DNA from: Gammaproteobacteria bacterium | GTDB taxonomy: Bacteria; Pseudomonadota; Gammaproteobacteria; Steroidobacterales; Woeseiaceae | Assembly: GCA_029863305.1 (NCBI GenBank) | Contig: JAOTVR010000016.1 | Location: 1 to 56,161 of the forward strand | Direction: 5' to 3' | Length of the DNA: 56,161 bases | Shown: positions 1 through 56,161 of the stretch, piece after piece | How positions within the stretch are numbered: the first letter of the stretch is position 1 | Layout of the letters: each line of letters starts with the position of its first letter | Position numbers and translations under genes: made by a program | The notes under the pieces: model-generated | Told to the model about the DNA's origin: nothing | The model's database searches: none | What the model saw: only the letters and a program-made list of their open reading frames with translations

Positions 1-999
1 GCGCGCGAGGTGATCCGCCGCTTCTGCGCCGATGCGATTAATGGGTGGCCGGGTGAGGTGTGGGTCTTCAACGCCTCCAGGAACCTCTTGGAGCTGGTTA
101 CCAGGTGGGGTGACAGCGTCAAGGTCCCGGTGAAGACGATGGAGCCCATGGATTGCTGGGGGCTGCGGGGAGGTCGGACGCATGCATTCGACCCGACAAC
201 CTCCGGGCTGCCGTGCAAACATCACCATGTCCCGCCAACGCAATCGATGTGCATCCCGCTTAAGGGATCGAACGACGTAGTCGGGTTGCTGACGACGTGG
301 CTGGCTTCACCGGACGATGCCGACCCGATGTGGCACTCCTACCTGCTGCGAATCGCCGCCATCGCTGAGGTCATGGCGGTGGGGCTGGCCAATCTCGATC
401 TGCGGGAGTCGCTGCGATCCCAATCGATCCGCGATCCGCTGACGACCCTGTTCAATCGGCGATATCTGGAGGAGACGTTGGACCGGGAACTGGCGCGGGC
501 CATACGGCACGAGTCCACCGTCGGGCTGATCATCCTCGATATCGACAACTTCAAGCGCTTCAACGATCGATTCGGCCACGGTGCTGGCGACACCGCTCTC
601 ATCCAGGTGGGCGCCTTGCTGAAGGAGATCACCCGGGCCGAGGACATTGTCTGCCGCTACGGCGGCGAGGAGTTCACGGTGATCCTGCCCGGCGCTCCGC
701 TGGAGGCGACGATACGGCGAGCGAACGGCATCGTCGATGCGATCAGGGAGGTCGTCGTCCACTCGAACGACGGCAAGCCCCTGGGCTCGCTCACTGTGTC
801 CATCGGCGTCTCCACATTTCCGGATCACGGCGAAACCCGCGAAGCCCTCGTCGAAGCAGCCGACAACGCCCTGTATGAGGCCAAGCACTCTGGGCGCGAC
901 GGCGTGCGCGTGGCCCCGGCAGACGGTTCTTCTCCTAGGACGCATGCGTCCAGCAGTGAGCGGCGCGAAACTGACCTTTCAAGATTGACTGAGCGATGA
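1..999 (+). CDS. GAF-GGDEF diguanylate cyclase (5' partial)
   Basis: Makes cyclic di-GMP from two GTP. Residue numbers count from the GTG at base 10. Residues 1-130 look like a GAF-type sensor and residues 140-305 are a GGDEF domain. The domain shows RDPLTTLFNRRY, the metal-binding LDIDNFKRFND and the active-site signature GGEEF at 218-222. The product-inhibition I-site RxxD (RAED, 209-212) is in place, so the enzyme should be both active and feedback-inhibited. The frame is open to the left edge with no stop, and the GTG at 10 has no clear ribosome site, so the true N-terminus is probably outside the window. The tail after about residue 305 is low-complexity. It is relevant to the GEMM riboswitch 24 kb downstream. 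The domain call is very secure; the sensor call is moderate. Confidence 0.93.
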   Translation, partial: AREVIRRFCADAINGWPGEVWVFNASRNLLELVTRWGDSVKVPVKTMEPMDCWGLRGGRTHAFDPTTSGLPCKHHHVPPTQSMCIPLKGSNDVVGLLTTWLASPDDADPMWHSYLLRIAAIAEVMAVGLANLDLRESLRSQSIRDPLTTLFNRRYLEETLDRELARAIRHESTVGLIILDIDNFKRFNDRFGHGAGDTALIQVGALLKEITRAEDIVCRYGGEEFTVILPGAPLEATIRRANGIVDAIREVVVHSNDGKPLGSLTVSIGVSTFPDHGETREALVEAADNALYEAKHSGRDGVRVAPADGSSPRTHASSSERRETDLSRLTER

Positions 1000-1139
1000 G
1001 GGCTCGCACGAAGCGCATGCAGCTGAGCTCTGAATTGATTGTACGTCTTCAAAGGATTCCGGACCGCAGGTCCTGAGCGAGAAATAGGGCTTCGCACACT
1101 ATTGTGAATGATCATTTCTTACTGAGAATTTACAATCAA

Positions 1140-1394
1140 ACTTAACATGAAGTCGCGCGATAGAAATGCCCTGGTTGGTGACCCACAACCCTGCTTCGTC
1201 TGAATCGACTTCGGGAGTTTTACGGGACCAGGTTATGCATCGTTATGCACAGTACTGCACATCGGCCGCTCTCGGCCATCCATGGCCTCCGCGGCATTAG
1301 TACATCCTGTACGTCACAACGAACGCCCCTTGGCGATTATTAGTTAAAATAAATACTTAGAATCGAGCAGTCGCACTCATAACGCCGGGGTCGG
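1140..1394 (+). repeat. Dispersed repeat family 1, copy 1
   Basis: Same-strand copy of the sequence at 13862-14115. The core from 1194 aligns almost without gaps and is about 80% identical by eye. A central 58-base block (1264-1321) is identical in both copies. That block contains GGCCATCCATGGCC and the short inverted repeat GTAC-ATCCT-GTAC. Both copies end in AACGCCGGGGTCGG. The repeat is non-coding. The palindromic centre resembles small mobile or REP-like intergenic elements, but no terminal repeats or target duplication are evident. Confidence 0.85.
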
Positions 1395-1526
1395 TGGTTA
1401 GCCGGGCAAAACCTGTGGTTTCGCCCGGCATAAATTCCGCCTCAGATCTTTCCTGCCATGCTTCGCGATGCCCGGAAAGATGGCGTCATTTAAAGTACAC
1501 CCATCACCACCATTCTCCCAGGGTGT

Positions 1527-1611
1527 ATTCCGGTCACATGGTTTGCACTCTTTTTCCAGGGCATCTGGGTTCTCCCCAAATGCTCAATTGTGTAAACCAT
1601 GTGTCCGGAAT
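1527..1611. repeat. Inverted repeat, 18-base arms
   Basis: The arm ATTCCGGTCACATGGTTT at 1527-1544 pairs at 17 of 18 positions with 1594-1611, leaving a 49-base loop. The arms contain a GTGTCCGGAAT-like sequence of the kind found at ends of some insertion sequences. No transposase is present, so at most this is a relic; a simple hairpin is equally possible. Confidence 0.55.
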
Positions 1612-1984
1612 AATCTGTAAGCTATCTGTCGATAAGCACACAGCCTGTTCAAGCGACGAACCTGCCAAGACCTCGCATCCACGAAAGCTATGACAATCAT
1701 GGCCTTTGTGCGGCCGCGCTCGGCCGGGTTCGTGGCCAAGCGCTGTGCGCTAGCCGCTCGAAAGCAGCCGCACCCCTTGTGGCGCGGCGTTATGCGACTA
1801 TCGACCCAAGGCAGTCATCCGCGAATTGCTGTTTTAGACCAAGTCTACCGTCTGCTGACCAGCCAAAGCAGGTGTTCGTCGCATCGCACTGCGCACGTGC
1901 AACTCCGCATTGCGGTCCGCACTGGGTCGGCGCATAAAGTTAGCTCCGGCCAGATTTCTGTGGCCGCTGAAAAGGAGTCGTAGT

Positions 1985-2197
1985 ATGAGCATGCTGCAGT
2001 TGACTTATGATGGTCATCAGCACACTACGGCGCTGAAGGTACCGCTACAAAAAAGCGTCGCCGCATCGTTCATCACTGCTGGCATGTATCCGATGGGATT
2101 GATGGTCACCTCGATCATTTGGAGGCTATTTGAAGTGCCCATCGCTGCCACTGCGGGTGCGTGGCTGTATCAGGAGAGTAAAGGCAGTGCCGATTGA
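1985..2197 (+). CDS. Small hypothetical membrane protein (70 aa)
   Basis: A 70-residue frame beginning at an ATG seven bases after a good ribosome site (AAGGAG at 1972-1977), which is why I choose this start rather than an upstream one. Residues 22-62 are largely hydrophobic and could form one or two membrane segments; the N-terminus is polar with His and Thr. I do not recognise a family. It is isolated, with 448 bases separating it from the downstream lipase gene. The ribosome site and the hydrophobic stretch support a real gene, but its shortness keeps confidence modest. Confidence 0.45.
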   Translation: MSMLQLTYDGHQHTTALKVPLQKSVAASFITAGMYPMGLMVTSIIWRLFEVPIAATAGAWLYQESKGSAD

Positions 2198-2645
2198 GTC
2201 CGCAACCGACAACGGACATTCGGGAATCCCTGATTCACAGGCGTGGCTAATCGCGTAATGTCGAACGCCTGATCGGGGAAAGAAGTCAGGCCGTGCCTGA
2301 GAAATTTATCGGTATGCTCGAAGAATTTGGAAATTCCGTTCCTAGCCGGTTGCTGACTGCCGTTAGCAGCCAACTCGATGTAATTTAACGTCTGGTTTGG
2401 CGCGGAAAGCGGAAGAGCTGGCGGCCGCGTTGCATTAGGCAGCCATCGACTCGTTTCGGCCGTTCGGTATTCCCTGATCTACACACGCTCGCGAATCCGC
2501 AATACTGAATAGCCGAGCCCGGTACGAATCGGATAATGGGTAGTACGTCCTTGGCGATGCGGGGCGGTTGCCGATCGTTCGGGGCGATGTTCGCTGTTGG
2601 CCTTGATGTATTTTGCAGCTCAAAAATGATTTAGAAGTGGCAGTT
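2198..2645. other. Intergenic region upstream of lipase gene
   Basis: No gene is supported here. Minus-strand frames at 2170-2373 and 2435-2623 have no ribosome site and no recognisable product. Two short similar stretches occur (around 2219-2245 and 2460-2490, both containing TTCCCTGAT or TCCCTGAT), possibly a degenerate repeat. No clear promoter or terminator is seen. Confidence 0.4.
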
Positions 2646-4235
2646 ATGTATCGGCGCGGCTTTTATCTAATGACAGTTTCATTCTGTATGGCGATCTCTT
2701 GTCTCGTTGCTTCATGCACCTACATGCAAAACGCAGCCAAACAATCCAAATACGCGCGGATACAAGAGGTTAATCCGAGTCAGCGAAATCTAAAACATAT
2801 GATCGATAGACAAACGTTCTTTGTCTATGGCCGGATTGTGGACGCAACGAATTCGTATTCCGGCCGGCCCATTGCAGTAGCGGCATTCTCGAATCTGTAC
2901 GTAAGGAATGAACTCGTTGACGTCACGCATGTTGCGCACGCCGGTACGCAATACGGTTTGAATTTGCCTGATGGCGCATACGAATTGCTGGCATTCGCAG
3001 ATCAGGATCAAAACGGGGCCTTGGATCAAACGGAGGTGGTTGGGCGGCGTCAGATTGGATTAGACGTTGAGAGTTACTCAGAGAAGGTAGCGGAGAATAT
3101 TGATATCCGGTTGTCAGAGCAAGAATCGGTTGATTGGGCGATCAATATTCCGGTGCCGGAGATCGCGCATTCACAAGAGTCACTATTTTTTCCACAAGGG
3201 TCTATTAGGGACCTGAACGACCCGCTGTTTGACTCGGATATCGCAGCACTCGGCATGTATGAGCCTGCGGCGTTTCTGGAGAAAGCGCCCACAATGTTTT
3301 ATGCACTGGAAGAGGAGTCATACAAGATTCCCGTAGTGTTTGTACATGGCATCGGAGGCAGTGCTCGAGAATTCGCGGAGATTGTCTCTGCGCTGGACCG
3401 GGAGCGCTATAAGCCGTGGTTCTTCTACTATCCCTCGGGCACTGATTTAGATCAATTGGCCGAGATTTTCTATGAAATCTTTCTTTCGGGCCACGCTGTA
3501 TCTGGAAGCGTGAGACCGGTTATTGTCGTCGCCCACAGTATGGGTGGGCTGGTGGTGCGGGAGGCGCTGAACAAATATCGCGGTGACGAAAGCGAAAACC
3601 GGGTAGATCTATTCATTACGATCGCGAGTCCTCTCGGCGGCCATCCTGCCGCGGCGATGGGTGAAGAACGCGGGCCGTTCGTCGTGCCTTCCTGGCGCGA
3701 TCTGAACCCGGACGGTTCGTTCATAAAGCGCCTGTTCCGCAAGCCACTGCCGTCACACGTCAGCCATCTCCTTGTGTATACATATGCAAATCCGGAGACA
3801 CTGAAGCTCGGAGAGAACAGCGACGGCGTCGTGCCGCTGTCCAGTCAGTTGCATCCAATTGCGCAAAGCCAGGCAACCGAGCAATTCGGATTCAACAGCA
3901 GCCACACCGGCGTGCTGCAGGATCCGGATGCGATTCAGCATATTGTCCGATCTATTGGCCGGATCAAAAGTCCTTACCCGGAATCCCACATCAAGGCGGC
4001 CATGGCTGGCGGGTACGATGTTGTTTTGGATGAAAGTTATAGTGGCAAAGAAAAGTACTTTATTCGTACCAGAGGAAAGTACATGTCTTTGTTAGCGGAT
4101 GGAACGTTGGATACGCTGGGCGATACGACCCTGGAGCATTTTGTAGATGTTGCGCAGGGCAGGGCCGAGGCTGCAACCGATGCTGAGACGGCCTGGCTTA
4201 AATTCAGTCGGGATTATCCGCACTATGCAGAATAA
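2646..4235 (+). CDS. Lipoprotein alpha/beta-hydrolase (lipase/PGAP1-like)
   Basis: Predicted outer-membrane or periplasmic lipoprotein esterase/lipase of 529 residues. A signal peptide ends in the lipobox VASC (Cys24). Residues 50-150 form a beta-rich region resembling a carboxypeptidase-regulatory-like fold. The hydrolase domain follows, with the oxyanion strand VFVHGIGGS (His234), the nucleophile elbow AHSMGG (Ser298), and candidate triad members Asp393 (NSDGVVP) and His420 (SSHTG). An in-frame TTG at 2613 would add 11 polar residues ahead of the signal peptide; I choose ATG 2646 because it gives a normal type II signal. The gene is followed by the MBL-fold gene after 94 bases. Substrate is unknown; acyl-ester hydrolysis at the cell surface is inference. 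Confidence 0.85.
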   Translation: MYRRGFYLMTVSFCMAISCLVASCTYMQNAAKQSKYARIQEVNPSQRNLKHMIDRQTFFVYGRIVDATNSYSGRPIAVAAFSNLYVRNELVDVTHVAHAGTQYGLNLPDGAYELLAFADQDQNGALDQTEVVGRRQIGLDVESYSEKVAENIDIRLSEQESVDWAINIPVPEIAHSQESLFFPQGSIRDLNDPLFDSDIAALGMYEPAAFLEKAPTMFYALEEESYKIPVVFVHGIGGSAREFAEIVSALDRERYKPWFFYYPSGTDLDQLAEIFYEIFLSGHAVSGSVRPVIVVAHSMGGLVVREALNKYRGDESENRVDLFITIASPLGGHPAAAMGEERGPFVVPSWRDLNPDGSFIKRLFRKPLPSHVSHLLVYTYANPETLKLGENSDGVVPLSSQLHPIAQSQATEQFGFNSSHTGVLQDPDAIQHIVRSIGRIKSPYPESHIKAAMAGGYDVVLDESYSGKEKYFIRTRGKYMSLLADGTLDTLGDTTLEHFVDVAQGRAEAATDAETAWLKFSRDYPHYAE

Positions 4236-4329
4236 TCTGAAATTGCTTTCGGCGTCCGCAATGCTGTCGCCAACACTCTAAGATATTTTTGCGACGACTA
4301 AATGCATAAGAGATGAGGAGAATGAGATA

Positions 4330-5238
4330 GTGAGCACGGTTGCATTGAGGCCGCCCGAGCCTGCGATCAAAAGAGTGCAGGTCCTTTCCACCGGTTCTGG
4401 CGAACAGCACAAAGAGCATCGTTTTGGTAGTCGGCTGCCGAAAACGTGGTGGGCGTTGACGTCCAGAAGCTGGATAGAAATTCCGATCCACGTGTTTATC
4501 GTCAAGCATCGTGACGGTTTGGTGTTGTTCGACGCGGGACTCGATCCCGCCATCGTGTCAGACCCGTCCTATGTCGCGAGCCCGATCGGTCGATTCTTTA
4601 TGAAACGCGTGTTTCGGCTTCACATCGGCCCCGACGACACCGTCGCCACCAAACTCGGGCCGTTGGGATTTGCCGCTGCCGACGTTCGCAAAGTCATAGT
4701 CTCCCACCTGCACTTCGACCATATCGGGTGTATTAGAGAAATGCCGCAGGCTGAATTGATGGTGAGTCGAGACGAGTGGCGGCAACTTTCGGAGCCGCAT
4801 CCGGACCGCGATTTCATTCTGCGTGAACACATTGAATTGCCGGGAGCGAAGTGGCGGCCGATCGATTTCGCCGAAACAGACGATCCATTGTTCGCGCCAT
4901 TCGGTGGTTGTTACGACGTCATGGGCGATGGCTCAATGGTTTTGCTCCCAACGCCTGGGCATACGGTCGGATCGCTGTCCATGCTGGTGCGAAGGGACGG
5001 ATATCCGCCGCTTCTTTTGGTCGGTGATCTCACCTATGACGTGCACTCGTTGATGCAGGACCGACTTCCCGGTGTCTACGCCGACAAAGCCGAGCTGCGA
5101 TCGTCTTTTGCCAAGGTCCGCGGACTGAAGGGCCAGTTGCCCGATCTGGTCATCCTGGGGAGTCACGACCCGTTGGCGGTGAGCACATTGGCATCGGCTG
5201 TGCATTCGCCGACGGGGGAGATCAATGTCACCGGATAA
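4330..5238 (+). CDS. MBL-fold metallo-hydrolase (lactonase-like)
   Basis: A 302-residue metallo-beta-lactamase-fold hydrolase. The zinc motif HxHxDH is present as HLHFDH (126-131), with further ligands His211 (PTPGHT), Asp233 (VGDLTY) and His279 (GSHDP). Spacing and length resemble N-acyl-homoserine-lactone lactonases of the AttM/AiiA type, but the family also contains many unrelated lactonases and thioesterases. The start is GTG, preceded by AGGAG at 4316-4320. The 3' end overlaps the start of the next gene by 14 bases, so the two are almost certainly co-translated, which suggests a shared small-molecule substrate. Family call is secure; substrate is not. Confidence 0.88.
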   Translation: MSTVALRPPEPAIKRVQVLSTGSGEQHKEHRFGSRLPKTWWALTSRSWIEIPIHVFIVKHRDGLVLFDAGLDPAIVSDPSYVASPIGRFFMKRVFRLHIGPDDTVATKLGPLGFAAADVRKVIVSHLHFDHIGCIREMPQAELMVSRDEWRQLSEPHPDRDFILREHIELPGAKWRPIDFAETDDPLFAPFGGCYDVMGDGSMVLLPTPGHTVGSLSMLVRRDGYPPLLLVGDLTYDVHSLMQDRLPGVYADKAELRSSFAKVRGLKGQLPDLVILGSHDPLAVSTLASAVHSPTGEINVTG

Positions 5239-6787
5239 TCATTACGACGCCATCGTCATTGGATCAGGCCTCGGTGGTTTGACGGCCGGTGCGCTGTTTG
5301 CACACGCCGGACAAAGAGTCCTGGTCCTCGAAAGAAACGAATCGTTTGGTGGTGCAGCGACGACCTATCACAAGGGCGCGATGACCATAGAGGCTTCGCT
5401 GCACGAGACGACCGATCCGAGAACGACTCCCGATCCCAAGGGCGAGATATTTGCGGCACTCGACTTATACGAGGATATCGAGTTCGTCCCGGTCAACGAT
5501 TTCTACGAGGTGCGCTGCCCGCTCGTCGGGGCACCACTGACCATTCCCCACGGCATTGATGCCTTAGGCGACCGTCTGATCGAGCGCTTTCCGCGGGACG
5601 CGGATAATATTCGCCGCTTCTTGGCACAGGTTGGCTCGATTCAATCGGCGATGCGGATCTTCATGGAAAAGCATGGTGGCTTGTGGTGGTTGGCGCATGG
5701 CGCCGAATTGCCGTTTCGGCTCTGGCCGATACTGCGCGACCTGCGCTCGAGCGTGTCCGAAGTCATGCAGCGCTATTTTGGTGACAATGAAGCCATCAAG
5801 ATCGCATTGGCCGCAAACCTTCACTATTACGCCGACGATCCGGACCAGATGTGGTGGCTTTTTTATGCCGTTGCTCAAGGGGGGTTCATCCACGGCGGTG
5901 GCCACTATCTCAAAGGCGGATCTCAGGTATTAAGCGACCGGCTCTTAGATCGTATTCGCGCTAAGCGCGGTGAAGCACTTGCAGGGCAGTCCGCAGTTGA
6001 GATTTTGCTCGGCATGGATGGAAAAGTGTCTGGCGTTCGATATCGGCCGCGGGGTGGCGGCGCTGATAGCGTAGCGCATGCACCCATCGTATTTGCCAAT
6101 GCATCGCCGCACGCGGTGGAATCTATGCTGCCCGAAACCGAGCGTGATAAATTCATGGCACCGTACCGCGACAAGCCCGTGTCGATATCGTTGTTTTCGA
6201 TAACTCTTGGACTGACCCGGCGTCCGGCGGAACTGGGATTTACCGCGTATTCGACCGAACTCATTCCAAACTGGCTGGAGCGACTCAGCGATTTGAAGCG
6301 GTGCGGGGCGCTGCTCGACGACATGCCCGGTGACCAGTTGCCGCCATTGGGAGTGGTCGACTACAGCCGCATTGACAGCGGCCTCACCAATGGTGAGCTT
6401 TTTCCCGTCAACGTGGTCGGTGTCGACGAGCTCTCGAACTGGGAAGGGCTGAATGACGACGACTATCAAACAAAGAAAAATGCCTGGCTCGACGCCGTGA
6501 TCCAGCGTTTGGAAGACGAGTGGCCGGGTTTTGCTCTGGCAGTGGCTCAACGAGAATTCGCCACGGCCCGGACCATGCACGAATATCTGAACACACCCGG
6601 TGGTGCGGTGTATGGATTTGCCCCGAACGTTCCAGAATCGATGTTTTTGTCGGGACCACCGCGAACACCGAAGACAACGATCGCAGGATTGTGGCTGGCA
6701 TCATCTTACGGCGGTGCTGGTGGATTCACCGGTGCGATATGTACCGGCGGCGCGGCGGCGAAGGCCGCGCTTCATGAATTGCCATGA
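5225..6787 (+). CDS. FAD-dependent phytoene-dehydrogenase/isomerase-like oxidoreductase
   Basis: A 520-residue flavoprotein of the phytoene desaturase / carotenoid isomerase / retinol saturase group. The N-terminal Rossmann fold shows VIGSGLGGLTAG (10-21) followed by LVLERNESFGGAA. The C-terminus has the family's Gly-rich cofactor-closing segment (SSYGGAGGFTGA, about 497-508). Its ATG lies inside the end of the MBL-fold gene. No carotenoid synthase or cyclase is nearby, so a carotenoid substrate is not implied; members also act on lipids and retinoids. It probably forms a two-gene unit with the MBL-fold hydrolase. Confidence 0.88.
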   Translation: MSPDNHYDAIVIGSGLGGLTAGALFAHAGQRVLVLERNESFGGAATTYHKGAMTIEASLHETTDPRTTPDPKGEIFAALDLYEDIEFVPVNDFYEVRCPLVGAPLTIPHGIDALGDRLIERFPRDADNIRRFLAQVGSIQSAMRIFMEKHGGLWWLAHGAELPFRLWPILRDLRSSVSEVMQRYFGDNEAIKIALAANLHYYADDPDQMWWLFYAVAQGGFIHGGGHYLKGGSQVLSDRLLDRIRAKRGEALAGQSAVEILLGMDGKVSGVRYRPRGGGADSVAHAPIVFANASPHAVESMLPETERDKFMAPYRDKPVSISLFSITLGLTRRPAELGFTAYSTELIPNWLERLSDLKRCGALLDDMPGDQLPPLGVVDYSRIDSGLTNGELFPVNVVGVDELSNWEGLNDDDYQTKKNAWLDAVIQRLEDEWPGFALAVAQREFATARTMHEYLNTPGGAVYGFAPNVPESMFLSGPPRTPKTTIAGLWLASSYGGAGGFTGAICTGGAAAKAALHELP

Positions 6788-6867
6788 AGATGAATGCAGG
6801 CAGCCACGGGTTTACGGGAAATAAACCGCCCCCAAGACTGGATTGGCATACGACGTAGACTTCGGAT

Positions 6868-7134
6868 TTGAAAGCGGTTGTTAACACACATTACGGGTCG
6901 CCGGATGTCCTGGAGATCCGGCAGGTGCCGGAACCGAAACCTGGCGACGTCTTGATCAGGGTGCGCAGCACGACAGTAAGTCGAACCGATTGCGGCATGC
7001 TCCGCGCCCGGCCCTTTTTCATGCGGTTGTCAACTGGGCTCAGATCGCCGAAACGCGCAATTCTCGGCATGGATTTCGCCGGGGCATTTTTTTTAAGGAG
7101 TCGGACTCGTCAGGGACGTCGGCATGTTGCGTGA
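6868..7134 (+). pseudogene. Truncated MDR-family alcohol dehydrogenase/quinone reductase
   Basis: The first ~72 residues match the N-terminus of zinc-type medium-chain dehydrogenases: MKAVVNTHYGSPDVLEIRQ, then the Pro- and Val-rich strand, RTDCGMLRARP, and finally LGMDFAG. After that, where an intact enzyme continues for about 250 residues with EVxAVGxxVxxFxxGD, the frame turns into unrelated Arg-rich sequence next to a run of eight T (about 7088-7095) and stops. The start codon is TTG where ATG would be expected, and no ribosome site is visible. The kinase gene on the other strand ends 20 bases away, so the body of the dehydrogenase gene has been lost. Confidence 0.8.
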
Positions 7135-7154
7135 CTGACGTCTGCGGAATTCGT

Positions 7155-9107
7155 CTAGTCGTCGTCTTCGACGATGATCAATACGGATGAATTCTCGAAC
7201 CGTAATTCCTGCTCCGGAACTTCGAGGCGCAACCCGAAATCCTCGGTATATTCGCCGATCGCATCCGCGATCAGCGGGATGAACACGATTTCTTCGCGGT
7301 TACCGGGCGCGAATTCCAGTCGATCGCGTGGGGGCGCCAGGAAATCTTTGCCCGCGGTTGCCGAACCAGAATCAGCGACGATTCGAACCGGCAGTTCTGT
7401 GGTCAGGTCTGCCGGTGCTCGGACGATCAGGCGCACGAAGCCGTCGCCCTCGCTGACCTCGACACGTTGGCGCGCGAATCCGGCCGGACCGATCGGCGCG
7501 GCGGGCTCAAGGGCCGCCGGATCCGGCGGCAGGGCCGCTTCCGCGGCAATAGTCGCTTCAATCGCGGGCGCCGGTTCGGTCTCCGTCATCGTTGCCGGCG
7601 TGTCGGCGGTCGCGGTATCGATCGGCTCCTCGATCGTTGGTTCGGCTAGTTGGACCGGCGCTATAAGTTCGTCGACAGGCACGGCCTCCGGAATCGGGCG
7701 GTCACCCGTGCGCCGGACGTCGGTTTCGGGTGGCGCGAGAGTGCGGGGCGCGACGACCGGATTGCCGTCGGGCTCGGCCACATCGCGCCGCGTCGCGATG
7801 CTCGTTTCAGGATCCGAGCCCCGACCATCCATGGTGAACTGTGCCGCGGCGCCGATGATTACGCCGACAAGCAACGCGAGTATCGCGGGCCCCACCCACG
7901 CGCTTCTACTCGTGCTGGTCTCTTCCTGACGGAAAATCTGCAGCAGGCTGTCGACGTCTCGCAACCGGTTTTGTCGTCTGAAGGCCAGTCCCTGCCGAAG
8001 GACGCGCCACTGATCGTGCGTCAAAGCGTCGGGCTTACCTGGTTCGCGCTCAGCGGCTTCCGCCTGCAGCGCCGTCGACCGACCGTACGGGCGAAATCCT
8101 GCGACCATCCGGTATAACGTGCACGCCAGCGCATACACGTCATCCTGTAGGCAGGGCTCGCTGCCTTCGAGTAACTCACAACTCGCGTACCCAGGGGTCA
8201 ATGCGTAAGCCTCGCCGGTGGCGGTCTTCGTCTTCACCGCACGGCCCCGCACGGTGCCAAAGTCGATAACCTTGACGGCCTGATCCCGGCACATATAGAT
8301 ATTCTGCGGTTTGATGTCGCCGTGCACGAGACCGTGGGCATGCGCATGAGACAGTCCGGCGACGACCCCGGAGATGATTCTTTCGGTCTCGCCCAGATCC
8401 ATCGCGTGAGGCCGCGTCCTGTCCAGCAGCGACGCGAGGGTATCACCCTCGAGCCATTCCATCGTAATGAAGTCGGTCGTGCCGGCCCGATCGAAATCGA
8501 ACACATTGATAATATTCGGATGGCTCAGTCGCTGGACTTGAAAGGCTTCCTGCTGCAACCGCGCGAGCGCGTCGGCATCGGCTCGCAGCTCCGGATTCAG
8601 CATCTTTACGGCCAACGCGGCCGTTGTGCCGGCCAGTCGCTTGAGCAGGTCGGACGCGCGAAACACCTTCCCCATCGGCCCGTCGGATACGAGTTCTTCG
8701 AGCTGATACCTGTTGTCCAGAACCGCACCGAGCCCGGGTTCGGGCGACGGGATAGTCTTCGGCACATCAACCGGGGCCACCCGCGCGTCCGTCGGGGTTT
8801 CCTCGGTTGTGATTCGATGTACGTCCGCCAGCAGCACCGCGTGGTCGGCGGGCGTCAGCCGGCGGCTGTTGCGCGCCCTCTCCAGGGCCAGCTCGATCGG
8901 CGTCGCCGGTTCCAGGCTGACGCTGAGGCTGCGGTCGATTTCCCGGCGAACTGCCGCCAGGTCGCGGCGGCCGCACAGATAAGATTCAAGGGCGGTCAGG
9001 AATGTTTCCGGCGCACGCGCGCCCCCGGACGATTGGGTTGTCCGGATTACGGCAGATGATGCGGTCGAAGTCCTGGCGGCGGCGGAGCCGGTGCTTTTCA
9101 CGGGCAT
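7155..9107 (-). CDS. Membrane Ser/Thr protein kinase with Calx-beta-like sensor
   Basis: A bitopic Hanks-type kinase of about 650 residues if started at the ATG at 9107, which has AGGGA just upstream; the frame is open 62 residues further. Order: variable N-terminus (1-130), kinase domain (about 135-395), membrane helix (about 403-424), a long Pro/Glu/Ala-rich periplasmic linker, and a C-terminal ~95-residue Calx-beta-like domain. Kinase landmarks are the modified Gly loop SDGPMG, the ATP lysine LAVK (168), the catalytic loop HGDIKPQN (262-269) and DFG (282-284). The Arg of HRD is Gly, so activation is probably not by activation-loop phosphorylation. No partner phosphatase or FHA protein is adjacent. 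Confidence 0.88.
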   Translation of the reverse strand: MPVKSTGSAAARTSTASSAVIRTTQSSGGARAPETFLTALESYLCGRRDLAAVRREIDRSLSVSLEPATPIELALERARNSRRLTPADHAVLLADVHRITTEETPTDARVAPVDVPKTIPSPEPGLGAVLDNRYQLEELVSDGPMGKVFRASDLLKRLAGTTAALAVKMLNPELRADADALARLQQEAFQVQRLSHPNIINVFDFDRAGTTDFITMEWLEGDTLASLLDRTRPHAMDLGETERIISGVVAGLSHAHAHGLVHGDIKPQNIYMCRDQAVKVIDFGTVRGRAVKTKTATGEAYALTPGYASCELLEGSEPCLQDDVYALACTLYRMVAGFRPYGRSTALQAEAAEREPGKPDALTHDQWRVLRQGLAFRRQNRLRDVDSLLQIFRQEETSTSRSAWVGPAILALLVGVIIGAAAQFTMDGRGSDPETSIATRRDVAEPDGNPVVAPRTLAPPETDVRRTGDRPIPEAVPVDELIAPVQLAEPTIEEPIDTATADTPATMTETEPAPAIEATIAAEAALPPDPAALEPAAPIGPAGFARQRVEVSEGDGFVRLIVRAPADLTTELPVRIVADSGSATAGKDFLAPPRDRLEFAPGNREEIVFIPLIADAIGEYTEDFGLRLEVPEQELRFENSSVLIIVEDDD

Positions 9108-9297
9108 ATGTCCCTGTTGAATTGCGCCCGAAATACAATGGCACATTATAGCATCGGGCCGGCCGATGACCCGACCTGAATTCAGCCCGATTCCGGTTCC
9201 GGCGGCCATATGGTTGTTCGTGTCCGCGCTGGACCTGCTGAGCTGTGCGAAGCCACGGCCTAGTTGAAGAATTGTGGCGGCGCGCTGCCGCAAATTT

Positions 9298-9798
9298 CTA
9301 GAGATCGACGCGCCTGATATCGAGGTCGTCCAGTGCCCTGCGAATGCGCGCCGCTTTCTGCTTGAAGCTCAGATCGTCCGGTAACGTCACCATCTGGTTG
9401 TATTCTTCTATCATGTCGTACAGATTCAGAACCAAGCGGTCGTCCTTGTCGAAGATCAGCAGGCCGGGCGTCGCATCAACGCCGTACGCCTTCGCGAATT
9501 CGCCGCCGTCGGGATGCCCAAAGGTGTGTTTCAGGTCGTGGACTCGGACGTTTGGCAGTCCGCCGTTGATCCTTGCTCGTTTCCATGCGCTGTTACCGAT
9601 CTTTCGGACGGGACCGTTCATATACATAAATACCCACTCGGGGTGATCGCTCCTGACAGAGTTGATTACAGACATGGCAATCGAGTTGCAGACAACCAGG
9701 CGATCCAGCTTGTTCTTGACGAAACCAGCCGGAATCACAAACGCTTTATGGTCTTTCATTTCCCACGCCTGACTTCGTCGAATATTGAAATCGATCAG
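9298..9798 (-). pseudogene. Chimeric remnant: tyrosine integrase fused to thioredoxin-like tail
   Basis: One open minus-strand frame joins two unrelated fragments. The upstream part (9798 down to about 9517) is the C-terminal half of a phage-type tyrosine recombinase: KNKLDRLVVCNSIAMSV, then HPEWVFMY, WKRARI, GLPNVRVHDLKHTFG, which is the box II histidine region. It lacks the following box with the catalytic Tyr. At about 9511-9517 it switches to GGEFAKAYGVDATPGLLIFD, the second half of a thioredoxin-fold protein, ending at 9298. Neither part could be functional alone. The ATG at 9759 falls within the integrase sequence, and the frame extends back to a stop at the edge of a 9-base tandem repeat. 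It looks like a deletion scar at an old integration site. Confidence 0.75.
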
Positions 9799-9843
9799 TT
9801 ATTCTTCTTATCCTTCTTATCCTTCTTATCCTTCTTATCCTTC
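9799..9843. repeat. 9-base tandem repeat (TTATCCTTC)x5
   Basis: Four perfect units and one imperfect 5' unit (TTATTCTTC). The repeat lies between the stop codon of the cytochrome gene and the integrase remnant. It is downstream of both an intact gene's 3' end and the 5' edge of the remnant, so it probably marks a recombination or slippage junction rather than a regulatory element. Confidence 0.9.
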
Positions 9844-9868
9844 TTAAGTTCGTTGCTAGCCAGATACT

Positions 9869-12800
9869 CTAGTCAAAACCGTTATCGGTGATTCTATGAC
9901 AGCCGGAACCACCTCCGCTGCAATCTTTGTTTTGTTCGACAGTGCCGTTTTCCCCGCCAATGTGCTTGTCTTTGCGTCTGAAATCATTTTCATGACAGGC
10001 CGCGCAGTCGGGTGCGTATTGAGGCCAGGGGTATACGAACGTGCTGTTGATGCTAATGCCGTGACAGCCGCTGCACCCCGGATCGTTTCTGTGGTCGCCT
10101 GGGTAGTTACCCTGGGGGTCATGGCTGAAGCTGGTTGGTGCCCAGCCCGTTGTCACATGACACCCGTCGCACTGTACATCCGTGGATAAATGACCTGATG
10201 GCTTGAAGGTTGCTCCGCCGCCAGGGCTGTGACAGTCGTCGCATCTGCCGATGGTAGTTTCATCGTGAACCCAGGTGCCGCCAAGGAAGGTCGCCGTGGT
10301 ATGACAGAAGTAGCAATCCAGGGCGGTGTCAATGTGGTCGGCATCCATGCCGATCGCCGTCATACCATCATGACAGGAAGCACAATTGTCCACGATGCCG
10401 GTATGGTCAAAGGTTGCGGGAACGAAGCCAACGGTATTGTGACAGACGCCGCAGTCCTGATTGGTAGCCAGATGATCGTTGGATTTGGGCGTCGCGAACC
10501 CGGCGTCGTGACACGATGCGCAGTTGTCCACGATGCCGGCATGATCAAACGCTGCGGGAAAAAAGCCGGTCGTTTGGTGGCAGTCGGCACAATCACCGTT
10601 GGTTGGTACATGGTTGTTGGCTTTTCCTGCAGCAGTAATGCCGTTATGACATGACGCACAGTTATCCACGATGCCCTGGTGATCAAAGTGTGCGCCGGCA
10701 AAGGACGCAGGGGTGTGGCACAGCGAACAGTCTTCGGTGGTCGGAATATGGGGCGGGTCGATCTTGGCATCCTTGCCGGTTGCATCGATACCATTGTGGC
10801 ACGACTCACAGTTATCGACGATGCCGACGTGATTAAACACCGCCGGCGCAAAGGTACCGCCGGGCACGTGACAGACATCGCAATCCTCGTTGGTTACGAC
10901 GTGATTGGTCTTGGCATCCTTGCCGGTTGCATCGGTACCGTTGTGGCAGGAATCACACCTGCTATTGACTACCTGGGGGCTGGCGTGGTCGACGAACGCG
11001 TCGGCAAAACCAGTCGTGTTGTGGCAAACGGAGCAATCTCCGTTGGTGTTTTGATGAACTGATGTATTGGGCTGCCCTCTGGCGCCGAGAGCAGCAAAAT
11101 TGGCGCTGCCATCATGGCAGGAGGCGCAATTGTCGGCGATACCCACGTGGTCAAAAACCGAGGGAGCGAACGCGGCAGTCGTGTGGCAAAGGTGACAATC
11201 CTGGTTCGTCGGCAAATGGTCTGCCCCTTGCACAACATTAGGATTGGCCGGGAAGATTTGACTTATATGACAACCTTCACACCCGCGGGTAATGTCCTGG
11301 TGAAGCGTGATAAGAAACGTTGACGAGGCAAAAACATTCGTGGAGTCGTGGCAGACACTGCAATCATCCTGAGTCGGGATGTGATTTACTTTCTTGGGCG
11401 TTGCTATACCCGTGGCATGGCAGGATGCACAATTGTTCGGATCTATACCCAGGTGGCTAAAAGTTATGCCCGCAAAGCTCAAAAAGTTGTTGATATCGTG
11501 ACAGGAAGAGCAATCCAGTAATGTCGGTACATGACCGGCAGACAATCCGATACTGATCTCGCCGTCATGGCAACCCCCGCAGTTGTTGGTATCGATACCC
11601 ACGTGATTAAACGTCGCACCCGCAAAATCTGTGGTGTCATGGCACACGGAACAATCCTCGGTGGTCGGTAAGTGGTTGATGAGCTTGCCAACGCTGATCA
11701 CATTGTCGTGGCACGACTCACAGTTATCGATCACACCGAAATGATCGTAGCTGCCCGTGATAAAGGTGCCCGGGGTGTGACAAACACTGCAGTCCTCGAC
11801 GGTGGGCATGTGATTGACCGATTTACCGCTCGCCGTCACACCATGACAGGAGGCGCAATCGTCCACGATGCCGGTGTGATCGACGAATGCACCAGCGAAA
11901 CTATCGGTGTTATGGCAGGCTCCACAGTCCTCGATAGTTGCCGGGTGCGTGGGCACAGCGGACGACTTACCGGGCGCATTGATACTGTTGTTATTGTTGT
12001 GGCATGACTCGCACGGTTGTACCGTTGGATCAATGCGGTGATTGAAGACGCCATCAAGACTGAAGGTGGCGATGCTATGACACTCTGCGCAATCGACGAA
12101 TGTTCCGGGATGGCCGCTGGTTTGCCCGATCGCGGTAACCCCATGGCAGGAATCGCATCGGTTACCCACAACCTCAGGGCCGTTGTGGTCGGGGAAGGCG
12201 CCCTGAAAGCTTTCAGTCGTATGGCAGAAACCGCATTCGGCGTTGGTGTCCGGGTGGGCTGGGGTGGGCGTCTTACCTTTGGCCACTGTACCGTTGTGGC
12301 AACCTGTGCATGACCGCTGAATACCCGAATGATCAAAACTACCGTCCGGTTCCAGTTCCAGGAAATGGGTGGTGTTGTGGCAGTCGTTGCATTCAGCGTC
12401 CGTCGGCGTATGAAACTCGGACTTACCGATGGCCGATACGCCGTTGTGGCATTCGCTGCAATTTCCATATACTTCCAGATGATCAACAAAGTGGATATTG
12501 GCAAATCCTGCTGGTGTCGCTGTATGACAGGTCGCGCACCTGTTACTGGTAGCGACGTGATTCAGCGATTTACCCGGAATCGTACTAAACTCGTCGTTAT
12601 GACAGTTCACGCAGTCCGATGACAACCCTTGATGAAAAACCCCTGGTTCGGGTGGAACAGTAGCCACGACAAGTTCAATAGCGCGCGGACTGGAAGAAAC
12701 ACCTTCGGCGCTGACCACAAGTTGTGCCACATAGGATCCGCTGGCATCGGCGATGAAACTGGGATTCGCCGTTGTGGCGCCCTGCAGTACGGTATTACTG

Positions 12801-13135
12801 GCATCGGGTTTAGAGGAGAAGGACCATTGAAAGCTCAACGATTCCGTTGATGAGGTAAACGATCTACTGCCGTCCAGGGTAGCTGTCTCGCCAACCCGCA
12901 CTATAACGATAGGCCCTGTTCTGGCGACAACACTAGCCAGTCCATCGCCTGCTGGCGTTTGTGCCTGATCGCCATCGCCTACAGGCGTTTGCGCCTGATC
13001 GCCGTCGCCTGCAGGCGTTTGCGCCTGTTCGGGTGCACTTTCATTTTGGCTGTCTGTGCACCCAGCGGCGAAAACAGCAAGCGTGAATGCAAATAAGCTG
13101 CCGATCAGCTTTTTAGACAACCATTGTTTCAGCAT
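9869..13135 (-). CDS. Giant multiheme c-type cytochrome lipoprotein, 36 CxxCH
   Basis: A 1088-residue exported lipoprotein with lipobox AAGC (Cys26), a Gly/Asp/Gln-rich linker, a PKD-like beta domain (about 70-160), and then a haem-rich region to the C-terminus. I count 36 CxxCH motifs, plus one odd final CX6CH (about 1077-1085). The haem part is a degenerate ~45-residue repeat carrying two motifs per unit, of the form CASCHxGxxAxGK, HxPTxxDCSxCH, FxHxGI. The extra conserved His residues could be distal haem ligands. Lipidation plus PKD suggests an outer-membrane, probably surface-exposed, electron conduit. The start lies 2 bases after the stop of the thioredoxin-like gene, so they are co-transcribed. 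No porin or small decahaem partner is visible. Electron-transfer role is family knowledge; extracellular location is inference. Confidence 0.9.
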   Translation of the reverse strand: MLKQWLSKKLIGSLFAFTLAVFAAGCTDSQNESAPEQAQTPAGDGDQAQTPVGDGDQAQTPAGDGLASVVARTGPIVIVRVGETATLDGSRSFTSSTESLSFQWSFSSKPDASNTVLQGATTANPSFIADASGSYVAQLVVSAEGVSSSPRAIELVVATVPPEPGVFHQGLSSDCVNCHNDEFSTIPGKSLNHVATSNRCATCHTATPAGFANIHFVDHLEVYGNCSECHNGVSAIGKSEFHTPTDAECNDCHNTTHFLELEPDGSFDHSGIQRSCTGCHNGTVAKGKTPTPAHPDTNAECGFCHTTESFQGAFPDHNGPEVVGNRCDSCHGVTAIGQTSGHPGTFVDCAECHSIATFSLDGVFNHRIDPTVQPCESCHNNNNSINAPGKSSAVPTHPATIEDCGACHNTDSFAGAFVDHTGIVDDCASCHGVTASGKSVNHMPTVEDCSVCHTPGTFITGSYDHFGVIDNCESCHDNVISVGKLINHLPTTEDCSVCHDTTDFAGATFNHVGIDTNNCGGCHDGEISIGLSAGHVPTLLDCSSCHDINNFLSFAGITFSHLGIDPNNCASCHATGIATPKKVNHIPTQDDCSVCHDSTNVFASSTFLITLHQDITRGCEGCHISQIFPANPNVVQGADHLPTNQDCHLCHTTAAFAPSVFDHVGIADNCASCHDGSANFAALGARGQPNTSVHQNTNGDCSVCHNTTGFADAFVDHASPQVVNSRCDSCHNGTDATGKDAKTNHVVTNEDCDVCHVPGGTFAPAVFNHVGIVDNCESCHNGIDATGKDAKIDPPHIPTTEDCSLCHTPASFAGAHFDHQGIVDNCASCHNGITAAGKANNHVPTNGDCADCHQTTGFFPAAFDHAGIVDNCASCHDAGFATPKSNDHLATNQDCGVCHNTVGFVPATFDHTGIVDNCASCHDGMTAIGMDADHIDTALDCYFCHTTATFLGGTWVHDETTIGRCDDCHSPGGGATFKPSGHLSTDVQCDGCHVTTGWAPTSFSHDPQGNYPGDHRNDPGCSGCHGISINSTFVYPWPQYAPDCAACHENDFRRKDKHIGGENGTVEQNKDCSGGGSGCHRITDNGFD
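12938..13027 (-). repeat. 30-base tandem repeat x3 inside cytochrome gene
   Basis: Three 30-base units encode QAQTPxGDGD three times (residues 37-66), just after the lipidated Cys. This is the flexible tether between the lipid anchor and the PKD domain. Units differ by a few bases (Ala/Val change in the middle one), and tandem repeats of this kind can vary in number between strains. Confidence 0.85.
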
Positions 13136-13137
13136 GG

Positions 13138-13710
13138 TCAGCGTCGCAATTCTACGTCGTCGTTTCTGCTTGTAGTTCTTATTTGCGTGAAGTTACTCTG
13201 TTGGTCTCCAAACGCGTTGCCGATCAACTTCAAGGCATCCGGGTCGTCCCATTTTCTGGCGCCAAAGACTTTTTCGATGACGCGGCCGTCGGCATCGACG
13301 AGCACCGTAAGAGGTACGCGGGAGGCCCCGAGCATATTTTCGATGCGTAGCCTGGAGTCGATGAAATGGGTGATGGTCGCATTTGATGCTTTTAGTACGG
13401 CTTTGGCTTGTTCGGAATGGTCGTCTATGGAGACGCCTATTACGGTGAAATATCCCGGCTCGTGCAGCCACGCGAGCCTTTCCAAGGACGCCATTTCAGC
13501 TCTGCAGGGACCGCACCAACTAGCCCAGACATTGATGATCAGCGGCCGTCCACGAAACTCCGACAGCTTTTTGGGCGGCCCGTTCAGGCCCCGCATTGCT
13601 ACCGGCGGAAGAGTTTCTCCAATCTTGATTTCGCCCGGCGTCTCCGCGAACACATCAGTTAGAACGGGACAGAGACAAAGAAACAGCGCCAACAACATCA
13701 GTCGCATCAT
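13138..13710 (-). CDS. TlpA/ResA-like thiol-disulfide oxidoreductase
   Basis: A 190-residue periplasmic thioredoxin-fold protein. A signal peptide covers about residues 1-22. The active site is WCGPC (Cys66, Cys69), followed by the TlpA/AhpC-like region VIGVSIDD and the cis-Pro loop SRVPLTVLVD. The family keeps haem-binding cysteines reduced for cytochrome c maturation (ResA, CcmG) or acts as a general periplasmic reductant. Its position directly upstream of a 36-haem protein, with 2 bases between them, argues for the former. A perfect CRP-type palindrome is centred 52 bases before the start codon. Two ATGs are adjacent at the start; I use the first. Confidence 0.88.
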   Translation of the reverse strand: MMRLMLLALFLCLCPVLTDVFAETPGEIKIGETLPPVAMRGLNGPPKKLSEFRGRPLIINVWASWCGPCRAEMASLERLAWLHEPGYFTVIGVSIDDHSEQAKAVLKASNATITHFIDSRLRIENMLGASRVPLTVLVDADGRVIEKVFGARKWDDPDALKLIGNAFGDQQSNFTQIRTTSRNDDVELRR

Positions 13711-13754
13711 AAATTAAAAATGCGCGTTTCTGCCGCGAGATACAATATACCTAG

Positions 13755-13770
13755 TGTGACTTGAGTCACA
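13755..13770. promoter_or_regulatory. Perfect CRP-type palindrome TGTGA-N6-TCACA
   Basis: The sequence TGTGACTTGAGTCACA matches the CRP consensus half-sites exactly, with the standard six-base spacer; the arms pair for seven bases around TG. It is centred 52 bases upstream of the tlpA-like start codon and about 650 bases from the divergent operon. A possible -10 (TATATT on the minus strand, 13749-13744) would put the site over the -35 region, which would imply repression; an unseen promoter nearer the gene would imply activation. The direction of regulation is therefore not decided. Confidence 0.65.
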
Positions 13771-13861
13771 GTTCAGCACCTTGTCATATTGTCGTGGAAC
13801 CAGGCAAACGGGCAGGCGCAGCAAGGTCACCGTACTGTTGGCCCAAAGGAAATGCCCAGTT

Positions 13862-14115
13862 TCTAATGGGCAAGTTCGGGATGGATATGCGCCGCTTAGT
13901 GGCTCATCAACCCTTTCCGTCTGAATCAAATTCGGGAGTTCTTCGGGACCTGGTCGTGCATCATTATGCACGGTCCTGCACTTGGGCCGCTCTCGGCCAT
14001 CCATGGCCTCCGCGGCATTAGTACATCCTGTACGTCACAACGGACGCCCTTTGGCAGTTATCAATTAAAACAAAAATTTACAACTGGGCAGTCGCTCTAA
14101 TAACGCCGGGGTCGG
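13862..14115 (+). repeat. Dispersed repeat family 1, copy 2
   Basis: Direct copy of 1140-1394, 12.7 kb away. The 58-base block at 13985-14042 is identical to the first copy, including the CCATCCATGG-containing palindrome and GTAC-ATCCT-GTAC. Divergence is spread over the flanks, which argues for an old duplication with a conserved, probably structured, centre. Confidence 0.85.
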
Positions 14116-14413
14116 ACGGACGAGCAGCTGAGCGCTGGCCGCTTCCAGCCCTAATTCTGTTGAAAAACTCGAGCGCAGCATCACCAATGCTGCCTCCGAA
14201 AGAAGAAGTGGTGTTTTTTGAATCCATAAGTAAGCGCAGTTCTGCAGCTGATTCTCTCCGAAATGGCTTCTGTCGTGCTGGGCCGAACTGAGGCGCAGTT
14301 CACAGATTGAGCTTCTGAATTCCTCAACACTAGCCCATCTCTGCAATATTGCCGCGACTGTGGGCATACGGCGGTTGCATTTGGGTTATCTGTCACAGAA
14401 AAGGATTTATGCG

Positions 14414-14941
14414 ATGTCGATTCTTATCCGCACATTGCTGCTGGCGCTCGTCTGGGGGGTTACGACCACGAGCAGTGCTCAGGAAATTTCGGCCGAAGAT
14501 ATGCGAAGCCTGGACGGGCAAGTCCAGGAAATTAAGACTGACGTTTTAAGCATCGCATCGGAACTCGACAATCTTGAAGAAAGGTTGCTGTTCCCTTCAA
14601 ACACTCAAGTCGCGGTTTTCGTATCGATGGAGCCGGACGAAACATTTCGACTCGACGCGCTGCAAATCGCGATAAACGGCGAACTGGCCACGCATCACAT
14701 CTATAGCTTCAATGAGCTCGAAGCGCTGCAGAAAGGCGGGGTGCAACGCATTTACACGGGCAACGTGGCCACGGGTGAGCACGAGCTCAGTGTCACCATG
14801 ATGGGCAAGTTGAAGAATGGCAAAGATTACAATCATTCTGACAGTTTCGCATTTGCCAAAGGTGTGAAGCCCAAGGCGCTGGGAATTACGCTGGCCGGTC
14901 CCGGGTTGGGTAAGAGCGGAATTCAAATCGGAGACTGGTAG
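14414..14941 (+). CDS. Periplasmic coiled-coil protein, first gene of TPR/ExbBD operon
   Basis: A 175-residue exported protein. The start ATG at 14414 follows AAAGGA at a normal distance; the in-frame GTG at 14360 would add 18 residues before the signal peptide. Signal peptide about 1-22, a short coiled coil (about 26-58, SLDGQVQEIKTDVLS and following heptads), then a beta-rich domain containing IYTGNVATGEHELSV. The latter resembles the immunoglobulin-like domain of small proteins that accompany TPR/ExbBD clusters. No enzymatic motif is seen. Three bases separate it from the next gene, so it belongs to the nine-gene operon and is probably a periplasmic component. Function is otherwise unknown. 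Confidence 0.75.
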   Translation: MSILIRTLLLALVWGVTTTSSAQEISAEDMRSLDGQVQEIKTDVLSIASELDNLEERLLFPSNTQVAVFVSMEPDETFRLDALQIAINGELATHHIYSFNELEALQKGGVQRIYTGNVATGEHELSVTMMGKLKNGKDYNHSDSFAFAKGVKPKALGITLAGPGLGKSGIQIGDW

Positions 14942-14944
14942 ACC

Positions 14945-16828
14945 ATGCGTCGAGCACCGTTCTCGGTGATCGGGCTCCTGCTGCTCGCCTGTCTGGCAAC
15001 GAGTCCGAGCCATAGCAGCGAGCTGAATGATCTGCATTTCGGCGAGGCGCTCTATTACGCTCATCAGGGGCATTTCTTCGAGGCGCTGGAGCGGCTCGAC
15101 AGTGAAGTCAGGCAGCATTACGAGATTGACGAGCCGGAACTCGACACGCTGTATGCGCACATAAATGACGCCGAATTTTCGCTCGGCGATTTCGAGCTGC
15201 GCTACCGGATGCATCATCGCGCCGGCCGCGCGATCAGGGCGGTACTCGAGGGCGACGTCGACGAAGTCATACGCAATGATGCGGCCTATCGGCTTGGCCG
15301 GATTCATTTTCAGAAGAATCAATTGGCGGATGCAATGCGCGCACTCGAGCGCATCGACGGCAAAGTCCCCGCATCCATTAGCGACGACATCGAATTCCTG
15401 CGGGCGAATATTTACCTGGCCGAGGGTCAGCCGGCAAAATCAATGGACTTGTTCAAGCGGCTGCAGAACACTGATGAATTCGGTGCGTTTGCCGCTTACA
15501 ACCTTGGCATCGCTTATCTGCAGGACGGGCAACGCCAGGCGGCGGTGACTCAACTAGATCGCGCCGGCCAGACTGTCGCCGACGATGCTGCTGAACTCGC
15601 AATCCGGGACAAGTCCAACCTGGTGCTCGGCACGTTATTGGCGGAAGCCGGCGACTACGATCGGGCGGTGCCGTTCCTGAATCGCGTTCGCCTGGATGGG
15701 CCGTTTTCAAATCAGGCGTTGCTCAGTGCCGGCTGGGCCAACATGTCCAGCGAGGATTTCGAACGCGCCGTCGTGCCGTGGAAAATCCTCGCCGAACGCG
15801 AGGTAACCGATAGCGCAACTCAGGAAGCCATGCTGGCGCTGCCGTATGCCTACGGGAAACTTAATGTACATGGCCGTGCGGCGAGCTTCTACGGCCGGGC
15901 GCTGGATTCATTCGGTGTCGAGGTCGACAAACTCAACGCGTCCATCGACAGCATCAGGGAAGGCAAGTTTCTGGCGGCATTGGTTCGCGAGGAGATCCGC
16001 AACGACAAGGATTGGGTTATCCGGCTGCGTGCATTGCCCGAGACACCCGAGACTTATTACCTGATGCAATTGCTCGCCACGCACGATTTTCAGACCGGCC
16101 TGCAAAACTACCTGGACCTCGCCGACATGCGCGGAAAACTTCTTGCCTGGCAGGCCAGTTTCGATGCCTTCGATGACATGGTCGATATCCGCTATGACCA
16201 TTACCAGCCTTTGTTGCCCGGTATCGACCAGGAATTCCGGGAACTCGATTCGAGAATGCGGCTGCGCATCGAGCAGCACGAAATGCTGGTCAAGCGCCGC
16301 GACGCAATGCTGACGATGCCGCAGCCCGAGTTTCTGGCCACCCGCGACGAGCAGGCGCTGCTTGCGCGGCTCGAAAATGTCGAGCGTCTGTTAACGGGAC
16401 AAGAAACACCGGTCGAAGCCTCTTTTCAACAGCGTATCCAGCGACTTAAAGGCACGCTGACATGGACACTCGAAACCGAGTATCACGAGCGGTTGGCAAA
16501 GTTCGACGAGAATCTGCGCACGCTCGATCAGGCCATTGCGATTCTGCAGGAGGAATACACTCAGTATGTCAGGTCGCGCCAGGCCGCCACTCATAGTTAT
16601 ATCGGTTATCAGAAGCCGATCAACAGGCTGCGGGTGCGTGCGCGAGATTCCGTCGAGAAGATCGACCAGCTGATGGCTCGGCAGGGGCACATGCTCGAAC
16701 TCGTGGCGATCGAGAAGCTGGTTGCGCGGCGCGATCGTCTTAAGGATTACCGCGACAAGGCACGCTTCGCGTTGGCCGACAGTTACGACCGTGCTACACA
16801 GGCGCAGGCCAGGACGGGCGAGCAGTGA
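14945..16828 (+). CDS. Exported TPR and coiled-coil protein (627 aa)
   Basis: Signal peptide about 1-24 (LLLLACLATSPSHSS). Residues 30-340 hold degenerate tetratricopeptide-like helical repeats, including LHFGEALYYAHQGHFFEAL, AAYNLGIAYLQDGQ and LVLGTLLAEAGDYDRAV. Residues 400-600 are long charged helices likely to form coiled coil. No catalytic motif is visible. The stop overlaps the next start (TGATG), so the two TPR proteins are translationally coupled. It is best read as a periplasmic scaffold linking the inner-membrane ExbBD motor to outer-membrane parts, which is inference from the operon rather than sequence identity. Confidence 0.82.
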   Translation: MRRAPFSVIGLLLLACLATSPSHSSELNDLHFGEALYYAHQGHFFEALERLDSEVRQHYEIDEPELDTLYAHINDAEFSLGDFELRYRMHHRAGRAIRAVLEGDVDEVIRNDAAYRLGRIHFQKNQLADAMRALERIDGKVPASISDDIEFLRANIYLAEGQPAKSMDLFKRLQNTDEFGAFAAYNLGIAYLQDGQRQAAVTQLDRAGQTVADDAAELAIRDKSNLVLGTLLAEAGDYDRAVPFLNRVRLDGPFSNQALLSAGWANMSSEDFERAVVPWKILAEREVTDSATQEAMLALPYAYGKLNVHGRAASFYGRALDSFGVEVDKLNASIDSIREGKFLAALVREEIRNDKDWVIRLRALPETPETYYLMQLLATHDFQTGLQNYLDLADMRGKLLAWQASFDAFDDMVDIRYDHYQPLLPGIDQEFRELDSRMRLRIEQHEMLVKRRDAMLTMPQPEFLATRDEQALLARLENVERLLTGQETPVEASFQQRIQRLKGTLTWTLETEYHERLAKFDENLRTLDQAIAILQEEYTQYVRSRQAATHSYIGYQKPINRLRVRARDSVEKIDQLMARQGHMLELVAIEKLVARRDRLKDYRDKARFALADSYDRATQAQARTGEQ

Positions 16829-19800
16829 TGTTACGGCATGCAGTCATTCTCTCGCTGGCAAGCATTGGCCTCGGCGCATGTTCGACAATCAGCGATCAGG
16901 GCACGCTCGCTGAGCTTGCGCGTGTAGAGGCGGACACCGACGAGGTGTATCTCGAGGACAGCCTGCAGCGGGCCGCGCAGAGTTACCGAAACTATCTGGA
17001 AGAGACGTCGGATGGCGCACGGACGCCCGAAGCGATGCGCCGACTCGCTGACTTGCAGATCGAGCAGGAATACGGCGTCATCGGCGGCGCTCAGCTTGTC
17101 GAATTGCCGGCTCCGGATGCGGCTGCAGCGCCGGCAGGAAAAAATGTGGCTGAAGCCCAGCCAAAGGATGCGTCGGAGCCAGCAGAATCCGAGCAGCAAT
17201 TCGAACAACGTGCGTTAAGGCGCCAGGAGTTTTTATCCGGGCCAACGCAATTTGATATACGCTCGCCCGGAGCGGCGACTGCAGCGTTGCCCTCTGGTCC
17301 GCGCGATGCCATTGAGACCTACCGCGAGATTCTCGCAACCTATCCGTATTACGAGCGCAACGATCAGGTGCTCTACCAAATGTCGCGCGCGTACGACGAA
17401 ATCGGCCAGCCGGACCAGGCGATGCTGGTTATGGATCGACTGGTGGCCGAATATCCATATTCCAAATACCTGGATGAAGTGCACTTCCGACGCGGCGAAT
17501 ATTTCTTCGTCCGGAAAAAATATGGTGAAGCTGAAAACGCTTACAGTCCCATTATCACGATGGGGCCGAGTTCGTCCTATTACGAACTCGCCTTGTACAA
17601 ACTCGGATGGGCGCTTTACAAGCGGGAGTTCTACGATGACGCATTGCGTAACTTCATCGCCATGCTCGATTATCGATTGTCGATTGGTTACGACTTCGAC
17701 CAGGCTCATGACGAAGATGACGAACACCGGGTCGGGGATACGTTCCGGGTTATCAGCCTTAGCTTCTCAAATCTGGGCGGCCCAGACGTCGTCGACGAGT
17801 ACTTCGCGGGAAGCGAGCGCCGTAGTTATGCCGACAAGATTTACGGCAATCTGGGTGAGTTCTATTTCTCCAAGCTCCGCTACGACGACGCCGCGTCGGT
17901 ATACAAGTCGTTCACGAAGCAGAACCCGTTTCATAAAGTATCACCCCACTTCAGTATGCGCATCGTCGAGATATACGTTGACGCCGGGTTCCCGCAACTG
18001 GTCGTGGAGTCGAAGAAGGAGTTCGCGACCACTTATGCGCTAACTGCCGAATACTGGGCACACTTCGATCTCGAGGCATCGCCCGAGGTTGTCGGTTATC
18101 TCAAGACCAATTTGACGGACCTCGCCAATCACTACCACGCGCTATACCAGGACGAGAACCTGGTCGAAGAGCGTCCCGCCAGCTTTGCGGAAGCACAGCA
18201 CTGGTATCGTCAAATCCTGTCTTCCTTCCCGACGGATGAAGAGTCGCCGCAGATGAATTACCAGCTCGCCGACCTATTGCTGGAAAACGAGCACTTCGGT
18301 GAGGCAGCCAGAGAATACGAGCGCACCGCCTACGACTATGCGGAACACGAACAGGCCTCGGCAGCCGGTTACGCGGCGGTCTACGCTCACCGCGAAGATC
18401 TTAAGCTCGCGACCGCCGCTCGCGCGCTCGAAGTGAAGACCGCGACGATCGCCAGTTCGCTGCGGTTCGCCGATACGTTCCAGCAGCACGAGCAAGCGCC
18501 CGTTGTGCTCGGCGCAGCCGCGGATGATCTTTACGAACTGAAGGACTTTGCTGCGGCGATCGAGTCGGCGCAGAAACTGATCGATCGGTATCCGTTGGCG
18601 GATACTTCATTGCAGCGGTCGGCATGGGCCGTCATCGCACACTCATCGATCGACCTGGCCGACTATCAGAATGCCGAGCGTGCTTACGCGAACGTGCTCG
18701 AGCTCACGCCCGTCGATGACGAATCGAGACCGGCTGTTGTCGATGGCCTGGCGGCGGCGATCTACAAGCAGGGCGAGCAGGCCGGCCTCCTCGAAGACCA
18801 CCGAGCCGCGGCGGATCACTTCCTGAGAATCAAGGAGCTCGCGCCGACTTCCGATATACGCAGCGTGGCCGAATATGATGCCGCCGCCGCACTCATGAAG
18901 TTGCAGGACTGGTCTCTGGCGTCGGGTGTGCTCGAGGATTTTCGCAGCGACCATCCGGAGCACGAGTTACAGGCCGATGCGACCAAGCAACTGGCATTTA
19001 TTTACCGTGAAGACGGACAGGTCGAACGCTCGGCCGCCGAGCATGAAAGAATCGCCGCCGAATCGACAGATCCGGGATTGAGCCGGGAGGCCCTGCTGAC
19101 AGCGGCAGAACTTTATGACGAGGTCAACATCATCGAGGATGCGGTGCGCGTTTACCAACAATATGTCACCGAATATCCGCAACCGCTCGACATCGCGATG
19201 GAAACGCGATCGCGCCTTGCCGACATATTCAAGGCCGAACTCGATGATGAAAACTATTATGCCGCTTTGAACGATATTGTTGCGGCTGACCGCAACGCCG
19301 GAGAAGCGCGTACGGACCGTAGTCGATACCTCGCAGCCGGCGCTTCGCTGGTACTGGCAGAACAAACTTATCAGCGGTTTGCGGAGTTGCGGCTGGCGCA
19401 GCCGTTCGAGGAGAGCCTGGCCGAAAAGCAGCGGCGAATGGATGTGGCGATGGGGGCCTTTGAAAGCCTCGTAAATTATGAAGTCGCGGACGTGACGGCC
19501 GCGGCAACTTATCACATGGCTGAGATCTCCCGCGAATTCGGCGCCGCGCTTCTCGATTCGGAACGTCCTGCGGGCCTTAGCGACGCGGAGAAAGCCGACT
19601 ATGAACTGATCCTCGAGGAGGAGGCGTTTCCGTTCGAAGAGCAGGCTATCGCGGTACACGAACAGAATTTCGAATTGCTGACCGCCGGCATTTACAACCC
19701 GTGGGTCCAGAAGAGTCTCGACAAGCTGGCGGGGCTCATGCCGGGACGCTATGCAAAGAACGAAATCAGCGGCGGCTTCGTCGGATCAATCGACAGTTAC

Positions 19801-19962
19801 GCGTACCGTATGCCGGTTGCAGCAAAAATTGCTGTCGACGAAACGGGTGACGTCGCGCCTGCGGAAGCCGACGAAACAGAGTTGCCGGAATCCGCAGACG
19901 AGGCCAATTCGCCGCAAGCGCCTGCACAGATATCACGCGCTGTGGCCGGCGATCTGAGGTAG
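16828..19962 (+). CDS. Large TPR lipoprotein (1044 aa)
   Basis: The signal peptide ends in lipobox LGAC (Cys18), giving a lipoprotein. A Pro/Ala/Glu-rich segment (about 85-130) is followed by many tetratricopeptide-like repeats to about residue 950, e.g. QVLYQMSRAYDEIGQPDQAM, FRRGEYFFVRKKYGEAENAY and LGWALYKREFYDDAL. This organisation resembles outer-membrane TPR lipoproteins of myxobacterial gliding clusters (AglT-like). The C-terminus is Ala/Glu/Pro-rich. I start at ATG 16828, which overlaps the upstream stop; a GTG at 16825 would add only one Met. Probably an outer-membrane anchored partner of the ExbBD/TonB-like module. Confidence 0.83.
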   Translation: MLRHAVILSLASIGLGACSTISDQGTLAELARVEADTDEVYLEDSLQRAAQSYRNYLEETSDGARTPEAMRRLADLQIEQEYGVIGGAQLVELPAPDAAAAPAGKNVAEAQPKDASEPAESEQQFEQRALRRQEFLSGPTQFDIRSPGAATAALPSGPRDAIETYREILATYPYYERNDQVLYQMSRAYDEIGQPDQAMLVMDRLVAEYPYSKYLDEVHFRRGEYFFVRKKYGEAENAYSPIITMGPSSSYYELALYKLGWALYKREFYDDALRNFIAMLDYRLSIGYDFDQAHDEDDEHRVGDTFRVISLSFSNLGGPDVVDEYFAGSERRSYADKIYGNLGEFYFSKLRYDDAASVYKSFTKQNPFHKVSPHFSMRIVEIYVDAGFPQLVVESKKEFATTYALTAEYWAHFDLEASPEVVGYLKTNLTDLANHYHALYQDENLVEERPASFAEAQHWYRQILSSFPTDEESPQMNYQLADLLLENEHFGEAAREYERTAYDYAEHEQASAAGYAAVYAHREDLKLATAARALEVKTATIASSLRFADTFQQHEQAPVVLGAAADDLYELKDFAAAIESAQKLIDRYPLADTSLQRSAWAVIAHSSIDLADYQNAERAYANVLELTPVDDESRPAVVDGLAAAIYKQGEQAGLLEDHRAAADHFLRIKELAPTSDIRSVAEYDAAAALMKLQDWSLASGVLEDFRSDHPEHELQADATKQLAFIYREDGQVERSAAEHERIAAESTDPGLSREALLTAAELYDEVNIIEDAVRVYQQYVTEYPQPLDIAMETRSRLADIFKAELDDENYYAALNDIVAADRNAGEARTDRSRYLAAGASLVLAEQTYQRFAELRLAQPFEESLAEKQRRMDVAMGAFESLVNYEVADVTAAATYHMAEISREFGAALLDSERPAGLSDAEKADYELILEEEAFPFEEQAIAVHEQNFELLTAGIYNPWVQKSLDKLAGLMPGRYAKNEISGGFVGSIDSYAYRMPVAAKIAVDETGDVAPAEADETELPESADEANSPQAPAQISRAVAGDLR

Positions 19963-19980
19963 AGGTTGAATGGAGCTATC

Positions 19981-20622
19981 ATGAGCACGCAAAATTCGCT
20001 ACCGAAATGCATTATCGCCCGGGCCGGCGGGTTTTTTATCGCGCTGGCTGCTGTGCTGTCAGGTTGCGCGACGACTCAGTCGACAAGCACCCCGGCACAC
20101 ATCGAGATCCAGGAAAAAGTCGGATTCACGATTACCGAAGAGGTGCGGATTAGCAGCGGTGTAAGAACAGACTACGACACGGCCCTGGACTATCTCGAGC
20201 AGGGGCGTCACGAGGAAGGCATTGCGTTGCTCGAAGCGGTTGCAGATGGGGCACCGCAGTTAAGCGCGCCACGTATAGATCTCGGCATAGCCTACCATCG
20301 CGCCGGCGATCTCGAAGCCGCGGAAACCAATCTGCTGATGGCGCTCGAATCGAATCCTGATCACCCCATCGCACACAATGAGCTCGGCATTGTCTACCGC
20401 AAGTCGGGGCGAATTACCGAAGCGCGACAGAGTTACGAGGCCGCCCTGGAGATATATCCCGGCTATCACTATGCGCGGCGAAATCTGGCCGTTCTCTGCG
20501 ATTTATATCTCGCGGATCTGAGCTGTGCGCTGGAAAACTATGAAGCGTATATGGCGACGGTGACGAGCGACGACGAGGCTGCCATGTGGATAACCGATAT
20601 TCGTACGCGACTCGGTCAATAG
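19981..20622 (+). CDS. TPR lipoprotein (213 aa)
   Basis: Lipobox LSGC (Cys29) after an N-terminal basic/hydrophobic signal. Residues 60-190 hold three to four TPR units (LDYLEQGRHEEGIALLEAV, IDLGIAYHRAGDLEAAETN, NELGIVYRKSGRITEARQSY). The ATG at 19981 is preceded by GGAG and is preferred to a TTG 15 bases upstream. It is the third TPR protein in a row in this operon and resembles the small TPR proteins of TonB2-type clusters. Confidence 0.83.
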   Translation: MSTQNSLPKCIIARAGGFFIALAAVLSGCATTQSTSTPAHIEIQEKVGFTITEEVRISSGVRTDYDTALDYLEQGRHEEGIALLEAVADGAPQLSAPRIDLGIAYHRAGDLEAAETNLLMALESNPDHPIAHNELGIVYRKSGRITEARQSYEAALEIYPGYHYARRNLAVLCDLYLADLSCALENYEAYMATVTSDDEAAMWITDIRTRLGQ

Positions 20623-20630
20623 GAGGACTC

Positions 20631-20954
20631 ATGCTGAGGTTACTTTTGATTAGCGCGGCTCTGTTACTGGCCAGTCCATTTGCTCTGTCTGATGAGTCGG
20701 AAGCCGAGGCGACGGAAGATGTGCAGGAAACCGAAGTGAGCGGAGACGGTATCGAGCGGCCGAAGACGATGTCCGGAATGTCGATTCTGGGCAACGAGGA
20801 AGCGCCGAAATCACTCGTCATCATTCCATGGAAATCTTCGGAGCTCGGAGAGACGGTCAGCCTCTCCGATACGCTCGACGATCGAGCGCGTCCGGTCGAC
20901 CGGGAAGTATTCCTGCGCGAGTTGAGGTTCTATGAAATTCGATCCGCTGAGTAA
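20631..20954 (+). CDS. Small exported acidic protein in ExbBD operon
   Basis: A 107-residue protein. ATG 20631 follows a very strong ribosome site (AGGAGG at 20622-20627), so this start is chosen over one 45 bases upstream inside the previous gene. Signal peptide about 1-19 (LLLISAALLLASPFALS), an acidic linker rich in Glu, then a short basic-to-mixed tail containing SLVIIPWKSSELGE and ending FLRELRFYEIRS. The IIPWK...FxRELxFY pattern looks conserved-protein-like, but I cannot name a family. Small accessory component by context. Confidence 0.7.
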   Translation: MLRLLLISAALLLASPFALSDESEAEATEDVQETEVSGDGIERPKTMSGMSILGNEEAPKSLVIIPWKSSELGETVSLSDTLDDRARPVDREVFLRELRFYEIRSAE

Positions 20955-21164
20955 TCTCCAAAGCGACTCCGCGACGATGAGTGACTCGTCATGGCAGCGC
21001 TGAAAATGGAGTCTTATTGGTGACGCAGGTAACAAACCAACATGAAGTATCGAGAGAATTAGCGTCTGAACGTGCGGTACATCACATTCAAGACATTGAC
21101 GTACAACTATTCTTGGTTCTGCCCTTGGATGGGTTAGGGCATTCTGTCAAATGAGGATCTGGTA

Positions 21165-21815
21165 ATGGACTTCTTCTTTTCGATCATAGGCTTCTTCGCG
21201 TCGGGCGGCATGTTCATGTTTCCGATACTGGTGGTATTCGCTGTCGGGTTTGCAATTTCAGTCGAGCGCTTTGTCACGCTCGCAACGGTGACAAATAAGA
21301 ACCAGGTGGTATGGGATAAAGTACAGCCACTGCTCGCCAACGGTGATTTCGATGGCGCACGTGAAATGACCAGCGACGACGAGTCAACGATCTCGCAGGT
21401 CTTGAACATGGGGCTGTCGCTGCAGGGTGCGGTCCGGCGTCGCGAGGACATAGAGATTGCGATGGAGGAAAGCATGATGGAGATCGTGCCGCGCCTCGAA
21501 AAGCGAACACCGTATGTCGCGCTGGCTTCGAGTATCGCCACGCTACTCGGCCTGCTCGGTACGATTATGGGTCTGATCCAGGCATTTACCGCGGTTGCAA
21601 ACGCCAATCCGGCGGAAAAGGCGGACCTGTTGTCCGCGAGTATTTCGGTTGCGATGAACACGACGGCGTTCGGCCTCATGGTGGCAATACCGCTGCTCAT
21701 CATCCACGCAATATTGACAAGCAAGACCGGCGATATTGTCGACAGCCTGGAAATGGCTACGGTTAAAGCCCTGAACGTATTCTCTAAACGGGCAAAATTC
21801 GCGATCGAGGCCTAG
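21165..21815 (+). CDS. MotA/TolQ/ExbB-family proton channel protein
   Basis: A 216-residue inner-membrane protein with three membrane helices: about 15-33, 118-140 and 158-182. The family signature is clear in TLLGLLGTIMGLIQAF and in TTAFGLMVAIP. It forms the pentameric ring around the ExbD dimer and converts proton motive force into mechanical work. In the third helix, where ExbB/TolQ normally carry Glu (xxEALxxTAxGL), this protein has Val162 (ISVAMNTTAFGL). The gene follows a 210-base gap after the TPR genes, so it may have its own promoter. It has GAGG at 21153-21156 and leads the ExbD-ExbD-TonB-like set. Confidence 0.93.
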   Translation: MDFFFSIIGFFASGGMFMFPILVVFAVGFAISVERFVTLATVTNKNQVVWDKVQPLLANGDFDGAREMTSDDESTISQVLNMGLSLQGAVRRREDIEIAMEESMMEIVPRLEKRTPYVALASSIATLLGLLGTIMGLIQAFTAVANANPAEKADLLSASISVAMNTTAFGLMVAIPLLIIHAILTSKTGDIVDSLEMATVKALNVFSKRAKFAIEA

Positions 21816-21820
21816 CCGCG

Positions 21821-22312
21821 ATGGCACGGCGGCACCACTACAAGCGTCGAACTAAAGACGCGCACGAACTCGACGTCACCACCTTCTTGAACCTGATGGT
21901 GGTGCTGGTGCCGTTTTTGCTGATAACGGCCGTGTTCTCGAGATTGACGATCGTGGAACTGAACCTGCCGAGTTCGTCAGGCGCGGGGTCCAACATCGAC
22001 AACAGCTTTCGTGTTGAGGTCATCGTCCGGGAGACAGGCATCGATATCACCAATGGCACGGCGATTATTGGATCTATTCCCAAAAAAGACGACGACTTCG
22101 ATCTCGACACGCTGTCGGATTTCATGGTTTCCCTGAAGCGGCAGTATCCCGAGCATGATGCTGCGTCCGTGCTAATGGAGGCACATATTCCCTACGACTA
22201 CCTGATCCGGGTCATGGATATCGTCAGAAGCGTCGAGGTTACCGGGGAAGACGAGAGTGTCGTGGAATTGCTCGCGCTGTTCACGGAAATTTCCGTCGGA
22301 GATGCACCATGA
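21821..22312 (+). CDS. ExbD/TolR-family protein 1, Asp-to-Asn in membrane helix
   Basis: A 163-residue protein with a basic N-terminus, one membrane helix (about 21-41) and a periplasmic domain. In ExbD and TolR the helix begins NxTPLID, and the final Asp (Asp25 of ExbD) carries protons. Here the matching segment reads DVTTFLNLMVVL, with Asn24 at that place (codon AAC at 21890-21892). It is the first of two tandem ExbD genes and overlaps the next by four bases (ATGA). Either this subunit is a structural partner in a heterodimer with the second ExbD, or this position is dispensable in this subfamily. Confidence 0.88.
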   Translation: MARRHHYKRRTKDAHELDVTTFLNLMVVLVPFLLITAVFSRLTIVELNLPSSSGAGSNIDNSFRVEVIVRETGIDITNGTAIIGSIPKKDDDFDLDTLSDFMVSLKRQYPEHDAASVLMEAHIPYDYLIRVMDIVRSVEVTGEDESVVELLALFTEISVGDAP

Positions 22313-22812
22313 GGAATTCGCGCAGAATCAAGCGCATGTCGCGAAACCGCGGCAAGATCTCGAAGATGAATCTGACGTCGCTCATGGACGTGTTCACCAT
22401 CCTCGTGTTCTTCCTGCTCGTGAATTCCGGGTCCGTCGAAGTGTTGGACGCGCCCAAGAACGTCAAACTGCCGGAATCGAGGGTCGAGGCCAAGCCGCGC
22501 GAAACGGTCGTAATTTTCGTGAGCAGCGAGGAAGTGCTCGTGCAGGGTAAGCCGGTGGCGCTGGTCGCCGACATACTCAACGGAGATTCGACAGCGCTCG
22601 ATCCGATAACGTCGCGGCTTGCGGAATTGAAAGAGAGCATCGTCGGACCCAATACGCTGGCCGTAGCGGGCAGCCGGGAAGTCACGATTCTGGCCGACAA
22701 GTCCGTTCCGTTCACGGTGATAAAGACGATCATGTCGACCTGCACCGACGGCGGTTATGAAAATGTATCCCTCGCCGTAATCCAGAAGGCAGCGCAGGTC
22801 GCGGGGATCTAA
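22309..22812 (+). CDS. ExbD/TolR-family protein 2, proton-site Asp retained
   Basis: A 167-residue protein with a very basic N-terminus, one membrane helix (about 22-41) and a periplasmic region. The helix start is MNLTSLMDVFTILVFF, which keeps the essential Asp (Asp27). The periplasmic part, with a conserved VTILADKSVPF motif, is typical of ExbD/TolR, where the equivalent DKxVPY segment interacts with the energy-transducing partner. Coupled by ATGA to the preceding ExbD. Confidence 0.92.
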   Translation: MRNSRRIKRMSRNRGKISKMNLTSLMDVFTILVFFLLVNSGSVEVLDAPKNVKLPESRVEAKPRETVVIFVSSEEVLVQGKPVALVADILNGDSTALDPITSRLAELKESIVGPNTLAVAGSREVTILADKSVPFTVIKTIMSTCTDGGYENVSLAVIQKAAQVAGI

Positions 22813-22818
22813 CAGGTC

Positions 22819-24234
22819 ATGGGCGACAGTCACACAGTGAATTCGAAATTGACTGAAAAAGAGCAGTCGATTCAGGAAGATTTCGCGAAGTCGGAGCACG
22901 AACTCGACGGGTTGAAAGGCGATCTGCAAGCCATCGATACCGAACTCGGTGAGCTCGCGCAACGCAACCACCAATACGAGCTTCTGTCGACAGTCTGCCG
23001 TTCACTCGATGAACTCGAGAATCTCGGCGCATCCCGGTTATTCTGGGGTGATCACAGCGGCTCTGAGCATTCAGCCGAACACATACAAAACGCACGGCGC
23101 ATGCTCGCTGAATTCAATGCGGAAGTTGCTGGCGTCGAGGATCGTCGTCAGGCGGTTCTTGCCAAGATCGGCGATCAGAACAATGTTCTGGAAGACCTGC
23201 ACTACGATTTACGCGACGCGCGGGCGCAGGCGGAAAGCCGCTGGCAGGAGTGGCTCGTCGAGCGCGAAGTGGTCACGCTGCCGCGCCGGGCGCAAGTCAT
23301 GCCATGGGCCAGGGGCACCGAGGAAGATGCTCGTTTTCGTCGATCGCTGGCTGCATCGTTGCTGGTGTCGATGACGGTGGGTTTGCTGGTCAGTATCTTC
23401 GATATACCGATCCTGGAAAGATCTGCGGAAATCGAACTTCCGGAGCGGGTTGCCAAACTCGTGCGCGACGAGAGGCGGCTGCCACCACCGCCCGAAACGG
23501 TCGAAGAGCCGATTATTCCCGAGGAAGAAATCCCGGAACCGGAGCTCGCCGACGTGCAGACGCCTGACGAGTTGCCCGATATAACAGAGGAACCGGTCGT
23601 CGCCGAGGTCGAGCAGCCCGAGACGCGGGAGCAGGTTAAATCAAAAGGCATTCTCGCGTTTCGCGAAAGTTTCGCGAGCCGCGCGAACATGAGGCCGGCC
23701 GCGCAACTCGGATCACGGGCCACATTCACGACCGCCGGCGCAAATGCCGTCGGCCGGCCGGAGCGCTCAATGGTGACGACATCGGCACCCGGTTCGAGCG
23801 GCGGGATCAATCTCGGCGACATCAGTCGGAACGTTGGCGGTGGCGGGCAGGCTATCGAAGGCGGCGGGGTGATGCAGGTTGCAAGTTCAATTGGCGGTGG
23901 CGAGGGTGCCGGCAGGCCGCTCAGCGGCGGGCGGTCAGCGGGACGCACCGACGAAGAAATACAAATTGTGTTTGATCGCTATAAAGCGGCGCTGTACCGG
24001 CTATACAACCGTGAATTACGCAAGAACCCGACATTGCGGGGGCAATTGGTATTGCAACTCACCATCGAGCCGGATGGTTCCGTGTCTCTTTGCCAGCTGG
24101 AGTCTTCCAACATGGGTGCTCCCACACTCGCACAACAGGTCGTCGATCGCGTCCGCGCATTCGACTTCGGTGCAAAGGAAGACATCGTTGCGATGACCAT
24201 CATCTATCCGATTGACTTTTTGCCTGCGGTGTAA
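22819..24234 (+). CDS. TonB-like energy transducer with AgmX/PglI C-terminal domain
   Basis: A 471-residue inner-membrane protein. Residues 1-150 form a cytoplasmic, highly charged coiled-coil region and residues 176-196 a membrane helix. Then comes a Pro/Glu-rich periplasmic spacer (about 220-275, containing LPPPPETVEEPIIPEEE), a Gly-rich segment (about 310-380), and a C-terminal domain (about 385-471) reading YNRELRKNPTLRGQLVLQ, IEPDGSV. That last pattern is the AgmX/PglI domain of myxobacterial adventurous-motility proteins and is TonB-like in role. Canonical TonB lacks the long cytoplasmic coiled coil. Last gene of the operon, with six bases after the ExbD stop. Confidence 0.88.
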   Translation: MGDSHTVNSKLTEKEQSIQEDFAKSEHELDGLKGDLQAIDTELGELAQRNHQYELLSTVCRSLDELENLGASRLFWGDHSGSEHSAEHIQNARRMLAEFNAEVAGVEDRRQAVLAKIGDQNNVLEDLHYDLRDARAQAESRWQEWLVEREVVTLPRRAQVMPWARGTEEDARFRRSLAASLLVSMTVGLLVSIFDIPILERSAEIELPERVAKLVRDERRLPPPPETVEEPIIPEEEIPEPELADVQTPDELPDITEEPVVAEVEQPETREQVKSKGILAFRESFASRANMRPAAQLGSRATFTTAGANAVGRPERSMVTTSAPGSSGGINLGDISRNVGGGGQAIEGGGVMQVASSIGGGEGAGRPLSGGRSAGRTDEEIQIVFDRYKAALYRLYNRELRKNPTLRGQLVLQLTIEPDGSVSLCQLESSNMGAPTLAQQVVDRVRAFDFGAKEDIVAMTIIYPIDFLPAV

Positions 24235-24302
24235 CCTGCATATTTCAACAATGCGTTAACCGACAAAACCCACGGGATTCAACGATCAAGTTATCCTGAC
24301 GT

Positions 24303-24645
24303 GCGAAAAGTCCGATCCGATCGGACAGACATTATCTGATTAAAAAACTCACGCACTTCGCAAATCCAAAGTTGGAGGCAGTTCGGCGGAGACTCTTTCC
24401 GCGGGAATAAAGCGGACCACAGGGAGCCATCCCAAGGAAAGAGTCTCCGCCGAACTGCCGCGAGCTCTGGCACACACCTGTAATAGCCAAGAAATCCGCG
24501 AACCGAAACCCTGTGCCAAGGATTCGGCCTTGTCTGCGGCATAGCCTTTGCTGGGATGGCTCCCTTCGGTCCGCTTTATTCCCTGCAAAGGCTATGCCGC
24601 AGACAAGGCCTGCACCGGCCGCGATTTTTGGAATCGTTAATACCC
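24303..24645 (+). repeat. Double-hairpin repeat family 2, copy 1
   Basis: A ~343-base non-coding element containing two large hairpins. Hairpin A pairs 24377-24400 with 24436-24459 (24 perfect pairs). Hairpin B pairs 24526-24551 with 24585-24610 (26 perfect pairs). Their loops hold the same 31-base core in opposite orientations: GGGAATAAAGCGGACC, two variable bases, AGGGAGCCATCCC. The whole element, including a 66-base spacer and both flanks, recurs inverted at 41797-42147. Apparent frames across it are artefacts of the palindromes. Likely a non-autonomous mobile or structured element. Confidence 0.9.
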
Positions 24646-24980
24646 ATTACGATTCGAATGCCGCCGGCCGCCGATCGCGGGCCCGATTGGATTCTGTACG
24701 GCTGAGCTCTCACCCAGGATCCACGCTCCTTGCCGAAGTTTTCAGGTTTATTAGAGCACCGCATTGACATAAACACGGAAGTAATTCTCAGTTTGCGCAC
24801 GCGCAGTTTGGGCGCCTCTTTTTGTTCATCCGAGTTATGTCACGTGTGTCCAGAACCGCCGAATTCAGGGGCTTTGAGACGCGCACGAAAATATTTTGTT
24901 AAATTATTTTTTAATTGCGAACGCGTGCCGATGGTGTGACGCGGTTCGTCTTTTGGGCACTATGCATGAGCGATAGTTCC
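24646..24980. other. Leader region before riboswitch
   Basis: AT-rich sequence around 24885-24925 (AATATTTTGTTAAATTATTT) probably contains the promoter for the riboswitch transcript, but I cannot place -35 and -10 boxes with confidence. No gene is supported; short plus and minus frames here are chance. Confidence 0.4.
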
Positions 24981-25070
24981 CGTTAGACAAAAGGCAAAGC
25001 TGCCGAAAGGTGGCGACGCAAAGTCACCGGCCTAACGAGCAATATGGCTCCATGGCAGCGGGACCGCTCG
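24981..25070 (+). promoter_or_regulatory. GEMM-I (cyclic di-GMP type) riboswitch
   Basis: The GEMM core is clear in order: AAAGGCAAAGC, a stem closed by the GAAA tetraloop (tgccGAAAggtg), then the near-invariant GACGCAAAG, CCGGCCTAA and a 3' stem beginning ATGGCAGCGGGACCG. It lies 69 bases upstream of the start of the 1709-aa DUF11 gene on the same strand. No U-rich terminator follows, and the start codon has no obvious Shine-Dalgarno, so control may be translational. GEMM-I aptamers bind cyclic di-GMP; a subset binds cyclic GMP-AMP, and I cannot tell these apart by eye. Confidence 0.9.
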
Positions 25071-25138
25071 ACTTTATCAGTCCATTCGGGCCATCCGCGC
25101 TATTGAGCCAGACCACACACGGATAGTTAGCGACTGAC

Positions 25139-28100
25139 ATGGCTCAACTCCAATTTGCTGCGCGAGCGTTTGGCAACAAACGCTCGATTATCCGACTCGT
25201 CACTCTAGCGCTGTTGCTGTTGGTAGCCGTCTCGGCGCAGGCGCAGGATTGTTCCGATTACCCTGGTGGCTTGCTCGACGGTTTCGCGGGCACCCTTGCC
25301 CCGTCGCAGCTGCAGGTGGACCAGAACTGTGCGGTCAGGAATTATCCGGCGTCCAATCCGATGGGCACCAACTTCAGCTTCTTCACGCAGCCGGGGCAAA
25401 ATCCCGATAGATGGCTCATTATCTTTGACAATGTCGTGCACACGGGGCAGATGTCGTGTAACGCCGTCCTCGAGCACAAGATCTGGTTTACAAATGGCTC
25501 TTCAACCACGATTCAGGACGGCTGTCAGAATCTGTTAATACCCGTCGAGAAAATCGATAAACAGAACCCGGCCGGCCAGAACACGGCCGCCATCGGTGTG
25601 CCGTTTACCTACCGGCTAACCTTGCCCGTGTTATTCGACCCCGGCACGGGTGCGGTGATTAACACGAGCGGGTCGGTCAATCAATTACACGGCGTCACGC
25701 TCTGGGACGATCTCAACGCGACCGGTGCGGATCTCAGTTATCTGAGCCACACGGCATACTGGGAGGACACCGGCGCACAAGTGGCGCATACCTTCTCGAA
25801 CATCGGGGATAACCTGACGTTCGACAACTTCCCGATCATCCCGGCCGGACGGCAAATCATCCTCGAGATCACGGTCGTACTCGACGACACGCCGGCGAAC
25901 GCGCCGGGAACGCAGTTCATCAACACTGCCACTTGGGACTTTGGAAGAATCGTCGACGGCGAGTTTTTCGAGCCGTTGCCGGGCGAGAATGGCATCACGC
26001 AGCCGATGACGATCGTCAGGCCCGACCTGGTGCTGACCAAGACGGGTCCGGCGACACTGAACCTCGGTGAATCCGGTGATTTCACCCTCGACGTACAGAA
26101 CATCGGTAACACCGATGCCTGGAATGCAACGATCCTCGATCGGCTCCCCGACGGCGTCACGGGTGGCATGTGCGACTTCACGCCGACCGTGACAAGCGCC
26201 CGGGTTTTCGCGTCGGATGGTGTCACGCCGGTACCTGGCAAGGGCGCGCTGACTCCGGGCAGCGACTTTACGCTGAATTACAACGCGGCGCCCACCTGCG
26301 AGCTCACCCTGACCATGCTCAGCGCCGCGGCCGCGATCGGCCCGAACGAGCGCCTGATCATCACGTACCAGACCGAACTCGACAGCGATAGCCAGAACAA
26401 TCTAGCGCTGACCAATATCGCGGGTACTACCCAGTGGTTCGATGCCGACATCAATACGCCGCGGCAAACTTACACGCGTTCGCTCACGGATGGCACCGTC
26501 GGCACGCTCGACCACGAGGATGCCCACACTGTCGCGACGGCGCTAACCGGATATTTCTTTGAGAAAAGCGTCGAGAATCTCACCACCGGTGTAAGCCCGG
26601 CGCCGACGGCCACGCCGGGCGACACACTGCGCTATACGTTGCGCCTGCGGACGACCGATACGCCGGTTAACAATGTCACCTTTTATGACGAACTCGATGA
26701 GCTGAACAGCTCACCGGTATTCGTGCCGGGATCGCTGGTGCTGGTTGCCGGCACCATCCCGGCCGGTGCCGACACCAGCGGTACCGACCCGACCGGCGGC
26801 GCGAACGGCACCGGCGTGGTCGAGATCGGGAACCTCAGTGTCCCTGCCGACAGTGAGGTTCTGGTCCAGTTCGATATCACGCTGGCACCGGTTCTGGCCA
26901 ACGGACTCGTCGTCACGAACCAGGCAGACCTGATCGGCAATACGAAGCTCGCCGACAGTGACGACCCGAATATCAACGGCCTGTCCAACCCGAATATCGA
27001 CGGTGACGAAGATCCAACACAGATCACGATCACGTCCACGCCGGCGTTTACGGTCGAGAAAATCTCGACCTACATGACGGGTGATCCCAACGTATTGCTG
27101 GCCGGCGAAACGCTGCGGTACACGATCACGGTCCAGAACATCGGTACGGACAACGCGACCGGCGTCAGTATCTTCGACCAGGTACCGGCCAACACGACAT
27201 ATGTGGCGGGCAGCACGACATTGAATGGCGGTGGGCTCGCCGACAATGCTCAGGGCAATACGCCGCTCGCCGACGGCATACAGGTCAATGCGCCTCAGGA
27301 CAGCACGCCTGGTGTGATGAACGCGGGCGTCGCCAACAATGTTGCGACCATTGCATTTGACGTCGTCGTCGATCCGGCAACGCCGGACGGCACCATTCTT
27401 TCGAATCAGGCATTCCTGAGTGCGTTAAGCCACGGCATTGCCGATCAGCCGTCCGACGATCCGAGCACCGAGATTCCCGATGACCCGACGCGGGACATTG
27501 TCGGCAATTTACCGTTTCTGTTTGCACCCAAGTCCGCAGCCCTGCAGGTCGATGCCGGTTCACCCGGTATCGTCGATCCGGGCGATGTGCTTCGCTACAC
27601 GATTACGATTTACAACAACGGTTCAAGAGACGCGACGACCGTCGAATTGTTCGATAACGTGCCGGCCGACACGACCTATGTCGCCGATACGCTGACGCTG
27701 AATGGCCAGCCTGTGGGCCAGCCGGACGGCGGCGTATTCCCGCTGACCGCGCGGCTTCCGGTCAGCTCCGCCGATTTGACGCCACCGTTGCCGGGCGCAG
27801 GTGCAGGTGTGTTGACGGCGGGCGAGTCTGCGGTCGTGCAGTTTGATTTGCTGGTCGACAACGGGGTTCCGACCGGCACCCTGATCACTAACCAGGCGAC
27901 TGTATACAGCGAAGAACTTCCAAATCTCTTGACCGACGGTGACGGCAATCCGGCGACCGGACCCGAACCGACGGTCGTCGTCGTCGGCGATGTGCAGCAG
28001 CTCTCGATCGTCAAGACGGTGGCCGTGGTTGGCGGTGGCGCCGCCATCGCGGGCGCAACGCTCGAGTACACCGTGACGGTGCAAAACGTCGGCGCCGTGC

Positions 28101-30268
28101 CGGCGCAATACGTCGTCATAACCGACGATCTCGCGGTACCGAATCCCGGCTACCTGAACTATGTCGCCCAGTCGGCCACGATGAACGGGCTGACGAACGG
28201 CATTACGTTCGTCGGGTCGCTGCTGACCGCCGATTACTCGACGGACTATGGTCCGCTGCAACCGGGTGAAACCATTGTCCTGCGTTTCCAGGCAGTCATC
28301 GAACCGAACCTGGCCGCCGGCACGCCGATCACGAACGTGGCGCGAGCCACGTGGAATGATCCGCCGCAATGGTCCGAAGCCCGGATCACAATCCAGGTTG
28401 GCGCGGTGCCGGGCCTCGGTATACTCACTGGCACCGCCTGGCACGATGCGGATTTCGACAACACGCTGGACTCCGGAGAACGTTTACTGGAAGGCTGGAC
28501 CGTAACGCTGTTGCGCGACGGTGATCCGATTCGCACGGCGCCGACCGATGCCAACGGCGTCTTCGCCATGGCCGCGGTGCCGCCCAATTATCTCAGCGGC
28601 CAGGAATATTCCCTGGTATTCAGCGCGCCGGGGGCGGGCGGGCGAACCGCTTTGCTCGGCCAGGCCGACTCGGCATTCACCGACGGCCTGCAGCGCATCG
28701 ATGAAATAGTCGTTCAGGCGGGCGGCATTGTCGAAGATCTGAATCTGCCGATCGATCCGGACGGCGTAATTTACGACTCTATCGCGCGGTCGCCGATCTC
28801 AAACGCCGTCGTCTCGCTCGTCGACGCGCGCAGTGGCGCGCCCGTGCCAAATCTTTGTTTCGACGATCGAGACCAACAGGACCAGGTCACGCTGGCTGAC
28901 GGTTATTACAAGTTCGACATCAATTTCTCGGACCCGGCGTGTCCGAGCGGTGCAAATTACGCGATCCGCGTGGTGCCGCCCGACGCCAGTTACATGGCCG
29001 GCGCTTCCGAATTTATTCCGCCGACATCGGATGAGTCGACACCGCCTTTCAACGTACCGTCATGTCCGGGTTCTGTGAACGATGTGATCCCTGCAACCAA
29101 TCAGTATTGCGAGGTCCAGGTATCAGAGTTCGCACCGGCACCATCGGTCGCTGCACAAAGTGCGGGGACGACGTATCACACGCATCTGACGCTCGATAAC
29201 AGTCAGCTGCCCGGATCAGGTCAGCTTTTCAACAATCACATACCCGTCGATCCGCGCCTCGGCGGTGCCGTATCGGTGACGAAGACGACGCCGATGTTGA
29301 ATGTGTCCCGTGGTCAGATGGTGCCGTATGTCATTACGGTGTCGAATTCCTTTGGCGTCGACCTGCAGGATGTCAGCATCGTCGATCGTTTCCCGCCCGG
29401 GTTCCGTTATGTCGAAGGCTCCGCACGCCTGGACGACGTCAAGACTGAGCCTGTGATTAACGGCCGCGAACTGGCCTGGCCGGGTCTCGCGCTGGCCGTC
29501 GACGGAGGCCGCGAAATCAAGTTGTTGCTGGCCGTCGGCGCCGGCGTCACGGAAGGCGAATTCACGAACCGGGCGCAGGCCGTCAGCTCATTAACGGGCA
29601 CCGCGCTGTCCGCGGAAGCGACCGCAACTGTGCGCCTGGTGCCCGATCCGACGTTTGACTGTACGGATGTGACCGGCAAGGTGTTTAACGACGCCAATCG
29701 GGACGGATATCAGGATCAGGGCGAGGAAGGTTTATCCGGTGTCCGGCTCATAACCGCCCGCGGCCTGGCTGCAACGACGGACACGTACGGTCGCTATCAC
29801 ATTACCTGCGCGATAACACCCAACGAAAGTCGCGGCAGCAATTTTGTGCTGAAGCTCGATGACCGCACGCTGCCGACCGGCTATCGGGGTTCGACCCGGC
29901 CTGTTCAGGTGCAGCGCGCCACGCGCGGTAAAGCGCTAAAAATTAACTTCGGTGCATCGATCCATCGTGTCGTCGCCATAGATATCGCCGATGCCGCATT
30001 CGAACCGGGCACCGTGGAAATGCGTCGTCTCTGGCGACCGCGTATCGAACTCCTGCTAACCGAGCTGAAGAAATCGCCTGCACTGCTGCGACTGTCCTAC
30101 GTCGCCGATATAGAGGACGAATCACTCGTCGAGCATCGCCTGGACAAGCTCAAGGGTGACATCATGCGGTCCTGGCGGGAGCAGGACTGCTGCTACGAAC
30201 TCGTCATCGAGCCGGAAATTTTCTGGCGGCGCGGTGGACCGCCGGACAGAAGCGGGGGTGCGCAGTGA
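25139..30268 (+). CDS. Giant DUF11-repeat surface protein (1709 aa)
   Basis: Exported protein with signal peptide about 1-36 (ALLLLVAVSAQAQ). It contains about six DUF11-type beta-sandwich modules, recognised by repeats such as LVLTKTGPATLNLGESGDF, TVEKISTY, LRYTITVQNIGTDNATGV, FDQVPANTTYV and VSVTKTTPMLNVSRGQMVP. Two SdrD/carboxypeptidase-like modules are also present (GTAWHDADFDNTLDSGE near 1100; GKVFNDANRDGYQDQGEEG near 1520). The last 120 residues are a different, helical, charged domain. No LPxTG or autotransporter end is seen. The next gene, an OmpA/beta-barrel protein, overlaps its stop, so it may be the exporter or anchor. Expression is placed under the GEMM riboswitch. Adhesin or matrix role is inference. 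Confidence 0.87.
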   Translation: MAQLQFAARAFGNKRSIIRLVTLALLLLVAVSAQAQDCSDYPGGLLDGFAGTLAPSQLQVDQNCAVRNYPASNPMGTNFSFFTQPGQNPDRWLIIFDNVVHTGQMSCNAVLEHKIWFTNGSSTTIQDGCQNLLIPVEKIDKQNPAGQNTAAIGVPFTYRLTLPVLFDPGTGAVINTSGSVNQLHGVTLWDDLNATGADLSYLSHTAYWEDTGAQVAHTFSNIGDNLTFDNFPIIPAGRQIILEITVVLDDTPANAPGTQFINTATWDFGRIVDGEFFEPLPGENGITQPMTIVRPDLVLTKTGPATLNLGESGDFTLDVQNIGNTDAWNATILDRLPDGVTGGMCDFTPTVTSARVFASDGVTPVPGKGALTPGSDFTLNYNAAPTCELTLTMLSAAAAIGPNERLIITYQTELDSDSQNNLALTNIAGTTQWFDADINTPRQTYTRSLTDGTVGTLDHEDAHTVATALTGYFFEKSVENLTTGVSPAPTATPGDTLRYTLRLRTTDTPVNNVTFYDELDELNSSPVFVPGSLVLVAGTIPAGADTSGTDPTGGANGTGVVEIGNLSVPADSEVLVQFDITLAPVLANGLVVTNQADLIGNTKLADSDDPNINGLSNPNIDGDEDPTQITITSTPAFTVEKISTYMTGDPNVLLAGETLRYTITVQNIGTDNATGVSIFDQVPANTTYVAGSTTLNGGGLADNAQGNTPLADGIQVNAPQDSTPGVMNAGVANNVATIAFDVVVDPATPDGTILSNQAFLSALSHGIADQPSDDPSTEIPDDPTRDIVGNLPFLFAPKSAALQVDAGSPGIVDPGDVLRYTITIYNNGSRDATTVELFDNVPADTTYVADTLTLNGQPVGQPDGGVFPLTARLPVSSADLTPPLPGAGAGVLTAGESAVVQFDLLVDNGVPTGTLITNQATVYSEELPNLLTDGDGNPATGPEPTVVVVGDVQQLSIVKTVAVVGGGAAIAGATLEYTVTVQNVGAVPAQYVVITDDLAVPNPGYLNYVAQSATMNGLTNGITFVGSLLTADYSTDYGPLQPGETIVLRFQAVIEPNLAAGTPITNVARATWNDPPQWSEARITIQVGAVPGLGILTGTAWHDADFDNTLDSGERLLEGWTVTLLRDGDPIRTAPTDANGVFAMAAVPPNYLSGQEYSLVFSAPGAGGRTALLGQADSAFTDGLQRIDEIVVQAGGIVEDLNLPIDPDGVIYDSIARSPISNAVVSLVDARSGAPVPNLCFDDRDQQDQVTLADGYYKFDINFSDPACPSGANYAIRVVPPDASYMAGASEFIPPTSDESTPPFNVPSCPGSVNDVIPATNQYCEVQVSEFAPAPSVAAQSAGTTYHTHLTLDNSQLPGSGQLFNNHIPVDPRLGGAVSVTKTTPMLNVSRGQMVPYVITVSNSFGVDLQDVSIVDRFPPGFRYVEGSARLDDVKTEPVINGRELAWPGLALAVDGGREIKLLLAVGAGVTEGEFTNRAQAVSSLTGTALSAEATATVRLVPDPTFDCTDVTGKVFNDANRDGYQDQGEEGLSGVRLITARGLAATTDTYGRYHITCAITPNESRGSNFVLKLDDRTLPTGYRGSTRPVQVQRATRGKALKINFGASIHRVVAIDIADAAFEPGTVEMRRLWRPRIELLLTELKKSPALLRLSYVADIEDESLVEHRLDKLKGDIMRSWREQDCCYELVIEPEIFWRRGGPPDRSGGAQ

Positions 30269-33200
30269 TGGCCCGCATGGCGAAGTGGCGATTGCTGCTG
30301 CCGTCTGGCGCAGTACTGTTATCGTTGACAGTGCATGCGCAAGGCGTCGATGAGACGGCAATGGGTAACGCCGTGGAACGGCACCTGCCGGATGACGTGA
30401 CGTTCACGCAATGGGTGCAGGATCCCGAGCGCATGGCCAGCGAGGAAGGTGACCGCATCGATCAGCGCGAGATCGTCGCGAACGATCTGGAGACCGTCAA
30501 ACTCAGCAACCTCGTGCCGCCGATTCACTTCGAGTCCGGCGTCGCCGAGATTCCGGATGAAACGGTGGAGTCGCTGGCCGAAATACTCGAGCGTATGCGC
30601 GATCGCATCAACGTGCGACTGAACTTGATCGGTCATGCGGACAATCAGCCGCTCTCGGACCGGCTCGAAAAGATTTATGGTGATAACGAGGGCTTGTCGC
30701 GCGAACGCGCCGGTCAGGTTGCGGAACATTTTCAAACCGCGCTCGCACTTCCGCCCGAAGCGATTTCCTACGAATGGGCCGGCGACACGCAGCCGATCGC
30801 GTCCAACCTTAACCAGGCAGGCCGCGCGCTGAACCGCCGCGTCGAAATCGAAGTCTGGTACGACGAGGTCGCTGAACGCGTGGCGCTCGAAGAATTCCTC
30901 GTGCCGCACGAAATAAAGCGGGTCAAAGTCTGTCGCATGGAAACTGTCTGCAAGCTGCGTTATGTCGACGGGTATGCAAAACGCGCTCGTGTGCAAAACC
31001 TGATCGCGCCACTTCGTTTCGGGGCAGAAACGATCGAGGTGCCTGGGTCGTTTATCGATCAGGTTCGACAGGGATTCGAAAATCTGCGTGATAAACAGAA
31101 TGTCGTCGTCAAATTTACAGGTTATACGGATGAAACACCGCTTACGGGACGCAACGCGCGGATCTACAGCAACCACGTCGGACTGTCAAAGGCGCGCGCG
31201 CGTCGCGTCGCACTCGCCGTGCAGGAAAATCTGAACCTGGCTTCCGTATCCGTCATCAGTGGCGGGGCCGGTGCGGCGAAGCCGCTGGCTTCCAACCAGA
31301 CCGCACAGGGACGTGCGCTGAATCGGCGCGTCGAGGTCGAGTTCTGGTATGACGATCCGTTGCAGGAATTACCGGACGAGCCGCAGCTCTGTCCCGAATC
31401 CAGCGACGCCGAAATGGTGACCAAGATCTACGACCCACCGTGGGGCACGATCGAGAACATCGAATTCGTTGACGGGAAACCGGTCGTGCCGCAAGGCTAT
31501 ACCGATAAGCTTAAACGCGCGCTGGCCGATATTGCCGACAAGACGAACCCGCGGCTGCGTTTCGCCGGCTATACGAGGAACGAACGCCTGTCACGCAGGA
31601 CTGCCGCTGTTTACGGTGATGACATCGGTTTTTCGGCCTCCCGCGCGCGGCGCGCGATGGAGTCGATTGAGGCTGATATGCAGCTCGATTCGGCACAGCG
31701 CGAATACGAAGGACGCGGTTACGTGCATTCGAAAGACGTCGTCAACGCAGGCTTTACACTGGGTGAAACCTCGCACGTTGCGATTGAAGTCGTCTACGAC
31801 GAGCTGGCCGTACTCGACGATTATGAGGGCGTTGATATCACGCGTCTGACTCGCGAGATTACACCACAGAATCCGCTGGGGCTTAATCTTATGCGTATCA
31901 CCATAGACGGCGTACCCATCGACGATCCGCAACGCAGTTCATCCGACATTCAGCGCTGTACCGACGTTGCCATGCAGACCGCGGACATCCAGTTCGGCTT
32001 CGACAATCTGCGCGCAGCACCAAGGCTCAGTGGCAGCGTCAGCCCGCAACGAGTCGCGGTCTCGCGCATGATTGACCATGAAACGCTGGTCGCTCCGGTA
32101 CAATTCCGGATGTATACGAACTATGCGCATTTCATCGACCGTGCCGAGGTTCGGGTCTTCGACAACGGACAATCGCTGGAAGCAGATCCGCTGGCCGTTA
32201 TTGATATCGAATTGAACGGCGTGGCAAGCTGGCAGCCGCCCGCATTCTGGTTTACAGGACCCGTTAACGAACTCGCTTACGTGATTCGCGCCTACAGCGA
32301 CGACGGCAACTTCGACGAAACCCACCCGCAACCGCTGTGGTTCGTTTACGACTCGGTTGAGAAACCGAAGGACACCGACTCGGAGGATGGCTTCGAACCC
32401 GACCCGGCATTACTTGCCTCGTACGGTGAAAACGGACTGAGTCTGCACAATATCGAGCTGAGCAGCGGAACAGTCGGCGTCCGCGGCACCGGTATTCCGG
32501 CGGATAAAGAAGTGTACGTCGCCGGCCGGCCGGTGCCGGTGGACGGAAACGGCAGTTTCATCGCCGAGGAAATTTTGCCGACGGGCGCGCATACCGTCGA
32601 AGTGGCCCTGGTCGATGAGCAGGGCGGCGGCGAACTCTATCTTCGTGATCTCGAACTCGAAACCAACGACTGGTTCTATGTGGGCATGGCGGACCTGACC
32701 TTGTCGAGCGGCGACTCGAGTGACGCGGCCACCCTGCTCGCGGGCGATAATCCAACACAGGACGTCGATTCGAACGCCGATGGCCGGCTCGCGTTCTTCG
32801 TCAATGGCAAGTTCAGCGATGACTGGAAGCTGACGGCCAGCGCTGATACCCGGGAAGGGTCGCTCGACGATATCTTCAGCAACTTCATGGACAAGTCGCC
32901 CGAATCCCTGTTCCGGCGCCTCGATCCCGATTATTACTATCCGACCTTCGGCGACGACAGCACCGTGACCGAAATGGCGCCGACCATGGGCAAGTTCTTC
33001 GTTCGCCTCAGCGACGATGCCAATTACGGGCAGTGGGGTAATTTCAAAGTCGGGTATATGAATAACGAACTCGCGCAGGTCGACCGCGGTCTGTACGGTG
33101 CAAATCTGCATTATCAGTCCGATGCGGCGACCGACTTCGGCGAGCAACGCTTTGCGGTCGATGGATTCGCGGCGGAGCCGGGCACGGTGCCGAGCCGCGA

Positions 33201-35361
33201 GGAGTTTCGCGGCACTGGCGGGTCACTGTATTTTCTGAATCGCCAGGATATTCTGACGGGCTCCGAACGCGTGCGCATTGAAATACGCGACAAGGCGTCC
33301 GGCATCGTGACCGGCGTCGTCAATCTGACCCCGGTCATCGACTACGACATCGATTACCTGCAGGGTCGCGTCGTACTTACCGAGCCGCTGGCATCGACAG
33401 TCGACGACGACCTGCTGGTGCGCAGCAACGCGCTGAGTGGCGACGTGCCATACCTCGTGGTTCGCTACGAATACACGCCGGGACTGAATGAAATCGACTC
33501 CATGTCACTCGGCGGTCAGGCGCATGTCTGGCTCGGTGATTACGTCAAGCTGGGTGTCACCGCGAATGATAATGACAACGATGTGGGCGACAGTAGCCTG
33601 AACGCCGCCGATGTTACGCTGAGGTACGCTGCGCAATCTTGGTTCAAGGTGCAGCAGGCGCAGAGCGAGGGTCAGGTAGCGGCGACGACGTTTTCTGACG
33701 ACGGGGGTTTCGAGTTCGTCGGTTACGATCCGTTGTCGTTCGTCAATGCCAAGGCTAATGCGAGCCGCGCCGACCTCAGCCTGTCGTCCAAAGAGCTGCT
33801 GAATCTCGGTAACAGTCAACTGACGCTTTACATGCAGGAAGTCGACGCGGGTTACTCGGCGCCGGGACTGACGACCCTGATGGATACCGAGAATTACGGC
33901 GGAACCTTCAATATGCCGATCGCGGAGCGCGCCTCTGTTGGCGCCAAGGTCGACAACCTCACCCAGGAGCAGGGTCTGGAGACGAGCGTCCAGGAATTCA
34001 ACGCCGGTTATCAGCTCAGCTATCACTGGGATGTGGGCCTCGGCTATCGAATGGATGAGCGCATCGACCGGTCGCCGGTTGTCGCGCTGACCCAGGAGCA
34101 GGGTAAACGCGCCGACGCGATTGCGCAGGTCGGCTACGACTCGAAGTCAGACTGGAACGCATACGGCTTCCTGCAGGATACGGTCTCCGTCACCGGTAAT
34201 CGAAGCGAGAATGCCCGCGCCGGCCTGGGGGGTTCATACCTGATGTGGGAACGACTGCGCGTCGACGCCGAGGTTTCGGATGGTGATCTTGGGCGGGGCG
34301 GCCGGGTCGGCACGAATTACATGCACTCCGATAGCACGAGCATGTACATGAATTACTCGCTCGAGAATGAGCGCGACTATTACGGCACGCGCAGCGGACT
34401 CGGCAGTGAAGGCAATCTCGTCGCGGGCGTGAAATCGCGGATTGCCGACAGTACCAGCGTATTTCTGGAAGAGCGCTATCAGCACAACGATGCGATGACG
34501 GGTTTGACGCATGGTACGGGCATCAGTTTCGCCCCGACGCAGAACTGGACGCTTGGCTTCAATACCGACACCGGCACATTGGAAGACACGTTGACGGGCG
34601 CCGAGACAGAACGTGTGGCAGTCGGCACGCAGCTCGGTTTCGCGTCCGAGGCATTTCATTTCTCGAGCGGTGTCGAATACCGCAACGACGAGTCCGAACA
34701 ACCGGATCTTAGCTGGACGAAGAGAACGACGTGGCTGTTCAGAAACAACTTCAAATACCAGATAAACCCCGGATCCCGCTTGCTGGGCAAGCTGAATCAC
34801 TCTTTCAGCGAGAGTTCGCTCGGGACTTTTTACGATGGCGGTTACACGGAAGCGGTGTTCGGTTACGCACTCCGGCCGGTACACAACGATCGCCTGAATA
34901 TGCTGACCAAATACACGTATTTTTATAATGTGCCGACCAGCGATCAGATAACGCTGCAGAATATCGCCGCTGAATTTATACAGAAAAGTCACATTGCCGC
35001 TGTCGATGTCACCTATGACCTGACGCCAAAATTCTCAATTGGCGGCAAGTACGCCTATCGGCTCGGCCAGGTGAGCCTCGATCGCGAGAATGAAGAATTC
35101 CACGATAACGATGCGAGCCTGTACATCATCCGCGGCGATTACCGGTTTCGAAAGAACTGGGAGCTGCTGCTCGAAGGCCGGTTACTGGACATGTCGGATC
35201 TGAACGAGCGACGCGCTGGCGCACTGGCCACGATCTCGCGTTATTTTGGCGACCACGTAAAAGTCGGGCTCGGCTACAACTTCACGGATTTCTCCGATGA
35301 CCTTACGGATCTGAGTTTCGATCACCACGGCGTGTTCCTCAATCTGACCGGAACGATGTAG
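30268..35361 (+). CDS. Giant OmpA-domain plus outer-membrane beta-barrel protein (1697 aa)
   Basis: Signal peptide about 1-24. Three OmpA-like peptidoglycan-binding domains follow (about 75-200, 235-360, 375-505). The first two each end in GRALNRRVE(I/V)E(V/F)WYD and carry the LSxxRAxxV helix. After an Ig-like linker (about 590-790), the C-terminal ~900 residues are alternating aromatic/polar strands (e.g. FSDDWKLTASADTREG, DYDIDYLQGRVVLTEPL, VGLGYNFTDFSDDLTDLS) typical of a large outer-membrane barrel. The barrel end is HHGVFLNLTGTM rather than a terminal Phe. Start ATG 30268 overlaps the upstream TGA. Probably the outer-membrane partner of the DUF11 protein; secretion or anchoring is inference. 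Confidence 0.86.
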   Translation: MARMAKWRLLLPSGAVLLSLTVHAQGVDETAMGNAVERHLPDDVTFTQWVQDPERMASEEGDRIDQREIVANDLETVKLSNLVPPIHFESGVAEIPDETVESLAEILERMRDRINVRLNLIGHADNQPLSDRLEKIYGDNEGLSRERAGQVAEHFQTALALPPEAISYEWAGDTQPIASNLNQAGRALNRRVEIEVWYDEVAERVALEEFLVPHEIKRVKVCRMETVCKLRYVDGYAKRARVQNLIAPLRFGAETIEVPGSFIDQVRQGFENLRDKQNVVVKFTGYTDETPLTGRNARIYSNHVGLSKARARRVALAVQENLNLASVSVISGGAGAAKPLASNQTAQGRALNRRVEVEFWYDDPLQELPDEPQLCPESSDAEMVTKIYDPPWGTIENIEFVDGKPVVPQGYTDKLKRALADIADKTNPRLRFAGYTRNERLSRRTAAVYGDDIGFSASRARRAMESIEADMQLDSAQREYEGRGYVHSKDVVNAGFTLGETSHVAIEVVYDELAVLDDYEGVDITRLTREITPQNPLGLNLMRITIDGVPIDDPQRSSSDIQRCTDVAMQTADIQFGFDNLRAAPRLSGSVSPQRVAVSRMIDHETLVAPVQFRMYTNYAHFIDRAEVRVFDNGQSLEADPLAVIDIELNGVASWQPPAFWFTGPVNELAYVIRAYSDDGNFDETHPQPLWFVYDSVEKPKDTDSEDGFEPDPALLASYGENGLSLHNIELSSGTVGVRGTGIPADKEVYVAGRPVPVDGNGSFIAEEILPTGAHTVEVALVDEQGGGELYLRDLELETNDWFYVGMADLTLSSGDSSDAATLLAGDNPTQDVDSNADGRLAFFVNGKFSDDWKLTASADTREGSLDDIFSNFMDKSPESLFRRLDPDYYYPTFGDDSTVTEMAPTMGKFFVRLSDDANYGQWGNFKVGYMNNELAQVDRGLYGANLHYQSDAATDFGEQRFAVDGFAAEPGTVPSREEFRGTGGSLYFLNRQDILTGSERVRIEIRDKASGIVTGVVNLTPVIDYDIDYLQGRVVLTEPLASTVDDDLLVRSNALSGDVPYLVVRYEYTPGLNEIDSMSLGGQAHVWLGDYVKLGVTANDNDNDVGDSSLNAADVTLRYAAQSWFKVQQAQSEGQVAATTFSDDGGFEFVGYDPLSFVNAKANASRADLSLSSKELLNLGNSQLTLYMQEVDAGYSAPGLTTLMDTENYGGTFNMPIAERASVGAKVDNLTQEQGLETSVQEFNAGYQLSYHWDVGLGYRMDERIDRSPVVALTQEQGKRADAIAQVGYDSKSDWNAYGFLQDTVSVTGNRSENARAGLGGSYLMWERLRVDAEVSDGDLGRGGRVGTNYMHSDSTSMYMNYSLENERDYYGTRSGLGSEGNLVAGVKSRIADSTSVFLEERYQHNDAMTGLTHGTGISFAPTQNWTLGFNTDTGTLEDTLTGAETERVAVGTQLGFASEAFHFSSGVEYRNDESEQPDLSWTKRTTWLFRNNFKYQINPGSRLLGKLNHSFSESSLGTFYDGGYTEAVFGYALRPVHNDRLNMLTKYTYFYNVPTSDQITLQNIAAEFIQKSHIAAVDVTYDLTPKFSIGGKYAYRLGQVSLDRENEEFHDNDASLYIIRGDYRFRKNWELLLEGRLLDMSDLNERRAGALATISRYFGDHVKVGLGYNFTDFSDDLTDLSFDHHGVFLNLTGTM

Positions 35362-35374
35362 TTGGAGTCGGCCG

Positions 35375-36895
35375 ATGATTCGCAACATCTTCTATTACTT
35401 AGCCTTGCTCGCATCGAGCGCCGCAATTGCTCAGGACCGGCCGAATATCGTCATCATCTGGGGCGACGATATCAATTACGACGATATCAGCGCCTACAAT
35501 TTGGACATGACGGGGTGCTGGACGCCGAATATCGATCGCATCGCGCGGGAGGGTGTCCTCTTTACCGACGCCTACGGCGAGCATAGCAGCACCGCCGCAC
35601 GAGCTGCGTTCATCACCGGCCAGAACCCCTTTCGTACCGGCCTGACCAAGGCGTTGCTGCCGGGTGCCGATATGGGGTTGCAGGACGAGGACCCGACCAT
35701 TGCCGAATATCTCAAGACCAAGGGGTATATGACGGCGCAGTATGGCAAGAATCACCTCGGCGACCGCGACAATCATCTGCCAACCAACCATGGCTTCGAC
35801 GAGTTTTTTGGCAATCTCTTCCCGCTTGACGGCGGGCAAGACACTGGGAATGCCACGCGTCCGAATAAGCTGCAGCTCAGCAAGCTTCATGGTCCGCGTG
35901 GGGTTATCAAGTCATTTTCCGACGGCCGGATAGAAGATACAGGACCGCTGTCCCGTGAACGCATGGAAACTTTGGATCAGGAAGTGACGGCCGGCGCAAT
36001 GAATTTCATGGAACGCGCTAATGCGGCGGATCAACCGTTTTTTCTCTGGTGGAACTCCGCGGGCATGCACAATGAGAGCCACCCGCAGTCAGCGTCCGAA
36101 AGCCAGGCGGGCGTCAACATCGATCCGGTGCATGTAGTCGAGCACGACGGCCATGTGGGCCGGATTCTCGACAAGCTCGATGAACTCGGTCTCGTCGAAA
36201 ACACGATAGTTATTTATTCCACCGATAACGGTGCCGGGATATCGAGCCCGCCTGACGACGGGACGAAGGTGTCCGAAGGCGAGAAGAACAATGATGGAGA
36301 GGACCGCTTCCGCGTACCACTCGTCGTCAGATGGCCCGGAGCGATTGAACCGGGCGCGCGAATCAATGAGATTATTTCTCACATGGATTGGTTCCCGACG
36401 ATCGCTGCTGCGCTCGGTGACGGCGATATCAAGGCGCAACTCAAGAATGGTTTACGGTTAGGCAACAAGCGCTATAAGGTTCACCTCGACGGGTATAACG
36501 TCCTGCCGTACCTGCAGGGCATTAGCGGCGATTGGCCGCGACAGGAATTTTTCTACTTCTCCGCTACCGGTGACTTGCTGAATCTCCGCCATGATGATTG
36601 GAAGATCATGTTTTCACAGCAGCGCGCACCGCGCGTGGAGGCATGGAGCGACCCATTCGTCTTGATGCATGCACCGAGCCTGACCAATCTTCGCCATGAG
36701 CCGTTCGACGGAGCAATCGACGAATCGACAGGCTACCCGGGTTGGTATCTCGACCGACTGCATGTTCTCGCGCCGGCCCAGGATCTCGTCGGTGAGTTCC
36801 TGATATCGTTCGAGCAATTCCCGCCGCGCAATCAGACTTCTTCGCGCTTCTCGATCGCCCGATTAATAAAGAAGCTACAGCCGGCGACGAACTAA
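35375..36895 (+). CDS. Sulfatase, Ser-type active site
   Basis: A 506-residue exported sulfatase (signal peptide about 1-19). Metal ligands lie in IVIIWGDDINYDD (Asp31, Asp32). The active-site motif is HSSTAARAAFITGQ: Ser72 sits where Cys or Ser is converted to formylglycine, giving S-T-A-A-R. Ser-type enzymes need a radical-SAM (anSME/AtsB-like) maturase; none is in the window. Other landmarks are QYGKNHLGD (the GKWHLG strand) and STDNGAG. It starts 13 bases after the barrel gene with TTGGAG at 35362, so it is the third gene of the riboswitch operon. Substrate, such as a sulfated polysaccharide, is not determinable. Confidence 0.9.
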   Translation: MIRNIFYYLALLASSAAIAQDRPNIVIIWGDDINYDDISAYNLDMTGCWTPNIDRIAREGVLFTDAYGEHSSTAARAAFITGQNPFRTGLTKALLPGADMGLQDEDPTIAEYLKTKGYMTAQYGKNHLGDRDNHLPTNHGFDEFFGNLFPLDGGQDTGNATRPNKLQLSKLHGPRGVIKSFSDGRIEDTGPLSRERMETLDQEVTAGAMNFMERANAADQPFFLWWNSAGMHNESHPQSASESQAGVNIDPVHVVEHDGHVGRILDKLDELGLVENTIVIYSTDNGAGISSPPDDGTKVSEGEKNNDGEDRFRVPLVVRWPGAIEPGARINEIISHMDWFPTIAAALGDGDIKAQLKNGLRLGNKRYKVHLDGYNVLPYLQGISGDWPRQEFFYFSATGDLLNLRHDDWKIMFSQQRAPRVEAWSDPFVLMHAPSLTNLRHEPFDGAIDESTGYPGWYLDRLHVLAPAQDLVGEFLISFEQFPPRNQTSSRFSIARLIKKLQPATN

Positions 36896-36915
36896 GCACT
36901 GCCAGGGCGCATTCG

Positions 36916-36933
36916 GCCCGAGTATGTTCGGGC
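36916..36933. terminator. Small hairpin between convergent genes
   Basis: GCCCGA pairs with TCGGGC across a six-base loop, in the 46-base gap between the sulfatase stop and the molybdopterin-subunit stop. It has no T-tract on either side, so intrinsic termination is only possible, not shown. Confidence 0.3.
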
Positions 36934-36941
36934 AGCGATGA

Positions 36942-39218
36942 TTATGCCGCGGCCTCGGCAGCTTCCAGGTATTCCTTGACCTTGATGGCCCGCAGAATTC
37001 GCATTGGCGTCATTGGAACCTGATGCATGTACATACCGCCCAGCGCATCCGAAACCGCCGAGGCGATTGCGCCGCCGGCCGTCACGATAGGGCCTTCGCC
37101 GATCTCTTTGGCGCCAAATGGCCCATACGGATCGATGGTTTCGATCAGGTGGTGCGTGATTTCCGGCATTTCATAGGTGCGCGGCATTTTGTATTCGAGG
37201 CGTGACGGATTCAGATACAGCCCGTCATCGCTGAGGACTTCTTCGTACAAAATCTGGCTCATCGCCGAGTAGACCTGACCATCGATCTGGCCCTCGCAGG
37301 CCAGCGGATTTATGGTGCGGCCGAGATCGTGTGCGACCGTCACCCGGTGTACCGTAACTTGCCCGATTTCCGGATCGATCGAGACTTCGGCAACTTGCGC
37401 GCCGAACGACCAGGACGTCGTTTTGAATTCGAGCGGCGAGTTGTAAAAACCGCGGCCCATCGTGTAGCGACCCTCATCATTGTGCAGCGTGCCATAGACG
37501 ACTTTCGCGAAATCCAGGGATTTCTCCGGCGCATCCGCGACGAAAATTTTGCCGGCCTTAAAAATCAGGTTGTCTTCGCTGGTTTCCAATAGACTTGCTG
37601 CGTTTTTAGCAAGCTGATCACGCGCATCCAGAGCCGCGTTGCGCACCGCGTTGCCCGTCTGGATGGTCCCGCGTTGCGCGAACGCGCCGATGTCGATCGG
37701 TGTGATGTCCGTGTCACCCGCGACCATTTGAACGTGATTCGCATCAATGCCGAGAACTTCGGCAGCGATCATCGCCATGGTCGTATGAGTGCCCTGCCCC
37801 ATGTCCGGTATGCCGGTAAAAACTGTGACAAACCCGTCTTCACCAATTTTCACCAAAGCCGCCGACGTATCATGTTTGAAGGCCCCTTTAGCACCGGCTG
37901 CCATCGCGCCAATGCCGACGCCAATGCCGTGATACTCCGGCAACTTGCCGTATTTATCTTCCCAGCCGGACTCACGGCGAACGGTCTCGAGACATTCCTT
38001 CAAGCCGCAGCTGGCAAACACCTCTCCCGACAGGCCCTTGTGCCCAGGGTCGATCGCGTTCTGCAGCAAAAAATCGATCGGGTCGCGATCGAGTGACTTG
38101 GCGATTTTCGAACACAATTGCATGATCGCTGAATTGGTCGACAGCATCATTCCGCCGTGCCCGAGAAAATGCGGCCGCGTATTCGTCATCACCACCCTGC
38201 GCCGCAGACGATTTCCCTTGAGTGGAAAAACCCAGCTGTTGCACAAACCGGCCATCCAGCCGAAATACCCGACTTCGGCGGGAAATGCACCGCCGTCCAT
38301 ATCGGCATCCATGTCGAACGCTTTCAAAGTGCCGTCCTTATTGACGGCGGCCCGTATCTTGTAATGGTTCTCGCCCAATGCCCTGCATACCAGGAACTCT
38401 TCGTCTCCGGCGGCGAAAATCTTGACCGGTCGGCGCGTCTCGCGAGACAGCAACGCCGCAATGTAATGATGTGGCCGCGTCCCACCGCGGCCCGAAAATG
38501 CGCCGCCAGTGTTGAGATGAATAATTTGCACCTGGCTGATCGACAGGCCAAAGGCTGGAGCCAGTGCGTGCTGCATCAGCAGCGCGGTTTGCGTCGGCGT
38601 CCACAGGGTGAGTTTGTCCGGCAATGAAAAATCGACGACTGCAACGTGAAATTCCGCGAACAGGTTATGAGTCACCGATGCGTTGAGCTTTTCCTCGTAA
38701 ATCAGGTCCGCTTCCGCGAACGCTTCATCCGGTTCTCCGTAGGTATCGACTACGTCCGACCAGATGTTGCCCGGTTTGTCCGGATGCACCTGCGGCGCGC
38801 CTTTGATCCGCGCCCTGCGCATATTCTCGACCGATGGCAATTCCTCGTATTCGACTTCGATAAGGCGCAGCGCTTTTTCTGCGGTCACTTCGTCAAGCGC
38901 GGCAACTGCGGCAATCTCTTCGCCTTTATAGGTTGTGATGTCCTTGCAAAAAACCGGTTCCTGGCCGCGCCGTGTTCCCATGATGCCTTCCGAGTCGGCG
39001 GCGGTGATCACCGCTTTGACGCCTGGCAGTGCTTCGGCTTTCGAAGTATCAATACTTAATATGCGGGCATGCGCATGCGAGCTGCGCAGGATCTTGCCGC
39101 AAAGCATCCCTGGTAATACGACGTCGTCACCAAATATCGATTTTCCGGAACATTTTTCCGGACCATCCAGGCGCGGCTGTCGTGTGCCTATGACATTGAG
39201 GGCGTCTTTAGCTGGCAT
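36942..39218 (-). CDS. Molybdenum-cofactor large subunit of xanthine-dehydrogenase-family hydroxylase
   Basis: A 758-residue catalytic subunit. The start ATG at 39218 overlaps the iron-sulfur gene's end by 11 bases; an in-frame start 96 bases upstream would lie inside that gene. Family landmarks are VIGTRQPRLDGPEKCSGKS at the N-terminus, HLNTGGAFSGRGG at the molybdopterin loop (usually GGGFGGK), DMGQGTHTTMAMIAAEVLGI, and the C-terminal PFGAKEIGEGPIV, which contains the catalytic Glu. It hydroxylates or reduces a substrate at the Mo centre and passes electrons to the two small subunits. Substrate-loop deviations mean substrate cannot be read directly; see the FAD subunit for a clue. Confidence 0.9.
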   Translation of the reverse strand: MPAKDALNVIGTRQPRLDGPEKCSGKSIFGDDVVLPGMLCGKILRSSHAHARILSIDTSKAEALPGVKAVITAADSEGIMGTRRGQEPVFCKDITTYKGEEIAAVAALDEVTAEKALRLIEVEYEELPSVENMRRARIKGAPQVHPDKPGNIWSDVVDTYGEPDEAFAEADLIYEEKLNASVTHNLFAEFHVAVVDFSLPDKLTLWTPTQTALLMQHALAPAFGLSISQVQIIHLNTGGAFSGRGGTRPHHYIAALLSRETRRPVKIFAAGDEEFLVCRALGENHYKIRAAVNKDGTLKAFDMDADMDGGAFPAEVGYFGWMAGLCNSWVFPLKGNRLRRRVVMTNTRPHFLGHGGMMLSTNSAIMQLCSKIAKSLDRDPIDFLLQNAIDPGHKGLSGEVFASCGLKECLETVRRESGWEDKYGKLPEYHGIGVGIGAMAAGAKGAFKHDTSAALVKIGEDGFVTVFTGIPDMGQGTHTTMAMIAAEVLGIDANHVQMVAGDTDITPIDIGAFAQRGTIQTGNAVRNAALDARDQLAKNAASLLETSEDNLIFKAGKIFVADAPEKSLDFAKVVYGTLHNDEGRYTMGRGFYNSPLEFKTTSWSFGAQVAEVSIDPEIGQVTVHRVTVAHDLGRTINPLACEGQIDGQVYSAMSQILYEEVLSDDGLYLNPSRLEYKMPRTYEMPEITHHLIETIDPYGPFGAKEIGEGPIVTAGGAIASAVSDALGGMYMHQVPMTPMRILRAIKVKEYLEAAEAAA

Positions 39219-39699
39219 TCTTCGCGGCCTCCCGGATTCCGTGGTCCTGACGGATCGCCTCCTTGACCTTGATATGTCCCGTGCAGCGGCACAGCACGCC
39301 GGCCAGGCCCGCATTGATCTGTTCCTCGGTTGGCTGCGGGTATTTGTTGACGATGGCCTTCGCCGACATGATCACACCCGGTGTACAGAAGCCGCACTGC
39401 ACGGCCCCGAACTCGATGAACGCCTTTTGCATCGCGTCCAGCTCGCCGCTGGCGGCCAGGCCTTCGATCGTCGTGATCGATTCGCCATGCCATTCGAGCG
39501 CATGGGTAATGCAGGACAGCACGGCCTCGCCCTTGGAGTTGTTAATACAGCAAACGCCGCAGGCGCCCGTCGTGCAGCCGCGTTTCGTGCCCTTCAGGTT
39601 GACCGTGTCACGAATGACGTCGAGCAACGTCTGTGTATCGGAGACGACAAGATCGTAAGTGTCGCCATTCACGGTAAGCGTCATCATATGTTTTGCCAT
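39208..39699 (-). CDS. Xanthine-dehydrogenase-family small subunit, 2x[2Fe-2S]
   Basis: A 163-residue subunit binding two [2Fe-2S] clusters. The plant-type cluster uses Cys42, 47, 50 and 63 (GCTTGACGVCC). The second uses Cys102 and 105 (QCGFCTPG) with Cys137 and 139 (LCRCTGH). Length and motifs match CoxS/HcrC. It lies two bases after the FAD subunit's stop and overlaps the Mo subunit, forming the order medium-small-large. Confidence 0.95.
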   Translation of the reverse strand: MAKHMMTLTVNGDTYDLVVSDTQTLLDVIRDTVNLKGTKRGCTTGACGVCCINNSKGEAVLSCITHALEWHGESITTIEGLAASGELDAMQKAFIEFGAVQCGFCTPGVIMSAKAIVNKYPQPTEEQINAGLAGVLCRCTGHIKVKEAIRQDHGIREAAKNAS

Positions 39700-39701
39700 G
39701 A

Positions 39702-40679
39702 CTACATTTCCCTCAGAGCAACAAGCGCGCGTTTGACTATAACGTTCGCCATGCGTTTTTTGTAAACGGTACGGCTGAACAGGTTTGTCAATTCACCCAG
39801 CTCTTCGCGCACCTGCTCGACAGCTTCCGCTATCGCATCGTCGGTTAGTCCTTTTTCACTGACGATCCTGGCCGGTTTGTCGAGAACAATCGGATGCGTC
39901 GACAACGAACCCAGAACGATGGTCACCTTACTGACGTCGGCACCGCTCCCATCACAGCGCGCGGCGACGGCCGCGATCGAAAAATCCATGCCCGCGCGAG
40001 GGGCGATCTTCAGAAACGTCGTGCGATCGGTGACCTCGGGTATCGTAATGAATGTGACGACTTCGTCCGGTTTAAGCATCGTGTTATCCATACCGTCTTC
40101 GCTATAGAACTCGGCGATGGGCACGTCCCTTGAGCCATCGGTATTTTGAATCGTCAGCACGGCACCGAGTACGATGAGCGCCAGCGGCGTATCGGCATTA
40201 TTGATCGCATGGCATTTTGTCGATGATTTCAGTACGTGGCAGATATTTCCGTCGGTTTTGTAGCAGGTCTTCAGTCCCTCGCGCCATTGCTCGGAATTAT
40301 TCGTATAGGCGCATCGAGTTTGCAGGCAGATGTTGCCGCCGAGCGTTGCCATATTACGGATATGCGTCGACGCGACTGCGCGAATCGAGTCCGCAAAGGC
40401 GGGGTAGCGAGAATTGATGATCGGGTTCTCGGCCAGATCGGCCAGACGGGCACCAGCGCCGATGCGCAGCCCACCGTCCGCGATCTCTTCAACTTTTTCC
40501 AGTTCTTCCAGCCCCCGCAGGCTGACAACGACTTCCGGGTCGAACAGCTTGAGCCGCATATTGAAGATCACGTCAGTACCGCCCGCGACGATCATGGCCT
40601 TTTCGCCGTTCTCGCGGAGTCGCTCGAGGCAATCCTCCAGGCTATCGACTTTTACATAACTATGATCCGGTAGAAGCAT
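39702..40679 (-). CDS. FAD subunit with extra [4Fe-4S] Cys pattern (HcrB-like)
   Basis: A 325-residue medium subunit of the xanthine-dehydrogenase family, with the FAD motifs AGGTD (32-36) and TLGGNICLQ (112-120). Unlike ordinary CoxM, it has an insert with Cys123, 139, 147 and 156, spaced 16, 8 and 9. As I recall, 4-hydroxybenzoyl-CoA reductase beta (HcrB) binds its extra [4Fe-4S] with Cys122, 138, 146 and 155, which is the same spacing. This makes a low-potential, reductive enzyme on an aromatic CoA thioester plausible. First gene of the three-gene unit; no benzoyl-CoA-pathway genes are adjacent. Confidence 0.9.
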   Translation of the reverse strand: MLLPDHSYVKVDSLEDCLERLRENGEKAMIVAGGTDVIFNMRLKLFDPEVVVSLRGLEELEKVEEIADGGLRIGAGARLADLAENPIINSRYPAFADSIRAVASTHIRNMATLGGNICLQTRCAYTNNSEQWREGLKTCYKTDGNICHVLKSSTKCHAINNADTPLALIVLGAVLTIQNTDGSRDVPIAEFYSEDGMDNTMLKPDEVVTFITIPEVTDRTTFLKIAPRAGMDFSIAAVAARCDGSGADVSKVTIVLGSLSTHPIVLDKPARIVSEKGLTDDAIAEAVEQVREELGELTNLFSRTVYKKRMANVIVKRALVALREM

Positions 40680-41205
40680 GCTGATCTCGACTTGTTATTG
40701 TGGCCAAGCTTTGCTGATTCATAACCTCTCAGCATAGCGATTAGGCTCCATGAATAATAGGGGCCGTCAGTCGATCGTGGCTTTGGATTTCCGCCTTACC
40801 AGACCCCGGCCACGCTGCTGCGGTTTTCCTGACACCCAATTGGGCATCTGACGTGCCGGTTCTACTCGTCTTGGAAACGGGCTGCACGAAATGCGTGACC
40901 GAATACACGCAATTTCAGCCTCCGCGGCACTCGCGCACCCCTGCAAGTCGCATCGCCGAACTCCTCGGTTCAAGGGCCCCCCTCTCACCGGCAGCGCATT
41001 AAAGTAATCAGCCCTCGTTGCAATTTTTTCTGGCTACTTATTCCGGAGTTTTGCAGCGGAATTGAGTGCAGACGACCCGCGACCGCTTCCCGGATAATTC
41101 CGGTTTCAGGCAGCCGTCTGACATCCATTGGCAGACAGCCAATAAAGTGAGATGCGTTCTATCGCACTAAGTGCTACAGTATGTTTTCATATTAAAGTAA
41201 CGTTA
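40680..41205. other. Intergenic region, no gene seen
   Basis: Between the divergent FAD-subunit gene and the toxin-antitoxin pair. A minus-strand frame at 40767-40988 has no ribosome site or recognisable product. The AT-rich stretch at 41175-41203 just before the toxin start presumably holds the toxin-antitoxin promoter, but no confident boxes or operator are visible. Confidence 0.4.
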
Positions 41206-41325
41206 ATGCAGGCCTTCAAGACGAGATGGTTCGCTAAATGGGCATCCAGTCAACTGCTGACCGATGACGCGCTGACCAGGGCGATTGAGGCTGGGGAGTT
41301 GATCGAGGTAGAGAACGATGGCTAG
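41206..41325 (+). pseudogene. Internally deleted RelE/HigB-like toxin (39 aa)
   Basis: The first 28 residues match the N-terminus of a RelE-superfamily toxin (MQAFKTRWFAKWA, TDDALTRAIE), and the last ten (AGELIEVENDG) match the usual C-terminus of the same family. The ~60 residues between, including the catalytic core, are missing, and the join is in frame. The stop overlaps the antitoxin start by eight bases, the normal toxin-antitoxin arrangement. It cannot be an active mRNA interferase. Confidence 0.75.
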
Positions 41326-41623
41326 GAAAATCTTGGATGCCGTGCATCGAACGGCAAAGGGATTGCACAACGCGGGCGCAATGGATGCCAGGACCATGCG
41401 CGAGTTCGATGCGCTGTGCTTACCGCCGGTGAAAAAATTCAGCGCCACGCAGATCAGGCGTTTGCGTACACAAAATAAGGCCAGTCAGGCGGTGTTCGCT
41501 GCGTACTTGAACACCAGCCCTTCAACTGTGCAAAAGTGGGAACAGGGCAAGAAGAAGCCTAACGGCCCGTCCTTAAAGCTTCTGAATTTGATTGAACAAA
41601 AGGGCCTGGAAGCTCTCGGTTGA
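41318..41623 (+). CDS. HigA-like helix-turn-helix antitoxin
   Basis: A 101-residue DNA-binding protein. The HTH lies around 57-85 (KASQAVFAAYLNTSPSTVQKW, with EQGKKKPNGPSLKLL after it), typical of HigA/XRE-type antitoxins that follow a RelE-like toxin. The N-terminal 55 residues (MARKILDAVHRTAKGLHNAG) are the toxin-binding side. It appears intact while its toxin is deleted, so it may survive as an autonomous repressor. Confidence 0.85.
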   Translation: MARKILDAVHRTAKGLHNAGAMDARTMREFDALCLPPVKKFSATQIRRLRTQNKASQAVFAAYLNTSPSTVQKWEQGKKKPNGPSLKLLNLIEQKGLEALG

Positions 41624-41652
41624 GTGCGGCAAGATTTTCCTCGCACTCAACC
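41618..41652 (+). repeat. 11-bp hairpin over antitoxin stop codon
   Basis: GGTTGAGTGCG (41618-41628) pairs perfectly with CGCACTCAACC (41642-41652) around a 13-base loop. The stem includes the antitoxin's stop codon. No T-tract follows. It may protect the 3' end or terminate weakly. Confidence 0.5.
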
Positions 41653-41796
41653 AAGCACTGCATCCAGCCGCTGCGGCGGCGAGGCACGCAGTCAACATCA
41701 GCCGTGTGCAACGCAAGGACGGCACACGCATTTCGTACCAACGTACTAGCTGTAATAACTCAGACTTAATCTTAAAGGCGCTGTTAGGTTGGTAAC
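41624..41796. other. Short intergenic segment after antitoxin
   Basis: No gene. A GC-rich stretch (41665-41690) and an AT-rich stretch precede the family 2 repeat. A GTTAGGT near 41783 resembles half of an integron recombination site, but no partner half was found. Confidence 0.35.
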
Positions 41797-42147
41797 TCAC
41801 AGGTTCACCGATTCCAAACAGTCGTGACCTGCCCGGGTCTTGTCAGCGACATACGCTGTGCAGGGAATAAAGCGGACCGTAGGGAGCCATCCCGGCACAG
41901 CGTATGTCGCTGACAAGGCCGAATGGCTGGCAGAGGGAGGATTGCGGTTGGCGGAATGATCGGCTATTCCAGATATATGCCAGAACTCACGGCAGTTCGC
42001 CAGAGACCCTTTCCTTGGGATGGCTCCCTGCGGTCCGCTTTATTCCCAAGGAAAGGGTCTCTGGCGAACTGCCTCAATCAGTGGATTTGCAAAGTCCGTT
42101 TTTCGCTTGATCGGACACTGTCTGTCCGATGAGATCTGAGTTTTCAC
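41797..42147 (-). repeat. Double-hairpin repeat family 2, copy 2 (inverted)
   Basis: Reverse-complement copy of 24303-24645. Hairpin B' pairs 41839-41861 with 41895-41917 (23 perfect pairs). Hairpin A' pairs 41991-42016 with 42048-42073 (26 perfect pairs). The loop core is the same 31-base sequence with only its two central bases changed. The stems differ from copy 1 at several positions, but every change is matched on the partner arm. The right edge lies two bases from the stop codon of the beta-propeller gene, whose transcript may therefore end in hairpin A'. Confidence 0.9.
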
Positions 42148-42149
42148 AA

Positions 42150-43142
42150 CTAGCCACTGCCGGGATAAACTGCAATTCCCGCGACGCATCGATTCGGTGC
42201 TTTGAATCCGGTATCGACCTGATCCACAATCTCGCCCGTCTCGAGATTAAGCTTGATGAAAATCCCCTCCCAGATACTGTTGACCAGAACATGCTGGGCA
42301 TCGGGGCACAGCGCAATATTCGACCAGCCCGTGCCATCGAACGGATACTCCCGGACGACCTCGCCTGCCTCGTTAACCATGTCCATCGATGTCCGATGCG
42401 TCACCAGCAGATGCCCATCCGGAAGGTATTTCACCGCAATCACGACCTCGCCTGACTTGCCGGTGCCCTCTGCCGCGACGTCACCCGCCGAATAGTCCGC
42501 GCCATCATATACAATCAGATCCGACATCTGTCGATCATTGACCACGTCGTAGCGCATGACTCGCTTGCCGGTTTCGGTGGTGTAGGTCATGAACTGATCA
42601 CTCGGGTGCAACGTCGAGTGAGTGCATCCCTTGAAGCCAAGAAACTCGGGCTCATTGTCTACCTCGTATTCCTTTTCGAATTGCCAGTCCGCGTTGAACT
42701 TATAAATATTCCCACAGCCCAGTACGCCGGTATCCGGCGTGCGCACGAACTTGATCGTCGTATACTTTTCCACGCCCGGCGGCGGCTCCTTGGCATTCTC
42801 GTGTTCGCCGAGGTAAATGCTGCCGTCCTTGGCAAAACTGGCGCTATAAAACAAACGCGGCGGAAACTCGGCCAGCGGCAGCTGGCGGCCGGTCTTCGGA
42901 TCGACATGAATGACCGCATGATCGTTAAACGCCCATAACAGGCCGTTGGGGTCAAACTCCAGGCCGCCGACATAATGCCCACCGCCCTCCGTCCAGAGTT
43001 CGCCCTTGACTTGCATATTCTTGTCGTATTGGCGAATGCGTCCCTCACCGGCATGATCATCGTTCGGATCATTCAGTAACGTGCAACCGATCAGGATGTC
43101 ACCCGCTTCGAAGGGATGCATATTGGATTCTCGCGTCATCAT
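42150..43142 (-). CDS. Beta-propeller / SMP-30-like protein
   Basis: A 330-residue protein without a signal peptide. It has recurring short strands of the six- to seven-bladed propeller type (GGHYVGGLEFDPNGLLWAFND, FYSASFAKDGSIYLGEHE, GKRVMRYDVV, ALCPDAQHVLVNSIWEG). It resembles gluconolactonase/SMP-30-like or WD40-like hypothetical proteins, but no specific metal-binding signature stands out. Start choice is uncertain among Met1, Met2 and Met8. Function unknown. The family 2 hairpin lies immediately 3' of the stop. Confidence 0.75.
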   Translation of the reverse strand: MMTRESNMHPFEAGDILIGCTLLNDPNDDHAGEGRIRQYDKNMQVKGELWTEGGGHYVGGLEFDPNGLLWAFNDHAVIHVDPKTGRQLPLAEFPPRLFYSASFAKDGSIYLGEHENAKEPPPGVEKYTTIKFVRTPDTGVLGCGNIYKFNADWQFEKEYEVDNEPEFLGFKGCTHSTLHPSDQFMTYTTETGKRVMRYDVVNDRQMSDLIVYDGADYSAGDVAAEGTGKSGEVVIAVKYLPDGHLLVTHRTSMDMVNEAGEVVREYPFDGTGWSNIALCPDAQHVLVNSIWEGIFIKLNLETGEIVDQVDTGFKAPNRCVAGIAVYPGSG

Positions 43143-43531
43143 CTACTCCTATAATTCTCCGATGCGGCTCGCTAATTGACGCGCCGCGGTCAGTTTTACG
43201 ACTATTATAAGGTGTTCGCGGACGGGCGCGGCAGGCAACATTTTCTTGCCACGCACAGTGACGCTGCCTGGCGCCCCTTTTTACAGCGCCTTTGACGGCG
43301 CCGGTGTCAGCTTTCTCGCGCAGTACTCCAGGGCTGGAGATACTTGACCCGCAATCCTCCGTGGGCGCCAAGAGCGCTGGAGTTCAACCGGGATTATTCA
43401 TGGCTGCTGCGGCCGCGGTTCGTCGCGCGCCATTGCTGGCAATCTGCTGCAGCGAATGCGCGTACCGCCTCGCAGCCATGACAAGCATGGGCTTGCGGCT
43501 AACTTTTTAGCGAGGCCGTTCGTTTGCGGAA
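43143..43531. other. Intergenic region, no gene seen
   Basis: Contains several GGCGCC-rich inverted segments (43265-43305) that may fold but are not followed by a T-run. Frames at 43292-43510 and 43456-43638 have no ribosome site or recognisable product. Confidence 0.35.
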
Positions 43532-43780
43532 TCAATTCAGAATCCGGTCATCGGGAAAGTCTTCCAGAGCCTGGCGCAGCGCCAGCTCGTCCAGTCGAGC
43601 CTCGAGTTTGCGCCGCGCCGCAAGACTCTGGAAATTAGTCGGCGGCAATATCCACTCGAATTCCCCTGTAGTGTCTGAATTCTCCAGGTTATCGATCGCA
43701 TCGTCGTCAAAATTGATCTCTGCAAGTTTCGTTTTTTTCTTCGGTCGGCCAGCGTGGCTTCGCCCACTATTCTTTTTCAT
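43532..43780 (-). CDS. Small conserved-looking hypothetical protein (82 aa)
   Basis: ATG 43780 is preceded by GAAGGA at a good distance, so this start is preferred to one 57 bases upstream. The product is Lys/Arg-rich at the N-terminus (MKKNSGRSHAGRPKKKTK), acidic in the middle and helical at the C-terminus (LAARRKLEARLDELALRQALEDF). That last pattern is seen in small cytoplasmic helical proteins of gammaproteobacteria, but I cannot name a family securely. Confidence 0.55.
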   Translation of the reverse strand: MKKNSGRSHAGRPKKKTKLAEINFDDDAIDNLENSDTTGEFEWILPPTNFQSLAARRKLEARLDELALRQALEDFPDDRILN

Positions 43781-43826
43781 CGCTTGTCCTTCTATTGTGA
43801 GTCGGATGGATTCCGCGCCGGGTTCC

Positions 43827-44018
43827 TTAGCCGGCACGAGATCGATTCATGGATACATCATGTTCATCGTAATCGCGTCGATACCCGCCTTTATCGGGGT
43901 TTAACCCGTGCCGGGATTTACTGCGCCGCTTTTCACGAGCGAGTTTCTGCGCGAGCCGCATCGGGTAGAGATCTTCGACGAACAGCTCCTCGGTATCGTA
44001 TTCAACCTGCTTCTTCAT
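43827..44018 (-). CDS. Small hypothetical protein (63 aa)
   Basis: ATG 44018 follows GAGGAGA nine bases upstream. The product is strongly charged (KKQVEYDTEELFVEDLYPMRLAQKLA, then a basic tail). No family recognised. It sits 14 bases downstream of the 176-aa gene on the same strand and may be co-transcribed with it. Confidence 0.45.
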   Translation of the reverse strand: MKKQVEYDTEELFVEDLYPMRLAQKLAREKRRSKSRHGLNPDKGGYRRDYDEHDVSMNRSRAG

Positions 44019-44032
44019 CAATCATGTCTCCT

Positions 44033-44563
44033 CTAGAAAAAAGCGCCCGGCGCGAGTCCGGCCGCACCGGTCTCGCCGATCTTTGGCAAGCGGCTGCCGA
44101 GTCGAGACTCCCGCCAGACGTGTAAGTTGCGGCGTCCTGCGATGTCGAAATACGCCATCAAGATAATTCGCCAGAGCACGGACAGGTCCATAAGGTCGCG
44201 CGGGGCAAGGGTGACGATTCGGTCGCCGGCTGTTTCGCCCCAACCGCTGCGCAGAATTTCAAAATGGTTTTCGGGCGAGACGTCGAGCGATACCCGGCCC
44301 GCCGCGTCGAGCACCGCGAATAGAATCGGCTCATCCTCGGGCGGCTGCAGGGCGAATGCACCGTCCAGGTAGTAGCTCGGCGAGACCCCGAGGTCCGCTT
44401 CGGCGCCCGGAGCACATCGAATGCCGGGGAGGCTCTCGATACGGTCCGCCATGGTCCGGACCAGAGGCGAGCCGGTTTCGGTATCGCCCGCGGGATCGGT
44501 GACAACACGGGCATAGCTTCGCCGCGGCAGATGTACGCGGGGAGGTCTAGTTCGCTCAATCAT
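44033..44563 (-). CDS. Hypothetical protein (176 aa)
   Basis: A 176-residue protein with a basic N-terminus, and a middle containing DGAFALQPPEDEPILFAVLDAAGRVSLDVSPENHFEILRSGWGE that reads like a compact alpha/beta domain, perhaps enzyme-related. No signal peptide and no catalytic motif I recognise. The next gene downstream on the strand is a small charged protein. Clean codon-like composition over its length supports a real gene; function unknown. Confidence 0.6.
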   Translation of the reverse strand: MIERTRPPRVHLPRRSYARVVTDPAGDTETGSPLVRTMADRIESLPGIRCAPGAEADLGVSPSYYLDGAFALQPPEDEPILFAVLDAAGRVSLDVSPENHFEILRSGWGETAGDRIVTLAPRDLMDLSVLWRIILMAYFDIAGRRNLHVWRESRLGSRLPKIGETGAAGLAPGAFF

Positions 44564-45256
44564 GATCGTCCTCCAGATACTTTGATGTAAAACTAATTTG
44601 CTTTTACTTCGATGTCAAGTATTTTTATCTGAAAATAATGACCGCTTAAGAGCCGATAAAGATACCGTTCTGGCCGGTCGGTTTATTGTTAAATCAGGCA
44701 GGCGGGCAGCCCATGGGAACGTCTCCGGCTGCGCCGGCCGGCGGATCGAAGACTGCGGTGAGCCTTGCCGCTGGCGGCTCACCCGGATTCGCCGCGTCAG
44801 ACCGAAAATGCTGGCCCGGGAGAAGCCTGGCATGTCTTTGCAGGGACGACGAATGGAATCGGTTGACTTGCAGGCGTGTGACTGGATGGATCCGAAACGT
44901 GAAATTCTGGAACTACTCGCCAAGGGCTGGCAGGGCAAAGTCTATTTGCTGACGGCGCGAGTAACGCAAATTGCACTGACGACGAAGTTCTATTATCCGC
45001 AGCGCCATGTCAGCGATCGAAAAATCCGTCTCGGTAAACGGTCGCTGATTTACTGTCGGTTCAAATCAGCTGCCGCCATTTCCCGGCGTGTCGAGAGGCC
45101 TGAGTGATAGAAAATTACGGTGGCTCGACAGGTTTCGACAGAACCATTGACGCGAAAGCTATTCTGCAGCCCAAATGATAATATCGATCGGGAAAGCGAG
45201 TGACTCATTCTCGGTTGAGACCGGCACCATAAATAATTCCGTTCGATTAGAACTCA
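44564..45256. other. Long stretch without a supported gene
   Basis: About 690 bases. It begins with an AT-rich segment holding two similar words (TTTGATGTAAAAC and TTCGATGTCAAGT), possibly a promoter or operator of the 176-aa gene, and carries a hairpin at 44757-44783 (GGTGAGCC and GGCTCACC plus an inner GCC/GGC). Frames at 44598-45107 and 44686-44952 lack ribosome sites and recognisable products, so I do not call them. Confidence 0.4.
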
Positions 45257-46468
45257 ATGTCGGTCAGCGACGATCAATTCAGCATTTTCGGCCAGAATAT
45301 TCGGCGTTTCTTGCGCCTCGAATCTGCGGCGGGCCTTGTCCTGCTTGCTGCAGCCGCGCTGGCCATGATCGTAAAGAACTCTCCGATGGCGGAACTGTAC
45401 ATGATGTTTCTGAACGTCGTCGGAGAGGTGCGAATCGGCTCTCTGGCCGTGGAGAAGCCTTTGTTTCTCTGGGTCAACGACGGGTTCATGGCGATCTTCT
45501 TCTTGCTCGTCGGGATGGAAATCAAGCGCGAAATGCAGGAAGGTTACCTGGCCGACAGTCGCCAGCTGATATTGCCGGGAGCCGCGGCCTGTGCCGGAAT
45601 ATTGGTGCCTGCACTTATTTACGCGGCGTTCAATTGGCGGGATCCGGTCGCCTTGACCGGATGGGCTATTCCAACGGCCACGGATATTGCCTTCGCGCTC
45701 GGAGTACTCGCGTTAGTAGGAAAACGAGCGCCTGTTAGTCTCAGAATTTTGTTGATGACGCTCGCCATTCTTGATGATCTGGGGGCGATTATTCTAATCG
45801 CATTATTTTTTACGGCCAACCTGTCACTGTTATCGATCGCTTTTGCGGCTGTTGCCGTCGCTATATTGATTACCTTGAACCGGTTGCGCGTCATGAAACT
45901 GGGTCCGTATCTGATTACGGGCCTGATTCTGTGGGTCTGTGTTCTCAAGTCAGGTGTTCATGCAACCTTGGCCGGTGTCGTCATCGCATTCGCAATTCCT
46001 GGTCACGCTGCCGAACCACAAATGACGCCGCCTTTGCGTCAATTGATCACGATGTTGCATCCGTGGGTTGCATTCGGAATCTTGCCGCTTTTCGCCTTCG
46101 TCAATGCCGGGGTATCCTTTGAAGGCCTGAACATTGCGGCGATCTTTGCGCCCGTGCCACTCGGAATAATGCTCGGGCTATTTGTTGGCAAGCAGTTGGG
46201 CGTATTTGCGGCTGTTTGGGCGGTTGTGCGACTAAACTTCGCATCGCTGCCAAGCGGCGTGACATGGTTGCAAATCTATGGCGTTTCGCTGCTTTGCGGA
46301 ATCGGCTTCACCATGAGTATTTTTATCGGCTCTTTGGCATTCGCAGAGAATGCCTTCGGCTACGCTCGCGTGGATCGCCTGGCGGTGATTATCGGGTCTC
46401 TGCTGTCCGGCTTGATCGGCTACCTGATCTTGATTTTTGCAGGGCGTCGCCGTGCCGTTTCTCATTAA
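45257..46468 (+). CDS. nhaA: Na+/H+ antiporter NhaA
   Basis: A 403-residue inner-membrane antiporter that exports Na+ in exchange for protons. Key features are the ion-binding pair Asp173-Asp174 (LAILDDLGAI), an additional acid Asp143 (ATDIAFALG), and ExbB-unrelated signature LLVGMEIKREMQEGYL. Twelve hydrophobic segments fit the family. No NhaR regulator is adjacent. Start ATG 45257 gives the expected length. Confidence 0.95.
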   Translation: MSVSDDQFSIFGQNIRRFLRLESAAGLVLLAAAALAMIVKNSPMAELYMMFLNVVGEVRIGSLAVEKPLFLWVNDGFMAIFFLLVGMEIKREMQEGYLADSRQLILPGAAACAGILVPALIYAAFNWRDPVALTGWAIPTATDIAFALGVLALVGKRAPVSLRILLMTLAILDDLGAIILIALFFTANLSLLSIAFAAVAVAILITLNRLRVMKLGPYLITGLILWVCVLKSGVHATLAGVVIAFAIPGHAAEPQMTPPLRQLITMLHPWVAFGILPLFAFVNAGVSFEGLNIAAIFAPVPLGIMLGLFVGKQLGVFAAVWAVVRLNFASLPSGVTWLQIYGVSLLCGIGFTMSIFIGSLAFAENAFGYARVDRLAVIIGSLLSGLIGYLILIFAGRRRAVSH

Positions 46469-46510
46469 AATCCTTACCTCGAAGCAAGACCCATCTGCCG
46501 AGTCAGCGAC

Positions 46511-47383
46511 ATGCAAACTACAACCGGTTTCGCTTTAATCAGCGACGCCAGACTGAGATACATCGCCACAGTTTTCCTGATGTCTTATTCGGGTTTTGCG
46601 GTCGCAAAAGTATCGTCCGGGGCAGTGGAGTTCGCGATCGGCAATGTAGAATTTGTCTTGCTTCATGAGCTTGCTCATGTGCTGATCGGTGACTATGACA
46701 TTCCAATATTAGGTCCCGAGGAATTGGCAGCGGATTACTTCGCTACGGCTGTATTGGCAAGTGATCAACGCAGTGACGCCGCGCGTGCCGAGCGCGCGCG
46801 GCAAACTCTGCTAGCGACGGCGAACGGCCTGGCCTCGGCATGGGAAAAACGTATTGAAATCGGTTTGGAAAAACCTTACTGGGAAAGCCACGGGCTGACT
46901 ATCCAGCGGTTTTACAATATCGTCTGCCTGACGTTCGGCAGTAATCCCGAAGTATTTCCGCGTCTTCCGGAACAGGTTGGTATGCCGCGCGCTCGTGCAG
47001 ATGGTTGTCCGGCTGAATTTGCGCGCGTCGAAAGAGCTGTCGAGTGGCTGCGGACCACGTACGGTCAGCCGGATAAGTCAGAGGCTGGCGGAACCGGCAT
47101 GGAGATTTTGTTTGAGACGCCTCCCACGGCCGCTTCCCGACAGGCCGTGCAAACATTGAAGAATTCACGGGCTCTCGAGAAGACGCTACAAAGTCTGCAG
47201 GAGAAATTCGTCTTTAAAGAACCGATTCAAATCGTATTTAAAAGCTGTCGATCGGCGGAGGCTGCATGGGTCCCCAGTTCTCGTCAAATAGTTTTTTGCT
47301 ATCGTTTGCTGGATGCGTATGTTCAGCTCGGCCAGTCGCGCGCTACTTCCCAGCGCCAGAAGCAGTTGTCGACTATTCGCTGA
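46511..47383 (+). CDS. DUF4344-type putative zinc metallopeptidase
   Basis: A 290-residue protein with the zinc motif HELAH (His52-Glu53, His56) in FVLLHELAHVLIGDYDIPILG. The third ligand is probably in EELAADYF (70-77), as in other DUF4344 members. Residues 1-33 are hydrophobic and could be a signal or membrane anchor. The C-terminal half resembles the peptidase-like second domain of that family. Lies 42 bases after nhaA, perhaps co-transcribed. Substrate unknown. Confidence 0.8.
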   Translation: MQTTTGFALISDARLRYIATVFLMSYSGFAVAKVSSGAVEFAIGNVEFVLLHELAHVLIGDYDIPILGPEELAADYFATAVLASDQRSDAARAERARQTLLATANGLASAWEKRIEIGLEKPYWESHGLTIQRFYNIVCLTFGSNPEVFPRLPEQVGMPRARADGCPAEFARVERAVEWLRTTYGQPDKSEAGGTGMEILFETPPTAASRQAVQTLKNSRALEKTLQSLQEKFVFKEPIQIVFKSCRSAEAAWVPSSRQIVFCYRLLDAYVQLGQSRATSQRQKQLSTIR

Positions 47384-47587
47384 ATTATTCTGCGGACGTT
47401 CAAGCACGCTGGCTGCGCGCACTGATGGGTATTGCGGGCTAAACCGCCATTATTCAGCATTAGTCGACTTCGGCTCGAGGTGGAATGCAGCGGCGGCAGC
47501 CGAGCTACTGCAACTGTCCTGGCTCCGAGCCGGCCGGAACGTCGGCCGTCGAACGAATTGGGCGGTCTAAATTATAAGTTTTTCGTT

Positions 47588-48493
47588 TCAGCCGCTTCCG
47601 CGGGTGCGGGTTTTACCGTGTTTGGCGTTTTTCTCGATAAATTCGATTATCGTACTGGCAACGTCTTTGCCGGTCGCGGCTTCGATTCCCTCCAGTCCCG
47701 GCGATGAGTTCACCTCTAAAACGACGGGGCCGTGATTCGATCTCAACAGATCCACACCGGCCACGTTAAGTCCCATGATCCTTGCGGCACGGACTGCCGT
47801 GGACCGTTCCTCCGGTGTCAGTTTTACGAGTTCCGCCGTACCACCGCGATGCAGGTTGGAACGAAACTCACCCTCCTTCGCCTGACGTTTCATTGCGGCG
47901 ACAACTTTTTCGCCAATCACCAGGCACCGAATATCGGACCCGCCCGCTTCTTTGATGAATTCCTGTACCAGAAAGTTCGCACTCAGACCACGGAAGGCCT
48001 CGATGACGCTCTCCGCCGCCTTTCTGGTTTCCGCAAGGACAACACCGACACCCTGGGTCCCTTCGAGAAGTTTAATGACCACGGGTGTTCCCTCGACAAG
48101 ATTCAGCAGATCATCGGTATCGCCCGGAGCGTTGGCGAATCCGGTCACCGGCAAGCCTATTCCTTTGCGAGACAGGAGCTGGAATGCTCTGAGCTTGTCT
48201 CGAGACCGGGTAATCGCCACGGATTCGTTCACCGAATAGACGCCCATCATTTCGAACTGCCGGACGACCGCCGTACCATAAAACGTGACGGATGCGCCGA
48301 TTCGCGGGATTATCGCGTCGAACCCGGTCAGCGCCTGGCCGTTGTAGTGGACGCTTGGCTTATGCGACGCGATATTCATGTAACAACGTTTATGGTTGAT
48401 CACTTGACCTTCGTGACCCCGCTGTCCGATAGCCTCAACCAGTCGGCGAGTCGAATAAAGGTTCTTACTGGTTGACAGGATTCCGATCTTCAT
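47588..48493 (-). CDS. rimK: Ribosomal protein S6 glutamate ligase RimK
   Basis: A 301-residue ATP-grasp ligase that adds glutamate to the C-terminus of ribosomal protein S6. ATP-grasp landmarks are [34 protein letters not shown] and [14 protein letters not shown]; the N-terminus [20 protein letters not shown] is typical. Its ATG overlaps the stop of the AstE-like gene (ATGA, 48490-48493). In Pseudomonas rimK lies with rimA and rimB and responds to c-di-GMP; here a rimB-like protease is two genes upstream, fitting that theme. Confidence 0.94.
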
Positions 48494-49545
48494 TCTGGTA
48501 TGTCCTCATTCACGGGCTGTGCTGGTTGCAGCGCTGATTGAAATTCAGCCACAATATCGTTCGCGAGCGCAACGCTGTCGAATCTCGCAATATGGATCAA
48601 TGCATCGCCTTCATGCGCCAATGGCAGATTGCTGCGGCCGATGACGATACCGGAAAATGGCGCCGCGACAACCATTTCCACTTCTCCGAACGGATCACTG
48701 ATGACGGCAAGCGCGTCATCCGCCCGCACGCGCTGACCCAGCTTTACCCTGGTGCGAACGATGCCGCTGGCTGAGGCACGGATCCAGCTCGTGGAAGTCG
48801 CCGTTATCGGCTCGATGCGCCGCGTCTCTCTTTTGCGCGGCGGCAACATGCCCAGCTTGCGCATCACATTGGTGACACCGCGCAGTCCGGCGCGAATTCC
48901 AACTTCGTCGAATCGTAATGCCTCGCCAACCTCGTACAACAATGTCGGGATGCCATTTTCCGCGGCATGACCGCGCAATGAGCCGTCCCGAACCGGGGCA
49001 TTGATCAGCACCGGAACATTGAACGCCCGTGCCAGTTCCAGGGTTGTCTTGTCTTCCAGGTTGGCGCGAATCTGCGGCAGGTTGGAGCGATGCAGTGCCC
49101 CCGTGTGTATATCGATGCCGTAGTCAGACTGCTGGATTATTTGCTGCGAGAAGGTATACGCCAGCCGCGATGCGACAGACCCCTTGGAACTGCCCGGGAA
49201 GGAACGGTTTAGATCCCTGCGGTCCGGCAGATAGCGGGATTGGTCGAGGAACCCATGAACATTGACGATGGGTACGGCAATAAGGCAGCCGCGCAAACGT
49301 CCCAGAGCCTTTTGGGCCAGCAGGCGGCGAATGATCTCCACGCCGTTGAGCTCGTCGCCGTGGATTGCCGCCGATACGAATAATGTTGGCCCCGGGCGCT
49401 TGCCGTTAATCACCTGCACCGGCATGTTCAAAGACGCATGGGTATAGAGATCTGCCACTGGCAGATCCACGCACGCCCGTTCGGCGGGTTTAATTTCGAC
49501 CGCGCCGATGCGGACTGACTTGTTGTTCAGTATCATCTTTCCCAT
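48490..49545 (-). CDS. Succinylglutamate desuccinylase/aspartoacylase-family protein
   Basis: A 351-residue zinc carboxypeptidase-like deacylase (AstE/AspA family). The start ATG at 49545 is chosen because it avoids overlapping the previous gene; a start 99 bases upstream would. The N-terminal zinc motif is [16 protein letters not shown], followed by DLNRSFPG and [10 protein letters not shown]. The C-terminus has a biotinyl/lipoyl-like fold ([27 protein letters not shown]). Genes of this family are often found beside rimK and RimB-like genes. Exact substrate unknown. Confidence 0.85.
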
Positions 49546-49555
49546 AGGCAGATAT

Positions 49556-50050
49556 CTATTTCTTGCGCGCCTTCTTTCTTTTTCCCAGCACAAAGGATCT
49601 GGATGGGTCAACGACAAATCGGCCGCGCATTGCAGTTCGGCCAATAAGCATACGAAATAGCATGTCGTCCCGCGCGGTGAGGGTCAGCTCAATCGGCAAC
49701 GTCTCTTGACCAATCGTCATACTCGTCGCAATGACGATTCTTTCTTCCTGGTGCCCCCCGGAGTCGCGCACCACTCGCCGGTCGAGAATAGGAACCTGAC
49801 AATAAATTTCCTTATCGCTCCTGTGCTGCTCCGGGTGCAAGCCAATTTTGACCCATTCCGAGCCTTCGTCATTTTCGAAGGGCTCGACACTGAAAGCGTG
49901 CAGCGCCGAGGTCCGCGCACCGGTATCAATCTTGGCCTTTATACGTTTGATGTCCAGTTCAGGCAGCGCGACCCATTCTCGCCAGCCAACGATCCGTTTC
50001 GGCTCGGCTTCGCCTTTATCAGACAAGGCGCCCACGATCACTACAGCCAT
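49556..50050 (-). CDS. RimB-like retropepsin-fold zinc/aspartyl protease
   Basis: A 164-residue protein of the COG4067 group (annotated ATP-dependent zinc protease; retropepsin-like). The signature DTGARTSALHA (around 43-53) is the aspartyl-protease-like motif. The end is Lys/Arg-rich (KRKKARKK). It overlaps the CorA/ZntB gene by ten bases and is 10 bases before the AstE-like gene. Together with rimK it resembles the rimB-rimK pair, in which RimB is thought to trim S6 glutamates added by RimK. Confidence 0.85.
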   Translation of the reverse strand: MAVVIVGALSDKGEAEPKRIVGWREWVALPELDIKRIKAKIDTGARTSALHAFSVEPFENDEGSEWVKIGLHPEQHRSDKEIYCQVPILDRRVVRDSGGHQEERIVIATSMTIGQETLPIELTLTARDDMLFRMLIGRTAMRGRFVVDPSRSFVLGKRKKARKK

Positions 50051-51033
50051 TTCTGTAATCTGAAAGCTAACAGGATTCCGGCGCCCGCCGCACCCATGAT
50101 CAACGAAACAATCGCAAATGACAATGGATCTTCCGTGCCTGGCAATCCGGCGACATTCATACCCATCAGGCCGGTCAGGAATGACAAGGGCAGAAAAAGC
50201 GCTGCGACAATGGCCAGAATGTACATGCGCCGATTTTGTTCCTGCGCCATTTTGGCAAGCAATTCTTCCTGGGCAACCATCGCTCGTTCGCGAATGAGAT
50301 CGAGATCCTCCAGATACCGGGTAACTCGATCCGCCTCCTCCCGAAGTTCAAATATTTTATCTTCGGGCAACAGCCCGATTTTCTGTTTGGCCAGACGGCT
50401 CAGACCTTCGCGCTGCGGGGCCAGAAATCTTCGAATTCGGACCGCTTGCCTGCGCAGCGACGAAAACTCTCCGCGATAAGATCCGGTCGCACCATCGTTG
50501 AATTCTGCCTCCGCGTCCTCGATCGCTTCGTCCAGGCTTTCTATGACCGGATCGATCCGGTCTCCGAGCTTGTTTACCAGGTTTACCACGAAATCCGCCG
50601 AACTGCGCGGCCCCACACCGGCTGCAATATCGTCTCGGATAGCCTGGATTGATAAGAGCCGCCGCCGGCGCGTCGATATAATCCGCCCCTCCTCCAACCA
50701 GATGCGAATCGATACCATGTCCTCGGGCTCAGCCCCCGGGTTCGTATTGACGCCTCGTAAGATGATCAACAGCCCATCGCCATGTTCGACTACCCGCGGG
50801 CGACTGTCGTCATCCAGCAATGCGTCCGCGACGAAACTGTCGATACCGCTGTCTTTTCTTATCCATTCGCAAGCGTGCGGCGCGCGGAAGTCAAGATGAA
50901 TCCAGCGCGTTCGCCCTGGCGAAGAACTCGTGTCGATATCTTGCCACGCCATGCTGCGACCACCACCCTGGCCATCGAGCTCATATGCGCAAATCAATCC
51001 GGTTTCGTCGGCTTTATTCTGGCCGTTTGTCAT
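50041..51033 (-). CDS. CorA/ZntB-family divalent metal transporter
   Basis: A 330-residue pentameric metal-ion channel subunit with a long cytoplasmic N-domain and two C-terminal membrane helices. The GMN loop follows the first helix in FLTGLMGMNVAGLPG. Sequence character is closer to the ZntB branch. The ATG at 51033 is preceded by GGAG; an in-frame TTG at 51051 is less likely. Overlaps the downstream RimB-like gene (10 bases) and the upstream MscS gene's 3' end (20 bases). Confidence 0.9.
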   Translation of the reverse strand: MTNGQNKADETGLICAYELDGQGGGRSMAWQDIDTSSSPGRTRWIHLDFRAPHACEWIRKDSGIDSFVADALLDDDSRPRVVEHGDGLLIILRGVNTNPGAEPEDMVSIRIWLEEGRIISTRRRRLLSIQAIRDDIAAGVGPRSSADFVVNLVNKLGDRIDPVIESLDEAIEDAEAEFNDGATGSYRGEFSSLRRQAVRIRRFLAPQREGLSRLAKQKIGLLPEDKIFELREEADRVTRYLEDLDLIRERAMVAQEELLAKMAQEQNRRMYILAIVAALFLPLSFLTGLMGMNVAGLPGTEDPLSFAIVSLIMGAAGAGILLAFRLQKWL

Positions 51034-51907
51034 CCTGGCTACTCCGTTCAATTACCCTGACCTCGACCGGTGAAATATTATCGAGATGGACGTCGCGCTG
51101 CGGGAATGCGATGGTAATACCATGCTCGCGAAAGAGCTCGTCAATTCGAAATCTAATGTCGCTGCGGATTTTTCTAAGATCCCGATCAGCCGTCGCAAAG
51201 ACCCACAGGTATAAGTCAAAAATCAACGCGTTATCACCGAAGTCTTCAAAAATAACCATCGGCTTCGGTTCTTTCAGAACCTCGTCATGTTCATTTGCAG
51301 CCTGGTCGATGAGTTCAGCAACCTTACGGACTGGAGATCCGTAGGCCACACCGACGCGCACCAGCGCTCGAGTCAGCCTGTCGACCAGTGTCCAATTGAC
51401 GACCATGTTCTCGAGCAGATGACTATTTGGTATGAGCAGATGGACCCCGTCGGTTCGACGGATGCGTGTTGATCTCGTGTTGATCGCTTCCACGGTGCCT
51501 TTCGTTTCGCCAACTTCCAGAAAGTCGCCGATTCGGATTGGGCGTTCCCACATCAGAATCCAGCCACTGATGAAGTTGTTGATGATGTTCTGCGCACCGA
51601 ATCCGAAGCCAATTGCGATAGCGCCGGAAATGAAAGCAAAAGCGGCGAGCGGCACATTCAAAAGCTGCAGAACCGTCAGGAGCAAAATGGCCAGCACTAA
51701 AACAAGATAAATGCGGCGCACCAGGTGAATCAGATCTGGATTGATACGATTTTCGGTTAGCCGTCTCACAATGAAACGTTCGAGCCAGCGGGCCAGGAAA
51801 TAGCCAATGACGATGACAGCCACGACAATGCCGACCTGTCCGACGGTCACGGGCTGGTCAGCTACGGTGATCAGTGGATAGCCGAGAAATCGAAAAAATT
51901 GCTCCAT
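51014..51907 (-). CDS. MscS-family mechanosensitive channel
   Basis: A 297-residue small-conductance channel. Membrane helices at about 19-39 and 56-80, then the pore helix FAFISGAIAIGFGFGAQNIINNF (Gly-rich), followed by the conserved RPIRIGDFLEV beta domain. I begin at ATG 51907, which leaves six bases to the divergent ORF; upstream in-frame sequence has no transmembrane character and overlaps the mgtE leader. Role is osmotic protection. Confidence 0.9.
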   Translation of the reverse strand: MEQFFRFLGYPLITVADQPVTVGQVGIVVAVIVIGYFLARWLERFIVRRLTENRINPDLIHLVRRIYLVLVLAILLLTVLQLLNVPLAAFAFISGAIAIGFGFGAQNIINNFISGWILMWERPIRIGDFLEVGETKGTVEAINTRSTRIRRTDGVHLLIPNSHLLENMVVNWTLVDRLTRALVRVGVAYGSPVRKVAELIDQAANEHDEVLKEPKPMVIFEDFGDNALIFDLYLWVFATADRDLRKIRSDIRFRIDELFREHGITIAFPQRDVHLDNISPVEVRVIERSSQDDKRPE

Positions 51908-52014
51908 AACTTTTGAGTGTGGCACGTCGTTTCGGTCCTGTGAAGCATCAAGCAGTATTGGTGCATTTTGTATTGCGGGTATTCGAGTTTCGTGCCATAT
52001 ATCTTCGCAAATGC

Positions 52015-52026
52015 AAAGGAGGTGAT
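52015..52026 (+). promoter_or_regulatory. Full-length Shine-Dalgarno before mgtE
   Basis: AAAGGAGGTGAT, complementary over its whole length to the 16S rRNA anti-Shine-Dalgarno tail, three bases before the ATG at 52030. It decides this start over an in-frame one at 51913. Confidence 0.9.
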
Positions 52027-52029
52027 GAT

Positions 52030-53394
52030 ATGGAAGCAGCTTTCGTGACGAGTCCCTGGCAGCGGCTTCGCGAGCTGCTGGCCGAAAGTGACGCGAATGC
52101 CTTGGTCGAATACCTGAATTCACTGTCCTCGGATGACATCGTCCGCGCCGTGTTCCGCCTGACGGCGGATGAACAAGCTGCTTTGATTACGGTGCTTCCG
52201 CCGGAAAGTGCCGCTGAGCTGCTTGACGATGTGCCCGAGAGCCACGCGGCCGAACTATTGGATGACATACCGCCCGAGGAGGCCGCCTCGATCATTGGCG
52301 AACTCGACAGCGATCTTGCTGCAGACGTGCTCGGCGAACTCGACGCGGATGATCTCGAAGAAATTCTGGAGCAGATGGATCCGCAGGACGCCAACGAAGC
52401 ACGGCGGCTGATCAGCTATCCATCGGACAGCGCCGGCGGCTTGATGATGACCGAGTGCCTGTCGTACACGGTGAATACCCGGATTGGCGAGGTGGTTGCG
52501 GATGTGAGCAGCCGTACAGAGGATTTTCCGCTCTATCTTTTGCAGCGCATTTTGGTCGTGTCGGCCAACGGGCGTCTGCGCGGTGCCGTTAACCTGAATG
52601 ACATCGCCTTCGAAGCGCCGACCCGACGGCTGGCGGCATTCGTAAAACCAACGGAAGCAATCCCGGTGCAAGCCGAACTGGGGACGCTGGAGAAGTTTTT
52701 TACGTCGCATGACCAGGTTGTCGTGCCGGTGGTCGATGATCGACAGCGGTTGCTGGGCGTGTTGCGCCGCCGCGCCGTTTTCGAGGCAATTTCTGAAAAA
52801 GCAGAGGACGACGCGTTAAAACGTCAGGGCATCGTGGGCGGCGACGAACTGCGCTCCATGCCGGTGCATGTTCGATCAGGACGTCGCTTATCGTGGCTGA
52901 GCATAAATATCGTACTGAATATTATCGCGGCCAGTGTCATCGCGCTGTATCAGGAAACACTGGCCGCAGCAATCGCATTGGCAGTATTTCTGCCGATCGT
53001 TTCCGACATGAGTGGCTGTTCCGGCAACCAGGCGGCAGCCGTCAGCCTGCGTGAACTGACACTCGGTATCGTGCGTGCGGAGGACGCATGGCGGGTCTGG
53101 GGCAAGGAAATATTGGTTGGATTGATCAATGGTGTTGCACTTGGGACGCTGCTTGCCTTGGCGGCGTGGCTTTGGCAGGGTAATCCGTGGCTCGGGCTGG
53201 TCGTTGGCGCTGCGCTGGCGATCAATACGGTGATCGCCGTATCCATCGGCGGCACGGTTCCGCTGCTGCTCAAAAGCCTGCAGGTGGACCCGGCGTTGGC
53301 GTCCGGCCCTCTGCTGACAACGGTGACCGATATGTGTGGGTTCTTCCTGGTCTTGAGTCTTGCAAGTCTCGCTCTGCCGCTCCTGCAGGGTTAA
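52030..53394 (+). CDS. mgtE: Magnesium transporter MgtE
   Basis: A 454-residue Mg2+ channel. The N-domain is built from ALEU/LLDD-type repeats (AELLDDVPESHAAELLDDIPPEEAASII). Two CBS domains lie around 140-260 (SAGGLMMTECLSYTV, VVVPVVDDRQRLLGVL). Five membrane helices form the C-terminus, with SDMSGCSGNQAAAVSLRELTLG and LTTVTDMCGFF; the metal-binding Asp is in the last motif. Divergent from the MscS gene. Confidence 0.94.
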   Translation: MEAAFVTSPWQRLRELLAESDANALVEYLNSLSSDDIVRAVFRLTADEQAALITVLPPESAAELLDDVPESHAAELLDDIPPEEAASIIGELDSDLAADVLGELDADDLEEILEQMDPQDANEARRLISYPSDSAGGLMMTECLSYTVNTRIGEVVADVSSRTEDFPLYLLQRILVVSANGRLRGAVNLNDIAFEAPTRRLAAFVKPTEAIPVQAELGTLEKFFTSHDQVVVPVVDDRQRLLGVLRRRAVFEAISEKAEDDALKRQGIVGGDELRSMPVHVRSGRRLSWLSINIVLNIIAASVIALYQETLAAAIALAVFLPIVSDMSGCSGNQAAAVSLRELTLGIVRAEDAWRVWGKEILVGLINGVALGTLLALAAWLWQGNPWLGLVVGAALAINTVIAVSIGGTVPLLLKSLQVDPALASGPLLTTVTDMCGFFLVLSLASLALPLLQG

Positions 53395-53417
53395 TTCCGG
53401 CCGGCCGGTTCAGGGGA

Positions 53418-53909
53418 CTATTTTTCTGAAACTGAAACGAGCAGTTTCCTCAATCCCTCGGTCAACGATTTTGACTCTCGTTCGCTAAGACTTTTGAGCT
53501 GCGCCTCCGCTATCTCCAGACGGGTTTGAATAGCCTGATCGATTACGCCCAGTCCATTTTTCGTGAGCTTGACGTTAACACCGCGGCGGTCTTCCGGATC
53601 CGTAGTTCGCTCAACCAAACCTTTCGCTTCGAGGCGATCGACGCGTGTCGTCATGGCGCCCGAAGTCAGCATGGTTAATCGCGCCAGTTCGGTTGCCGGT
53701 TGCTCGAACGGTTTTCCCTTGCGGCGCAAAGCCGACAACACATCATACTCCCAAAGTTTCAGCTTCAGCGGCCGCAAGGCGACCTCGGCGCTGCGTTGCA
53801 GGAGTTTACCCAGTAGCTGAATTCGCACCACGACACCGAGCGGGGAATAGTCCAGTTCCGGACGTTCCGCGTTCCAATCCTCCAGCAGTTGATCGACCTG
53901 ATCGCCCAT
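53418..53909 (-). CDS. MarR-family transcriptional regulator
   Basis: A 163-residue winged-helix repressor. The recognition helix region is TELARLTMLTSGAMTTRVDRLEAKGLVER and the wing is DPEDRRGVNVKLTKNG. Start ATG 53909 gives the usual length; the frame is open to a TTG at 53963. A perfect 10-base palindrome just upstream is a likely self-operator. It ends 23 bases from the convergent mgtE gene. Target genes unknown. Confidence 0.88.
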   Translation of the reverse strand: MGDQVDQLLEDWNAERPELDYSPLGVVVRIQLLGKLLQRSAEVALRPLKLKLWEYDVLSALRRKGKPFEQPATELARLTMLTSGAMTTRVDRLEAKGLVERTTDPEDRRGVNVKLTKNGLGVIDQAIQTRLEIAEAQLKSLSERESKSLTEGLRKLLVSVSEK

Positions 53910-53953
53910 CTCGTCAAGGAGCCTAATGGAAAAAAAATTTAGCGTCAAAAATC

Positions 53954-53963
53954 TTGATATCAA
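53954..53963. promoter_or_regulatory. Palindrome TTGATATCAA, candidate MarR operator
   Basis: A perfect 10-base palindrome 45 bases upstream of the MarR start codon, in an AT-rich stretch. TTGATATCAA-like sites are typical for MarR-family repressors. Inference from position and sequence. Confidence 0.5.
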
Positions 53964-54147
53964 AATTTAAACCGGCCGCGTGCTGAGCGGCTTGCGACGC
54001 CGGGAATTTAGAACCTATCGTCTGGGTTTACCGAACCGGGATAATCAAAAACTCCGGAACAGAACGGCAACGTGCCTCTTTACTTGGAGAGAAATGGCGA
54101 GACTCTGGTTTTCAGAAAAAACAGAATGTCCCCATTTGCCCGGATTT

Positions 54148-54990
54148 CTATGTCGCACGCACCAGCCCAAGACTTTTTTCTATAAGGTTCAGGCGTGGTG
54201 AGCGCACCGGAAATGTCGCGTAAGCTTGACGCCTGAAGACCGGCGCACCCTCGACTTCGTGCAGCAACCCAAAGTCGATATCCTTCTCGACCATGCGTCT
54301 GGGCAGATAGGCGCTCCCACCGAGCAAGTTGATGTACTCGAATGCCATTTTGGCATGCGACACGCGGGTCATGGCTTCCGGGGCATCGGGAAAGGCACGC
54401 CGATGATCAAGAGCGTAGGACAAACCCCAATCGACATAAATATAATCGCGGCGCCGCAGCGCCTGCTCGATTTGCAGGCCGGCCACATTGGAGACACACA
54501 CGAACTCCAGCGCGGCGATCTCCCGAATTTGCATGATATCGAGCTGCGCCGGTTCCAGCATGATAGCGACGTCCAGCGTGCCATCGATCAAACGGCGCGT
54601 CAGCAAATCGGGCGATTGTGATTCGGCAATAATTGCCATGTCGGCATAGGTGCGCCGCAGATCGTGCAGCCAACGCTGCAGCAACACGTCCCACAGACGA
54701 AGACTGCCGCCAATGACCAGCTGCTCACTCGCTTGCGCCAGCGACACGTCCTGGCGGGCCGCCCGCCAGGCGGCGATCTGCCGTTCCGCGTGGCGAATCA
54801 ACCGACCGCCCTCGGGTGTCAACCGCATTTCACGGCGACTGCGCTCGAACAGCGTCACGCCCAACAGCTGTTCCAGTGATTTCAGCCGACTGCTGACAGC
54901 CGCCTGGGTCAGATGCAAATGTTCGGCCGCGCGACCGAAGTGTCGCGTGCGGTTCAGTTCCAGGAAGGTTCTGAGCAACTCAAGATCCAT
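54148..54990 (-). CDS. LysR-family transcriptional regulator
   Basis: A 280-residue regulator. The N-terminal HTH reads MDLELLRTFLELNRTRHFGRA and LTQAAVSSRLKSLEQLLGVTLFER, followed by an effector-binding domain. The first residues and the RTRHFGRAAEHLHLTQAAVS pattern resemble HdfR-type regulators. It is divergent from the DUF4398-type gene at 55130. An inverted repeat lies between the two. Confidence 0.92.
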   Translation of the reverse strand: MDLELLRTFLELNRTRHFGRAAEHLHLTQAAVSSRLKSLEQLLGVTLFERSRREMRLTPEGGRLIRHAERQIAAWRAARQDVSLAQASEQLVIGGSLRLWDVLLQRWLHDLRRTYADMAIIAESQSPDLLTRRLIDGTLDVAIMLEPAQLDIMQIREIAALEFVCVSNVAGLQIEQALRRRDYIYVDWGLSYALDHRRAFPDAPEAMTRVSHAKMAFEYINLLGGSAYLPRRMVEKDIDFGLLHEVEGAPVFRRQAYATFPVRSPRLNLIEKSLGLVRAT

Positions 54991-55018
54991 GAAGTCTTAT
55001 AAATTATTCTTATCAAAC

Positions 55019-55046
55019 TAGCAAATATTTTTAGTTTTATTTGTTA
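55019..55046. promoter_or_regulatory. Inverted repeat, candidate LysR-type operator
   Basis: TAGCAAATA (55019-55027) faces TATTTGTTA (55038-55046) across ten AT-rich bases; eight of nine positions pair. It lies 29-56 bases upstream of the LysR gene and 84-111 bases upstream of the divergent gene, where a LysR autoregulatory and target site would be expected. Inference. Confidence 0.4.
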
Positions 55047-55129
55047 AAAGAAGCCCTCTAAGCTGCCTTTCTTCCTCTGCCGGCAGTGCCGTCAGAGCTT
55101 TGTATGTTTGCCCCGTAAAGGAGGTTGAA

Positions 55130-56161
55130 ATGAATTTCACAATCAAAACAGTTGGGCGGGCCCTGGCCGTTCTGCTTCTCGGGCTGTTTGTGCTCGGCGC
55201 TGCTGCCCAGGAGAACCTGCGCGCGACGCTTTTCGCCCAGACCGATGAAGCATTGAAGGCGGCCAACGAGGCACGCGCGAATGTGCTCGCGCCAAAGAAC
55301 TACGCTGATGCCGCGGAGCATTACCGGGATGCCGAGAAGAAGCTCGAGCGCGGTGGCAGCATAGAGAGCATCAAGAAGGATCTGGCCGACGCCGCGAGGT
55401 CGCTGCGTAAGGCCGTCGACGCGACTCGTCTGGCCGGCGTCACGCTGACGTCCGCCATCCAGGCGCGCAACGACGCCGACGAGGCCAATGCCAAGCAGTT
55501 TGCCGCCAAGGAGTGGCAAGACGCCGAAGAGAAATTTGCATCGGCCGCGATGCGCCTCGAAGACGGCAACGTGAATTCCGCGCGCTCGCGGGCAATCGAC
55601 GCCGAGAAGCGTTATCGCACTGCTGAGCTTGCGGCAATCAAAGCGAATTATCTCGATGAAACGCGGCGTTTGATCAAGCAGGCGGACAACGACCGCGTGG
55701 AACGCTACGCACCCAAGACGCTGGCCAAGGCCGAGGCGTTGCTCGCACAGGCCGAGAAAGCGCTGACCCAGAGCCGTTATGACACCGACGAGCCCCGCAG
55801 TCTGGCCCGTAAGGCCAAGTACGAGGTAAAGCACGCGATGTACCTGGCCCGCACCCTGGAACCGGTGCGTGACCGGGACGTTAGCCTCGAAGACTTTGCG
55901 CTGGCGAATGAAAAGCCAATCGAAAAAATTTCCGCGACCCTGGACCTGGTGGCCGAGTTGGACGAAGGCTACGACGGCCCGACCCAGGCCATCACCGCGA
56001 AGATCGAAACGTTGCAAAAGGACGCGTATGAGCTGAGCGAACGGCGGGGTCAGATCCTGGAACTTGAAACCGAGATCCAGCGCCTCGAAAGCCAGTTGGG
56101 CACGCAATCTCAGCGACTGGCCGCGCAAGAGCAACAGCGGCAGCGTTTCCGCCAGGTCAGC
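55130..56161 (+). CDS. DUF4398/OmpA-like envelope protein (3' partial)
   Basis: An uninterrupted frame of 344 codons from ATG 55130, preceded by AAAGGAGG, running off the right edge with no stop. Signal peptide about 1-26 (ALAVLLLGLFVLGAAAQ). The rest is almost wholly helical and Ala/Glu/Lys-rich, with repeated elements of the form YADAAEHYRDAEKKLERG, EWQDAEEKFASA and KTLAKAEALLAQAEKAL. This is the pattern of DUF4398 proteins, which often end in an OmpA domain (beyond the window). Residues 305-344 form a coiled coil (ETEIQRLESQLGTQSQRLAA). Divergent from the LysR gene. Confidence 0.85.
   Translation, partial: MNFTIKTVGRALAVLLLGLFVLGAAAQENLRATLFAQTDEALKAANEARANVLAPKNYADAAEHYRDAEKKLERGGSIESIKKDLADAARSLRKAVDATRLAGVTLTSAIQARNDADEANAKQFAAKEWQDAEEKFASAAMRLEDGNVNSARSRAIDAEKRYRTAELAAIKANYLDETRRLIKQADNDRVERYAPKTLAKAEALLAQAEKALTQSRYDTDEPRSLARKAKYEVKHAMYLARTLEPVRDRDVSLEDFALANEKPIEKISATLDLVAELDEGYDGPTQAITAKIETLQKDAYELSERRGQILELETEIQRLESQLGTQSQRLAAQEQQRQRFRQVS

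Follow-up and report, generated by a model that had tools for sequence, protein, structure and literature searches.

A conserved eleven-gene locus that joins a Glt/Agl-type core complex to a likely adhesin and a predicted outer-membrane barrel

In 2011 Luciano et al. reported that the AglRQS/GltCDEG core complex occurs in non-gliding bacteria, its function there being left open in the sections of the paper drawn on here, and that the gliding machine arose from this core, which by itself they judged not to drive motility (PMC3169522). A basal transport role for the core complex was suggested in 2013 (PMC3858216, cited from part of its text). In Fibrobacter succinogenes the products of FSU_2397-2403, which likewise comprise TPR proteins, ExbB, ExbD, ExbD and a TonB-family protein, are more abundant on cellulose, and the passages cited propose cellodextrin import (PMC6851124); going by the description of Luciano et al., this set is probably the core complex again.

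The locus considered here lies in a window of 56,161 nucleotides (the whole stretch analysed; contig JAOTVR010000016.1 of assembly GCA_029863305.1) from a gammaproteobacterium of the Woeseiaceae, and all features given below are on its forward strand. The preliminary description had pictured a compact nine-gene operon with a break before exbB, and an ORF check of the window bears this out: all nine ORFs, A to I, were found, and adjacent genes overlap or are separated by 3-18 bases, the one larger gap being the 210 bases ahead of exbB. A (14414..14941) is a 175-aa exported protein with a predicted long helix followed by an Ig/transthyretin-like beta domain (AlphaFold2 mean pLDDT 83.4), and is the first gene of the order conserved in relatives. 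Three TPR proteins follow: B (14945..16828, 627 aa, GltC-like), C (16828..19962, GltD-like, of 1044 aa or, from an upstream GTG, 1045 aa) and D (19981..20622, 213 aa from the ATG at 19981, GltE-like, its 53.8 bits with the GltE model being under the cut-off of 225). E (20631..20954), an exported protein of 107 aa with a conserved SGMSILGNEEAPKSLVI-PWKSSELG region, was given no family by Pfam and NCBIfam scans. C and D have a lipobox-like Cys, and this and the signal-like N termini of A, B and E were read from the sequence by eye rather than with a predictor. Then come F (21165..21815), an ExbB of 216 aa resembling the AglR channel subunit (MotA_ExbB, 94.5 bits), the two ExbD proteins G (ExbD1, 21821..22312, 163 aa, 46.9 bits) and H (ExbD2, 22309..22812, 167 aa, 56.8 bits), and I (22819..24234), a 471-aa TonB-like transducer of a long type, assigned from model NF033768 and an alignment, A1. 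I has an N-terminal coiled-coil-like part, one transmembrane segment, a Pro-rich linker and an AgmX/PglI C-terminal domain (NF033768, 59.4 bits, cut-off 40). The domains named earlier, from the TPRs to AgmX/PglI, stand.

In A to I we see the AglRQS/GltCDEG core complex in a form with a long transducer. One myxobacterial cluster contains, in this order, matches to the profiles of B, C, D, F, G, H and I (the last only at E 1.5e-4), and a second has matches to those of B, C, D and I; the best E values against myxobacterial ORFs are 2.8e-8 for B, 1.5e-39 for C, 2.4e-22 for D and 1.5e-50 for F. For A and E, six myxobacterial loci (ORFs of at least 80 aa) gave nothing at E 0.01, and of the Group A genes of the gliding machinery (gltA, B, F, H, I, J and K) a scan of the nine genes brought up GltJ alone, at 17.7 against 450. 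Of the two resemblances proposed at the outset, that to Agl/Glt holds and that to TonB2 gives way, the Glt core complex being closest.

Nine genes are not the whole of it. The preliminary description was right that the nine are present and hold together, A-I order being kept in relatives wherever the contig permits, and the arrangement is therefore not due to chance; the conserved unit, however, is eleven genes, A to K, ending at 35361, and its order is common to genomes labelled with several bacterial phyla. J (25139..30268) is a repeat protein of 1709 aa (DUF11/isopeptide/SdrD_B) and likely an adhesin on the cell surface; an OmpA-like end was looked for in it and not supported, which leaves J without a link to the periplasm. 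K (30265..35361), whose frame shares 4 bases with the end of J, has 1698 aa, with OmpA domains and, at the C terminus, what is predicted to be an outer-membrane beta-barrel. Its first OmpA domain retains the peptidoglycan-binding Asp and Arg, and 33 strands were counted in the barrel, on a weak model (mean pLDDT 54, 17 sequences). With Pfam at E up to 10 only OmpA rose over cut-off, Glucodextran_B staying below it, and K showed neither plug nor receptor barrel domain in that search, which speaks against a TonB-dependent receptor.

J follows I in 70 of 75 informative named loci. Of the 80 loci scored, J was recognised in 61 by a direct match to the J of the window and in eight by a match to other J proteins (L072, L074, L086, L102, L132, L133, L137 and L138); L125, where the start of J overlaps I and so fell outside the script filter, was added from a separate analysis to make the 70, and L062, L083, L085, L100 and L116, where 33-592 bases remain beyond I without a J, were left out of the count. 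In L111 a direct J match stands 5.9 kb away behind a 1,912-aa ORF. K comes after J in 33 of 34 loci with visible sequence, and in one further case J and K are fused. The single exception is L105, where sequence is available but shows no K behind J, and where the J match ends before the end of J. Across a class-wide set of 276 genomes, all ten with the long transducer have full-length-type K, and 39 further genomes without it have partial K homologues; these searches scored two candidates per genome for K and five for I, and lower-ranked copies could be missed. Sixteen loci among the 80 carry the label Woeseiaceae, and the locus recurs in sediment-type lineages.

Between I and J the window has a c-di-GMP-I riboswitch aptamer (24983-25071; RF01051, 72.1 bits, cut-off 35), with no terminator-like site found between it and J. 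An aptamer occupies this gap in 54 of 79 named loci, as counted with a model of 15 aptamers from 13 genomes (44/69 without the ten named loci of those genomes), and is lacking from it in 25, among them a second copy of the locus in the window genome itself; in five loci one precedes the nine-gene operon. Povalibacter uvarum DSM 26723 and Peristeroidobacter agariperforans KA5-B have the complete unit, both halves of it being preceded by riboswitches. Control of J and K by c-di-GMP is thereby predicted, and the suggestion that riboswitch-controlled neighbours are what the machine serves gains from synteny, co-occurrence, the J-K fusion and the riboswitch position, all of which point to J and K as the probable clients.

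The two ExbD proteins differ at the proton site. At the position aligned with Asp25 of solved ExbD, ExbD1 has Asn in 75 of 77 rows (Asn24 in the window) and ExbD2 has Asp in all 81 (Asp27); since ExbD1 is without the proton-binding Asp, proton drive would have to come from ExbD2 by itself. In Povalibacter uvarum and Peristeroidobacter agariperforans, the two strains named above, ExbD1 has an Asp as well. Nature has here set up its own experiment on the number of proton sites that such motors need.

How might these parts work together? The reading we prefer, at a probability of roughly one half (0.48), is that A to K encode one machine in which the motor works J via K under predicted c-di-GMP control. 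An ExbB-ExbD1-ExbD2 motor, a homologue of the AglRQS/Glt core and predicted to be proton-driven, would pull on K, a predicted wall-anchored barrel, its force passing from the inner membrane through I and the TPR lipoproteins; J, the likely adhesin, would cross the outer membrane aided by K and be displayed or worked there. Tied to the wall by K the machine would be stationary, with c-di-GMP presumably setting the amount of J and K. Behind it stand the nine genes, homologous and fixed in order, their almost constant extension by J and K, the riboswitch in between, the division of Asn and Asp over the ExbD pair, and the Asp and Arg kept in K. Weighing against it are the five informative loci in which J does not follow I, the 25 gaps that lack an aptamer, the missing Asp of ExbD1, the weak model of K, the unsupported OmpA-like end of J and the 39 genomes with partial K homologues but no long transducer. 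To these is added G113, which has a long-type I and a K yet lies outside the clade of long-type rows, its I being followed by a cytochrome-like ORF. A bolder form of it, which we regard as doubtful, is a proton-driven, c-di-GMP-gated export engine that would push single-chain adhesins (~1,600-5,000 residues) through a wall-anchored ~33-strand barrel with a lopsided ExbD pair having one proton site rather than two: a separate secretion or display system on a gliding-motor core, across genomes labelled with several phyla. Could working giant adhesins be the first testable task for the core complex of non-gliding bacteria? The conserved client pair and the second-messenger switch are what allow the question to be put.

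That the complex is instead a gliding engine, travelling along the cell and dragging J as a mobile adhesin as AglRQS/Glt would, is invited by the homology and order common with Glt/Agl clusters, by the adhesin look of J and by the published derivation of the gliding machine from the core complex; the same paper, however, as far as cited, judged the core alone insufficient for motility (PMC3169522). The wall-binding residues kept in K speak against it too, and since a barrel anchored to the wall should stay in place rather than move along the cell, we favour action on J via K over lateral gliding. An FHA-bearing GltG is absent, the GltG model giving I 36 against a cut-off of 650 and passing in 0/14 locus-bearing genomes, though it discriminates weakly, as 0/77 Myxococcota pass too; and among the paper titles listed in a search for gliding in Woeseia and Steroidobacter, none was on that subject. 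Gliding we hold to be unlikely. Quite unlikely, in turn, is that the nine-gene motor has another client, surface polysaccharide for instance, with J and K a separate adhesin and anchor pair merely co-inherited and co-regulated. In the four loci mapped, L040, L052, L053 and L058, short-type operons have A-I and neither J nor K, the five of 75 informative loci in which J does not follow I are long-type, and Nfs carries polymer on the spore surface in spore-coat assembly, according to the portion of PMC3858216 used here. Against this, J directly adjoins I in the other 70, ten of 11 genomes with full-length-type K have the long transducer, and long-type rows fall in one clade (49/50) in a quick tree from hand-picked loci, midpoint-rooted, with long branches and five myxobacterial rows, L226 being dropped for too few columns.

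An ordinary TonB or Tol-Pal type system, for import through K or outer-membrane maintenance, is very improbable, and neither of the outcomes that the preliminary description named as refuting it, a gene order not kept in relatives and a set that proves to be such a system, came true: F is far below the equivalog cut-offs (tolQ 55 against 221, exbB 40.4 against 206.2), as are G and H below those of ExbD and TolR (tolR 27.1 and 25.5 against 127.3). The TonB-like end of I does come just short of cut-off with TonB_Cterm (TIGR01352, 25.4 against 27.1), with PF03544 at 18.9 against 24.6; its transmembrane core, however, is free of His throughout the 16 rows of A1, and where a His does occur, in two rows, it sits at the segment edge. 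C passes the YbgF model in six stretches (110.7 against 90.1), but this is a short TPR model, which long TPR proteins can therefore pass, and a weak family mark for a protein of 1044 aa; the PRK10803 CpoB model gives C 27 against 383. The best solved fold match of K is the TonB-dependent receptor Fiu, the barrel fold of K resembling receptors among others, and K has no over-cut-off Pfam family beside OmpA.

For a motor that would work an adhesin through a barrel there are several points of comparison. In type IX secretion, of the SprA type, a large barrel and a proton motor handle giant adhesins, the SprA barrel having 36 strands. The 33 counted in the weak model of K are in a similar range; no T9SS family was over cut-off, the PorW/SprE model giving C 40.6 against 250. 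Oar/Ton-dependent PopC secretion in Myxococcus likewise needs a TonB-type motor for protein exit via an outer-membrane barrel, in the part of the account cited (PMC6434023), whereas here Pfam does not make K a TonB-dependent receptor, and J is a giant repeat protein. With the Agl-Glt gliding and Agl-Nfs spore-coat machines of Myxococcus, as far as the cited sections describe them, the locus has in common a three-part proton motor, a GltG-type transducer and TPR proteins (PMC3169522, PMC3858216); it differs in its outer-membrane partners, in having no FHA-type GltG over cut-off, and in the absence from ExbD1 of an Asp equivalent to D28 of AglQ, essential in Myxococcus (PMC3858216). Closest is the Group B core complex (gltC, D, E, G, aglR, Q, S), with the same set of TPR, TPR, TPR, ExbB, ExbD, ExbD and TonB-like proteins in one cluster and an extra gene without a Myxococcales homologue, a mark that A and E fit; from Group B as described in the text cited (PMC3169522) the present locus is set apart by the long coiled-coil-like N terminus of its transducer, by a second extra gene without a match, E, and by the giant J, the barrel K and the c-di-GMP-I riboswitch attached to it.

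The conserved unit extends past I, the TonB-like transducer that closes the nine-gene operon A-I, to J, a 1709-aa DUF11 repeat protein and likely surface adhesin (window 25139-30268), and K, a 1698-aa OmpA-domain protein with a predicted outer-membrane barrel (30265-35361). A J gene comes downstream from I at 70 of the 80 best loci, taken from 221 named relatives; 5 others are too short after I to judge, and 5 (L101, L113, L121, L135 and L136) have no recognised J there, K in L135 being placed upstream of A. Where the contig continues beyond J, K follows it in 33 of 34 loci, the exception being L105, and in the draft genome of L134 J and K are fused, a single open frame (10473-16001) giving a match to J followed by one to the start of K. 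The shortest complete J frame is of about 1,350 aa (L117) and the longest of 5,022 aa (L218, genome G158), the majority being of at least 1,600. The records of these 80 loci are labelled mostly Pseudomonadota, with 13 Myxococcota, 3 Acidobacteriota, 1 Desulfuromonadales and others; labels such as Acidimicrobiia may denote mis-binned drafts. In the window a sulfatase gene (35375-36895) starts 13 bases past the end of K on the same strand.

The nine ORFs stand at 14414-24234, where the preliminary description had placed them. Its assignments are borne out by Pfam TPR matches in B, C and D, one ExbB channel (F) and two ExbD proteins (G, ExbD1; H, ExbD2), and the AgmX/PglI ending it gave I by NCBIfam (59.4 against a cut-off of 40). 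The operon's ExbB is one of nine MotA/ExbB-family matches in the whole genome, which comprises 4.25 Mb in 200 contigs.

A homologue of I was found in 32/40 related genomes (E 1e-8). In the long type its alignment begins near the N terminus and in the short type at about residue 130-170; the order A-I, whose conservation in relatives had been proposed for checking, is indeed conserved and is identical in both types wherever the contig permits (20 loci laid out). In a quick tree built from ExbD1, ExbD2 and the C-terminal part of I, 49/50 long rows fall into a single clade (SH-aLRT 98), the sole outsider being L167 of genome G113, and 21/21 short rows into a separate one (SH-aLRT 100). In the window genome the long type is present twice (contigs C91 and C18) and the short type once (C25). 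A 712-aa ORF of the window, at 7155-9293, fuses a protein-kinase domain to a Calx-beta domain. Divergent neighbours upstream of A are a cytochrome of 1088 aa, with 36 CxxCH motifs (9869-13135), and a thioredoxin-like gene (13138-13710); a thioredoxin-like gene is directly upstream of the short-type operons L052, L053 and L058, and in G113 a cytochrome-like ORF comes after I.

K and I each served as query against one class-wide sample of 276 genomes. Full-length-type K is present in 11 of these and long I in 10, and all ten genomes with long I, spread over eight family codes, hold such a K (hypergeometric P = 1.8e-17, shared ancestry ignored); in the eleventh K genome, G228, K runs off the contig edge and I is short-type only. 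On shared contigs (G000 twice, G187, G055, G312, G158, G303) the two genes share a strand and K comes 5-16 kb after I; they occupy separate contigs in G273, G258, G124 and G113. Weaker or partial K matches in 39 further genomes make K part of a wider family, and 55 genomes have short-type or partial I only. The co-occurrence agrees with a unit reaching beyond I.

Rfam predicts a c-di-GMP-I riboswitch before J (window 24983-25071). Across 20 related genomes the I-J gap has an aptamer in 13/19 long loci and none in 6, the window genome's second copy (C18) among these. A search model made from 15 of the related genomes' aptamers and run on the 80 named loci (1.27 Mb) gave 60 matches, of which the I-J gap has 54, the stretch before A has 5 and L059 has 1. 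In 79 loci I is followed by 300 bases or more, and by this model 54 of them have a gap aptamer and 25 do not. Rfam confirms aptamers in L103, L112, L118 and L124 and in two named strains, Povalibacter uvarum (L117) and Peristeroidobacter agariperforans (L122); each of these strains has an aptamer on both halves of the unit, one of the two being the GGC variant. For the Acidobacteriota loci L125 and L130 Rfam lists no aptamer. In L059 the first J is followed by a second riboswitch and a second J-like frame (9209-11151), a layout that suggests tandem riboswitch-controlled adhesins. L045 (genome G034) has aptamers near the start of A (2396-2483 and 3047-3133) and before J (12924-13012). Others lie upstream of short-type operons (G038:C9:187791-187876 and G027:C165:3268-3350), so a riboswitch can accompany the type lacking J and K as well. 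A palindromic MITE-like stretch occupies part of the window's I-J gap (24371-24612); its 16-base arm motif is found, with at most 1 mismatch, at four sites in two places in the genome, there and at 41863-42047, both within the window.

Aligned residues mark the motor as a lopsided ExbD pair. ExbD1 has Asn opposite Asp25 of the solved ExbD in 75/77 rows, and ExbD2 keeps Asp in 81/81; an earlier 21-row set of both types gave 21/21 for each. The two ExbD1 exceptions, with Asp, are L117 and L122, whose ExbB and ExbDs (F, G, H) are 38-57% identical to those of the window and whose A-E are 46-66%, a pattern that would fit an exchange of the motor. Among Myxococcota, the pair best matching G and H in genome G401 has Asp in both, but G398 has a pair with Asn and Asp, which means that the split is not confined to this operon's family.

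The mechanism to which we commit is a stationary one, in which a proton-driven motor would stay in place and display or pull J at K, and c-di-GMP would set the supply of both. The case of Oar (PMC6434023) shows that protein exit through a barrel can need an ExbB/ExbD/TonB motor, which we count as support for a motor-driven machine at K. The operon may instead be a gliding machine, but K has wall-binding residues and lateral travel is disfavoured on that account. It may also be that the nine-gene motor serves a client separate from J and K; against this stands the constancy of the J-K pair, which favours a dedicated client.

Excerpts of Luciano et al. 2011 (PMC3169522) describe a core complex without known function whose genes, gltC, D, E and G with aglR, Q, S and one extra gene, are clustered in Gammaproteobacteria, Geobacter and Fibrobacter. 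The profile comparison with Agl/Glt components that the preliminary description had called for matches B, C, D, F, G, H and I to myxobacterial ORFs, with the order kept in L229 (G398), and the operon is therefore filed with the core complex and not as a gliding machine; in L225 (G401) the profiles of B, C, D and I match, and A and E have no profile match in six myxobacterial loci. Nor is it, by curated cut-offs, the ordinary TonB or Tol motor raised earlier as an alternative, although C passes the short TPR model of YbgF (110.7 against 90.1) and I falls narrowly below that for the TonB C terminus (25.4 against 27.1). The portions of the core-complex literature compared make no tie to DUF11/OmpA proteins or riboswitches; a basal transport role is suggested in part of Wartel et al. 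2013 (PMC3858216). In Fibrobacter a cluster of TPR, ExbB, ExbD, ExbD and TonB-family proteins, which may be another member of the core complex, is of higher abundance on cellulose, according to an extract of PMC6851124.
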